Below are positions 1 to 64,000 of a stretch of DNA of 64,000 bases, piece by piece. Source of the DNA: Tubulanus polymorphus (Eukaryota > Nemertea > Palaeonemertea > Tubulaniformes > Tubulanidae); NCBI RefSeq assembly GCF_964204645.1, contig NC_134026.1, positions 2,108,001-2,172,000 on the forward strand, given 5' to 3'. The position numbers and the translations under genes were made by a program. Each line of letters opens with the position of its first letter. Positions within the stretch are counted from its first letter, which is position 1. Under the pieces are notes generated by a model. That model was not told where the DNA came from, did not search any database, and saw nothing but the letters and a program-made list of their open reading frames with translations.

Positions 1-768
1 CTTGCAGCATCCGTTCAAACATCCGAGGGGATTTTGTATGATTTAAACGTTTTAGAATAATCACTAAATTTTTCCCGGTTGTGTCAAAACTTACAGAATC
101 TGTTTCGTTCTGTTTTGTTGAATTCCCATCCCTGAAGCGATGATTGATCGCTAGGAAAATCACCGAATCATAAAACTACTCATGGCGTGTCTGCAACCTG
201 GGTTACAATCAGGTAATAAACAGACCAGACAAAAATAGCAAAAATCACGTCTCAGTCCATACGTGTGTGACGTTATCAATGATTCAAGTGGCAGAAAATG
301 AAAAACGGTATCGAAAAGCAAAACCACAATGTAAGTGATTAGTTTGAAATGCGATAATGTTTCATTCGGAAATTAAATTGAAATCAAACTTCCAGAACCC
401 TGTCCAGAATATACGTCTGCAGTGTCTGGTGGATTTTCCCCATACGTAATGAATTGTAGTTCATTAAAGTTTCGTCGTTCAATTCCTAGATGGCAATTAA
501 AAAAAAGGAATGTTCTCCCGTCCGAGTTTTGTCGACGTGTTCATACATACAAACAATCAGCTCTCATAAAAATTCATGCCGGAACGAAAATCACGACCGG
601 AAGCGCACAAACGATGGTTTATAGTCACTCTGACGTCACTTCCGGTATATTCTGGGAAAAACGCAGGCGTTACCTGAAAGACATTCAGTTGACAATTTGT
701 CGCTGCACGCAACACGAAACGTCACATTCTTGCACAATTTGGAATTCGAAAGATTTATCTCTAAAAAA
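1..768 (+). other. Upstream region and probable 5' non-coding exon of the GPCR gene
   Basis: No coding sequence is convincing here. A good donor (AAAAA then GTAAGT) at 769 and an acceptor (CTATTTTCAG) ending at 940 define an intron of 172 bases immediately before the GPCR start codon. The 3' end of a 5' UTR exon therefore lies at 768. Its start is not visible. A 116-codon frame at 422-772 begins with GTG and has no recognisable features. Confidence 0.45.
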
Positions 769-953
769 GTAAGTGCGCTAAGTTTCGTTGTGAATGCTAA
801 TAATCTAATTTTTGTTACTTTCTATTTTTTTATAAATGAAATGTGCATCGTTTTTTCTTAAAAGATACCTAATTCTTTATAGAATCGCTTTGATTTCGTA
901 TTTACATGGGTCATTTACCGGTTCATTTACCTATTTTCAGGTGAACCCAAACA

Positions 954-2090
954 ATGGCTACTGACGCAATACCGGGGAATTTTACGATTCCTTGCTTTTT
1001 CAAGATGATCCCTGGATACCATATCAACAACATTTTGTTCGTATTCAAAAAATCGTTGTACTTATTATTTCCATTGGGTGTAATAAGCAACATGTTGGCG
1101 TTTATCGGCAGTTTCAGCCGCGCCAAAAAGAGTCCGGCGCATTTTTTCATGGCGTCTCTGGCCGTTGCTGACTTGTTCGCTTTAACGACGAAATCGACGA
1201 TATTTCTACTGAATTTGAATAAGCACCAGGCCGACATTGCGCAATGCAAGTTAAGCGGATTTGTCGAGCATCTTTCGGCTGCACTTTCTGCATGGTATCT
1301 GGTTTTGATGACTATGGATAGGACGATAGCGGTTACGCAACCGCTGAAAGCTCACCGACTTTGCACAGTGCGTCGAGCTAAGAAGCAAATTGCGTTGAGT
1401 ACAACGATTCTGATATTTTTGGACAGCATCGCGTTTTGGGTGTACGGCGTGGAACTTACACGCGACGGACACACTAACTGTAACATGGTAAATGCATCTA
1501 TGACATTTTTGTACATTTTCGAGATTCTCTTCAGGTCTTTCGAGTCGTATGTGCCGTTCGTTATTATCACAATTCTCAATACTATAATGGCCTTGACCGT
1601 GCGTCGTTCAAGACGAATTCAAGCTAAAATGACGCAGCACCAATCCACAAACTCGGCAGGAAATCGAGTTACTATTATGGTAGTTATAGTATCGGTAGCG
1701 TTTCTTTTGTTCACCGGTCCGTATAATCTCTCATTCCTTCTAACTCTGAAATATTCAACTTGGAACGACGCAATGGATAGTTACACGAACAGCTGCGAAT
1801 CATCACAACACGCGTTACTTATTCTGTATTTCCTCTCGCATACAATTCTCGATCTGAACTTCATCATTAACGGGTTCATATACAGCCTCAGCAGTTCCCA
1901 GTTCCGCAGAGACTTGGCGAAAGTCATCTGTCCGGCGGCTGTTCGTAAAAGACTTCTTCGCGGAAGTAGTTCGTTGAAGTACCAAGGTGACACCGTTCCG
2001 ACTGTATCGATGTCGCTATCCTCGTCAAAGTCGTCGATTAGAAAATCTGGCAGCGAAAACGAAAGCGTCGACACCGCGGTAACGCTATGA
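954..2090 (+). CDS. Family A (rhodopsin-like) GPCR, probable neuropeptide-type receptor
   Basis: A single coding exon of 378 residues, preceded by a spliced 5' UTR (acceptor at 940). Seven hydrophobic segments are visible. Rhodopsin-family landmarks are Asn46 in TM1, the TM2 motif LAVAD with Asp73, Cys98 at the top of TM3 paired with Cys176 in loop 2, and a long Ser-rich tail (about 340-378) suited to kinase and arrestin regulation. Two hallmarks are altered: DRY at the end of TM3 reads DRT (122-124), and NPxxY in TM7 reads NGFIY (306-310). The overall shape resembles the invertebrate FMRFamide/peptide receptor expansions, but the ligand cannot be named. The coding part is intronless, which is common for such receptors. 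It acts at the plasma membrane. Confidence 0.85.
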   Translation: MATDAIPGNFTIPCFFKMIPGYHINNILFVFKKSLYLLFPLGVISNMLAFIGSFSRAKKSPAHFFMASLAVADLFALTTKSTIFLLNLNKHQADIAQCKLSGFVEHLSAALSAWYLVLMTMDRTIAVTQPLKAHRLCTVRRAKKQIALSTTILIFLDSIAFWVYGVELTRDGHTNCNMVNASMTFLYIFEILFRSFESYVPFVIITILNTIMALTVRRSRRIQAKMTQHQSTNSAGNRVTIMVVIVSVAFLLFTGPYNLSFLLTLKYSTWNDAMDSYTNSCESSQHALLILYFLSHTILDLNFIINGFIYSLSSSQFRRDLAKVICPAAVRKRLLRGSSSLKYQGDTVPTVSMSLSSSKSSIRKSGSENESVDTAVTL

Positions 2091-2481
2091 GCAGTTTTCG
2101 TATAAAAGTGTAGATAAGACGGAAGAGGAGATTTCTGTCTCGAAAGCATTAGGAGAATGTGCAATATCTAATACTGTCATTAAGATAGTTAAGAATTACC
2201 GTGGAATTCATCGATTGTCGTTTATAATGATCGATGGAACGAACGTCGTAAATTGCGACGAACGTTACGCAAATTATGTAGGAAATTGTTTTCAATTTAG
2301 TTCTTGCATCTTGATTTTTTGCTGTCTACACGAGCACGCCGACTCGACAAGTTTCCCAAATATATTGCGCGGGAGCGATACGAATGAGAGAGAGTCGTCT
2401 GCTGGTTTCAACAATTAATACCGTTGCGTTCTTGCATTTAAGGGATTTCATTTTGTCGTATGATCGGGGAAGGTCAGCAAC
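2091..2481 (+). other. Spacer between GPCR and CCDC42 homologue
   Basis: This stretch of 391 bases must hold the GPCR 3' UTR and the promoter of the next gene. I see no AATAAA and no clear TATA box. The 67-codon frame inside it has no protein-like features. Confidence 0.4.
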
Positions 2482-3450
2482 ATGGATAAAAACAAAATGA
2501 ATATAAGCCTCGAGGATTACTTTCGAACGACGTTCGAAGACCGTCTTCTGGTAAAAATGCCAGAGAGAGACGATGACAATTTGACGGCGGCAACGAAACT
2601 GTTAGAGAAGAGAAGGGAAATGGCGGAAGTTGAACAAGCATTAAAAACACAACAAGAAGAGTTTCAGATGAAAATGGAAAGCTTAGGACAGCGCCGAGAA
2701 GAACTCGAAAGGAAGGAATTCTTATTAAAAGAATCACTCTTGAAATTTGATAAGTTTTTGAAAGAAAACGATTCCAAACGTGCGCGCGCTGTCAAAAAGG
2801 CGGACGACGAAAAAGATTTAAAACGTAGCAAAGTAAATGAGATAACGAGGTTAAAAGATTCGATTAGTGAGCTCGTTAAAGAGAAAGACGATCTTCTACA
2901 AACGCTAAATGCAAACGCAATCTTCCAACAATATATGGACAGAATGATAGAAACGACCGAAGAATTCCACGAAATCAGGGAAGTTATCGCGCGATATGAT
3001 ACGCTGACCGTCACTCATAAAGATCTCATGGAAAAAGAAATAAAAAACCAAGAAGCTATCGAAACCGAAAGACAGGAATTTAAGACCGATATGGAGGAAG
3101 TGAATAACGAGATTTTGAATTATAACAACGAGTTAGCTGCACTGCAAACACGACTAGACAAGGCGGAGAGTCGAGCCGTTAAATGGGAATCGAAATGGAC
3201 CCATATCAAAAATACCGCCGCGCACAAAACTCTCGTTCTCGGTAGAATTAAGATGGCCACCCATAATTTGTACCAACTCGTTTTGCACCATCACCACCGA
3301 GAGAGCGAATCGACGATCGAAGATACGACTGAACAACTGAACAAAATCAAACAGTTTATTCTCGATTTGACTCATATCATTAGCGAAATACGACGGAATA
3401 TACAAGCCGCTACTCAACAACATCACCCAGCTCCAGCAGCTATACCTTAA
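2482..3450 (+). CDS. CCDC42: CCDC42 (CCDC42/CFAP73 family) coiled-coil ciliary protein, intronless
   Basis: 322 residues in one exon, close to the roughly 316 of vertebrate CCDC42. Family blocks are recognisable in order: LEDYFRTTFEDRLLVKMP (about 11-28), LEKRREMAEVEQAL (about 42-55), ESLLKFDKFLKENDSKRARA (about 89-108), REVIARYDTLTVTHKDLMEK (about 166-185), and KWESKWTHIKNTAAHKT followed by LGRIKMATHNL near 235-265. Nearly the whole protein is charged heptad-type coiled coil. The family works in motile cilia and sperm flagella, in assembly of tail and axoneme accessory structures. A His/Pro/Ala-rich tail follows. The start is the first ATG of the frame and matches the family N-terminus. Intact coding without introns in an intron-rich neighbourhood suggests a retrocopy or intron loss. 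Confidence 0.93.
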   Translation: MDKNKMNISLEDYFRTTFEDRLLVKMPERDDDNLTAATKLLEKRREMAEVEQALKTQQEEFQMKMESLGQRREELERKEFLLKESLLKFDKFLKENDSKRARAVKKADDEKDLKRSKVNEITRLKDSISELVKEKDDLLQTLNANAIFQQYMDRMIETTEEFHEIREVIARYDTLTVTHKDLMEKEIKNQEAIETERQEFKTDMEEVNNEILNYNNELAALQTRLDKAESRAVKWESKWTHIKNTAAHKTLVLGRIKMATHNLYQLVLHHHHRESESTIEDTTEQLNKIKQFILDLTHIISEIRRNIQAATQQHHPAPAAIP

Positions 3451-3563
3451 AAAAACTAATCAGTCCTTTCCCGCCATGTTACAATTTTCATTCATTGATA
3501 AAATATGCATTTGTTATATGAATTTTCAAATCACCTGTTAAATTCACCACGAACTTCAATAGA

Positions 3564-3569
3564 AATAAA
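3564..3569 (+). terminator. Poly(A) signal AATAAA of CCDC42 homologue
   Basis: Canonical hexamer 113 bases after the stop codon. Confidence 0.6.
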
Positions 3570-3646
3570 TTGTAATTGACGGCAAACCAATTAACTAATT
3601 ATCTGGATCGATTAGATTCTAAGTCTTATCAGTATGTAAGTAATGT

Positions 3647-3654
3647 TATAAATA
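3647..3654 (+). promoter_or_regulatory. TATA box (TATAAATA) of the six-cysteine peptide gene
   Basis: TATAAATA lies 38 bases before the ATG at 3692. A start site about 30 bases downstream would leave a very short 5' leader, as is usual for small secreted peptide genes. Confidence 0.5.
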
Positions 3655-3691
3655 TTCAGAGTACAATCCGATCGATTCATTACAAATCAGC

Positions 3692-4815
3692 ATGTCCAAG
3701 TATTTGTGTCTCGTTCTTCTATCAGTGGTAAGTCACGAACGTGAGGTGAAAAATAATCCGTAGCGATAAATCTATAGAAATATTTGTTGTCAAAATATCT
3801 TGTACCAATAAATCGTTGTATGGATGTAACAACTTCGTCATACGAACAAATGTTTGTATAATTAATATAGGTATTGGTTGCCGCAATCGTCGAGGCTAAT
3901 TGTAAGTTCAAATTGAGTTTATAACTACGACTACATGAGTTAGGATCGAAGCCAGTTTCGCCGTTAGGAGCTGTTCAATAATAGATATTAGATACAGATG
4001 CTCATAAATATACGTAGTTGGTATAGCTCTACGTGGGTTTATTATTTGTTTCTAGGCTCGTCTAACTTTTCTTTCTAGAGTTAAATTTGTTTTTATCAAT
4101 TATTGCAGTATATCATAAATAATGAAAAAATAAATAATGAATAAATTAGAAAAAAATTACGACATTGATACTTTGCATGAATTTTCTCTTCGTTTTTATA
4201 GCCATCAATGTAGATTCAGAAACTACGCTCCATGAATGTAAGTTTTCTTACCATTTGGATTCGGTGATAATTATACCAGGTCTTATACGGAAAAGGGTTC
4301 GAAGTAATGGGAATAAACGATTTAGAAATATAAAATATCCTATCAGCATAAAAGAGTACAATGATGAAATTCATTGAAACGATGTCGTTTCACAGGGGGC
4401 CAGTTGGTCAAAGTTTGTTAAAAGATAACCAGAGGATAGATACCAAAGTAACGCAGAACTTTTAATCGTCACTATGTCAACTATTCACTACCAACTTTTG
4501 AGCAACTGGCCCTAGATTGTTTTTAAACATCATTCATTTTGTTGCCGAAGGAAGAGTACTCAGCGTTAATGTAATTCTCTGTATGTATTTTGTCGTTTTA
4601 ATGGTCTGTTTTGTTTCGTCTTCTCCCGGGAGAGAATAAGCTAACTAGATAAACGTACGAGCAGAAATAGCAGAACGCACCAGACCCAGACTGTTGATTT
4701 TTTTTTTCCAGCAAAACGTGGTCCATGTTATGACGAATGTTTCGACGATTCTGAATGCGATTCTGGAATGGCGTGTGTATTCACAGGATGTGGACACCAG
4801 TGCCAATATGAATAG
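3692..4815 (+). CDS. Small secreted six-cysteine peptide precursor (WAP-like core), four exons
   Basis: Exons 3692-3727, 3871-3901, 4202-4237 and 4712-4815 join in phases 0, 1 and 1 with GT...AG borders. The joined frame is 68 residues. Exons 1-2 encode a hydrophobic signal peptide ending near VEA (about 22). Exons 2-4 add an acidic propeptide ending in Lys-Arg, a prohormone-convertase-type site. The predicted mature part, about 31 residues in exon 4, has six cysteines spaced C-x3-C-x5-C-x5-C-x4-C-x3-C and ends two codons after a Tyr. The spacing and the GCG-x-x-C ending resemble the C-terminal half of a WAP four-disulfide core that has lost two cysteines. I infer an extracellular protease-inhibitor, antimicrobial or signalling role and cannot choose between them. 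An AATAAA follows 33 bases after the stop. Confidence 0.75.
4396..4514. mobile_element. MITE-like element with terminal inverted repeats, in intron 3 of the peptide gene
   Basis: The left end at 4397 reads GGGCCAGTTGGTCAAAGTTT. The right end, read on the minus strand from 4513, begins AGGGCCAGTTGCTCAAAAGT. The roughly 20-base ends are near-perfect inverted repeats around about 80 bases with no coding capacity. No target-site duplication is obvious, so exact ends and superfamily are uncertain. Confidence 0.6.
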
Positions 4816-4847
4816 TCGAACCGTTTCAACGTTGTCATCATAAAAGC

Positions 4848-4853
4848 AATAAA
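4848..4853 (+). terminator. Poly(A) signal AATAAA of the peptide gene
   Basis: Canonical hexamer directly downstream of exon 4, consistent with exon 4 being terminal. Confidence 0.6.
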
Positions 4854-5365
4854 TACTAAAATATGAAAATCTGGCGAAATTCTTCATTTTTTTCGCTTTA
4901 GCGTATGAAAGTTTGTCTTCAATTCTCGGAATTTCGTATGATCCTTCAAATTTTAATTCTTTATCAATGGGTGAAGTCTCGCGTCTCAAGAATAAAAATG
5001 TCGGCTACAATCCAGTTTTCAAATGCGAATGATGCACACTTGAAATTGGAGAAACGCTGTTCTTCTGTTCTTTCCGTGGACATGCATTGGTAAATACAAT
5101 TTACATTAGCATCTTCATAAAAAAATACTTTTTACAATTTCTAATTATTCTCGACAATGCGAGGATAAATTCATGATATTTGTGTAATTTAACTCGAACA
5201 AAACGACGCAAGATGTAATTAACCACAGTCGACTGTGTATGCGCTCAAATTATTCTATATCCATATGTGGCATATTCCAGGGTCGGGTGAAACCATCAAC
5301 GAGTCATAATCGCATTTAGTAATGACGCTTAATCCAGAAAATTTCTCCGCCCATGAGATTACTAG

Positions 5366-5374
5366 TATATATAG
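5366..5374 (+). promoter_or_regulatory. TATA box (TATATATAG) of the FABP gene
   Basis: A TATA-like run about 95 bases upstream of the FABP start codon. The implied start site is near 5395. Confidence 0.4.
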
Positions 5375-5464
5375 TTAATTAGAAATACGCAGTTAACCAC
5401 ATCCAGTCGTCGTGTAAAAGTCGCCGTGCCAAAAACCCAGACAAAGCGAGCAGAGTGAACAAAT

Positions 5465-6734
5465 ATGGATGTATTTATCGGTAAAACTTGGGTTTATCAC
5501 CATGAACTATCTGATAAAAGTGAACATACATTTCTTGATGCGGCAGGTGAGTGGTATTAAGTAGCATTTGTCATTAAAATCTCATTTTCAGCCTGCTATC
5601 GGGTTACATTAATCTTTAACAGCGGTATGGGTATAGAATCTAAGATCAACGCGCGAGAATAATAACGGTATTTAGCGAAAAATGCACGAATGCGCGACAA
5701 TATAAGTTTTATATCTGTGTGATCAGGAACTGAACCAGCGTATTAAATCTGATTGTTATGGCTTTAAGCAAAAATGAGTAGACAAAATAAAAAAGAAAAC
5801 AACCAAAAAGAAAATTTTAACTTCTTAAGAATTAACATATGAATAAAGCTTTTAATCACTGTTGTTAAGATGGGTATGTTACGTATTTCAGGAGTTCCCA
5901 AGGAAACGCAGACAAAAATAATTGAAGCAATTCCGATAATGATATTTAGTAAAGATGGCGATGAATTGACGATCAGAATTGAAAGTAAAGATCACGTTTT
6001 GATACGTGAAAATAAAGCTAAATTGGGCATCGAATCGGATACCGTCACACCAGACGGTCGCAAAGCCAAGGTAATAATTACATCTTACTAATCGCATATG
6101 TATCTTATAATTAATTACACCTTAACAATAGATAACAATACCTACGTCTGTGCACAATCTATGATGCAAGAATATATAGTTCAGAGAAAATGAATCGTAG
6201 ACGCGGTTATGAATTGTGATGATAGAATATAAATGTGAATGAATTTAATATTTTTTTAAAGTTAATTTCGCTTATATTACCACTCTATTGTTAACATTGT
6301 GACCTTGAGTTTTTCAAATAAAGTTAAAGTTGAATTGATTACAGACTTTGATGAAAATGGAAGGTGGTGTTTTGAAAGCTGAAGTAAAGGTCGAAGGTCT
6401 TGATTTCGTTGTTTCTACGATTCATGAAATAAAGGATGATGACCTGCATGTGGTAAGCAAGAACAAACTGTAAATCGAGATATCTATGGCGTTCCGATGT
6501 TATGTCATTCATAAATTCTTTTCACATTCGTACCAATCAGATAGCATCAAATTCCAAATATTGATTTCTCAAAATTAAAAACAAAAACCTCTGAAATATG
6601 CAGGATTCCGCTTCTTTTCATATTCAAACACAAATCAAACAGTTTTCTCAATAACTCCTTCGTTTCTTTTGCAGACTTTCGATATCCCCGCTCTAGCTTT
6701 GAAGACAACGACTGTTTTCAAAAATGAAAAGTGA
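5465..6734 (+). CDS. Cytoplasmic fatty-acid-binding protein (FABP/CRABP family), four exons
   Basis: Exons 5465-5546, 5892-6070, 6345-6452 and 6675-6734 join in phases 1, 0 and 0 to give 142 residues. The gene has the ancestral FABP plan: a short first exon ending near the helix-turn-helix, a second of about 60 codons, a third of 36 and a short fourth. Recognisable features are the N-terminal GKTWVY strand, the alternating beta-barrel pattern, the DGDELTIRI strand and the VTPDGRKAK turn. There is no signal peptide, as expected for a cytosolic lipid carrier. The C-terminal strand, where most family members have Arg-x-Tyr contacting the fatty-acid carboxylate, reads Thr-x-Phe here. Ligand or affinity may therefore differ. 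AATAAA lies 84 bases after the stop. Confidence 0.85.
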
Positions 6735-6818
6735 AAACTTAAGAATTTAAACAAATGCATGCGTTAATCTAATATGTATGTGTGCTATTAACAAAATATC
6801 ATCAACCTAAGCAATCAG

Positions 6819-6824
6819 AATAAA
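6819..6824 (+). terminator. Poly(A) signal AATAAA of the FABP gene
   Basis: Canonical hexamer 84 bases downstream of the FABP stop. Confidence 0.55.
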
Positions 6825-8204
6825 ACAGGGTAAAAAAACCTACTAAAATGTAGTTTTTAATCTTTTTCATTAATTCTTTTTAGCTTTTTTCAATATCTAT
6901 GGCTCATCTTATGTTCATACGTTTCCACAACAGACGCTCCGGTCGATGTGTTTTATCTGTTTTTCAAAGTCGCGAAGAACAAAAGGTTGTAGCCATAAAA
7001 TGGTCTAATCAATTCAGAAGGCTTCAAGAAAATAAACGTCTACGACTCTAGAACTTGCTAAAAATACCCGCAGCCTTTCTTTATCGGCGCATTACCAAAA
7101 CAAACGAAAGGAAGAGTTTTTAAGTTAATCTGTACATTATACCGTCTGTCATAAATACCGGTTTTATTTTATGCGGCGCTCTCGAGGCGTTCAGAAACAA
7201 GACCTAGAAATGAATAAATATGTAAAGTATGCTGGCCTCTTTTTTTAATGTAGTTTTTGTGTTTAAATGTGGATTGATATAATAATCCTGTCAGCGTGTG
7301 TAAGATTTATAGTCTGCATATATCGAAGCGAAAAGCAAACCGACGATTTCCATATTGTCGAAGGAGCGAAAGCTATCGTTTGAAAACGAAATGTAATATT
7401 TCTTCAGACCGTGGGTGTAAGGTGAATGAGAAAGTTTTAATTCGTAAGTGTAACACCAGCGAACTGAAAGTAAATAGTAATGTCTATTGGAAGTAACTTA
7501 CGCCGCAGAACGGTAAATATCACGTATTGGACGTGAAAAATTGCTTTAACCAACAAGGCGTATAAATGAATTTCTTAGCGATCGTCGATGTCGTAAGTGA
7601 GCAGTATTTGTGTTGTTTCCTTGGTAACTTTGTGCGGAGTTCGGACACATCAACTTCATCTCGATGTCATTAAAGATCGATTTAGAATATTGGTAAGAAA
7701 AAAAACCCAGGTAAGAGTCTGGTAGAAGTAGATTATAATAACGGTATATCAATCGGGTATATTTGTGACCTTTTTGGCAACGTTTCCCGACAAGGGACCC
7801 GATTCCGGAGTTCAGGGCTGATCTCCCGACAAGGGACCCGATTCCGGATTTCTGGGCTGATATCCCGACACGGGACCCGAAACCTGAAATGTTTGAGTCG
7901 CGAGAGTTAATTATGAAAGAATGAACTAAATTCAACTAAATAACTGTACAGTTGGTGTCGTGGTCAACATTTAATACTGGAACTAAAAGTAGTTAGTATT
8001 GGTGGTGTATAGAACCGAGTGTAGCTGATAAAACCGAAAGATGTGAAGGAATCGACTATATCCGAATCAGCGTGTATCGTGCATGAATCGTATCTGTATT
8101 CTCTCCTAACGTTGACAGAGACGAAATGAGAGAATCATTGAAAATCAATTACTATTATTACTGTATTTCAATGTGTCTATTGACTGATCATGTTTATTTT
8201 ACAG
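6825..8204. other. Intergenic region; possible 5' UTR exon of the next gene
   Basis: No convincing coding exon. A strong donor (GATGTC then GTAAGTGA) at 7593 followed by an acceptor (TTTTACAG) ending at 8204 would make a 5' UTR exon ending at 7592 for the gene at 8282. A short tandem repeat is listed separately. Confidence 0.3.
7786..7882. repeat. Tandem repeat, 39-bp unit, about 2.5 copies
   Basis: Units start at 7786, 7825 and 7864, each beginning CCCGACA(A/C)GGGACCCGA. The third copy is truncated. Because 39 is a multiple of three, an open frame on the minus strand (7546-7935) crosses it, but I do not consider that coding. Confidence 0.8.
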
Positions 8205-8281
8205 GACGGCGTTAGACTCGGTGCGCGTTCAGTATATAACGCGGTTTATGCCGTTACCGCTTACGTATGTGAACAGCAACG

Positions 8282-10021
8282 ATGATAGCTTCACCTTGTT
8301 CCAGTCCGCGGAACGCAGTCGGAAGTTTCGGTAACGTTGAGTTTTGCGCCGAAAACGGAAGTTTCGACCCGTCAAGCGACCAAATCACCGACTTCAATAG
8401 TTCAGGTAGTGCGGGTAGAGCTGGTCGTTACAAATCTCTGTGTCAAGTCGATTCGACGCATAAATTGACGCTGAATTCGCTGTTCGAAGTGGAACAGGAA
8501 AATCAACAGAATATCAGCGATTTTAATGCATTTCCTCGTCGAACGTCGAGATGTGACATCAATCGGATACAGACGAATATTAGAGACAGCGTGGATATGA
8601 ATAAAAACCAACAGTGCTACCGGAAAATTAATCTATATCACGAACAGGACTTTCTGGGCAGTAATAACGACGCTGCTAAATCTGTGCTTGGCGATCGTTT
8701 AAACTTCTCTACGAGTCCGGAATATTCGAGGAATCGGACGATGATGAATCGTAGTTCACGATCATACGCCAGTGACGAGGAGAACGTCGATCGTTTGGCT
8801 CTAATTCGAGCCAAAACCCGACTCAGACTGAGCAAAGGTTCCATCACTAGTAAGGATGCTAAACGGTATAACTTTGACGGTTTAATAGAAGTCCGGAATC
8901 TAAATAATGACCAAAAAGTGCCTGGAAAAAGTAGCAGTGACGATAAAAAGTTTCTGGCAACTTGCGACGCGATTCAGATTTCCGATAAGGAAATAACGAG
9001 TTTGAGCGACTGTTTGAAACCTGAAACACTACACGTGAATCGCGGTAATAACCAAACAAAATCGTGGAATTCTCGTTCTGAACGGAAACGAGTACATTTT
9101 ACTCCGTCGGTATCGAAGTCGTTAAGAATGAAGGAGATCAGTTTCTGTGATATGCCAAGATTACAGTACATGCGTGGAATACTTAAAAAAACACCAGACC
9201 TCGATTTTGGAATGGAAGTCTCCGGTAAGATGGTCACATCGCGTTCACCGTCTGCTAATAGCGATATGGAGACCTTCTCAGAAATCAGCGGTCGCGAGAC
9301 CTGTCTTTCACGAGTATCAAGTCAATCCAATAATAGTCGTCGTCCCCAATCAAAACAGGAAGAAGAAACGGTCAAGAACATTTTATTTCGTAAGAAAAAC
9401 GACAGCGACCAGTCAAATCTGATTCCTAATATATCGCAGATTCGTCCCATTCGTCGACCGACTTCGTTTCAGGACGGTGTCGTAAAAATTCCCGCCTGGC
9501 CAAAAGACTTTCAAAAACAAACTCGTTTTACCGACGATCAGATTCGACCGAGTGTCTCATCAGTAACGTTGTCTGATGCCAAGTTACAGAATAATCCCTG
9601 GAATAAATCACTGCCAGGATCCTATAGGATGACTTTAAGAAATGGACAGGATGGCCAGGAAAAGTCACTTCTTAAAACCCGAGAAAAATCTTTCGACGAG
9701 TATAATTTAGTGGACGATAATGACGCGTGTTTATACCGGCCAGTCGATCACGATCCGACATCGATGCTAAAACGACAAGGAAGCTCGTCATACGATAAAA
9801 TATGTAAGAATAGCACTAACACGAATCAGCACCGAGATAAAACCAGAAATACGGCGTCAAATCCGAAACTGATGTTCGATCAGAAACTGTACAGTACTCA
9901 TCAGCATAGTAAATTCAAACGGAATATACAATCACCAGTCGTGCCTCCGATATATGACGAACAGACCAAATCGCGATATCGAAATGTTAGAATAGCGGAT
10001 ACTACTGAAATATTGGAATGA
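8282..10021 (+). CDS. Disordered protein with RVxF and SILK-type PP1-docking motifs
   Basis: 579 residues, one coding exon. An in-frame TGA at 8270 makes the ATG at 8282 the first possible start. The composition is rich in Ser, Asn, Asp, Arg and Lys with no predicted globular domain, signal peptide or membrane segment, so it is probably an intrinsically disordered cytosolic or nuclear protein. Two short motifs stand out in its centre. KRVHF (269-273) fits the RVxF consensus for binding protein phosphatase 1. GILKKTP (299-305) fits the SILK consensus ([GS]-I-L-[RK]) known from inhibitor-2. In inhibitor-2 SILK precedes RVxF; here the order is reversed with about 25 residues between. I infer a PP1-targeting subunit. 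I do not recognise an orthologue. The 5' UTR is probably spliced (acceptor at 8204). Confidence 0.7.
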   Translation: MIASPCSSPRNAVGSFGNVEFCAENGSFDPSSDQITDFNSSGSAGRAGRYKSLCQVDSTHKLTLNSLFEVEQENQQNISDFNAFPRRTSRCDINRIQTNIRDSVDMNKNQQCYRKINLYHEQDFLGSNNDAAKSVLGDRLNFSTSPEYSRNRTMMNRSSRSYASDEENVDRLALIRAKTRLRLSKGSITSKDAKRYNFDGLIEVRNLNNDQKVPGKSSSDDKKFLATCDAIQISDKEITSLSDCLKPETLHVNRGNNQTKSWNSRSERKRVHFTPSVSKSLRMKEISFCDMPRLQYMRGILKKTPDLDFGMEVSGKMVTSRSPSANSDMETFSEISGRETCLSRVSSQSNNSRRPQSKQEEETVKNILFRKKNDSDQSNLIPNISQIRPIRRPTSFQDGVVKIPAWPKDFQKQTRFTDDQIRPSVSSVTLSDAKLQNNPWNKSLPGSYRMTLRNGQDGQEKSLLKTREKSFDEYNLVDDNDACLYRPVDHDPTSMLKRQGSSSYDKICKNSTNTNQHRDKTRNTASNPKLMFDQKLYSTHQHSKFKRNIQSPVVPPIYDEQTKSRYRNVRIADTTEILE

Positions 10022-10960
10022 GACCCGCTATAGATATTTATGATAGAGATTATGAAAATGAACTATTATCAGCCGCACGAGCAGCGTGTCAGGTATATAG
10101 GGTGATGTGTTAAAATTTCATCGCGATCTAGGATTAATTGCGATAAAAGCATTTCTTTTTTACTCAAATGTTAAACAGACACATGGTTATATTATAACAT
10201 TCGTCGTTTCGCGTGGAAAATAGTTCATTTTTTTTCAGCCGGTTTCTAAATGATAAATGCGTGGGAATCGTTCATACAGCAGTATTCATAATAACCAGTA
10301 TACGTATAGTTCATATAAACACCGGATAGAGATAAACGAATATTCAGTTTATAGTAGATTTTATTGATAGAAATAGAGATAAATATATATGAGATATACA
10401 GCTTGAGTAATACATTTCGTGTTCGTTTTGTTAAAACTGAGGTTTTTAAAGGTTGTCTGATTGGAAGGAATAATCCTGGCCGATTCATCAAAGCAGCGCT
10501 AGTCTAATCTGGATGGTATAAGATAAATCAAAATCAGCGGCGATGAAATATATGAAATATTTTTTTCAATGAGTGATAATAATTTCCACAAAAATACCAT
10601 GAAACTTCAGACTCGTCTTACTATATAGAATGATATACTTCCTGCTAATATCCACACCACGTGGTTGTAATGAAACATGTATTAGAAATTTTTTCCGATA
10701 TTGTTATGTGGAATATTTATGAGATTTATGAATATATCCATATTCATCAGTCGCTGAATTTACTGATATTGTTCGCACGATATCACTTTGGAAATGCAAT
10801 GATCAAATGTATCAATCTGAAAATCTATTTATGCCATAGAATACAAGTCTTAAAACTTAATCAAAGTCTTTTTATTCAACTACGACGTTTAGAAAATTGC
10901 TATTTCATATAAAGTGCTAACATCGAAGAAGAAAAGTTTTGGTATTTGTTATCAAGTTTC

Positions 10961-10966
10961 AATAAA
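10961..10966 (+). terminator. Candidate poly(A) signal AATAAA for the PP1-motif gene
   Basis: First good AATAAA after the stop at 10021, followed by a T/G-rich stretch. It would give a 3' UTR of about 0.95 kb. The 10022-10960 interval holds only short frames with no features. Confidence 0.4.
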
Positions 10967-11156
10967 TTTTGTTCAGGGTCCATACATGTATATGTAAGGG
11001 TCTTTAAAGCACACGAATGTTAATTTTCTTTTTTTAAAGTTTTTTTTTATTCGACGTGACTTCTTTATTCTCTCTAGATTTCGCACCCACAGCATAATTA
11101 ATTCATAGTTCAGCAGCTGTTCATTCTACAAAATAAAAATGAGCAAAATAGAAACT

Positions 11157-11228
11157 TGACCCCGACGTGATTCGAACACGCAGCCTTCTGATCTGGAGTC
11201 AGACGCGCTACCATTGCGCCACGGAGTC
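11157..11228 (-). tRNA. tRNA-Trp (anticodon CCA)
   Basis: Minus-strand cloverleaf of 72 bases. The acceptor stem GACTCCG pairs with CGGGGTC (one G-U) and is followed by discriminator A. The D-arm GGCGCAATGGTAGCGC contains the A box. The anticodon loop CTCCAGA carries CCA. The T-arm contains the B box (TGTTCGAATCACG). There is no intron. The primary sequence is very close to metazoan nuclear tRNA-Trp. All stems are intact, so it is probably functional. Confidence 0.97.
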
Positions 11229-11590
11229 ACGTTGCTTTACACCTCACATGACAAGGTTTTGGCGCCAAAACATTTGGCGACACAACAACCTGACACTTTA
11301 GTAACAACTCAATATAGCGTGGAGTTAGAATATCAATCGTGGTAGCCTAAATGTGGCTTGTAGTCAGAGTCCGAAATGTCCTCTTCGACATTAAATTTTC
11401 TTTAAATAAAACTCGTTTTTATCTTAGTTTTGCATATTTGGGACGGTATTTCATCTAAGTCGTTCTGTTGTGGGTTTTCTATGATGAAACGCGACGGAAC
11501 TGAGCGCAGGGGTTCCAGCCAATGAGAGACCGCATATACATAGTACAAATTATCACCGCTAGTTAGCGTCATTCGTAATTAGTCATAAAC

Positions 11591-11680
11591 TTTCAAATTC
11601 AAGTAGTTCAAAGCGTAAACCAAACCTTCAGCACCTTTCAAATTCAAGTAGTTCAAAGCGTAAACCAAACCTTCAGCACC
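11591..11680. repeat. Perfect 45-bp tandem duplication
   Basis: Bases 11591-11635 and 11636-11680 are identical. On the minus strand one frame stays open through both copies and about 20 codons upstream, reading a 15-residue repeat GAEGLVYALNYLNLK twice before a stop. No splice sites or start codon support a gene. Confidence 0.85.
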
Positions 11681-11878
11681 TTGGACCGAAGGTCTAGAAA
11701 CGAAATTGGTAGAATTATGGTGTGAGCGGCCATCTTTATAGATGTCGCTAGCACGTTGTTTTCAAAGCAGAATCAGAAAGATCAAAGTCTTAAAGAAATA
11801 GCTTTTCTAATAGAAATATATTTCCTAATGATTCAAATTTATTCTCAAAGTGCTTATCACGTGACCATTTGAGCCGTT

Positions 11879-12067
11879 ACAGTTGCTAGTAATCGCAACC
11901 GACATAAGCAGGGAAGCAACTGGGAGGATCTCATATCCCGCTAGTCGGCCTCAGTTGCTGCGAATCGAAGCGCAGTCGACATAAGCTGGGCTGCGATCGC
12001 GGTTGCTCTCAGTTGCGTCGGTAGGAATCGGTAGGCGTCGCGTTGCTTGTCGACATAAGCCAGCCTT
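11879..12067. repeat. Degenerate repeat of about 75 bp, three units (possible transposon end)
   Basis: CGACATAAGC occurs at 11900, 11977 and 12051, each preceded by a unit beginning CAGTTGC and rich in CG-containing 6-8 base words such as TCGCAACC and GCGTCGG. Dense subterminal repeats of this sort are typical of DNA-transposon or MITE ends. No transposase is present. Confidence 0.5.
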
Positions 12068-12126
12068 ATCATCATCAAAAGAAGACACGCAGGCAATCTT
12101 GTATCCTCTGAAGTTCCCAGGGAATC

Positions 12127-15100
12127 CTAACTAATCAAACATATTGCTTTTGTTTTGTATTCATCATTGCGTAGATATTGATATGAATAATGTATATATA
12201 AATATACGTACGGTTCGAGTTCGGAAGCAGTTGCTCGACGCCTGTTATAATCGAGTATGCTATTATTGGTATTGTTTGAAGATAGATTGTCGACCGGGAA
12301 CATTTGATGCATACCTATCGAATATGCTCCCCTGAAAATATTTCACAAAAGCCATTCTTCAAAACTTCACAAAAATTATGTGATGCATCTATTTGTTTTG
12401 AAACGACGAACAATTTTTTCTGTTCGTTTTTCTTTGAATTTACGAGTTTTAACTTTAATGTGTGTCTGCTGCTGTATTCCATAGTGATATCCATATCAAA
12501 AACGTGAACACGAAATTCTACACCAGTATTTTACATAATCAAAAAAACTCACTGATCATCAAAGCATAATTGATTAAAATCACTCTGATAGTTAGTAAAC
12601 TGTGAACGTATTGAAGAAAAACATTGTTTGAAAGAAAATTCGCGGCGAATGCAATAATATATTGTGAAAACTATTCAAATTTTGATTGTGAGAGGAAAGT
12701 GAATTATCTTAATGTTTGACAGTGATTTTAGTGAATCAAAGTATATCAATATAATGCGGATGAGAAATATTGCTGGGAATGAAAAATATTCTAGAATTAA
12801 TAAGATAGAAATATGAATATATTGGTTAGAATGAAATAATTTTCTACGCTAAGGTGTTAACCTAATCACTAACCTTATACGGAAGTCTTTAATTACTCAT
12901 TCTGAATTATAAAAGACATTAATTTAGAAGTGACAATAAACAAAAGAATTACATTCATAAATGTTAACAATAACTAAGACTGGTGTAAAATTTCGATGCG
13001 TTAAAAACAAATACATTTTCATCAAATATTTTCAATATAATGATTTTAATCGATTTCAAACTCGTCGGAATTTCAATTGATTCACGAATAGCTCGATTCT
13101 TAGCGGACGCAAAGAACAAACAACAAGAAATTTGCTAATATTTCGGGAACTATTCCTAGAATGCTGAAATTTTTGCAGCTTAATTTCAGGCAGAATGAAG
13201 AACTGTGGTCTCATTGTCGCTTATATACTTACGATTCCATACGTCGTTTGGCTAACAGTATAATAACGACTGTAATACCGGCGACAAGTAAACCCACAGC
13301 AGACGTGATAAGTGCCATCTGCCACCGAGGAAACATCGATTTGCATACTTTATACTGTTTTGGACATTGACACCTGAAAGAACAACAGTTGGATGTTAAT
13401 GTAAAAGGCACAGACAATTTCGCCCTCAAATCAACATGAATCGCTAAAGTGGAATCTTACTATACAACAAACCAATGGGACCAGAATGATCTGTTTTCGT
13501 TACAGCCGATAGTTCGTTAAATCAATTATTAAATTATTGAAACTGTCCTTTTTAGGACGAAATTCTAAGTTTAGAATAACTGATGAATTGTTAAATCCGA
13601 GATCGTTATAACGAGATTCCACTTAACTGTACTATCGTGAATTTTGTCGAGACAAATTTTTACCTATAGCTATTAATCTCATCGATACAGACGAACGGAG
13701 CTTGGCAAGGATTTGGCAAGCAGTCGTTTGTATTGGTTTCGCAATATTTTCCTTCGTAACCCGCTGCACAGCGGCAAGAAAAACCAAATTTATCGAAACC
13801 TCGAGTTCTAAGTAGACTATCACAGTTTCCTGTAAAATTCAATCAAGCTTTATGAGAGTTTGTATTGAAAATGATAAAAAGCCACAAATTCCTTTATACG
13901 TAAACGTGTATTACACAAGAATACCAATTTCCTGAGAATTTGTATATTAGCATCTATATTTTTTTTCAGAAAAAAAGAAACACTTTCGGTTATCTTTTTA
14001 GCGAACATACCAGCACAAACAGCATTATTTTGGCAAGGGTTTTTTAATACAGCAACTATCACAGTCAGCGCACGTGGGAACGCCGGAGTACCCTCACTAT
14101 CCCTCACTATCACTCGAAAGCTATCATTCCCGTAAAATCCGTAATTAGGTTTATAAGTTAACTGTTTGAAAAACCAACTGTAACGGTCTTTATCGTACGT
14201 TAATTCTAAATTACAGGGAATTTCAGCGTCGCTCTGTTTGATTTCAATCGATGGTTGCGGAAGGCATTTCGGCGTTTGCGTCGATGTCGTCGCAACGTTC
14301 AACTCCGTAAACGTTACGGAACCGTGCGTTGGACGTTTCAGTAAAACGACGTGATGGCTATCGTCGCGATCTATGTCATACGCTCCTATCACCGCTTTAA
14401 ATTCCGAATATGCACTGGAAACATAGTTCTGCTCGCTTTTTACCTGTAAAATAAAATAAAAATCATAAATCATCTTCTGAAAAGATTTTGCGGTAAATCG
14501 ATTTACCGTTTATCAGCAACATCTAGAAAAGTCTCCTACAGAACTCAGTAGTCAGACTACTGATATCGGAAAACAGTGAACATGACATAAGTTTGACCGA
14601 TGCCCAATACGTATCGATGATATACACATCTCGTATAGCCATTAGTCAACGGTTTACAGGATCGTTACCCGGCCAATGCATCAATATCTAATTTCATCCG
14701 TGAGTTTGCGAAATAAGAAAATCAGTTTCAACAATCCCCATCGGATTAACACAGACAGACACACACATTGCCGTCTATGATTAGTATAGTACCTGGAAAT
14801 GTCACAGGTTTAAAATTTCTGTTTCAGCGAAAATTATTCATATCCATATTCAATGTCGAGTTGGGTTTCAAAATTCACTTTTCGACGAATGTGTAGTCGT
14901 GTATATGCACCGTATGCGTTGCTATTATCTCCTCGCACGAAGCGCTTATCATCCGAAAAAAGTCTCATTTCGCCTTCAATTTCTCTAGTAAGAACCCGAG
15001 TTATTACGCGGCGCTATAAGTAATATCGACACGCAACCGCAAACACGCGAAATCTATTAATTGATAAATAATTGACAGCGGAGGAGACGATGATATTCCT

Positions 15101-18100
15101 GTTGTACCGAGTGTCTTTTCTGTCGCGAAAGTGGTATCTGATTTCTAATGGAACATCCTCTCGTTATATCGCTAAAATAGACGCGTTGTTCGTCGTGCCT
15201 TCATTAATCTATCTGTTATGTGTTTGCATACGTTCTCAACACGAGTGTTGATGTGCCTCCGTTCAGCTGATTGAGAGAAATTGATATTATGGACGGGATG
15301 AACCAGTCATCATCACTTAAACAATGTTCCGTACATACAAACCTAGGCATATCTATTATCACATCTATCTTAGACCGTGAAACCTTAAAGAATCTAAATG
15401 TTTAGCTCTAAATCTAAATTACGAATCTGGACTTAGATGAATAAATACTTCTAGAAGCTAACGGATGATTAGGTCTAAAACTCGCCATTTCGTTACGGAT
15501 AACATTTTTTCAGAGCACCGGTCGGTATACACTAAAGACTGCATTCATTCGAATATCGCTCATCGGTTCGTGTGTGAAAAGATGGATTAGAAACGCGATC
15601 TGTTACCAATTTCAATTAATCTTTTCGTCGAATTACGTGACGCCTGAGCTCATTTAAATAGAAACGTCCTCAAAAGATTATTGGACGACGACTCGCTTTA
15701 TTTCAATCATAGCTCTTCAGCATTACGCATGAACGATTGAACGTCGGTTTTTCTATTAATGGCCAGAAAACTCTTTCTGTATCTGGTGAATACGATGCGA
15801 CGGACGCTTATTGTCGATTACTTATTTCTGCACCAAACACGATTGAAATAAAACGAACCATCTCCAGAGTAATGGATCCCATCTAGATTATCCAAAACGC
15901 GTGCCAATTTATTTCGGGTTCACTATTTAAGAAGTGAATTGTAAACCGCGATATGATTATATTTTCAATTTCTACCGGGCATCACAATCGGATATCTGGC
16001 GAATCTGATTCTATAATACTCACAATGATTGTTTGGTTTCCTGTGGCCAAGTTGACCCCATTCACGCTGAAGAAAGTGACCGGGGCATCGTTGATCGGCA
16101 CGACTTTTATCGTCATTGTACCGTTAGTGTGCATACCCGTCGTATCCCGTTCTGTTCGTCTGTGCACTGTGAAATGAAGCTGATCATGGCCGTGAAAGTC
16201 CTATAAAAGATTCACATCTTTGAAAAAAGTGGTTGTATATCGAAATCATTATAGGACTTCGGGACTTGAGTCAGTTGAAGTGACCGTTACATACATACAA
16301 CAACATCTCCGAGATAATAAAATTATCTATTCTCATAATATAGGACATAAATAATAACATAGATATATACGTCGATATCAGTCATTTGACCTGCCTTAAA
16401 AGGTTCGTCATATACAAGATGATTGACTGCCTGAAGACTTATATTTCTAATAACGCGACAGAAGAGTAATTGTTTTTATATCCGTATTATCGAGCGGAAT
16501 TGGCGCGCTTATCTGTGTTTGGTACACACAGTAAAAATCACGTCCAGGGAATTCGAGCAATTACCATTTCATTCGAGCTATCGTTATTAACTATTACCGC
16601 CAGAAATATAGTAAAACATTTCGATTTATTTCGCGACGTGGATTTATTTCGGGCCAAAAACACACAGAGTTTTTTAACAATCGTGTTACGTGTACCACAT
16701 CGATCTCTACGGATAGAATCTCATTATCACGACAGACCCTAATGGAACATTCGACGAAATTTATTATTTCTTAGATAAGGATTTTATATTAATCTCAGCA
16801 AACTTCATTATCAGTACTCGACGAAGCTTAATCTTAAAAAGTGGCTCATGTAAGGATTGGTCGGTATAGACATACGCTGAAAACTGAATTCATCCCTTTT
16901 TTTTAAATTGATCTCTTGAATAGGCAGGGCTTTCTTAAAAACGTACATCAATAAAAATATTCTTATCTACCACACAGCAAATGGGTCCTCTTGGAAAAAT
17001 AAATCATTCACACGATTTTCTTCCGTATACTTTTTATGAGCAAACTATTTCATTGGCTCTAACAGAAAACGCGCATAAAACATGATTGATGACAATTGTT
17101 TTCCCTAACAAGAGGATCCAAAGTGATGTATGCCAGTAATACTAATTTTTCTATGATCGATGTTCCTGGACGTAGATTCCTACAAGGGGAATAGCTCTAG
17201 CGTATGTTATTTCCGATTTTCCTCTCCATCCAATCTTCTGTAACTACCCAACCTCGCCCTTTTATTACGGCTATGATGGTCTTTTATATATCTACTTCAA
17301 TCACACTATCCGATATAGATTCACGCAATCTTATGGCATTGTAATGGTGCTATCGGGGAAATGAAGATTCCATTTGTATTCGGTATCATACATAGATATA
17401 TCATATTGCCTTCGAGAATTTCTTCTTCCCAGAGCGCAATGAAATAGAAAACGAACAACGTGGAATGCGGAGATTTGTGAACTTGTCGTTTATTCTCACA
17501 TCAGAAAGCGATAAATATTTCTGCCCCTCGAATGTCGTCTGAAAAGAGCTATCAACCTACCGGAAGTGGCCAATATTTGATCAATCCCGTGTGTTTTGCG
17601 ATCGTCCATCGTCCGAATCTCGCATCCGGCTTGCGTTTCCGATAATACAACATTCTGCCAGTCGGGTCGCTGGCCTGGATTTGGTATTGATAAGGTGCTT
17701 AAAAATTCATAAAAAAAGAAAATCCGCGGTTATAACCTTACAATAATACACTTACTCGGGGCTATACGCGTTCAACTATAACCTTTCGACGACGACAGTC
17801 TATTCGGTACATTACACGAATACACTTTGTAATGTATTCATAAAAGATGAAATCTATACTCCGGCTAATTATAAATGGATTACATGATCAAAGGAGAAGT
17901 GTGGGTACTAAAACGACGAATGAAATGTGGAAAATTGAAGATCAAGCGCGTGTTTGTTGAGGGATGTCATTTCAAAGGTAAAAATACAGCGCCATGATGT
18001 CGACTGTTCTGGGGTAACATTCGACCGATATTTACTATCTGTTTCCGCCGTATCTTCTCAATTATTGGAAGTCGGATAAAAATAGCCGTCCGTGAAATCG

Positions 18101-21100
18101 TACGAACCATTTCTATCAAAGGAAAACATAATTCGGGGCCTCCAGATCAATAAATTACCTTCAGTAAAATCTTCCACTATTTGGTGACTATGGAGATTGA
18201 CATTTGTTAACGATGGCGCAGTAGTGTACGATCTACCGGTGTCTTCTGGTTTTAGTTTTACCTTCTTTTTCCTATACATCTGAAATGAAAGATAACTTTG
18301 ATTACGAAAAAGACACTGATTGATTGAGCTGGGATTTTATGGGATGTCAAATCTATCTTTTAATGATGTGTCGTTACTTAATAGAATGTTTGATATTATT
18401 TTCCCCAGAAATCGATTGCCAAAGCCAATATCATGCTGGCTAAATCCTGATACCCAATCAAGCAACGGATAGGTTTACAATGGGCTACATTGTACGGGCG
18501 ATCAGCCTAATCCTGCAATATATTCGCATTTGGATATACGAGCTGCCGTAATTATCAGGATCAAAGATAACTCTGAAACCGACACGTAGAACGATGTATC
18601 ATTTTCCGATAATCTCGACAACTGAATCACGCTTCAGAATGTCTCCGACCGACGTCACCAATCAGGCATTCGTGAGACGACTTTAAATAAGCAAGATAGA
18701 AAACATTTCTTAGGCCATTAACAATTTTTCCTTTAGGAAAAAAACGATTGGTGGAATTTTTATTCGAATTGATTTGCTCGTATAAAAGCCATTTGCAATA
18801 TACGGATGATTTGTTTCGTTAGCTAAGAATAGTTGATAAGTTGAAGAGCAGCTGTGTGTTAATCTACTGCCCAACTCACGCGAACAGAACTTTATCATAA
18901 ATATTGTTAAATACCGATGTGAAATGCTAATTAAGACTTCGAAATATCAGTGGATGGATGATAAATCTGCTATAGTCTTAGTACTCGATTACTCGAACAC
19001 AAGTCAACTTCCATCATCTCGAGTACAGGCCGATAGCGGCATAGTTTACTGCCTTGGAATTTTATTTAGAACAGAATGTGAATGGCAAAACATTTTAACA
19101 AATTGATCTACAATAGCATAAGAATAAAGATGTAACAATTTCATTTATCAAATGATTTCTATCGTGAGAGATCGCGAGAGGCTGTTCACGATGGCTCACT
19201 GAACGGCGTTTCTTTCGTGAAGAGGCTCAGTCCTGATCAAAACTATTTCATTAAATATTGGACGATTGATTCTCAAAGTTACATTTTAATATCAATGAAG
19301 TCGATTTCCAGTCAATGAATAAACAAGTGTTTCGAACATCATTCAGAGAATAGCCAGTGGAATATTAGAAAAAAGTGAACGAGTGAGTGGGATACATCGA
19401 ACATTGAATTTAACAGAATGAAGAAGATGTTGATGAAATCATAATCAATATTCATTGTATCTTAGTCTGGACCCGCTCGGCCTTGATTGTATAGTATAAT
19501 CAATTGTACTCTGTATATTTCCTGTATGGGACTGGTTGACGATCGAATTGAAACCCCGTCGCGTGTTTCACAGTTCAAGAGGAATTTATTTAGATTGAAG
19601 AGACGTTGATGTCACAATCTAAATACTTCAAGAACAAATTGACTGCGCCGTGTTTACTCATTCGCGGGATAAGCCGGCAATTCGAGTGTAATCAGCATGC
19701 ACCGAATTAAATCCTGGATACATGTTTCTCTTTCGTAACTGTTTGTACCGTCAGTAACCCTTGACGAGAAAAGCTAAATGCACACCAACTGTTGAACGTG
19801 ACAAATGATCATCACACGCCTATAAATCAAATAGATTTTGAAATGTTTCTACTTCTAACAGCCACATATTGTGACCGAGAATGGCAATTTTATGCCAGTA
19901 TCAAATGATAACATTTTGTGTCTTCCGGGAATTGTTGCGGGTGGTTTTTCAAATGTTTTCCGCGCTAGATGTAAGTTGATTATGGTTCGGTAAGGTATGA
20001 TGAATAATGTAAAGTCTCTCGAGGCTGAAATGATTGATATTAACGGCGACAAAAGTCCACTGGTAATTAAATTTAATATTTCATGTTACATAGTTAGATT
20101 ATACATCATCAACAGTCAGTCGTAGAAAGATCAAAAGTTTATGATTTATTCAATTTAGAAACGAGTCAGCGGATATTTGCAGCAATAAGTTATCAATCTT
20201 TATCTAGATAATCATATTTTTTCCCACGCATTTCTAAAAAAAGAAATATCTCTAAGCCTCATATCAACTTACATTCACTTTTATATATTGGATTCCCAGT
20301 GGATTTATGTGAGTTCTCGAGATTAAAAATATTTTCTATTCATTTCGAAAAAAAACACGCTTTGAGTAAAGATTAGACCAATTCAAAGGTAAAATTCCTG
20401 TTAGTCAAATATCCTTGAAATTAAAACCGTTTTTATTGAAGTTTTAAACAATTCGTTCAAAACAATTCCTTTCAAAACCATTTGCACGAATAATTTTTAT
20501 TCAGGGATTCTTTTCATTCCAAGTACATAAGATATCAAACGTCACCATATTGTTTATGCGATACCGCGCGCGCAAAGACACATGCGGCGTTGTATGATAT
20601 ATTTTTATCGGGGGTCGATTTCCGATTCCTGTTCCTGAGAGAAGTGTCGTTTGATTTATCGCGCGGGATGACTAACGCAGTTCGCATCTGACCCAGAAAA
20701 CGGATGCTTAATCCCGGCGTAAAATTAACTGAATAAATTCAATCGAGCCGACGGTAATAACTGGTAATACAAACCAGTCGGGTATTAATCCGATCATAAA
20801 ACCTTCCACGCACTAATGACTGTGCATGATTCTCCTATCTCATGATTCCACACGATTCATTGAAACACTCGCGCAGTCGTCGGTCGTATCACGCCGTATC
20901 TATCCTGTATAATTAATATCTACTTGGCGGAAATGTGCAACGACAGATAACTCGCGAAGATTGTTGTTTCTAGTTTCCAGAAAAATCATTGCGTTGCTCG
21001 CTGTGTGTCTTGTAAATGTCAGATAACGGGTTCTGTTTTTTTTTTTGGTACCGTTAATCGGTTGGCGGCTTCATATTTCATCGGTACTTAGTAGAAATGG

Positions 21101-21619
21101 GGATTTTTTTAGATCTTATAGCGCGTATGGATTTCCGTCGAACAACGAATAGGAATAAGATATTTTCTATCACGCGTCACGGAAATTCCAGAAAAAAATC
21201 CCCTCTACAATCAGTAGTTTCGCGATGCGATCTCGACTGATATGGATATCAGGTTGGGATGCAACTTTAGCGTGATTTCTCGTTCAACATGGAATCAAGA
21301 TTTCAAGGCCATTCTTATGGACATCACGTTTACATCGTTAAACAATATACACGGATAGATATACAGCGTAGCTCTTAAGTGTTTGTTGTATATACATTAT
21401 TCATCACCGAACAGATGAAATAATGCATAGTTTCGATGAGTTTTGCCATTCATTTTGGGCATACGTCAAAACCGTTATCAAAATTATGAAATATATATGA
21501 AAGTTTCTTTTTCTTACCGTGTTTGATTCAGCAACCTGATTTAGAATCAACCATAAAACTACCAACGTGAACCAATTGGTAAGATCTGTCCAAGAGACGG
21601 TGTTCGATGAAGCGTTCAT
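12127..21619 (-). CDS. Type I membrane protein: cadherin-like repeats, two EGFs, transmembrane helix (eight exons)
   Basis: Exons (minus): 21619-21518, 18279-18159, 17697-17561, 16200-16024, 14443-14011, 13829-13664, 13373-13233, 12331-12127. All phases agree and the joined frame is 493 residues. Residues 1-34 carry a signal peptide (VVLWLILNQ core). Residues 75-320 show beta-sandwich repeats of the cadherin-like (tandem-95/VCBS) type, with the hallmarks YQIQASDPTG, DFHGHDQLHFTV, VVPINDAP and FYGNDSFRVIVRDSEG. Two EGF-like modules follow (about 316-389, roughly 13 cysteines). A hydrophobic helix at 398-420 stops at KRR, then comes a 70-residue cytoplasmic tail rich in Asn, Ser and Tyr. It probably serves in adhesion or as a receptor on the cell surface. 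I cannot match it to a named orthologue. The first intron exceeds 3 kb. Confidence 0.78.
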
Positions 21620-22252
21620 AGTGTTGTGGTCAGGTTGCTGGTTACAGCTCTGTTACACGTGTGTCTCAGTAATCAGTTTTCCGCGTCCATAAATCTATAA
21701 TTTACAATGTAATAACGTGCAGTTTTATTAATCCTTTTTATTTACAAAACGAGAAAGCTCATTTGTAACTTTTCTGTATTAGACGTCATTTTTGCCTCGT
21801 ATACAATGACTAATGTATAGACAATAACTGAAAATGAATATTGGTATAAACTATATCTATCAGATTCTGTCAGAATCTATACCAGAAATGGCTAAGTCTG
21901 AAGTTGCCATTAAGACTGAAACGTTTGTTCTGTTCAATATCGGCAATGCCTATTTTCACGATAAATCACCAGCCACCATACTTTCCCATTAAACACCTTT
22001 GACTCCCAAAGCTCAAGGTCATACACGTGATGGACGTGTCAAGCGGAAAAAACTGAAAAAAGTAGATTCGTCTTTTGTGCATCAGGTTGGCGCAAGAAAT
22101 ATCAATTGGGCATCAATTCAAACCTCTCAACGCTGATCTAAAACCCGATTCTCGCTTCAGTCGTCGTTAGAATTTCGCACTTTTGTTGCTCATTAATGAA
22201 GAAAAATTCCACTGAAGAATTCGCATAAACAAAACAACCGCACTGAATATTA

Positions 22253-22711
22253 GAACTGAAGCGGTTGAAGATAGAACTGAAGCGGTTGAAGGTAGAACTG
22301 AAGCGGTTGAAGATAGAACTGAAGCGGTTGAAGATAGAACTGAAGCGGTTGAAGATAGAACTGAAGCGGTTGAAGATAGAACTGAAGCGGTTGAAGATAG
22401 AACTGAAGCGGTTGAAGATAGAACTGAAGCGGTTGAAGATAGAACTGTAGCGGTTGAAGATAGAACTGAAGCGGTTGAAGATAGAACTGAAGCGGTTGAA
22501 GATAGAACTGAAGCGGTTGAAGATAGAACTGTAGCGGTTGAAGATAGAACTGAAGCGGTTGAAGATAGAACTGAAGCGGTTGAAGATAGAACTGTAGCGG
22601 TTGAAGATAGAACTGAAGCGGTTGAAGATAGAACTGAAGCGGTTGAAGATAGAACTGTAGCGGTTGAAGATAGAACTGAAGCGGTTGAAGATAGAACTGA
22701 AGCGGTTGTAG
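22253..22711. repeat. 21-bp minisatellite, about 22 units, with 63/84-bp higher-order pattern
   Basis: The unit is GATAGAACTGAAGCGGTTGAA. Four units carry A-to-T (CTGTAGC), with the T at 22448, 22532, 22595 and 22658, giving spacings of 84, 63 and 63 bases. One early unit has GGTAGAAC. The unit length is divisible by three, so several frames are open on both strands. Repetitive peptides result with no start context, splice sites or flanking coding exons, so I treat the array as non-coding. Confidence 0.95.
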
Positions 22712-25700
22712 ACATTTCTGTGCAACATCGTTAGCGATTATTGCACGTAGTAAGATCTTGCAATTGCAAATTGCCGGAAACTTCGACACGCATAAAGGCA
22801 CTAGCGTCTACCACGGGGTGACATTAAATTAATGGACGGCTTTTTAATAATTCACGACCTCTTCGCGGTATTAATGAAAATCGTCTTGGGAAGAAATTTC
22901 GTTCGATAGGTCATAATATCATCGTCGAGCTGGAAAAAAAGATAATTTCGGAAAACAGTCATGCGCTGAGAGAAACCCAAATATTTGCCTGCCTGCCTGC
23001 TGCGTGTACTGTGAGTTAAATAACCGGATATCGTTCTGAGGTGAAGCTAAACATCGATTCGATGACGTTACCAGTTTTAAATGTATAAAACTTTAATAGT
23101 ACATATAAAACTCCTAGAAATTCAATCGATGATAAATAAAGAATAATTTGGGGCTCAGCCATCGCACTAAGAGCCTCTGTATTCGCGGTACTATAAACTA
23201 TTTCCATATCGCACTCATTGAAAACATGTATTCTTCTTTAATTATATCTATACTGAAAACTCAATATTTTCTCGCGACGTTACTTCATTCAGTATGTATT
23301 CACATTCAGTACGATGAGGATTGTTCGTGTGTAATTTGGAAACTGACAATTGGAGAACGGCAAACACTCGGCTACTGTCTCCGGGTAAATGGAAAATACT
23401 CTTTGATTCGTAAAAAATATGCATAATGACAATCATGGATTCCTTTAATGTACAATAATACATGGTGTTACTTCGTCAACGCGAAATAAACATATAGCTG
23501 TGAATAAATCAGAAGATGTGACCACGCATAATGGGTTATTCATACTAAACGCATACAACTGGGTATCAACTGGATTCGATTTTTACTGCTAAAAAGAAAT
23601 CAAAATCAGTTGCCTATTGATATTCTACGGGTACAAATCTTCGTTCAAATTGAGGTATTTACAACCGGAAAGCTCGCTAGTAAAAATAAGACGTTACGAC
23701 TGAATATTTTAGCGCTAAAGCGATCTATCTAGAGACAATAAGAGATGACGTATTTCTGTTCGAATACGACGTCCTCGGGCCGTAAGAATTATAGACGTAA
23801 ATTGTATAATTATCTTCACTCGGCGGGAGTGTGATAAATACTATGTATTGACGGTTGGGCCTTGCAGTCGATGATTACTCCAGTGTATAATTTCCGCTGG
23901 CGGTTTAGTCACAAATGTAGATGGAGTATTGTTTGCTAAAAACAGTATAGACACCTGCTAAATTGATGAGTGTGAACAGGAATCTGAGGCGACAGTAGCA
24001 CTTTTTATGTTGCCGCGACAATTTGTTTGATCGATGGTGGTTTTTGCGCATTTGTTTCAATATCACTGGATTCACGGGGACACGATATAAGAAATCATCT
24101 CGTGTTGGATTCTAGCCGCTTGACCACACGGTTTCGGTGAACAATACTGAGCAATGGAAGCGGTGCGAATGCAGTGAAAGGATTCAACTGATGTCTTAAC
24201 CATATATGAGCATTATACGAAAGCGACCGAAAGGGCGATTGGAAAAATACTGTTTATTTCTATTCCGCGGGATACGAACGTTCAATGAACCGAGGATATC
24301 GTGGTTAAACGGGCAGAAGTTACCGATAATGATGATCGTGTAATTCAGATCCTGATCTACTTTTTGGTTAAACCATCTCATGAATCGGCAATTTGACGCG
24401 CAACCATTGAATAAAGCGATGGTCATTGCCAGCATTAGCGGCGATGAATTCAACATCTTCGTGAATTACGAATAAGTCGCTAGTGTAGATAACGGCATTA
24501 AGAACGTACTTGCAAGCCGTTACTTCACCGTTCAACTTGAATCGGGCCTTTCATGCTATTCGCTCGTGTTCGGTTTTTGTCTAATCAGATAACGCCGCAT
24601 TTTCTCGTGTCAGTGTGAGAAAAAGAATCTATCCGCGCCGTGACGCATATTAAAAACACGATCCATTTAAACAGGCTGCGAACATATGAATGCAAAATGT
24701 CATGGGTGGACATTGACGAAGACATTCCCGTTCGCCGAATAGCAGCAATTATATCAACTGGTTGCTGAGCGCTTATTTCTTTCGTCACGATGACCGCGAC
24801 AATGTGTACGATGGTGGAGAGCTCTTGTGGTTTGTAGATGAGTTCTTCACATGTAAATTGACGGCGCTCTTGCTGTCAAAGGTTGGATGAGAGTTTCATC
24901 TGAGAACATAATCAAATACGCAACTATAATTCATTGCCCTTTGTGACCTTTGTTAAAACAACCATAACGTGGAATCGGATTTTGAAGACCAGGTTTGAGT
25001 TTAGGTCAAAATATGGTCATCAAGCCGACCACCCTTGTTTTGATCGTACAAGCAGACGACAAGTACCTGAACAAAGAAAATCCTTTTTCATCGCGATTTC
25101 GCTATAATTCACTGTCTATTCCATTTCTATTACGTCTATATGTTTGTTCTTCTAAGCAGCCATAATGAAAAAAAGCTTATCGGGATTGTTAGTTTCACTC
25201 TCAGTTGCAGAACTATTCAATTAACGGTTTACTCGAACATGTATCCGATGTATAACGAGTAAGCCATCACCTGAGCTGGTCTTTTTTGTCTCTTTATCAT
25301 TAGATAGATTCTAACAAGACGGGGAGTCGCAAGGGATAATTGCTTTTCATGTAGGAAATCAATTTAACACGGTGACTTATCGAGAACTTGTCAGGACATA
25401 TAATAACAGCTAAGCGTCTGCAGTGACACTGAATTCCGTGCTGTGAATACAATCTCCTGTAAAGCGATATTCTAAATGGGATTTTTTTTCTGGCCAGCGT
25501 AAAAATCCTCGATCTCTGACGTATCAACGGAAAAATAATTCACACAGGGCCTAGTACGCATTCTTTCAAATTGATGGAAAACGTAAAATCAACCGTTATA
25601 CAGATCGGAAAATCGGCACAAATTTGAAAGTTTGAAAATAACGAAAAACGGTTAGAAGAAGACAGTACAAAATGATTGAGCAAAGCTAGTTTCATATCAT

Positions 25701-27300
25701 TAAATCAAAAATAACAAAGGCGTTGTCTCTCACGGTTAGAATAGAAAGATTTGTTTTGGTATTTCATGACATTTCGAGATCGTGTTACAACTTGCAGCGC
25801 AAATATTTCAGAGGAAAGCTTTCGGTTAATTAAAAAATACACAAAACGATCGCGCGAAGCTTCGAAGAAAACCGAACACCGTTGACCTTTCACGCAAGAA
25901 AATGATGAAACAACAAAAAATCTTCTCCACTCGCCGATTTTGATCGGTTGTAAAAAAACTGCCTTGAATCTCGGCGTGTTATTTCATGGAATGAGGAGGA
26001 TACCGACTGAAATATGTCTGATTGATCATCCTTGTGCTGTATTGCTGCGGCGAGACAAGAAAACCTCAAGTTCACTTCAAATATAGCTAGCAGCCACTGC
26101 CGTCTTTTAATCGAAGTTGCGAAGAGTTTAAGTGCGCACTAATGGCACATTTCACGATTAACCGACAGCGTCTCAACGCGATAAGAATGCGATAGCAATT
26201 CGAACTCGGTTTTCGCACGATTTTGACAAATGCTCCGGGAATTTCGGGCTACACCAAAGTAGCGTCGAGAACTTTCGTTTTTATTTTTTCAATGGAATTT
26301 GATATCCTGTTAGAGAAGATTGATAATTATCTCGTGTTCAATTAATCGTTATTTCATTTGTTCGAATGTGTGTTATGCGCTTGATCGGGGATGTGAATAA
26401 GGAAATGAAGTTCACAAAATGTAATTACTACCGATATCGTATTTCACGTAACCTGTCACTAGCAGCAGATCGCTGTCAACTGAAGAAATGTTTACCTCCT
26501 GTTCCACGCTCGCAGTTGATTAATAAGGGCGGCTCCGACAGTAAAATTGTTTAAATCTACTCTCAAGTATCCGGGGTCGATATGTTTTTCTAGCTTTCAC
26601 AAAAAGTCCGTCGCAGATTCGATCGATAACTGATTGATATTCGGTCGGTGTTTGCATCGGTAATTTACTCTCATTATGTTCTTTCTAAGGCTGAAATTAA
26701 AGCTGTTTTTCCACGAGATGAATCGCGTGTTTATTCCCCGCAGCAACTGTTTGATTGAAACCACATCGGTTTTCGTCAGCAAAAACCAGAATACGAGAGA
26801 GAAATCCCACTGCGAAAAATACTATTTGAAATTTATTCATTATACCACACAATATTGACGTAGAACACGCCTGATTTTTTTTACGTAGACGCGACGTTCA
26901 GCGGGTTTATTAACCTCCTCCAACGAGGTCTAATTCTCTACGGCCCAACGTATGAAACCCGATATGATTCGCTAAATTGTTTTATACGCGCGGTGATGCT
27001 AAATCGAATTTACTCAGGGGACCGATGCACGAGGGGAAATCATCCCTGAAGCCAATTCTACCGATGATTCAACCAACAGGTGAAGAAAATAAACCAATAA
27101 CCTTCTACTGAATCTCCTGAACCTGACCTTTTTTTCAGCGATAACTTTCGCAGTAATTCGCAGAACCTTTTCGATCTCATCTTAACATCATTCGAACTCT
27201 ATCATAACCTAGCGCTAGTATTCTTCGCAATCAGATCGAAAAAAAGGGTTTTGGTAAGATGTATATGGAGTTATTTTAGACATGAAATTGTTTTAAAACT
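22712..27300. other. Gene-poor interval
   Basis: I see no exon with supporting splice sites, no RNA gene and no clear repeat. Short frames such as minus 24456-24196 (86 codons, ATG start, hydrophobic N-terminus) lack further evidence. The interval may be intergenic or a long 5' intron of the minus-strand adhesion gene. Confidence 0.35.
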
Positions 27301-27307
27301 ACTATAC

Positions 27308-27465
27308 CTGATTTCAAAGTAACGACGAATGCGAACGTGTAAAATCCTGCTAAATTCCTCGGTTTGTTTAGTTTGTTGTTGGTACGTGGTGTTTGGTTTC
27401 GTGAGTACAAATTTCGTGTCGGATGCACCGATTTGTCTGTAACGCTATTCGAACGCTGCAACGCT
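27308..27465 (-). other. Candidate non-coding first exon with TATA box
   Basis: On the minus strand TATAAAAG (27500-27493) is followed about 30 bases later by a plausible start site, and a donor (GAAATCAG then GTATAG) ends the exon at 27308. It could be the promoter and 5' UTR exon of the adhesion gene, whose ATG exon at 21619 has AG acceptors just upstream. This link is inference. Confidence 0.3.
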
Positions 27466-27492
27466 GCTACTGGTGATGAACGCTTGACGCGG

Positions 27493-27500
27493 CTTTTATA
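27493..27500 (-). promoter_or_regulatory. TATA box (TATAAAAG, minus strand)
   Basis: Good TATA consensus at the right distance from the candidate exon at 27465-27308. Confidence 0.35.
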
Positions 27501-27657
27501 GCGTGACGTATACCACTCACTCGCACCGAGTTAAACGTACGGAAACAATACACTGGACGGCGGCGGAGTTGTTTTAATACCCGTTATACAGATTTTTGTT
27601 TTATCTGACGCCGTAACAATAAGTTTATATACATTGATAACTATGTATGCGTTGATT

Positions 27658-27840
27658 AAGGGGTTCTGTATGAGTCTATGTGCACTACGTCATCAATATT
27701 GGCGTTTCAAAATAACTATTACAATACACTGTATTTTGTGATTTAATTTCATAACTTTTATTTCATTTTTCATGAATTTTGATAATTATTTGTTTGGAGA
27801 GGATGTTCACTACGTCATCAATATATCGGGGCTATAGACA
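27658..27840 (+). repeat. Dispersed repeat, copy 1, with 20-bp direct terminal repeats
   Basis: TGCACTACGTCATCAATATT at 27681 recurs in direct orientation at 27806 (TTCACTACGTCATCAATATA). The same arrangement with alignable interior and flanks occurs inverted at 41515-41697. No coding capacity. Confidence 0.7.
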
Positions 27841-30800
27841 TAGCGAACATCGGATCGGAATAAGTCGACTGTCAAACCGGATGTTATTAATCAACAGTTT
27901 TTTTTGCTGATTTGTAAAGATATCCATCCGGTAGCGCGCACGGAAATTAAAATTGCATTTATCATTTTCTGCATATACGAAAATATACAAATCAAATCGG
28001 GAGAAAATTATTCATCATTCATTGGTCGAATTTCTGACGAGTATCTCATCAAAAAGGATGAAAAATTAACTCAAATTACATTTCCTTCCTTGCTTCCTCC
28101 TCACAAGACGCTTCCGCAACCAACCCTCGTTGACATGTTGAATGTAGTGGCTTCTTTAGAGTTATACTGCATACTGTTTCCGAATATAACTGCACCTTTC
28201 AATCATAAGCTTCCTAATTGTGGAATTAATTTCCGGATATTCTTCATGAGGATACACAACGAGCTACTGATTTCACAATGAACGAGTATCAGGTATACGG
28301 CATATATTTGGTTCATTCATATTACAAGCATTCGTCCAGGCGGCCGTGACGGTATATTCATCGAAATTACGCATACATTTTTAAAAAGATTGTTCAGCAA
28401 CCATTTTGCATGGTTACGCGGGTTGAAAGTCTGCTGTTAAATTATTCATATTCAGCTAATTTTGTCTCTACTGTACTGTCAAACTTTACCGACTGCTGTG
28501 AAAATGGGTAAATTTGAATGTTATGATGCAAATCTATCGGTGCAGCGATTAATCTGCGCTTCGATTGAAATAATTTAGTCCAATTTGCAAGAAAAATTTC
28601 ATGTTAGATATCAATCTGCAACATCAGCTAAACCACGCGGTTCGAGCGTATCATAGATGATATTATGACGACGTAATGAGCAGTAGATATATAGTCCGTC
28701 GTCAAAATTAGTTCATTTTCAATAAGCTTTGAATTGAATTTTTTGACTCCCGAATCCGTATACAATACTTTCATTCCTATACTCGGATATTGGTATTTAG
28801 TTGTCATAAATGATTGATTCATTTATGAAAGAGGTTCATTCAGATTTAGTTCCGATGTAGAAGAAATCGAACGAAGGACGACCAAGCGAAACTGGCGGAT
28901 CCTCGCCTGCCATACATGGAATCCTCGATTGCCAGAGTAACACCGCGGGTAACCCTTTGTTTAAAGATCTGGTAGACTAACACGTCTTATTTACCTGTTG
29001 ATGGATTCTGCCTTAATGGACAAACAAATTCATCAACATGAGCTGTCGCACAAGCGATTCTTTTTTCTCCATAAGAGAACAGCGCAGATCTCAGTCACTT
29101 CAGTCACGAAACTATGATCCCTTGGTAAAAGCTGGTCATCTGACAATTACCGTCTTTGCTCGTTATTTTGATACCATTCTGAACGCTGGAAATTACCCTG
29201 AGGCTAATTTGAAGACGTGCCATCCCGGTTTTATTAGCTGTTCGGCACAACAGTTACAGACTAACAGTAAATTGGCTTTATCAGCAGACAGTCGCAACCA
29301 GAGGTAGAAAAACCGAAACGGTTTCGCGTCTTTGAAGTCAGAGTAATTGTATTTACACGGGTGCGGCTATTCTCAATATTGTGATTATTGTTGACTTTAA
29401 ATATTTCCAGCATGTGTACTGCCCTTTTCATAATCTAAATGATCAACTCAGAGAATGTTCTATACCAGCCTTTTATATTTGACATGGGTTATTTCCTGCG
29501 ACTTGCCATTTTCGAAAGAAGCTTTAGTAATTTGGTTAGTTTCAGATGAAATGATTTATATAGTCGTTTTGACGCGACGGTAACCCCATCGCAGACGGTT
29601 ACAAGATGGCTTCAAGCTTATCGCAACTTTTTCCCTCAATCGTCTATCAATTTCGAAATTGATGTAATTACGAAATATTTCAACGGCGAATTTTCGCACA
29701 AAATCTCTCTTAATAACGACACGATGAATAATGAATAACCTTTGTACATGGATTGGGATCAAAGTACGACATAAATTCCTCGCTGAAACCTTGTTTGCTG
29801 CTCCTAACAGTCACGTAAAATCTCAAATAGCCGTCTGTGGAACACACTGCGCAGTAACTATAGTTTAATTCCAGATTTTCACGCTATGATAGATGATAAC
29901 TGATAATGCACATGTCACCGATAACGATACATAAGAGAATTCGATTGTAATTCACATAAATTATTGACTATCCGTTTCGATTGCCTGATTTCATATTTAT
30001 AACACTTGAGGGATTCATTTTTCAACTTCGCATGGTCTCTAAATCGTGACTACGTGTCAGCATTAATACTGGAACTCCTGCAAAAATTTAGTTCATTATT
30101 TTGAGCCAGAGCTAGAGAAATATGTTGTTTGCTTATTATTATTGATGTCCTTCAGGCTGTCAAACTGGTTACTTCGGATATTTACACAGTGGCTTGTTGA
30201 AGCCGGTGTTTTTTTCGATGGAAAGATCTTGTAACCGCGGTTTTTCTGTGATACTCGAACAGCGCTTCGAGACCGGAGCAACTACGTGTGAAACAGTATA
30301 GATAATTTCATCGAAATAATTCCATCGATACAGTTTTCGATGAACACCGATGGAGCGCGATATCATTTCGATACTAGCACATGAGTATCAATGGCATTGA
30401 ACTTATCGGAGGCCACTGACGATACTTTGACCGCGGGGAAAATTCGTTCGAAGTTTGTCCACATCGACGTCTCTCCTTTCCTTTGGGCCGGAGATTATGT
30501 GTCAATGAAAAGCATTGTAACCCGGGCCAAATATATAGATTTTTGATCAATGGATCTGCATCAGAGAAGTGAGATGCGTTGTAAGAGGTATCGCAAATCG
30601 TAGCTTATCAAAACAGCATCACCTCAACAAGTCTGGATTTAGAAGTATATTTTGATTAGACACCTAGCTGCTGGAGTTGGTGGAGTTCTTAACGCATAAC
30701 TGGAAATTTTTTCTTCATTTTGTGCCAATTATCAGTCTTTACCTCGTGGGGTTAAATTTAGCCTGCTATTCAACCATAAGTTATGACCCCGAAGAAATGA

Positions 30801-33800
30801 TCATAACAACTGGGTCTAGAGAATCCATTAGCATTTAGAAATCTCACTGCATGCGTCGAGACCCTGAACATGTCAATCGAATGATCGAATATTGACAACT
30901 CGGTATATTTCTATCAAACAGTTGCTTCATATCGACATGCGCCGCCGATTGACAATTTAATTTGTCATATTCATCATTCAAGTCAACATCCCTTGTAAAC
31001 TGACATCGAGAAAAGTCTTGGAAATATGAACTTCCTATCGCGAGACCTCTTAACAACCGTATAGCGCGAGGTTTTGTGGGCGCTAGCGACGGATACGCTG
31101 GTGTTTTTGACATGGTTTTAAGTAAAGATTGGTGCAGTAAGCCGAACGCTGATTAACTTAACGTATAGTACTTAGATAGAGAAGATGGGTTTCACCCAGG
31201 AGGATATTCTCTCGGGCATCTGTCGTGATGGAACCAAATGAATTGACTAATGGAACATTGTTTGATCAAAGGTGAAAGGCAAAGTTCCATTTGCAGATAG
31301 TCCATCATATAATTAACCACTACTGCTTGTCCATTAGTCCCGCTACTCGAATTTATAGTGATGATAATATAATTAGCATCTTCAAATTGATAACATTGAT
31401 TAGTCGCTGAAATTTGAATGGCCTTCGTGTTCACGTGTGATGAATACGTGCGATGAATCTATGAATTGTTCATTAAAATCTATGTAATAGAATCATATAT
31501 AAATGATGATGGGGAAAATGAGTATATCTACATTGTAAAATATATCGATAACTATTTTTTTCTGAAGTCTGGAAAGCCCGATAGAAATGTCAGTAATGAT
31601 TGAAATAATTGAAAACCACATAATACGGTGACTAGAATCTTCCAAGCAACGAAAATTACTGTCAAATCACAATGAACCAGTGGTGATTTAACAAACATAT
31701 ATTCGTCATAAAGTGCGCGTTGATATGATACTTTTCACGAAAACTGCGATGTATGAAGGACACTTTATGTGGTATATAAGTGGGAAAATAACACTCTAAA
31801 TATCCGCCGCCGCCTTCGCCTACGTTTTTTTTCGGTTGTTTCTTTTTTTTAAAGGGTGGTGAATATGACCATGACATAGCTGTCTGTATTTAGCTTTTAC
31901 GGCGGAGTATCGAAAAAATAGTGTGGATTTTTGAAATATCTAAATAAAACCATGCATATTTCTAACAGAAACGATGATTAGAGGAGGATTTCAGTCAGCG
32001 GCAAAAGAAAATTTGTTATTTCTACCACAGTAATGTACTACATTTCTCACTATTGGTTCAAACATTTTGGACACTCATTGGAGGAGAAATCCTAGCGGGA
32101 ATTAGTTCTAATGGTAATCAGAATACGGATTTATTGGTCACGAAAATGTGTGACTAATCAATCTAGGAATAAATATGAGGTTATTTGGGTACGTTCGTCC
32201 AGTACTATAGAGAAGATATATCGCCTGATGAATGCGATTACGAGAATAAGAGATACATTGATGAAAATTGCTGTGAATAAAACAACGACTTAATGGCAAT
32301 GCGACACATATCCTAAACTGGCAAGCACATATCTGATTACAAACAAATATCAGATGACGCTTGTATCCCATAAGGAGCGCACGAGTTGGTTGTTCGATAT
32401 AAAACCTGCGCTCAGTTAATAGCAGTTTAAGAAAGAGTTACTTTATTGTCGGTGAAACTAAAACCGAAATACAGCTTCACACTTATTGAGAAATGTGTAA
32501 AGAGCAAATATAGTCGTGAGAAGAAAATGTAATAGAAACGGTTAAGTAGAAAAAAAGCGTCGCAATTCTGTGAGTAATTGATCTATGATCGGCTAGATTG
32601 ATAGTTGCTTAAAGCAGCGCCGTCCGGCTCATTCTTAACGATCATACATGGACCTCCGGTTTTACTTAAGCAAACTCATTTTCTGATATTCCTGCTTCAA
32701 GAGACACAATATCACCCGATACGATATAGTTGTCTAGATGATTTAGCGTTAAATGATATGTTTGATAGATGGCCGAAATGAACTACTAGCGCGGCTATTT
32801 CTAGAGCTTCAAACGATACGAGAACTTTACAGGATAAAGTACCACAAAGCCGATATCGTATGACAACGCTGCATGCTGCAAGGGTCATTTGTGGTGGTTT
32901 GAGTACTTGTATATATTTCGTTTTATAGAGCACCATTAGTGATGTCACTCGAAAGACGTGCCGAGCCGTTCCGGACAATATTCAAGCATCGGTAGATTTT
33001 TAGAACTTCCGACTTTTAATCGAGCCTGAAAATATCAATCATTGACGTTACAATATGCCACTTCTCGGAGCGTCTCCCTCGGGTAAGGTGTGACCTTTAG
33101 TTCCAAATACTGACATTAATGTAGACTCGTGATAAGGAATTCAATTTATTCAGCGGATCCAACTGGCATTTTGTTAATCTACGTGTGCAAACACATCGAC
33201 AACAAAGTACATGCTGCACAATCTACTATATCATGAAATTATCGCTAACTTGCAGAGATTACTTATTTCTTAAATTGTTGTATGGAGAATGAGGGATGTT
33301 GTTCCAGACGTTTGGGAAATCTGACCGATGCAATATGCACGTTTTGCGCTTGGGTCTAAATGTCTACCTACTTCAATATATCCACACAGTCAAGCCTGTT
33401 AAGATCCCTTCAACATCTTGACTGGCAGTAGCTCCGATAATGGGAACATAACGCAGCGAAATAGACGGTCAACTTGGTACATGCGCGTACGTCGTTACCA
33501 AGAAATTGCGTTGGAAAACAATCACTATGAGGATTTATGTTCCCGTTAATGAAGACTAAAATACAGCGATTTATAAAACTACAGCATGTGGACCTCTTAA
33601 TATTCGTCACAATACACTCAACAGAATAGTAAAAATAGCCAGACTCCCATTTTTTTCCCCAGTATTCCATGACATTTAGCAATGTGACTGTGTTGAATAT
33701 ATCACTAGCACTATACACGAACTACTTTCATTCCCCTGGTTATAATTAATACGTTCGCGCATGAAAAGAGACCTTTTAGTAAATTGAGGAAGCACTATTT

Positions 33801-34664
33801 CTTGCTCGATGGCAGGCGCGATACATTATGTTTTGTTCGCCTTGGCTATAGACACCTGTCAAATTATGATCTAATTAGCCAACGCCCATTTGAGATTTGT
33901 TTTCTTACAATGGACGGCGCTGCAAATTCGGATTAATAATACACAGCGCTTGTATAAAAATGGCAAATCAAGCTCTCACAAAATGTCACGTAAAGCTGAA
34001 ATATCGACATGGAAATGAATGTGAATAGAATGTGAACATGATTTTCGTGTTCGGTCACATTATTCACAGCATCGTTAGAATATCAGTACCGGGTGTTTGT
34101 GGAAAATTAGTTAGTTTCCTAATCGTTGGTGGTAAGCTTTTTATAATCGGATGGGCTTATACCAACGTTAGGGATGACAAGGACCAAAACACGGTTGAAA
34201 AAAGTAACACTTCAAAAATATACTTTCTATCCACTTCAGTCCACAATTAATGGCTTAATTCACAAACTAACACAGGTACCTTTCGAAATAATCCAATTCT
34301 ATGTATGTTTCGAGTGATTAATCAACATTATTTTGAGAAATTAATTAATTTCCTTACAAATTTCGCCATTGGCCGCCATTTCTCTGTATTGCACATGTGG
34401 CATGATAAGACAAGGGGACCTACAAGGATTTAGATAAAACTTTCAAGACGAAACGACAATTTTTATTTTTGATGGTTTTCCAACCTATATTTCAAATCTT
34501 CGTGTTTTCCATTATAAATAATGAAATAATAAATTCTGGTAAAAGAAAAATGTGAATAAGTGTTGATTTCTTAATATTTTTCAATTTCGTCGTTTCGCTT
34601 CGTTAGTTTGTGCTGTTGTCCTGGCCTCAGTCCACAGGTGCCAGCACCTCCAGTAATTTTCAAA
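27841..34664. other. Gene-poor interval
   Basis: No supported exon or RNA gene. Frames of 80-125 codons exist (27904-28281 plus; 31113-30844 minus, ATG start; 29038-29307 plus, ATG start) but show no domain, signal peptide or consistent splice sites. Confidence 0.35.
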
Positions 34665-34823
34665 ATGGCAGCTGTTGACTCTACGGAAATTTACTCTCAC
34701 TTTACGGCCGATTTGCACATGGATTTAGATCGTCAGGTGAGGTGTTATAGGTATCAGACAAACTACGAATCTGTTGTGTGTCGATTACAACAAAAATTTG
34801 ACGGATATCTTAAGAGACAATGA
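34665..34823 (+). CDS. Candidate small ORF or first coding exon (unrecognised)
   Basis: An ATG in a strong Kozak context (AAAATGG) opens a frame that either runs 52 codons to a stop at 34823 or splices at a donor after codon 24 (CGTCAG then GTGAGG, 34736). The peptide begins MAAVDSTEIYSHFTADLH and is acidic and cytosolic in character. No downstream exon in matching phase was identified, and I do not recognise the protein. Confidence 0.25.
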   Translation: MAAVDSTEIYSHFTADLHMDLDRQVRCYRYQTNYESVVCRLQQKFDGYLKRQ

Positions 34824-35048
34824 AATGCCAGGCAAATTACTCGTCAGTCAAATTGGCTGACGAAGATTTCATACAAAAATGACCTTCCCATTCCTGACTG
34901 TGGTTTGTGAAAATATCCGATCGTGAAACTAAACCACAGACAGGTTACTGACTAGTGGAAAAGGAGTCCAGAATCTATACTAGATTACAAAGAAAAAGAA
35001 TTGTCGACTGATCAAATAAAACTGAATACACTTGAATTCATTATCTGA

Positions 35049-35054
35049 TTTATT
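35049..35054 (-). terminator. Poly(A) signal AATAAA of the Ly6/uPAR gene
   Basis: Minus-strand hexamer about 60 bases past the stop codon. Confidence 0.55.
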
Positions 35055-35114
35055 TATCTCAACGTTATTCGCCGCTTAGCTAGCCACCCGAAAATCATAC
35101 GCTCCCTCACGTTT

Positions 35115-36759
35115 TTAGCGGAAAATTACTGAAGTTATTGCAACGATGACAAATACGGATAAGATAGAGGGCGTATCAGTGAGGGATGCAGCGTTGCGGG
35201 TGCGGTCGTTACAACCATCCTCTGAGCAGCAGAACGATTGCGAGTAAGTGGTGTTTGGTAGTTTGCCCTCTACACAGTCACTAGCACAGGCCCTATAAAC
35301 AAACCAGTTTCCTGTGTCCTGATACGTAAAACCAATCTGAAACAAAGACGATTATGGAGATAACTTGGTTGGATTATCCTCGCTTGCCAGGGCTTTGGTT
35401 GCCTGCGACGATTATGAATAGTTCACCAGTCGTTTCTATTGATCTCGCGGCTTTATAGAAACTGCGTGATTTATTTAGGAATATACCAACAAGAGTATCG
35501 ACTAAGGAAACATATTTGCATATTCATACGGAAATAGATATTGGACGAGAATGTTTATTTTCTAGACACTTTTCCATACAATATGAGTATACTCATATGC
35601 TAAAGTACGTGTAATGATTAATATTTGTACACACGCCAAATTATGTATTTGTACACCTACATTCGTGATACCTTATAACACAACGGTGGACAAATATGAA
35701 TTTATTTGATAACGCGAATATCGATGACATCGTTTCGTTGTCAGATGTGGAAATTCTCATGTTTTTTAAATGTGTTTTTCAACCAATGGTATAGCTCAGA
35801 AAAAGAGACGTCTAAAAGATCGTAAAGAATAGATTATCTGAATTTGGTTCTGAGTGAGATCTAGAGAGTTTGAAAGAGAAAAGAACTGTTTGAAATGAAC
35901 TGATTTCAATTCGTTGATAAATAAGTGAAGCTCACGCAATATTGTAGCTTGTTTGTCAAGATTAAAACTTGTACAGGGGGAAAACGTTTACCTACCCCGC
36001 ATGTATCGTTCGGATTTTGACAAAGTTGAGGGGATACTGTGACATTTGGACTGGTAGCATTCTCACGTAAAAAGTCATCGATGAGACTTTCATTCGAACT
36101 GAGGTTTGAACGTAAAAACGTGCAGCCAACTGTCTGCTTTAAACCCATCTTCCTAACGTAGAGCAACGATGAACCTATCTCAGCGGCTGTCTGCTCTGTC
36201 AGATTGGAATCAGTCACACCGTAATAACAGTGATAACACGAAATTCCATAACAACCTACATTCAAGAAAAAGATCAGTGATATTCGGATAGAATAGAATT
36301 CAGTAGAATCTTCGTTATTGAACTTAGATATAGCAGCAGAAATCTAGGCTTAATCCATATTGAGATGATTTGGTTAATTTTCATACTAAATCTCTGAGTC
36401 ACGTTTAGCTTGTTTCATTAAAAAGTATACAGGGTCTTGTTCCACATTCCGAGTTGAGATTTGACTCTGAGTTAACCCATTGAAAATGAACTAACTTTTT
36501 AACTCACAACTGTGGAACTGGGTCCAGAAGTGTAATATGAATAACTCTATCTTCTTGGCAATTTCTTCTCTGAGATAATAACTAATAGGAAACTATAACG
36601 ACATGAGCGGTGTCGGTGCGCTTCAGTTTTCTTCGTCGTTCTTACTTTCCGAAGAATTTCTCCCTCAAATTTTTCAATTCGCAAAACTTTTCGTTTATAC
36701 ATACCAGAAATGACCCCAACGAGGGTAATCGCTAAACCGAATATAATCTTGGACGCCAT
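35115..36759 (-). CDS. Ly6/uPAR (three-finger) protein, probably GPI-anchored, three exons
   Basis: Exons (minus) 36759-36705, 36255-35996 and 35336-35115 join in phases 1 and 0 to give 178 residues. Exon 1 is a signal peptide (MASKIIFGLAITLVGVIS). The mature part opens with the LU-domain start SCYHCYYG and closes with the diagnostic CCSEDGCN. Several N-glycosylation sequons (Asn-x-Ser/Thr) lie in exon 2. The last 20 residues are hydrophobic and end at the stop, as expected for a GPI-attachment signal. A second donor reading in exon 2 (four bases downstream) would break the frame, so the phase-0 splice is chosen. Family members act at the cell surface as ligand-binding or receptor-modulating proteins. 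The specific partner is unknown. An AG just before the ATG suggests a spliced 5' UTR. Confidence 0.85.
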
Positions 36760-38789
36760 CTCGTTATTCTAAAATGTTGAAAATGAACCGGCACCTGTGT
36801 GGCTGGATTCAATACTACTCGGTTTAACGCTGATAACCGCTTTACATTTTAGTATGTGAGACAAAGTCATATGTTTTATCAGAGACAAAATCAATCAAAA
36901 TATATATAGTTATCTTACTAACTACAGCTTTTTAAAATCGCGGTGTTTCAATGTTTTCCCTTTTCAGTCAATTTTGTAAACGCTGATACAAGCAATAAAC
37001 TCGCTTGATCTGTACTTTCGTTATTCTAAGGAAAATCACATCCCCGGGAGACGTCAGCGACTTCGTCGTTTGAGCGCGGTAAGTGCATCAACTCTACGAG
37101 TAACCAAATCTAAGAGGTAATTAGGAGTTATGTAGCGAGCGCCAACGGGCTTGAAAACTATACGACAGATACTTTATGATAAAAACCCTGAAACCCACGC
37201 GGACTCGAGTCGTAGTACGTACGTACATTTTAGCAGTGGACAGAATTACACGATTATCACATTCTTCGCATCGCGAGAAATCGATGATGAAATTACTTGC
37301 GCATAAAGATTCTTAACATGGCTGTAATCTTTGTATTTCCCTATTATACATTTATCAGGGGATTTAGGATTGAGACGAATGCGTTCTGACGATTAATTTT
37401 CATACTCGTTGAACGGAAACAACTTTCGACTTCCTCTCGAGAGACCGCGTTCGACTCGCTTATCTAATTCGCGATTCTAGTTCAGTCAGCACGTTTCGCC
37501 GGAGCGAAAACCGGATTTTACGGCGAATTAACGCCGAAGATTTCTCTCATTAAATGTAAAACTAGGAAACTCATTAGACGGTAAACAATGAAGCTATCTC
37601 TCGTTCTCCCGGGTGACATTCCGCATCAACAGATTAATATAGCATCGAATTACTGGTCTATCTGACACAATAAAACACCGAGTGAAACAGAAAACCATCA
37701 GTAATTAAATTATCGCTAACAGCTTTTTTACACGTCGAATTATCTGCATGTTGAATCTGCCGAGATTAAGTCATAACGTATTAATGATTTACGTCGCCTC
37801 GGGGACATTTTTCGATAAGTTGATTCTAATGGATTCTTCTCTCCAAACGCTCGAGTAACTACTGTACGTTAGGCCTATGGAGATCAGAGATATTACATCG
37901 CATCGAAAAATACCAACTCATCAAAGTTGTTTTTAGCCTCATGTCTTCAAAAGAAACTCGAACACGAAGTGATCATAGAACCCTATGGGTCTACTATAGA
38001 ACGACAGATCAGAGACCAAAACACTCATGAATTCTTGATGTCAACTCTTTAGTGAAGTGTCTGTAACAGGAAATGATTTCGTGATCAGTGCTTTTCAACG
38101 TCAAGTAGAAGCTCATCAGAAACACATTCGTCCGAAAGGCTTAATCAACAAAGTCAATTGGTCTGACTGCCAGTAGTTACATTAGGACACAATATATATC
38201 TATGTACCCATGACGTATATGCTTAAATAAATATATCTAAGGTATTGTATGTGTGTATACATGTACAGGTTATGGCGCAAAAAAAACGGTAAACGCTCAT
38301 TAGCGATTCAACACATTCATTTTGCATAGTTCGTGACACGAACAATAAGTTGCTTGATGATCAATGAGAAATAATGGTTCCCTTGGTAATCTAATTGCCT
38401 TTCTGATCTGATGGGTTGTTGTTAAATGATTAATCAACAATTCCCATCGGATAATTAAGTTAACAGGATCGAAGATCCTTTCGTTTTAGGTTAGACGACC
38501 GGCAGTTGTAAATAGATAATGTCTGCTGAATAAAGCAGGAAAGAAACGTGCTCAGAATATATTGATATATCTGCAAAAAAATCATTTCGGTGTTTCATTT
38601 CTCTTCTAGGAAAAATGACGAACTTGATCGACGGGTTAGCGTTTCACGGTTGAATTTCGCATTTAAAAAGGAAGCGGTCAACAGAGGCTGTAGTGCGTGA
38701 GACGTTGTTCCTGGCGACACTTTATCACACTGTCTCGTGCTCTCTCATTCCAGAGAACTCACGAATCGATCAAAAATCGGTTATTCTTA

Positions 38790-38905
38790 AGATTCCAGAT
38801 ATAGATTCACGACGAGTTCATCCGCCTCGCCAGGTATAGACATCAACGATGCTATTTTAGTGCTGAACTGCATCGTCCAGAATTTGGGTTCGAATCCTCG
38901 AAAAA
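38790..38905 (+). repeat. tRNA-like SINE fragment, copy 1
   Basis: Contains a perfect Pol III B box (GGGTTCGAATCC at 38885-38896) preceded by GATTCCA, CCGCCT, CCAGG and CGATGCT words that recur in the same order at 43149-43265. It does not fold into a complete tRNA, so it is a tRNA-derived repeat rather than a gene. Confidence 0.5.
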
Positions 38906-41514
38906 AGCATTTCACAAAACGAACGAACGAGAATCACAAATGTCGAAGAGAAGTCGTCTTGCAATAAAGATTCAAAACGCGCATGGTTGACAGAGATAAG
39001 TGGAAAACATTTGGATTAACATGCCAGCCGGCTAAAATAGATTACCATAATATCGGCTGTTACCAGTTGAAAGAAAAGATAAATCCTAGCAACATTAATC
39101 AGTGTCTCTGTATTTCAGTCAATGCACAGCGTCAGGAGAAGCGTTTGAAATATATTCCCTTTTTCCGAGTCACGTACGCAAATATCTTTAGGCGAAGACA
39201 AGCAGCGAAACATTTTTTCTTCGTATAACCGAAACTCCAATCATGATTTTATTTATAAAGGTTCATTAGTCTTTAATTAAACTCTGACTACGAGGGTTAT
39301 TTATGAGGTTTTATTTACATATACTTTCATCAGTGAATAAACGTGTTTTCGGCGAGTTCAGGTTATAAAGGTGGAACCGAATAATCGAGAGCGTGTTGAT
39401 TAGTTTGATTCGGTCGATAGTTAATTACAGCGCCAGAGGTATCCGATAGTTTACTTACTGCTGCCTGGTGTAGAGAGGGACAACACAACATAAATTTTCT
39501 GATAGCGTGACAACCACATCGCTTCAACAGCACTATTTACACTGGATCATACCGAGTCATATAGTTATATTAATCACCCAACAGGGGGCACAATCTTGCG
39601 GCCATCTTCACTTAAATATAATTGACAGAGTTGCATAAGATTTAGTGTGCAGGTCCTCAGATTTCGTCCTCAGATTGTATGTATAGCGAACAGCGGATCG
39701 TTTCACAAAGTAGCGATTACTGGTACTGATACAAAGGATTTGAAACTAACTCCACACGAAGCCGACTGTACAATGTTGACACACCCGTTTGCCGTGTTTC
39801 ATCTAAATGGTGATTTTTGGGTTATAATTTGATAGTATTTTATGTGCTATAGTGATTAAGAGATGCTGTTGTAGCTGGTAAAATGAAATATACAAATGAT
39901 ATATTTTGGCTTTTAGCCGTAAATAAAACATGAATGAATCTGTTCATATATTCAAGACAACAGGGTTTAACAAGTTCCAGGGTTTGATAATTTGCTTGAT
40001 CGTACTAGAATATGGAGGAAGATCCATTCCTCGAACTATTCTAAAAGTATGGAAGTGTTCAGTCGAGAAAGATTCGGCGAAAGGAATACGTACACATTGA
40101 ACAAATTGATTCCATCGCCCTAGCACAAATTGAGGATGTCAATAAAAAATGTTCGCATTTTTAAGTATGGTTTCGGTGGATTAATTTTTAGTATCGTATA
40201 GTATCTACTGTACGCGGAAATCCACTAGGAATCTCCGAAATACGATAAACTGAAGCTATTTCCAATAAATAACATCGCAGGGTCATCGTTTGTCATCTAG
40301 TTGTCTATAAAGCATTGATCCGGCTAGATATGAGATACGATAACTATTCAGAATTGGAATCAATGTCACACAGGGTCTCGAATAGAGTACACGCACGCTG
40401 CGATTTATTCACGATACAAGATAGAAGAATAAGAAGTGGGAATACATTTTAAGATTACAATCTACAAGTCCTTGGGAGATTGCTGCGGTATATCGATGTG
40501 TCATCTGAACAACGTATCAACCGCTAGTACACGAAAAACAGTTGTGATTCAACATCGCGACAGATCTAGATTCTCAAGCCTACCGAAAAACAAGTTTCGG
40601 GAAATCGGAAACAAGTTTCAAAGTGGGTGTAAATCGTACTGATGATTTCACGTGACTTGTTTTGTGTTTATAACGTCCCACTAAACAAATGAGTCTGCTG
40701 TTCATCTAACATTTCATTGTTCGTAAAGCCCAAAACAGAACAGGAGGCAAAAACATGTTTCCAAGCGTTTCCTTATGTCGTCTGCGTTTACGAGAAACGA
40801 TGTCTACCGATATCAAACATTTTTGATTTCGTGTTTCTCAGCGTCCTGTACGTTTGGCTTTACTGTTCGTTATCAGACCCAAACCCTTATGAAATAGAAT
40901 AATAAAACAATATCGAAATGAATTTTGAAATGGTAGATTCTTCTTGTTAAATGAAAAATAAATCACAATAACGTGACCGGTCCTTTAAAATCGAGCTTAC
41001 GGAATTTCGTAGATTGTATTATCACCATCTTATCGACTTATCATCGATCGATGGCTAAATACTCTGATCGGTATACGCTTCAGTTTATCAGTCGACACTC
41101 ATGTAATTCAAATGACCTGCTGCAGATTTCGTCGACGCGATCAACTGTAAGTTTATGGGCTTTAATTACAACCGTGCTGAATTTCGATACACACGACAAG
41201 CCGGAATGACTGTGGGGGAAGCAGAATTTGTAATTCGACCAGAATTGCATTAAAGATAGGACACAGACGCATCTTAGAAGCGCTATATGTAGCCATTGAA
41301 TGTAACACTTTTCATAACACTCCTATTTGCTTCAGCTTGTTCTAAACAAGACAACTACCTTTATCAAGTTCATTGATGCCTTGAAAAATAACACAGATAT
41401 CGCTTAACAATATAGATGATATATAATATGATATAAATATGATATTGAGGATCATTAAAGTTATTTTGGATTTGAATACATCGATATTTCAATTGAATTG
41501 ACCGGCAACCAGTC

Positions 41515-41697
41515 TAGCCCCGATATGTTGATGACGTAGTGCACACATCCTCTCAAAAATAATAATCAAAATTCATCAAAGTTTTGAAATATTTCTAATT
41601 ACAAAATATACGCAAAAATCCACAATTGTAATTACTATTAAGAAACGTCAATATTGATGACGTAGTGCACATCGACTCGACGCACAAAACCCGTTAA
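41515..41697 (-). repeat. Dispersed repeat, copy 2, with direct terminal repeats
   Basis: Inverted relative to copy 1 at 27658. The two terminal TGCACTACGTCATCAA(T/C)AT words are 126 bases apart (125 in copy 1), and the outer flanks also align (GGGGCTA and GGGTT...GAGTC). Confidence 0.7.
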
Positions 41698-43148
41698 ATT
41701 ACGCATGTATGTAAACATTATTGTAACGGTTTTTTCACGGCGCCAAAATGTTCATTAAATTATTGTCGTTCCGCATTCATACATTCTTTAACAGCAGTAT
41801 TTTACTCTTTTGATATCTATACATGTATAATATGTGCAACTGCCTTCGCGAGATCAAATAAAGTTTGCTTTCACGTGGATTAGTTGTTTATTCAGCGCCT
41901 AAAAACGAAGCGTTCGAGATAGTGAAGGGTATCGAACGGCTGAGTCTCTCACACAGAAAACTAATATCTTCTTGTTGAATGGAAAGAATAATTACGTCTA
42001 ATGATGTGTGATAACTTGAGGTAATGCAAGCATTTGATAATCAGTCAAACATATTCTTTTTCCATTGGTGATTAATGACTGCAGTCAAACATGTACGTAT
42101 ACACTATTATTTATGAGCCTTCATTATATGTCTCATCATTCCTAAACATTTAGTGCTTATAAAAACAAAATCTGAAAAATTTTCAAATCTCTATTAAATC
42201 TCCATGAAAATAAAGTGAATTCAGTGCTTTATTCAGTGCTTAAAATCACTTCTTTTATATTGTTCTTATCAATGATTTATTCTTGGAAATAAAACGTTTT
42301 TTGGTGCTGTTACCCAAACACTCAAATCCAGTTTCTCGCTTTATTTTCAAACTAAACAGTTTTTTTTTCTCAGAATGATGGGATTTGAACATTTGTATTT
42401 TTCCACGAGTTGCAGGAGTTGCTTTTCAAGTGAAAAATCAATGAAATTCAAACTACATTGTCGGCGTCTTCCTCTCCTGAACGCGTTCTACATCGTACGG
42501 TTTCATTTCACGAGAATATTCTCTTTTGCGTGAATAGAAGAAACTCTTGCGACGACGGAAATAATCGAAGCGACGTTTTTCATCTGGCGTCTTCACCGTG
42601 GCGCGTATTTCTTGAAATTAAAGTGCAATATTTCATACGCTCAAATCGCAATTGAATGTGACTGGGTGCAGGGTTACGCGTCGAAAGCTAATTCAAAAAA
42701 GTTAATCATTTTCCACTGAAATATATTGGATATTAACGGCATGAAAATTTGCGGCGGTGACATCAGTCAATATTGGCAATAGAACCTGTACACAGTGTTA
42801 ATCAAATACAAAAAAACCATCCAGCAATATGAACGAGCATCATAGGATATAATACATCGAATAGCTTGTGAACTCTAGATGGCCCAACTAAATTAATTAA
42901 TGATATATATGCTCATGATTGAACTGGTATATACGTGTCTATTTTTGTAAAAAGGCCTACCAGTGATTAACCACATTTAAAGTTATTCAAATATCATCAA
43001 ATTCTGAAAAAATATCGATAATCAGCTTCGGTAATCATCGGGTCGAGCAGGAAAAGCACGTGACCGCGTTATATAGGTTGGCTTTATTCCCAATCATCTA
43101 ATTCTCTCATTCATGAGAATTTTATGAATCAAACAGTTCATTCTGAAG

Positions 43149-43265
43149 ATTCCAAGCACAGTACCGGTATCACAGACGGGTCACCCGCCTTCCCAGGCGA
43201 CATCGTCTACGATGCTGAAGTGCCACGTACATAATTTGGGTTCGAAACCTTGAATAATGGAATTG
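43149..43265 (+). repeat. tRNA-like SINE fragment, copy 2
   Basis: Shares ordered blocks with 38790-38905 and has a B box GGGTTCGAAACC at 43238-43249. Diverged, no complete cloverleaf. Confidence 0.5.
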
Positions 43266-46028
43266 AGACAACGCACGAACATAGCGGATCTATCACTGTG
43301 TCCCACATCATATCCCCACGTCAGTCGTCTATGGATACATTTGAAGGAGTGGCCTGGGTAATTTTGAACTATTATATTTCAATAGTTTAATGAACTGTTA
43401 TTATCACCATCGATTTCATACGTTCAATATTTGCACGATTCGTGTACCGCGACGTTGATCCTAGATTTACAGAATCAATTTTCTCGCAATCATGACTACG
43501 AATCCGTTTTCTGTTGACAGGCAATTCCGTTGAGTTGGATGTAACGGTATCTCGTAAGCGTGTCTGGAAGCGTTTTACAGCCTGAATACCGAACCATCTG
43601 TATTCTATCTGAATACAGAATTCCTGAAGTAAACACGATATACATGTACATATTTTAGCCGTTGCAGTGTCAACATACTGAAATATGATGCTAAAACCGA
43701 ACTAAAACTAATCAATCGGTTACAGATAATATTACAACCACACCATCCACTCTGGACGGACGTTGAATCATTATTTATGTGTTATTCGCTCCTCTACTGG
43801 ACAGTTACTGGTGTATTAAAGATCTAAATGGGCAGCGAGCTCTGAGAATAATTCGACGCCAGTATGTGATGACAATGTCAATTTCCATCCGGCAAGCGGC
43901 AGGAAAATTTAATAATCGACAGCCTACAGGCCGTCCGTCATCAACTGACAGATATGTACGTAAATCGAGTCAGAGTTGCTGTTAGCAATACGGTGCTTTG
44001 GTCTCCGGGAGGTTATCTAACTCTGCAAGATTATCGCTTCACTTATCATCAACAGACTGCTGGTCAGAATATTTGACGTAATAAGCAATATTTTCATGAG
44101 AATGTCGAATGATATATTTCGATGTAAATCGACGGTGTAATAGACATCGGTTTTTAAAACAGATGTCGTTGAAAGACTCCTCTACAAATTGGGTACGGTA
44201 TATCACAGTTGAGTAGAATATGTATGACTCGAGATTTGAATAACTGGAAATCAACTCACTGAAGTCCAACCAAGCCAAGAAATTGGAAATGGATCCCAAA
44301 GAACATTCCAGAACTCAACATTGCTGAAAAGAACACGCCTTAAAACTGATTTCTGACGACAAGGAAGAACTTGCTTTGAAGTTAAATAATTAGATTCTAC
44401 TCGATAGCCTCGTATAAAATTAGTCATTATGAATGTAATAAAGGCTAGACATTTTATACAGAGACATAATGACCGTATTCTATACGATGCAGTGTACACA
44501 CGATCCTACAGATGCTACGGCGTTATCTCTCGTTTTTGATTGTTGAGAGGACTACTTCACCCTGGCAAAATGTACTATCGGATGCAGTGAAACTGCTTAA
44601 TGAATTCGGTACAACTGGATGGCTATTATCGTCGTGCCAGTGTTCTGATGTATTTCTTTCTGAACGGTTTCAACGAGCAATTATCGCGTCACTTGTTATA
44701 TGCTGGCTGAAATTGTATTTCTCATATAGCGGCGAAGCTCGTTCGCCGGACGAACGGGTGAAAAAGACATTACTCTGAATGGGTTGTTCTCCTAGTAAAA
44801 ACGATCCCAATCAGCGATAACGTATACTGAAAACAGATTTCAGCCGTTGGAACTTCTCATCGCAAAGAAAGATTTCCAGACGTACCAATTTAAATTATAA
44901 CTTTTATAATCGAAACATCATTTCCAGTGTAAGAACAGAAGAATTCAGTGGCTTAGCGAGATTAGATAGAGCACCTGTTCTTAATCATAATTTACTCTGG
45001 TTTCCCGCTCAGCGAGTATCAACAAAATACAGATCTTACCAAACCGTTTACAAACTCAGTCGATATATGAGTAAATAAAACTACGCCGATACTCAACTTC
45101 CTGCTGCCAAATGTTGTAAAACTTTATTCTATTCAAACGAGTGAAAATGAAGTTTTCGATAGATTCAAGCTTGACAGAAACAGACGCGAAAATACTTCGC
45201 CACTTTGTATATATATGTATGTATGTATAGCTTACAGTTTTTGACGGTAAAGTGAAAGGTTTTCCGGCAAGCTAATCGCAAAATGATTGACGACGTTTTC
45301 TCAAAAACTAGTGCATATACTACTTAATATACGCGCACAATTACAGGTTACATCAAATTTCGTCGCAGCGGTAACATTTACGCATATCGACGGTATAAAG
45401 TTTACCGACGTCTGGTGCCGATGACAAACGATGACAAACCTGATATAATCAACAGGAAATTGGCCATCTACAATTCAAGTCAGGTTTTCTTGTCTGCGTG
45501 GTGATAAAATATAAGTCTCACGCCGCATATGGTGTGAAGTTTTATAACGTGAAAACGTCAGAAGGCAAGCCGCTGAAATGGATCGCTACCGTATACACGA
45601 AAAGCCATCAATTCAAATTTTACAAATTTTGAATAGAAATCACACGTGACTTGAACTTGCGAATATGACGAAAACCTGACTGTAGAATCTCTAGTTAGAC
45701 GAGCTACAAATACACGAAAAGCGGAATTGTAAAAAAAAAATGTACCATGGCATTTATTTTCTTCGAAAAACATTTTTTGATCGAAGTGCGTTATTTTGAG
45801 AACGAGTGTTTGGATTGTATGAAAATCGTTTAGAAAAATATTTCTCGCTTACAGCATTTTGCTTAAAACAGCTGATGACTAAGCGATCACCATCCAGCAC
45901 TTGTAATCCACGAACAGAAGTTCATTCTCTTCAGTTATGAGAAATATTCGTTTCATGAAATCTAAACAAATCATAAATCCTAATTTTCAAGCTGCATAAC
46001 ACACAGTTTAGCACAGATTTTAATGTCA

Positions 46029-46688
46029 TCATTCATCTTCAAAAAACCTCCTCGAAATGAGTGAACGTCGAAGATTCGGCTTAGTTGATTCCATCGGTTT
46101 GTCACGTAATGATATCTGAAAACGAAAATCACAGAAACTAAGATTATAGATTTAATCGCCATGCAGTACATACCGCATGCAAATATGGGATTGGTTTGAG
46201 ATTGATTCAAACTTTAGCGAAATTTCGTTTTCAAAAGTGAAAAATAAGTTTAAATTCATAACTTACCAGAATATTTGAGTTGTGAAGAATGAATCTATCC
46301 TCGATGAATTGATATTCCGAATGTTCAATGTTGAAAGTTATAGAAACGTCTTCTTCAGTTGACCGCTCTCAATTCAACCGCTGCCGCTCGAAATATTCAA
46401 ATAGAGTAAAACGTAAAACATCGACATACTGGTTAACGTTAAAAACAGAGAAAAACCGAGGATTAAAACTCGAACGCTGAAACACATTGTTAGTTTATAA
46501 CTGTAACTAAGTAACGATGATTCCACTACGGACGGAGGTACCGACGATCTGACGTAAGAACGCTTCAACATTTTGTGTCGTTTAAATCGGTTCCGACGTA
46601 AAATTGTTAACGCGATTACGCCGGCAGCGTATGGTTGTTCCTCGTAACGACTGACGTTAAGAACCGAACGACGTTTAACGTCTGGCAA
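46029..46688 (-). pseudogene. Candidate single-pass membrane protein, broken or mis-modelled
   Basis: A minus-strand frame of about 104 codons (46688-46374) with gene-like codon use contains a clear membrane helix (residues about 70-98, LILGFSLFLTLTSMSMFYVL). It hits a TGA at 46376. Shortly downstream another frame is open to a strong donor at 46267 (ATTCTG then GTAAGT), and an acceptor at 46116 leads to a 28-codon terminal frame ending at 46029. The pieces look like one type II or small membrane protein interrupted by a frame change, but no orthologue is recognised and an unknown intron is equally possible. Confidence 0.25.
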
Positions 46689-47120
46689 TCATACGTTACG
46701 CTTCAAACGCTGCTAGCGTACTGGAATCAACGTCCTCGTTGAAATACTTATCGCCCGTACTACAATTCTATAGCAATCGAATCCCCATCCTTTTAAAGAA
46801 TGTCAACATCTTTCTTTGTGAATGAACGTGGTTTCATGGTTTCAATATCTAAACATGAAAATCTAAGGTAGATATAGCTGCAAAACAGCGAAAATAGGTT
46901 TCGGCCTTTGTGACGCCGACACCTCAAGTTACGTGCAGGTCGTCCGGCTACGGAGAAACTTGTGTTGAATTATTCGTCTATTACCAAAAATATATTATAT
47001 TTATCTTGTGTCTTTTCTAATGTATATTTGCTTTTACCATATTCATAATCGAAAATAACATTTCATTGGCTGGACGACATACGACAAATGATCAGATCGA
47101 TGTGCCAAAGAGAGGGAGAG

Positions 47121-47340
47121 GGACAGGGCCGGGGTGAGGTAGAGGGAGTTTGACAGGGCCGGGATGAGGGAGAGGGACAGGGCCGGGGTGAGGGACAGGG
47201 CCGGGGTGAGGGACAGGGACAGGGCCGGGGTGAGGGACAGGGACAGGGCCGGGGTGAGGGACAGGGACAGGGACAGGACCGGGTGAGGGACAGGGCCGGG
47301 GCGAGGGAGAGGGACAGGGCCGGGGTGAGGTATAGGGGGT
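47121..47340. repeat. G-rich minisatellite (18- and 24-bp units)
   Basis: Repeated GGGACAGGGCCGGGGTGA words on the plus strand, about ten units in two lengths. Runs of three or more G at short spacing give strong potential for G-quadruplex on this strand. The open Pro-rich frames on the minus strand follow from unit lengths divisible by three. Confidence 0.9.
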
Positions 47341-47809
47341 GGGTGAGAATGCGTGCACTTATTTCCAATTCGCGCCGAATGAAAACAAAATCCGTTTCGG
47401 AAGCGCAAATATACATTTGGGCACGGTCCAATGGGAAGAAATTGTGCATCTGCATTTTTAGTAGTTTAAAGAGTCCGCTATGAATATGATCAAATAAACT
47501 TTATTAAACTGGGCAAACGAAACTGTAGATTTATTGTCATGATTTGAGTCGCAACTATTATCCACGCACGTTTTTTTCTTTGGAATGAAATTAAACAGCT
47601 TGGAAAAACAGAGTTTCAGCTTACATGACTAACATTGTGAGTCCGAATAAGCTTTATTACGCGTTGCATCTAAATATGTGCTTAGGGAAATATAGACGTC
47701 GTTTATTTGTCTTCGTAATAAAAGTTTCACTTATTGGCACAAGCTTTGATTATGACCAGGTATATATTATGCTGAAGAACTATTTTTATATCAGCGATCT
47801 AGAAGCGCG

Positions 47810-48033
47810 ATGGAAACTGCTTTATTTTCTTGTTGTCTCCTGTTACTATCGGTTACCTACGGTAAGCTTGCACCACCATCTCCTTAATATTTTGTGAGTT
47901 AAATCGGGTATAGAAAAATCTAATCTCGGCAGTTGAAGATCTTACATCACTTTTCGGCTTCGAGAAAGTTCATTTGCTCGGTTATAAATTTATAATTTCA
48001 GCTTTTACAGCGAATATAGGGGTCAAACGCAGC
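47810..48033 (+). CDS. Orphan signal-peptide exons of an unassigned secreted protein
   Basis: Exon 47810-47861 encodes METALFSCCLLLLSVTY, a classical signal peptide, and ends at donor GTAAGC. A second exon 48002-48033 (acceptor ATTTCAG, donor GTAAGT) joins in phase 1 and adds AFTANIGVKRS, ending in a dibasic-type site. A possible third exon starts at 48589 (acceptor TGTATTTCAG) and stays open to 48887, but it overlaps the likely promoter of the large gene and has little protein character. The design resembles the peptide precursor at 3.7 kb. The 3' part remains unresolved. Confidence 0.4.
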
Positions 48034-48799
48034 GTAAGTTTAAGATATACGTAGCATTTTTATATCCCTGGAAAACAAACGAGGCGGTCACTCAAATTCC
48101 CGACAGTCCAAAAGATTCACACGTTGGAAATCGGTACAGTATAAAGATAGGCGCCTTAGTCCTATCAGTGACTTTCTTTGCCAAAATTCCGATTCTGCTA
48201 CCGATTTTGCATAGATCAACACTTTCGCTAGGCATGCGTCAAGGTGTGACAGAGCCCCCTATATGAAGATATCGTATATACAAGTGAGACACGACATCCA
48301 TTGCGGCGGTCCCGTAAATGAATTATCCCAAGTCTAGAACCTCTTAGCAAGGAATAAGAATCTCTTTAGAGGGATTCACCCAATAATCCTCAGTATTAAC
48401 AGTAAGCCGGTCTCACTAATGTAATGAAAGAAACGTTGAACGTTGCACTGAGGAAGATCGTTATTTGCCTTCAGTAGTTTTGATTGTTGAAAGTAAGGCC
48501 ATAATTGATATATACAATGTTCATTGTATTAGCTACGTCTATTATTATTATGTACGCCACACGTAATTACAAAATCGTGTATTTCAGCTGTGTTCAATTC
48601 GTTGTATCGCAACACATTCAATGAAATATATCGTATTCAGCTGTTCCAGTGGTTTCCACGTTTGGGCAAACATCACTTTGACCCTTACTGCAGGTGGACA
48701 GACATTTAGATTGTCATTTTCGACGCGGGTGATCAGCAAACCGAAAATGTTTAAGTTACAGCTGGTATCAGAACAAACGCTTTTTAATGTTGATGAATC

Positions 48800-48807
48800 T
48801 ATAAAAT
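48800..48807 (+). promoter_or_regulatory. TATA box (TATAAAAT) of the large mosaic gene
   Basis: Lies 103 bases before the ATG at 48903, giving a predicted start site near 48830 and a 5' leader of about 70 bases. Confidence 0.4.
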
Positions 48808-48902
48808 CTGTTAGTTTATTTTGTTCGGTCTCAGTTTTGGTCACTCGTTTACACTTCGTACACGTCATCGAGTTCATTCCTGGGTAAAGCTAAACCTTGG
48901 GT

Positions 48903-51900
48903 ATGCGCGGAATATTGCTGTGCGGTCTAATCGGACTGCTTACTGTTCCCAGTTTCTGGGTATTTGGAGAATATCGTGATGAACGTAATAATCAAGTGAA
49001 CGCTGGGCAAAAGGTAAAACCTACAGCGAGAAAACGTTACTTTATACATACTCAACATTTTCCCGATGATTCATGTCTCCTGGGGATGTTTTTTCGTTCT
49101 ACAGATTTGTTTTTCACCAACTTCCCCACACTTATGAGTAAAATTTATTCCCCTCACAAAATGAAACCGATACTAATTTAACAGGTATTTCAATTTTATT
49201 CGATTTATGAAATGATTCAATGTATAAAGTGATGGAAGATATCGTTCTAGGTGAGAACGGTTGATGACGAAGGTTTCAGCGAGGAACAACAGAAGTCGGC
49301 TAGTCATATGTTCACAAATGGAATCGAAATCAACAATGAAGAGTCAGCGATTGTAAGTAAGGCTGAGGTGAGTCTTATGAGCGAACTACATGTATTTACT
49401 TCATAATTTGCTTGGACACTTATAGGATATGTTTGATCATCGAGGAGATCGCGATGAAGCCGTTGAAGATATCATCGTTCAATTGGAAAATCATGTGATG
49501 AAACAGAATGGAAAACTCACCGATGAAGAACAGAAGAAAATCATCGATACAGCATTGGGTGTCGTTGACGGAAAAATAACAGTAGGTTTTGTAAAAAGTA
49601 GACAATTTATATTTTTGTTTATCTCTTCAAGACTAATTATTTCATACACTCTATTAAATAAAAGGGAACATAAGGTGCATATGTTAATGTCTAATCAAGA
49701 AATATCAATGAATGTTGTTTAATAGAATTAATGTTGCATTTATTTTTGTTTCATGATAGATTGATGAAGCATTTGAGAAAATCAAGGTTCCGATGAGAAT
49801 AACTCGTAGGACGGTTTCAGCTAACGAGCATAGCAGAGCGAAACGAAAGATTCTCAAAAACAAAAACGATTTATGGGAGAAAGGAATTGTTCCTTATCGC
49901 TGGCATTTAGATCCAAGATACAAATCGAGTAAGTTCCAAAAATCGAAATCTTTTTTTTTCAATTTTCGAACAACAATGTGTGTATCGATCCGCTAGTTCT
50001 ATAAATTCGAGTAAATTACAGGCAACGGCACGAGGGAAAATTGTTTAAGAGTGATGCAATACTACGCGCGCATTTCGTGTCTGACTTTTCCTAAATATGA
50101 CAAACAGTTACAAGCAAAATATGACCTCAGAAAAGATGGTTCTTTGTTGATTGGCGATTACGGAGGAGGGTAAGAATGAAATATATACCGATAATAGCAG
50201 TAATACAAAAAGTAGGAAATGACTCGAATGTCTCTTGTTTCCAGAGCGTGTTACTCCTATGTTGGAAAACATAACAATCCTAACGGCCAGCAAATTTCAT
50301 CTTGCGTGAGTTGAAAGTTTAACTATAAGATTTATTTGACATGTATCTTAATTATCATATTCCATCGAATTTATGCCGATGTTTGTATAAAACCTATACG
50401 TTCAATGAAATATCGGTGATCAGTGATATTTCTATACTTAAAGGCTTTCACACACGAATTAGGACATGCCTTAGGACTCCATCATGAACACCAACGAGCT
50501 GACCGCGATGGTTACTTGAATATATACCCCGATAACGCCTCGCCGAGTAAGCAATGTTTTAATTTAACTCACTGTTATCGAAATAAGTTCGGAAAAAATA
50601 TTTAGCGGTTGAGGTTTAATGATGTCTTGCCCAAAATGTCAGGAAATAATGCTCAATCTTTTTTCTTATAATCCAGAATATCGTGGTACTACTGGGTTGA
50701 TAAGTGCAACTGGTTATGACTACAGTGTCCCATATGACTATTCATCAGTCATGCATTACGGTCTAACGGTAACCATTGTTCATAATGTATCGTTTATGTA
50801 CATTTCTATATTGCATTTCAATAGTATTTATGTGATTTCACGTATAACCTATCACTTCGATATAACAAAATTCGATGTTACGAAATTTCTCAGGACGCTT
50901 CATCTCAAAGTGATCAAAATCTTGTTTGAAATTGTATCGAAAGAGGCTATGTAACTATTATAATTGATGAATTGATGATATTCCTGAATGACGTTTCAGA
51001 CATTTTCAAGAAATGGTAGACTTGTTTATGACGTAAAAGATAAATCGGAGAGGTTTCTAATGGGAAGCCGTGGACTCAGTTTCTATGACATCATGACACT
51101 GAATAAAGGTTACGAATGCACAGGTATAAGGAAAGCCATTTAGTACTAAACGAATTTGTTCTGTAGCACACACTCGATTCACGCACTCTAATTTCTGATT
51201 TCAGCTTTGAAATGTCCGGGCAAAAAATTTGATTGTCAGAACGGCGGTTTCCCGGCATTCATTGATCAGAAATGCCAGTGCTATTGCCCTCCTGGACTAG
51301 GTGGTGAGAAGTGCGAAAAAACTTTCAAGCCTGGTAAGGAAATGTATGAAATGTATGAATCTAATGTCTCAAATGTCCTGGACATAATTGCACATGACCT
51401 ACATTTCAGCGGCCGCATCCTCGTGGCCCGGGGGCAGTTACGGTTTTCTCATGCCTTCAAGTGGATGTCCCACAAATGGGAATTTCCATCAAGGAACCAG
51501 GGAACACACAACCCCTACAGCGAGTCGAATCTACGATAAGCCCATTTCATTTTCCACGAACCTGATAAACGGTAAAAAAGTGAAAGAACACTTTTGTATG
51601 ATGAAGAATCAACCTGATAATGGAAATACGTGGCCAAGAGGGAAATATTGTCTATATAAATTAGGAACTTGTCCAGAAGGTAAACATTGAAATCTAGTTT
51701 GTGAGAATTTATGTATTCCTGTATTCAGTTGAAATTTGTATTTGTATTTGAAGGTTTTCTCGTTGGTTCGTTGACGTTTGACGACGTGGATGTGGACAAC
51801 AATACGAAATCGGGCGTATTACCGGACGGTGATTACAATCAGGGAACTAAAATCGAATATTGCTGCCGTAATGATGGAGATCAAAATACAGTCATACATT

Positions 51901-54900
51901 TACCCACTGATAAACCAATAGTCTTGCTACCGTTTGTCGACGGAACCTGTCAGAAAATTGAAGGTAATTGAACTGGTTACTATTTACCTATTTCCAATAA
52001 TTTTCTTTTCGAATTTGACAATCGAAATTTGATAATGAATTCGATTATTCAGAATACTTCTAAAAAGTCTGATTTTTTAATTCTCTGTTTTAGGCATGCA
52101 CTCGCAAATCTCTAAAATCGATTACAAAACGAATTCTCCGAGCGGTAAATTAAGAGTGTCGGGGCTGCATCCATTCTTCTGGCAATATAACAACGGTTTC
52201 CATGAAGAATTCTGCTATTACGCTCCTATCAAATACGGTATGTAACAGTATTCTGTATCATCATCTATCTACATCAGAAAGAAGCCACTATGATAATCAT
52301 ATCCCTTTGATTTCTTTCTCTAGATTGTGGCGGGGTCATTGAATTATCGCAGAAGACAAAAACGTTCGAAATTACGAGTCCCAATTTCCCAAATAAGTAT
52401 GATGCCAACAGGGAATGTATTTGGCTCATAAAGGTAAACAATGATTGTTATGAATTGTAAGCGTTGACTTTAACAACAGTTTTCGTTTTAAACGTATTTC
52501 AAATGCGTGATACTAATTATGATACATCGAGTAAATCGATATTTCCAGTCACCTAAAGATTCCGTGATACAATTTACTCTGGAAGAAATGGACATAGTTA
52601 AAGGACGATGGTCTTGCAATGATGATTATTTAGAAATCAGAAAGCATCTTATTGGACAATATGGACAACGGTATTTTCAAATGTTGAAGCATATAAACAT
52701 TAATGAAACAGCTCTTATACTTTTATCATTTTTTCATTTTCAGTTATTGCGGCAATTTCACGAACTACAACCGAACTTACACATCTAAGTACAATAGCAT
52801 GATACTTGAATTTAAAACAAATTTTGACACTTTCGGCAAAGGATTCAGAGGTCGAGTAAGAATGATATCAGGTAAGATCTTGCTGTACAAAGAGCACCAA
52901 AACCATTTGTTTGTTTAAATTCAGAATGCCATGAAATAACTATTCATATGTCATATCTTTGAATCCTGATTTCATGTTCATTTTCGGCATTATCTTCTCC
53001 TTGCTTGCAGAAACAGATTTTTGTTACAATCCTAAAACTGATGGAATGAATTATCGCGGCATCACGAATTACACACAGTCTTACGTGCCATGTTTACCAT
53101 GGGAAGAAGTAACTCACTGTAAATACCACGCTTTTACTAAAGAGTAAGTTAACCATTACCAGTATATTCAGTCCAGGTTCCTGCAGCTTTTGGGAAGCCG
53201 TTCCTCAATAAAAGCTTTTGACAATTTCATTATTATAGCGCTGTATATCAAGGATTATCCGGTGATCATAATTACTGTCGTAATCCTGATGGAATGTCGA
53301 GACCGTGGTGTTACACAGAAAAAGACGACTGTAAACAAGATAATTGTGATGTCTGTCTCTTCGGTAAGCTCCATTATCAGCGACCACGAACATAATTACT
53401 GGTTACTACATGTCAACGGACAGCATTAATCTTCTAATTCGAATGTGTTAAGTGCATTTTTGTGGTGGTAATCTTACAGATAACTGTCACGACATATTCG
53501 ATGATTGCAAGGAAGAACTGCAGAATGACCCGAATTACTGTCAGAATGAGAAATCGGCATTCATCGGTTGTCACAAAAGCTGTGGATTCTGTAAGCGATC
53601 TAGACGAGGTTAGGAGATTCAAATTGTTTAAGTGATGGAAGTGTCACTTAAATTCTCAAATTCCCAAATAGTTAGGAAAGCTGTTTTCATCTGAATTACA
53701 AAGATAAAAGGGGATATTTTTCAGCCATAAGCGAAAAGAAATGTCTTCACCCGAAAACGAAAGAAGCGATCGTATTGACAGCGGCAAAAGAGTCGTACAA
53801 TATCGGTGAGACAATCGAGTATAAATGTATGTATGGACACGGTAGATTTGAGAGAACGTGTATGAGTGATGGAAGCTGGGGTGGTGTTGATAATATATGC
53901 CACGGTTGTATGCCTGGATATAAAGAACACGACGGCAACTGCTACCGATTGTTTGCCGAGCAACAAATATATCAGATCGCTCAGAACAAATGCCAAGAAA
54001 TCGGATATCATACGCTTTGGCTAGAGACAGAATCTGAAAGAGATTTCATCGTCAAAACATTGTAAGTCCATCGGCATCGCTAAATCCCCTGATTCAGATT
54101 ACTATTTTTTTCACGTTATATTATTGATATTCTATTGGATAGCTTTTCGAGACGAATCAAAGACATCGGTCTCGGGGTGCGTCGTTCGGAGAAACAATTC
54201 CATAAATGGTTGACGAACAGCGGTAACTGTGAAGGTTATACGTCTTGGGTTCCTGGACAACCGAAAAACGATAAAAATTGTTCCTTGTTACGAAACGACG
54301 GAAACATGATCGGGGAATTTTGTGATTCTCCAAAACCCTATATTTGCAAAGGGAAAAAGCCAGGTGACACACGACTCAACACAAAGTTCGGCAATAAAAT
54401 TTTTTATTCTTTTCGTTATGTTACTATATTTGGTTATCATATTTCGATTGATTTGCAGTAACGGCCGATTGCGTAGATCGTTTGGCAAGTTGTCGAAATT
54501 TGTTACATCGTCATCCACTAATTTGCGAACAAAACCGAGAGTTCGTCACCAGTTTTTGTCAATATTCGTGTGGAATGTGCAGTAAGAAAACATTCCTACA
54601 AAATTTACAACGTTTTAGTTGAAAATTTATGCAATCTTTAACACATGGAATTTTTCTAATATCTGTTGCCAGTTATAACAGTTGGCAAATCAAAAAGGAA
54701 TGAGATCAGCGTCATGCTTTATTTCATCTCTTTTTTATTTCATATCAAGATAAAAGAAATCCAGATTTCTGCAAAACTAATCAGCGGGGTAAATGGTATC
54801 CCGGACACATAAACCAGACTAAATCTGGTAAACCGTGCCAAAGATGGGATTCTCAAACACCACAGAAACATACAAGAAATAACCCTCGCAATTTTCCCGA

Positions 54901-57900
54901 GGCGACTCTGGCGGAGGCGGCTAATTATTGTAGGAATCCTGACAATGAACCGGGTGGTCCTTGGTGTTATATAAATCTTCCAAATCAGAAGAAAAATTGG
55001 GAGTACTGTGATATTCCTCAATGTGGTAAGGGAAAATGATATTCGTTACCTGTAGTGTATAATGGCCGCTTAATAGAATGTCGCATGCTTTCTATAAATG
55101 ATTGCAAGAGATTATTTCAGCTGCTGTCTGTTTTAATGTTCCTAGTCATTGCTTATCTCTTATTGCCAGTTCACTCTCACAAGTCCTCACCAGTCATCCA
55201 TGCATCTTTTGTACAAGATCATTATTCGTGGGCGACCTTTTACTTTGATCAATAACGATTCCAACGTATCTATCATATCTAGAGAAGTTTGATTTTTGTA
55301 TTATTTCCTAGGCAAAAAGGGACAGTGCAAAACTCCTACTGCAATTGCGAACGGTTTTATCGAGAAATACGTATCTCCAAACAGCAACCAAACGATCAAC
55401 GTAACAGGCGATCACGTTTCAACTGCTGGTGATTACGTGCACTTCAAATGTAACCCTGGGTTCGAGTCCGTATCTGGTAATCTAGTTAGATTGTGTTTAC
55501 AGTCTGGTGACTGGTCGGGATCGGAATCAGTATGTTCTAGTAAGTAGGAGAATGATCTAAATTTCTTAATGAGCCGAAGAGCTCAAAACTTATACAAGTA
55601 GATCATTTATCATATCATATCATATCATATCATATCATATCATATCGTTCTTCATGCTTTTTCAGATTCATCATTGCTTACGCGTAATATCGGTGAAAGA
55701 TTGAGACCGAGACGAAGAAGGGACAAACATCGCGATATCGTTATCGATGACAACCTGAAAATTCCGATTGATGGTGAAATTTTGGAATGGCGAATTTACA
55801 GCGTTTCGAAGAGCACGATGTATTTACAAGTTTGGGAAACCGTCAGCAAAGACAAATTCAAACTTGTCGGTCAAAATAAAATCGAGACAAGGCTTCATCG
55901 AAGTATGACATTTAGAATACCAGAAGAGCAAAGGATTCATGTGAAAAAAGGTTATTTTGTGGGAATGTACTTTAGCGATAGAAATCCACCTATTCCTCAC
56001 ACAACCTGCGCGCATCAAGCGCTTCTTCCTTATAACGATACCATTTACTCGACAACCGCTAGAAAACCTGGACCAATCACCATCGAGGATGAGTACGAAT
56101 TTACAAGTAGCATGAACGATTGTAGAAACTATTCAATACAAGCGACCGTAGCTCCGAGTAAGTCATTCAAAAATTGAAATTTATTCAAACACCGAAATAC
56201 AGTTCAAGATGAATATTTCTACGAATAATTTTCAGAGGTTCTTAAAGACTCTTGCGACGCTTTAGTGGTGTCTCCAATGAGAATTATTGGTAATACCTCC
56301 ACTATAGCAGTAAGAGGTGACGTATTGACGTTTAGATGTGAATTCCCATATTACCTCAAAGGGGCCGGTGAAAGACGATGTTTAATGGGAGGCAGATACG
56401 ATAAACCAATGCCTACGTGTATATGTAAGTTGCCTGTGGTCCAATTAAATATTTAGTGATACTTTGAATTCTTCGGGAATGTCTTTTTGCTATCAATTCC
56501 TTGGCGTTTTAGACAAGAGCCCCTGCCCGAAAAACTGGACATTTATAGATGGCTCCTGCTTCATACAACTTCCTGGAAGGACAAACTACTCACAAGCGTC
56601 GAAGTCATGCTCATCGCACGGAGACGATGTATTTTTAGCTTCTATAACCCAAGCTAGACAAAATCTCATGTCAAAATACGTGAACAGTTGGGTTTCACGA
56701 GTGGCTGGTAAGCATAGTGAATTGATTATGATATTTGTGTCAAGCGATATATTTGTGTTTAATAGCAAAACGTAAATTTACAAATCTTTATCTCAGGATT
56801 AGTTCAGCAGCCTGTTTTATGTAAGAAAGACAAACGAGGACGTGGGTACGCGGGTCGAGTTAGTACAGACAAATCTGGTAACACCTGCCAAAGATGGGAT
56901 ACTCAGAAACCACAGTGGCATAGTCTCACTAATCACAACAGATTCCCTGGGCATCCAGCATCGCTCAAAGAAACTGAGAATTTCTGCAGGAATGTAGACG
57001 GTGAACCGCGGGGTCCTTGGTGCTACCTGGCTGATAAATCAAAAGGTCGCTGGGCTTATTGTGATATACCGTTGTGTGGTAAGGAAACTTGATGATATTA
57101 TACTTATTCAGTTCGACGGATAAGAATCTGGAATAGTTATTGAATAACGAACATTTATTTGATTACAGGAAAAAGCAGCAATGTAAGCACTTGTATGTCT
57201 ACTGGGACGAACATGGCTGCTCAATTAGAAGATTGCCAGCGTTTGCTTTACCCCCTTTGTGAAAGAAAAGCAGGTACGTATTGCAACTTTCGAAATACTT
57301 CCAATCGATTTATCACTTCAGACCATTTCTTGTTAAATCGCTCTCAATCCCATATTTTCAGTTTGTCCCATCGATTTTGTACAGTATAAAGACCGCTGTT
57401 TCCTGTGGAGTCGCGAGGAACGTACCTGGCAAGAAGCTGAAGATGAGTGTAATAGATGGGACGGACATCTAGCCACTGTACCAGATGACGTAACACGCCT
57501 CTTCCTAGAAGACTACATGTATGTATAAGATGAATACGATGATTTGATATAACGTGACTTTGTAAAAATAACGTATCATATTCACACAGGAAAACGGATC
57601 GATGGAGTTCATGGATCGGTCTGAATGATAAAGAAACAGAAAACCAATTCAAATGGATCGGGAACGGACAGTCTGCGACATATACTAATTGGGGAAATGT
57701 CTGGGGGCGTCAAAAACCCTCAGGATCACGCTCTTCAAATTGTGTATTCATGATGTGGGGCAAAGGACTTTATTACAAATGGGTTGATGATCCCTGTCAA
57801 AATAAGCACAGATATGTCTGTCAAACTGGTGTTTTATTCAAGCGTAAGATTTTCTTAATCTGTAAATGTAGATAGAATACGTGATAGTTTCAAATAACCT

Positions 57901-59699
57901 CCTATTAGATATGGCAATAGTAGTGATTCTCACTTTCTTTATGAAGTATTATCTTTCATTCGTTTACGGCTTCATTTTAGCTGAATTCAAAGATTCCTGT
58001 TCACTCCCTTATGTTCATTTCAACACGACTTTGGCAACGACACCGAAAGCTGAATTTAATGTTGGAGAAACAGTGAATTATGTATGTTCCGATGGATATC
58101 AACTCGTTTCCAAACAAGGATTAAACCGCACGTGTTTGGGCAAAAACGTTTGGACGAAGACTGCTCCAAAATGCATCTGTGAGTTGAAAAGTTTATTCTT
58201 ATTTCATAATAGCTCAGAATGTGTTTTGAATTCATTAAATGTATTTCTTTTAGATTCCACTGATATCTATGATGAATATGGGTCGTTAGGAAACACAAGA
58301 GAACAAGATGGCGGAAAATGGGTTCATATGTTTTCGGTGAACCAATATGCAATCAAACACAAGTCTAAGATTACCCAGTGGAGTTTCCAGAGCAAAGTAA
58401 ACACAACGATCTACCTTCAAGTTTGGCGAGCTGATCCTAGGAATGATAAAGCGTACGTGCTGATTGGCCAGAATAAACTTGACGTCACGGCGGGCATGAA
58501 CACGTTCGACGTGGCCCCTGAAGATCAGATAGTGGCTCTACCTGGTGATCGTATAGCTCAGTTTGCTTACAAACAGGCTGCGGTCAGATACATGCCATGT
58601 TGGAGCGGACACGACTATCTAGTTACTCGTTATACGGAGGAAAAAATGAATGTCGGAATCGAATTGAAATATTCGAAAGGGACCTGGTATACTTGCCGTC
58701 AATACCGTCTGAAGTTTCTGGCAATGAGACAACCGCTTGATAGAATTGAAAAGGGTTGGTATCTTAACTTTGATAAACTGATTCAATTAATAGCATAGGT
58801 TATGAAATAGATTGTTTAAGTGGCTAAAGAGTATTGTTTTATCGTACGTACGTTTCACAGTCGTGCTCGGAAATTTTACGAAATTGTGTAGAACTCCAAC
58901 GATTCACGAATCGACATCACTGACCCCGATGAAAGACATATACTCGGCTAACAGCAATGTGTCATATTCGTGTAACAGTCCTGATGCTCAAATTGCTTCT
59001 GGAAGCAACCTTAGAACATGTATGGGAAGTGACCTGTGGACGTCGCAGTCTCCGATATGCAAATGTAAGTAATAACTTATTCGCGTTTCTTACCCGAAAT
59101 GTCCTACTAGTTTGATAATGAGCGCGATACTACTTTTCTTACTAAAAAAAACTTCAATACCAAGTGCTTTAATCTGCTTTCGTTTACGGCTCCGATTTTT
59201 ACTTTTAGTCACCAATGATATCGTTGATGTGTATGGCATCAGTCAACAAGCAAATATGTATGACGGCTCCGGTTGGATCCATATCTTCAATCCGGATGTA
59301 TACACTATCAAACACAAGTCGAGAATCTCGCAATGGAGGTTTTATAGCCGAAAAGACACCGAAGTATTCCTGCAAGTTTGGCGACCCGATCCTCAAGAAC
59401 CGAAGAAATTTACTTTAATCGGCCAGAACAAACTGTCAGGCATAAAAGCGGGAGAGAATACATTTAACGTGACAAAAGCTGATCAGATATTGGCGCTACC
59501 CGGAGATCGTATCGGGCAATACTCAATCAACCATCCAGGAGCTGTTGTTTGGCAACCATGTGGTGGTGGTAATAATTACCTCGTGTTGTCTAACAGGGCC
59601 CTATCTATACCTATATCGTTCGAGGGAAAATTTGTGTTTGGTGGCTGGTATAGTTGTCGTCGTTTCCTTGTCAAGGTTACTGCCAACAGGGTACCGTGA
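48903..59699 (+). CDS. Secreted astacin-ApeC-CUB-kringle-ShKT-sushi-CTLD mosaic protease, 35 exons
   Basis: Exons: 48903-49013, 49251-49367, 49426-49581, 49760-49928, 50022-50169, 50245-50305, 50444-50546, 50677-50768, 51000-51123, 51205-51333, 51410-51679, 51754-51963, 52094-52237, 52324-52433, 52549-52670, 52744-52871, 53011-53143, 53239-53363, 53480-53608, 53725-54061, 54143-54363, 54459-54581, 54750-55025, 55312-55539, 55666-56157, 56236-56424, 56513-56707, 56797-57078, 57169-57273, 57362-57518, 57590-57843, 57981-58178, 58254-58754, 58861-59064, 59209-59699. All phases fit; 2277 residues. Signal 1-22; propeptide to a RAKR furin site (154-157); astacin 159-360 with [12 protein letters not shown] (258-269) and Met-turn SVMHY (312-316); EGF 364-400; ApeC 411-611; CUB 613-731; kringles 735-815, 1095-1179 and 1555-1641; ShKT 819-857 and 1050-1087; sushi 866-903, 1183-1255, 1424-1481, 1817-1878 and 2054-2113; CTLDs 904-1042, 1487-1676 (split) and 1678-1810; module X 1257-1419, 1881-2046 and 2115-2277. 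Most module borders are phase 1. No membrane anchor. The exon 33 donor (GTTGGT) is weak; without it the protein ends at 58798 (2060 residues). Confidence 0.88.
51410..52237 (+). other. ApeC (apextrin C-terminal) module, exons 11-13
   Basis: Landmarks in order: WPGGSYGF and GCP near the start, [51 protein letters not shown]-type [15 protein letters not shown] and a final FCYY. The paired CC and flanking cysteines match the eight-cysteine ApeC pattern. ApeC proteins are reported in invertebrates as secreted or intracellular microbe-binding factors, with peptidoglycan binding shown in amphioxus. The DDED-type acidic patch reads DDVDVDNN here. Confidence 0.8.
55611..55645 (+). repeat. (CATAT)7 microsatellite in intron 24 of the mosaic gene
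   Basis: Seven perfect CATAT units about 20 bases before the acceptor of the exon encoding X1. Length variation here could affect splicing. Confidence 0.95.
55666..56157 (+). other. Module X, copy 1 (single phase 1-1 exon)
   Basis: 164 residues following a sushi exon. Shares ILEW, YLQVWE, LVGQNK and a C-terminal DCRNY-type strand with copies 2 and 3, but is the most diverged: its loop after LVGQNK is shorter and the LPGDRI block reads VKKGYF. An Arg-rich segment ([10 protein letters not shown]) near the start may be a cleavage site. Alternating hydrophobic strands suggest a beta-sandwich. Confidence 0.7.
56513..57273 (+). other. C-type lectin domain interrupted by a kringle (exons 27-29)
   Basis: Exon 27 encodes the N-terminal half of a CTLD (CPKNW, DGSCF, A-x3-C, through SWVSRVAG). 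Exon 28 encodes a complete kringle ([24 protein letters not shown]). Exon 29 encodes the C-terminal CTLD end (C-x15-C-x6-C, LLYPLCER). All three exons are phase 1-1. The kringle replaces the CTLD long-loop region. Confidence 0.7.
58254..58754 (+). other. Module X, copy 2 (single exon)
   Basis: 167 residues after a sushi exon. Motifs [34 protein letters not shown] and YTCRQY align one-for-one with copy 3. Its 3' splice donor is weak, and read-through gives a stop at 58798. Confidence 0.75.
59209..59699 (+). other. Module X, copy 3 (terminal exon)
   Basis: 162 residues after a sushi exon, ending the protein. Motifs [34 protein letters not shown] and YSCRRF. Closest to copy 2. Confidence 0.78.
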
Positions 59700-59703
59700 A
59701 AAC

Positions 59704-59709
59704 AATAAA
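59704..59709 (+). terminator. Poly(A) signal AATAAA of the mosaic gene
   Basis: Begins five bases after the stop codon, implying a very short 3' UTR. Confidence 0.5.
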
Positions 59710-59854
59710 ATGGTCTTCTCAAATACACATACCTTTTAGTTAGTATTCCTTCTCTAAGTGTTTTAGTAGTTCGATTTTAGAGTCTTTGGTCAGATACTTT
59801 CTTTGGGGTACAAAAAGAAACTAGAAACTACGATCATAAAATAGAATATACATA

Positions 59855-59860
59855 TTTATT
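59855..59860 (-). terminator. Poly(A) signal AATAAA of the three-ShKT gene
   Basis: Minus-strand hexamer about 185 bases beyond the stop. The two converging genes are separated by less than 160 bases between their poly(A) signals. Confidence 0.45.
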
Positions 59861-60042
59861 TTTTCTTGACAGTGATTTGTAGCTCTGTGCTGTATACACT
59901 GCTTGGTCAACGAGTAACAATTATTTGCTATCAGATTAGTGCTATTAACTACCACCACTTGTAGTTGTTGTGCGTTTACGAAATATTACAAAACTTTTTT
60001 TAAGTACATAAGTCGATTTTGTCGTCATGGATGTCGTTAATT

Positions 60043-60729
60043 TTATGATTCGATTACAAGAGTTGACAGCGAGGGACTGAAATGTTGACACAAACCACAT
60101 GAGACTGGACAACTACGTAACATAGATTTATCATTTTCGCATTTCTTGTCCGGCCCTTTCGCCCATTGTTCACAGAGAATATCCTGGTCTCTACAATTAG
60201 CTGTAAATAAAGAATGTATTATTCAGAAAGAAAACAGGAGTTGGTGAAGTTCAGTTTGAAGAGGTGGAAATGGAGAAAAAACCAAACTTACAGCGTTTGC
60301 ATAAGCCACATGCCAGTTTGCATTCTTTTAACATATAAACAGGGCTGCTCTTACAAAGTCCATGCGCCGCCCAAGACGCACAATTTCCATTTGTATCCAC
60401 ACAATCTGTAGAAGAAACATATATGATTTCAATAAATACCAGACGACGTAAACATCGTTTTAAAGAGATACAAAAATGCAAGATGATCTCTAGGTGATCT
60501 AATTTTGATTATAAATCTTACATATTCGTTCGTCAGTGTTGCCTTGATCTGATTCGTCCAACTTGCCGCAGCTGCCACATCCTTTCTGACAATTATACAT
60601 CATCCATTCTGGATTTTTTTCACACTCTCCAATACGAGCCCATTCCGAACACAGACGATCTTTACCGTACGAGTTTATACATCCTAAAATCATACAAAAA
60701 ACGATGATTATTATCAACTTATCGCACAT
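60043..60729 (-). CDS. Secreted protein with three tandem ShKT modules, three exons
   Basis: Exons (minus) 60729-60522, 60405-60292 and 60200-60043 join in phase 1 twice to give 159 residues. The start is an ATG opening a strong signal peptide (KLIIIIVFCMILGC). Each exon carries one ShKT module with the pattern C-x(5-9)-C-x2-W-A-x2-G-x-C-x(6-9)-M-x3-C-x3-C-x2-C. The first C in module 1 is at the edge of the signal peptide, so its pairing is uncertain. The terminal exon adds a short Ser/Leu tail. ShKT domains occur in channel-blocking peptides but also widely as neutral extracellular modules beside astacins. A toxin role is not implied by the sequence. The gene converges on the mosaic gene, which also contains ShKT. 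Confidence 0.85.
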
Positions 60730-61285
60730 GGCTCAAATACCGTTGGAATAAAGCTTAAATTTTGTTCAATATTATTTAATCGAGAAAGATTTTGTCGATT
60801 CACAGTCGAAATATGAAAACTCTTGTATAACATTATGATCATTTTTCATCTTAGGATGATAAATGTGAAAGACGTTAGAATACATTCTTTCAGGCACCGT
60901 TTCTATAGTTAACGTAAAATGAACGAAAATGTACATTCGATAAGAAACAAAACTTTACCAAAGCTAAAAACAGAAGTACATAAACATGCATCAGGGATAT
61001 AGGAGATTCTATAAAATGGAAGGACAAATTATTTGTGATATGCACCACATACCTTGTTCATTTATGGTGAGTGATATTTGTAGTAGGATATTTGTAAGTA
61101 TTTTTGTAAGACGTTTTGTGTGTTCTAAAATGTACTACTGCGCATCCTCTATCGCCATTCCAAGTTATCGTGTATTGTTGTGTCAAGTGACTGGTAGATT
61201 AGTAATGAAACTAACGAATTTTGTTATCCGCACAAAAATCACACATTAAATTGTTAGTGAACAAATCATTCAACAACAGCGAAGG
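60730..61285. other. Spacer between the two ShKT genes
   Basis: 556 bases holding the promoter of the three-module gene and the 3' UTR of the next. I see no TATA consensus and no clear AATAAA on the minus strand. A plus-strand frame at 60986-61249 begins with ATG but has no features. Confidence 0.4.
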
Positions 61286-64000
61286 CTAAAAAGGCCAACA
61301 TTCGATGACATTTCTATGATGTCGATTACTGTCATTAACGGGGATAAAAATAGGTTTGAATTTTTGAAATGTTGGCCTTAATTGATGTTTCCAAAAAGCC
61401 AAAACCATCAAACTTCTACTGCCGATAATGCTCTCACCCTCGCCCTGATTAATGACGTCACAGCCGGTGCACGTTTTAAAACAGTTGGCCATCATCCAAG
61501 CCGGAACTGATCTGCATAGACCGTCTTGCGACCATGCGTCGCATGTTGTGTCGTCGCCAAACATGTTGACGCATTCCGTATTACCTGAACATTGATAAAT
61601 CTATTTCGACGTGAATTTTGAAATTCTTGAAACGAAATTTAATTTTAGTATTTGCACGTTTAAGGCTGAACTTCATCTAATTCCAGATTTCTACTATTTT
61701 CAATTTCTACGTACCTAGCGCAGTTGGTTTCTGGGTGGTTACAACCTGTGTTGTTTGGAATGTATTTGTAGTTGGTGTCGCTAAAGGCGCCGTATTTTCG
61801 TATATACAATCGCTACATGATTTATAACAATATATAGACATCCATTCGTGGTTTATTTCACATTCTCCCAATTCGGCCCAAAGAGAGCATTTTAAACCGT
61901 CTTCGTGAATATCTCGACACAACTCACCCTGAGGTCGACCGGAGTTATCATCTATCGATGTACTTTCATCAGTCGAGTCTCGCCTTCTTCCTGTTAAAAC
62001 AAATGCCGCATTCGATGATAATCGTATAACTGCCATTAATATTTCGTTTCTAATTCTCTAAAACAGAAGCTGATAGCTTACCATTCTCACCAGGCCGTCC
62101 CGGACAGAAATTACACGATCGTTTGCAATTTTCAACCATCCACGACCCATAGTTTCTACTATAACATGCTCCTTCCCTTGCCCATTGTTTGCATCTTTCG
62201 GTGCTGAAGAATATATCGCGGCAACCTGAAACCAACGAACGGTGACATTATTATATATGCGTTAGCTGATAAAAATATCTTAAATTTGTGTTAAATTGGT
62301 GTTGATATTCATAGGACTATTTATGATGCTTACCACTAGATGTCCCCGTCTTAGGGCACAGTCCGCATGATTGTTTACACTTTGATGTCATGAACTCAAT
62401 GTTCGATGTACAACCGCCTCCTTTCGCCCACTCTGGACAAAGTGTTCGTTGATCTAGACATTCTATTGCAGAAGAGATATATAATGAATTCTCATTCGTA
62501 TACGAATCTATTATTAGCAATGGATAGATTTTTACTAACCTTCATCATCATCGCCTTCACTATCAGCAGTTTCAACTGTTTCCTCTGATTCTTCTGTTCT
62601 CAGAATTCCATCATTAATCGGGTCTGTATTACACAGGTCACACGACTTTCTGCAGTTGAATTTCATCCAGGTGTTTTCCTCGGTACAGAATCCATCTTCT
62701 TTCCAATCTGGACATCCAACATCCAAATCAACACAGGCTTTAAAGAAAGGGAGAGAGAGTTGTAGGATTAAGTAGAAACTAAAGGGAAAGTGTATGTTGT
62801 AAGCCGGTACAATGTTTGTAGTCATTCTTGTCAATTTCCTCCTTTTTTAAAAATATAACGATACGCTTTAGGAATAACTTTCTGTGTAAGTTTTTCATAT
62901 TTGTCAGTGCTAAATTTCTTAAGAAGCTTTATTCATCCTTACTTGAATCAGCATTACTTCGGTCTTTTTCGATATCTTTATCAGCGCGAGTATCGGTATC
63001 TGCTCTATCGACATCCTCGGCTTCCCCCATTGTTTCTTCATCTCTCTGTTCCCTGCACAGTTTGCACGAGTATCTACAGTTTCGCGACATCCACGCTCTA
63101 TGGCCAGTACATTGACCATCTACTGCCCACCGTGGACATCCTACGTTTAAATCAACGCAATCTGAAATTGAGAATTTTATAATAAACACACGAAACCCCT
63201 ACATACGATAAGTACGTATCATTTTATTTATATCCCGAAGTAGAATAATCCAACCTAACACCTCTTATCTACACTAATACTAGCAAACAGTTATTTCTTA
63301 TGTGTAAGAGTTATACCTCCATCTGAATCATCGGTTCCTCCGACTTCAGGGTCTCTCCCGTCACCTTCGTGGCCACATAATTGACAAGACTTACGGCAGT
63401 TTGTACTCATCCATCTTTCGTGAGATTCGCAGTTCCCACTGCTAGCCCACCTCTCACATCCCACGTTCAGATCATTACACGCTAAATAAGGCAGTAACAT
63501 AACCAAAAAGCCAAGTCAAAATAGGAGACGTAAATGCGTATAAAAAGCAGAAACGATAGGTGAATATAGTGAAGAAGTGCCGACAACAAATGCGTAATGA
63601 TATTGAGTTGAACTCGATGAATGAGGCTCCCAAATAATCTCTCAGCAAATCAGTCAAAAATTATACACGTGCACGTAGTTAAGCAAATGAAGTGGCTATG
63701 ATTTACATATACTATGGCATTCTAGCCTTTAATTTCTACTCCATTCAATAAGAGGAATAGAAAATATCACAGAAAAAGATGAGACAAGAATCGTGCCTTG
63801 AAACGATATGTCTTTCAGACAACCAGCAATATGATTATGAATGTTATCTTTGACAATACGGATAAAGACATAACGAGATAAGATCACATATTCCAAGAGG
63901 CAAAAAGAAGCAAAGCTTTCACCATAACCACCGAGAAAATGTAAAAAGAAATACCTACCAGAATCCCCTTCATCACCGCCTTGGATGCAGAAATTACAAG
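61286..64000 (-). CDS. Multi-ShKT secreted protein, at least eight modules, 5' end outside the window
   Basis: Exons (minus): 64000-63959 (partial), 63481-63317, 63161-62943, 62737-62540, 62462-62334, 62225-62082, 61990-61715 and 61584-61286. Every splice is phase 1 and the joined frame is open for 489 residues to a TAG. Each exon is one ShKT module (C..GC..W...G.C......WM..NC..SC..C) plus a linker. Linkers vary: acidic Asp/Glu-rich in the 63161 and 62737 exons, Thr/Pro-rich and probably O-glycosylated in the 61990 exon. The last exon adds a basic tail ending WPF. No membrane helix is seen. One-module, one-phase exons imply expansion by exon duplication. The upstream signal peptide must lie beyond 64000. 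It could be a matrix or mucus protein or, less likely, a fusion partner of another enzyme encoded upstream. Confidence 0.87.

What the first reader, a model, noticed from the sequence alone, without database searches (positions are those of the whole stretch)
48903..59699. Astacin protease fused to ApeC and some 18 further extracellular modules
Seen: 35 exons whose splice phases all agree give one 2277-residue open frame with an intact astacin zinc site (HExxHxxGxxHE, Met-turn) followed by EGF, ApeC, CUB, kringle, ShKT, sushi, CTLD and an unassigned module. Known: astacins are often followed by EGF, CUB or ShKT; ApeC proteins are linked to microbial recognition in invertebrates. I know of no described protein joining astacin with ApeC, kringles and C-type lectin domains. 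Inference: a secreted protease targeted by carbohydrate- or peptidoglycan-binding modules, plausibly in immunity or matrix remodelling.
Basis: partly seen in the sequence, partly recalled or inferred. Interest (0 to 1): 0.92.

Follow-up and report, generated by a model that had tools for sequence, protein, structure and literature searches.

The report
Giant astacin–ApeC multi-module secreted protease
An invertebrate animal gene encodes a very large secreted protein-cutting enzyme joined to many binding modules; the combination is real, but its core is already described from limpet foot mucus, and what is new is that relatives of it occur in different animal phyla and that this genome holds at least seven such genes.

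Summary
35 exons at 48903-59699 (+) join into one 2277-residue frame with an intact astacin zinc site and Pfam support for astacin, ApeC, CUB, three kringles, sushi, C-type lectin and ShK. The weakest link is the junction to the last two exons. That no such protein is described is wrong: limpet P-vulgata_14 (PMC7333891), found by proteomics in pedal mucus, has M12A, ApeC, CUB, kringle, sushi x2, C-type lectin-like and ShKT and was proposed to be antibacterial. Uncharacterised database relatives exist in Nucella, oysters and Lineus. New here: (1) at least seven astacin-ApeC genes in this genome, zinc site kept in 7 of 7, with differing matches downstream; (2) the core, or its first five domains, occurs in molluscs and a nemertean, against printed statements that ApeC proteins lack orthologs between phyla; (3) an annelid and a metagenomic relative lack ApeC between EGF and CUB, where here it is a phase-1 cassette; (4) the unassigned module is a predicted beta-sandwich. 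Most likely a furin-activated surface or mucus protease held on microbes or matrix. Function is inferred.

The parts
48800..48805 (+). TATAAA box about 100 nt upstream of the start codon
   Evidence: pattern scan; promoter role inferred
48903..49928 (+). exons 1-4: signal peptide, propeptide, furin-type RAKR (49835-49846) and start of the astacin domain
   Evidence: only hydropathy windows over 1.6 start at aa 2-5; RxKR also precedes the astacin domain of P0109, P0111 and P0112
49847..51123 (+). astacin catalytic domain, exons 4-9; zinc site [12 protein letters not shown] 50453-50488, Met-turn SVMHY 50745-50759
   Evidence: PF01400 105.5 bits; motifs
51205..51333 (+). EGF-like, exon 10 (phase 1-1)
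   Evidence: alignment to relatives; no Pfam EGF match above cut-off
51410..52237 (+). ApeC domain, exons 11-13 (phase 1-1 cassette), eight cysteines
   Evidence: PF16977 155.6 bits; cysteines; phases
52324..52871 (+). CUB, exons 14-16
   Evidence: PF00431 68.2 bits
53011..53363 (+). kringle 1, exons 17-18
   Evidence: PF00051 59 bits
53480..53608 (+). ShKT 1, exon 19
   Evidence: alignment to paralog exons; no Pfam match
53725..54363 (+). sushi 1 and C-type lectin domain 1, exons 20-21
   Evidence: Lectin_C 32.2 bits; this piece has two Sushi stretches, 51.7 bits together
54459..54581 (+). ShKT 2, exon 22
   Evidence: PF01549 22.5 bits
54750..55025 (+). kringle 2, exon 23; not recovered at this place in any of the six paralogs and absent from Nucella and the oysters
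   Evidence: PF00051 82.1 bits
55312..55539 (+). sushi 2, exon 24
   Evidence: best Sushi stretch of its piece
55666..56157 (+). unassigned module a (beta-sandwich), exon 25
   Evidence: no Pfam match; model (pLDDT 69, pTM 0.70)
56236..56424 (+). sushi 3, exon 26
   Evidence: 20.3 bits, just under the 20.7 cut-off
56513..56707 (+). exon 27, apparently the first half of a C-type lectin domain only
   Evidence: weak lectin-like match (UL45, 19.1 bits, cut-off 27); half-domain reading by eye; next intron is 89 nt
56797..57078 (+). kringle 3, exon 28
   Evidence: PF00051 68.2 bits
57169..57273 (+). exon 29, cysteine-bearing, possible ShKT remnant
   Evidence: no Pfam match; by eye
57362..57843 (+). 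C-type lectin domain, exons 30-31
   Evidence: PF00059 66.3 bits
57981..58178 (+). sushi 4, exon 32
   Evidence: PF00084 38.2 bits
58254..58754 (+). unassigned module b, exon 33; weak donor at its end
   Evidence: 46% identical to exon 35; donor score
58861..59064 (+). sushi 5, exon 34; weak acceptor, inclusion uncertain
   Evidence: 19.1 bits, under cut-off; acceptor
59209..59699 (+). unassigned module c and stop codon, exon 35
   Evidence: model (pLDDT 76, pTM 0.76)
59704..59709 (+). AATAAA poly(A) signal just after the stop

Best explanation
The gene encodes a secreted zymogen of about 260 kDa. It enters the secretory pathway by its signal peptide. A furin-type convertase cuts after RAKR, which frees the astacin N-terminus; the active protease then acts where its C-terminal modules hold it. 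ApeC (a peptidoglycan binder in the short proteins tested by others) and the lectin-like modules tether it to microbial surfaces or glycans; kringle, CUB and sushi modules bind protein partners or substrates. It most likely works in mucus or at body surfaces as a defence protease. Shown by sequence: architecture, intact catalytic and RxKR motifs, relation to a known protein kind, at least seven genes. Shown elsewhere: a limpet protein of the same kind is present in pedal mucus. Inferred: activity, targets, defence role.
For: Intact 2277-aa frame; zinc site, Met-turn, RxKR and eight ApeC cysteines, and no other strongly hydrophobic stretch than the signal peptide. HExxHxxGxxHE in 7 of 7 genes of this genome; HExxHxxxxxHE in 6 of 6 database relatives examined, one of them (Nucella) with A for G. 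Limpet P-vulgata_14, same kinds of module, found by proteomics in bulk pedal mucus and proposed as antibacterial. ApeC binds peptidoglycan in amphioxus and mollusc short-form proteins (PMC9585378, abstract and passages). A shared core with differing downstream matches fits recognition of varied targets. The unassigned module is predicted lectin-like in fold.
Against: No expression, activity or binding data for this gene. Published peptidoglycan binding is for short-form ApeC proteins, not astacin-linked ones. By eye, neither complete C-type lectin domain carries the full calcium/sugar motif set (motifs recalled; residues), so sugar binding there is doubtful. Oyster work instead links the ApeC and astacin families to larval attachment (PMC10225672 passages). 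The Met-turn methionine is Leu in 1 of 7 genes here and in the Lineus entry. Tail boundaries of the paralogs are not proven.
Confidence: 0.55

Rival explanations
1. Matrix or adhesive-processing protease: the modules hold it on extracellular matrix, mucus gel or attachment secretions, and it processes structural proteins as tolloid-like astacins do.
For: EGF, CUB, kringle and sushi modules are typical of matrix proteins (recalled); oyster ApeC and astacin families track larval attachment (PMC10225672 passages); the limpet member lies in adhesive mucus.
Against: Kang et al. sort P-vulgata_14 with defence rather than adhesion proteins; ApeC has a tested microbial ligand in other proteins.
Confidence: 0.3
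2. The 35-exon frame is two genes, or the last one or two module pairs are not part of the transcript.
For: Weak splice sites at the exon 33/34 junction and an in-frame stop at 58798; the Lineus entry stops after kringle 1; AATAAA or ATTAAA also occurs in introns 3, 17, 21, 26 and 32.
Against: Oyster and Nucella entries run from astacin to the C-terminal modules in one chain and the limpet protein carries the same kinds of module; these entries are gene predictions except the limpet one. Core modules lie in the same order at five other loci of this genome and, as far as the fetched stretch reaches, at a sixth. No AATAAA or ATTAAA lies in intron 33 and one follows the exon 35 stop. The Lineus entry begins with an unrelated MADF domain and looks misassembled.
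Confidence: 0.12
3. Secreted defensive or predatory toxin component, as has been suggested for astacins in nemertean mucus.
For: Astacin-like proteins occur in nemertean mucus proteomes (PMC11768458 passages); the seven genes group with the Lineus catalytic domain (93/84).
Against: The words kringle and ApeC do not occur in the main text of that paper; relatives occur in oysters and a snail; the organism here is not identified.
Confidence: 0.06

Closest known systems
P-vulgata_14 (Patella vulgata; Kang et al. 2020, PMC7333891)
   Same: M12A peptidase, ApeC, CUB, kringle, sushi x2, C-type lectin-like and ShKT in one protein, 1113 aa without a start codon in the contig; predicted secreted and found in mucus
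   Different: Shorter; one kringle listed; its sequence was not held here, so no alignment was made
Oyster LOC133174938 (Saccostrea echinata, P0111) and LOC105334113 isoform X2 (Crassostrea gigas, P0110)
   Same: astacin, ApeC, CUB, kringle and sushi by Pfam; EGF, ShKT, CTLD and the unassigned module by alignment; same order, about 30% identical
   Different: End after the first unassigned module; no kringle 2; the C. gigas model starts inside the astacin domain
Nucella lapillus ACOMHN_006937 (P0109)
   Same: Same core, 2185 aa, 31% identical over aa 149-1087
   Different: Lacks kringle 2; tail is a row of about six unassigned modules instead of kringle/CTLD/sushi; zinc motif has A for G
Lineus longissimus blastula protease 10-like (P0001)
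   Same: astacin-EGF-ApeC-CUB-kringle, 36% identical over aa 153-818
   Different: Model ends after kringle 1 and begins with an unrelated MADF domain
Owenia fusiformis P0112 and metagenomic P0115
   Same: astacin, CUB and kringle by Pfam, EGF and ShKT by alignment
   Different: No ApeC between EGF and CUB
Apextrins (MACPF-ApeC) and short-form ApeC proteins
   Same: ApeC domain with eight cysteines
   Different: No protease; in this genome 6 of 11 ApeC loci without astacin run through the position where the astacin-linked ApeC matches end

Membership tests
Astacin (M12A) peptidases | HExxHxxGxxHE zinc site, Met-turn and Pfam PF01400 above cut-off | tested here: met
Astacin (M12A) peptidases | proteolytic activity | not testable with these tools
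   needs recombinant protein
ApeC-containing proteins | ApeC domain with eight conserved cysteines (PMC8361754) | tested here: met
   PF16977 155.6 bits; 8 of 8 cysteines shared with 4 other ApeC domains
ApeC-containing proteins | peptidoglycan binding | not testable with these tools
   shown only for short forms
P-vulgata_14-like astacin-ApeC proteins | module set M12A, ApeC, CUB, kringle, sushi, CTLD, ShKT | tested here: met
   against the published list
P-vulgata_14-like astacin-ApeC proteins | sequence relation to P-vulgata_14 itself | not tested
   its sequence was not held; relation rests on oyster and Nucella proteins
P-vulgata_14-like astacin-ApeC proteins | catalytic domains form one clade apart from other astacins | tested here: inconclusive
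   97/94 branch parts 15 other astacins from the 12 family rows plus P0035; P0035 joins Owenia by a flagged long-branch join, and the mollusc rows do not join the window's genes in the drawn tree
P-vulgata_14-like astacin-ApeC proteins | astacin-linked ApeC domains form one clade | tested here: inconclusive
   tree needs 4 changes and is poorly resolved; one clade not rejected, p-AU 0.187
Lectin-like beta-sandwich (Cwp84 type) for the unassigned module | fold match | tested here: inconclusive

The most novel reading that the evidence does not exclude
This is an ApeC family with true orthologs across phyla (Mollusca, Nemertea and this animal), contrary to print: an ancient lophotrochozoan mucus protease into which ApeC was inserted as an exon cassette, and which in this lineage has multiplied into genes that keep one protease-ApeC core and shuffle kringle, sushi, C-type lectin and a new lectin-like module in the tail, so that one enzyme is aimed at many microbial or matrix surfaces.
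Probability: 0.3. Interest if true: 0.65.

Novelty: new member of a known kind. Interest (0 to 1): 0.42.

Why it matters
Two ApeC papers state that no orthologs are shared between phyla; this family is a testable counter-example. The presence or absence of the ApeC cassette in otherwise collinear proteins gives a natural comparison of a protease with and without a peptidoglycan-binding type of domain. The core-plus-variable-tail gene family is a candidate for diversified surface defence, and the unassigned module is a recurring extracellular domain that matched no Pfam family here.

Tried and rejected
Rejected: that the architecture is undescribed. Set aside as main reading: two fused genes. 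The ApeC tree did not resolve whether astacin-linked ApeC domains have one origin. The locus at C2:18.55M (L034; 26.9 bits, scraps of 14.2 and 12.3 bits) was left out of that tree. The catalytic tree used 16 of the 108 hits as comparison rows, chosen by me; the row for C5:6.21M is under half filled. In one search the exon finder accepted only exons with the model's phases in the model's order, so agreement of phases there is by construction; one exon 6 for C5:6.21M is a scoring artefact (score 2434) and is not counted; several exons score low, such as exon 20 at C11:7.60M. Sequence search of module a against the PDB gave no match; Pfam at E up to 10 gave one sub-cut-off match (DUF5709, 13.5 bits) among four module copies from relatives. 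The first structure job was weaker than the second. No other family was listed for the module; that excludes none. The phylum of the window's animal was not determined; the seven genes group with Lineus (93/84), which suggests but does not show a nemertean or a near relative. Downstream modules of the paralogs are tblastn matches; [quoted passage not shown]

Paper searches for the joint architecture: ApeC+astacin, ApeC or apextrin, ApeC-containing proteins, astacin+kringle+ShK, LOC105334113, nemertea+astacin, astacin+apextrin, PF16977+PF01400, ApeC+kringle, P-vulgata_14. The limpet paper writes peptidase_M12A, so the searches with astacin missed it; it appeared and was read. Seen of papers: PMC7333891, passages and the whole of section 3.3; PMC9585378, passages and its phylogeny section; passages only of PMC8361754, PMC9848320, PMC10225672, PMC10855680, PMC8878817, PMC4284660 and PMC11768458. 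Li et al. 2021 (ApeC survey) was seen only as a citation.
Full report
Observation. Exons 1-35 at 48903-59699 give 6834 nt, 2277 aa and a stop, with all 34 introns GT-AG and all phases agreeing. The start codon follows an in-frame stop, a TATAAA lies at 48800 and an AATAAA at 59704. Scanned in eight pieces, Pfam finds astacin, ApeC, CUB, three kringles, two C-type lectin domains, one ShK and sushi in two pieces (three stretches) above cut-off, with two more sushi just below. The zinc site, Met-turn, an RAKR furin-type site before the catalytic domain and eight ApeC cysteines are present; apart from the signal peptide no 19-residue window is strongly hydrophobic. Exon 27 looks like half a C-type lectin domain and exon 29 is unclear. 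The exon 33/34 junction has the lowest summed splice-site score of the 34, so the last 232 residues are the least certain part.

One gene or two. A Nucella lapillus protein of 2185 aa (P0109) aligns collinearly over aa 149-1087 and again over a sushi-module stretch; a Saccostrea protein (P0111) does the same. Both are database gene models. A limpet transcript with mucus peptides carries the same kinds of module in one chain. In this genome the core modules lie in the same order at other loci.

Family in this genome. The window lies on a 31.9 Mb contig of a 267.8 Mb assembly. A search for ApeC gave 34 exon matches (such counts are lower bounds), which I sorted into 18 loci, one of them weak. 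Astacin lies beside ApeC in 7 of these 18: the window gene, C2:29.98M, C11:7.60M, C11:7.62M, C5:6.21M, C2:3.82M and C6:20.24M. In the 7.5-10 kb fetched around each of the other 11 no astacin domain was seen; a weak hit beside one of them reads more like another metalloprotease. Core modules found at the paralogs are astacin, EGF, ApeC, CUB, kringle, ShKT, sushi, CTLD, ShKT, sushi and the unassigned module; single modules were missed at some loci, and at C6:20.24M the fetched stretch stops at kringle 1. Of the 22 exons sought (4-25), 20, 21, 19, 17, 19 and 12 were recovered in the six paralogs, one artefact not counted; the finder demanded the model's phases and order, so that agreement is not independent. 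Kringle 2 (exon 23) was recovered in none of the six and is absent from Nucella and the oysters, so it looks like an addition in the window gene. HExxHxxGxxHE is kept in 7 of 7; the Met-turn methionine in 6 of 7, with Leu at C6:20.24M. Downstream, tblastn matches differ: mainly kringles and sushi at C2:29.98M, kringles with C-type lectin domains and sushi at C2:3.82M, little at C5:6.21M; transcript limits there are unknown.

Relatives elsewhere. Three protein searches were run: proteins bearing both astacin and ApeC were 1 of 108 hits, 1 of 1 and 3 of 36, together Nucella, two oysters and Lineus longissimus. The searches reach only proteins of similar length that share short words, so others may be missed. 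An Owenia entry (P0112) and a metagenomic one (P0115) have astacin, EGF, CUB, kringle and ShKT without ApeC. In the window gene ApeC occupies exons 11-13, bounded by phase-1 introns, between a phase-1 EGF exon and a phase-1 CUB unit, so gain or loss as an exon cassette is a plain reading. The ApeC profile matches of the six paralogs break at position 160-166 in 6 of 6; of 11 other ApeC loci, 6 run through it and 5 end earlier, at 147-149.

Trees. The catalytic-domain tree (28 rows) groups all seven genes together (93/85) and with Lineus (93/84). A 97/94 branch parts 15 other astacins from the 12 family rows plus one Saccostrea protein, P0035, whose join to Owenia is flagged as long-branch. Nucella, Saccostrea and Owenia do not join the window's genes in the drawn tree, so the family is not a clean clade there. 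The ApeC tree is mostly unresolved: the label astacin-linked needs 4 changes, fewer than shuffles (mean 7.7; 5 of 500 as low); one clade is not rejected, p-AU 0.187. Cross-phylum orthology rests on shared architecture and collinear alignment, with the catalytic tree in partial support; it is probable rather than proven. It runs against the statements in PMC9585378 and PMC8361754 that ApeC proteins have no orthologs between phyla. [quoted passage not shown] their composition is in a figure not held here and may well be this family.

What is known. Kang et al. 2020 (PMC7333891) report P-vulgata_14, 1113 aa without a start codon, from bulk pedal mucus of the limpet: peptidase_M12A, ApeC, CUB, kringle, sushi x2, C-type lectin-like, ShKT. 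They found no reliable homologs beyond hypothetical proteins, note that its ShKT lacks the dyad needed for channel block, and propose an antibacterial role. The 2023 astacin review lists kringle, sushi, C-type lectin and ShKT among astacin partner domains; neither ApeC nor apextrin occurs in its main text. The protein here is therefore a large new member of a described kind.

Mechanism. Most likely a furin-activated secreted metalloprotease held by its tail on microbes or mucus and matrix, acting in surface defence (0.55); a matrix or adhesive-processing role is the main rival (0.3). Activity, ligands and expression are untested.

Noticed in passing
window 60043-63491, minus strand: Eight open frames, each with an ShK domain above the Pfam cut-off (8 of 8 given), convergent with the gene studied; probably one or more ShKT-repeat genes.
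   Followed up: partly
window aa 857 (exon 19) and aa 1269 (exon 25) of the model: Two further RxRR sites (RSRR, RPRR) between modules could allow a second cleavage that releases the tail; not seen in the 5 exon-19 and 4 exon-25 copies recovered from paralogs.
   Followed up: partly
G000 C2: 13 of the 17 well-supported ApeC loci, and 3 of the 7 astacin-ApeC genes, lie on contig C2.
   Followed up: no
G000 C11:7.60M and 7.62M: Two closely similar astacin-ApeC genes in opposite orientation, their ApeC exons about 15 kb apart; looks like a recent inverted duplication.
   Followed up: partly
G000 C3:10.888M, C3:10.892M, C3:7.378M, C3:7.382M, C11:11.117M, C5:2.848M: Weaker relatives of the unassigned module outside the astacin-ApeC genes.
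   Followed up: no
P0001 (Lineus longissimus): The database model begins with a MADF domain fused to the astacin, probably an annotation chimera.
   Followed up: no
window 2467-3354 (+): Open frame with DUF4200 (104.9 bits).
   Followed up: no
window 22252-22713 (+) and 47043-47500 (both strands): Repetitive open frames: an RTEAVED-type repeat and a Pro-rich/Arg-Gly-rich repeat.
   Followed up: no
window 11156-11229 (-): tRNA-Trp (CCA) gene.
   Followed up: no
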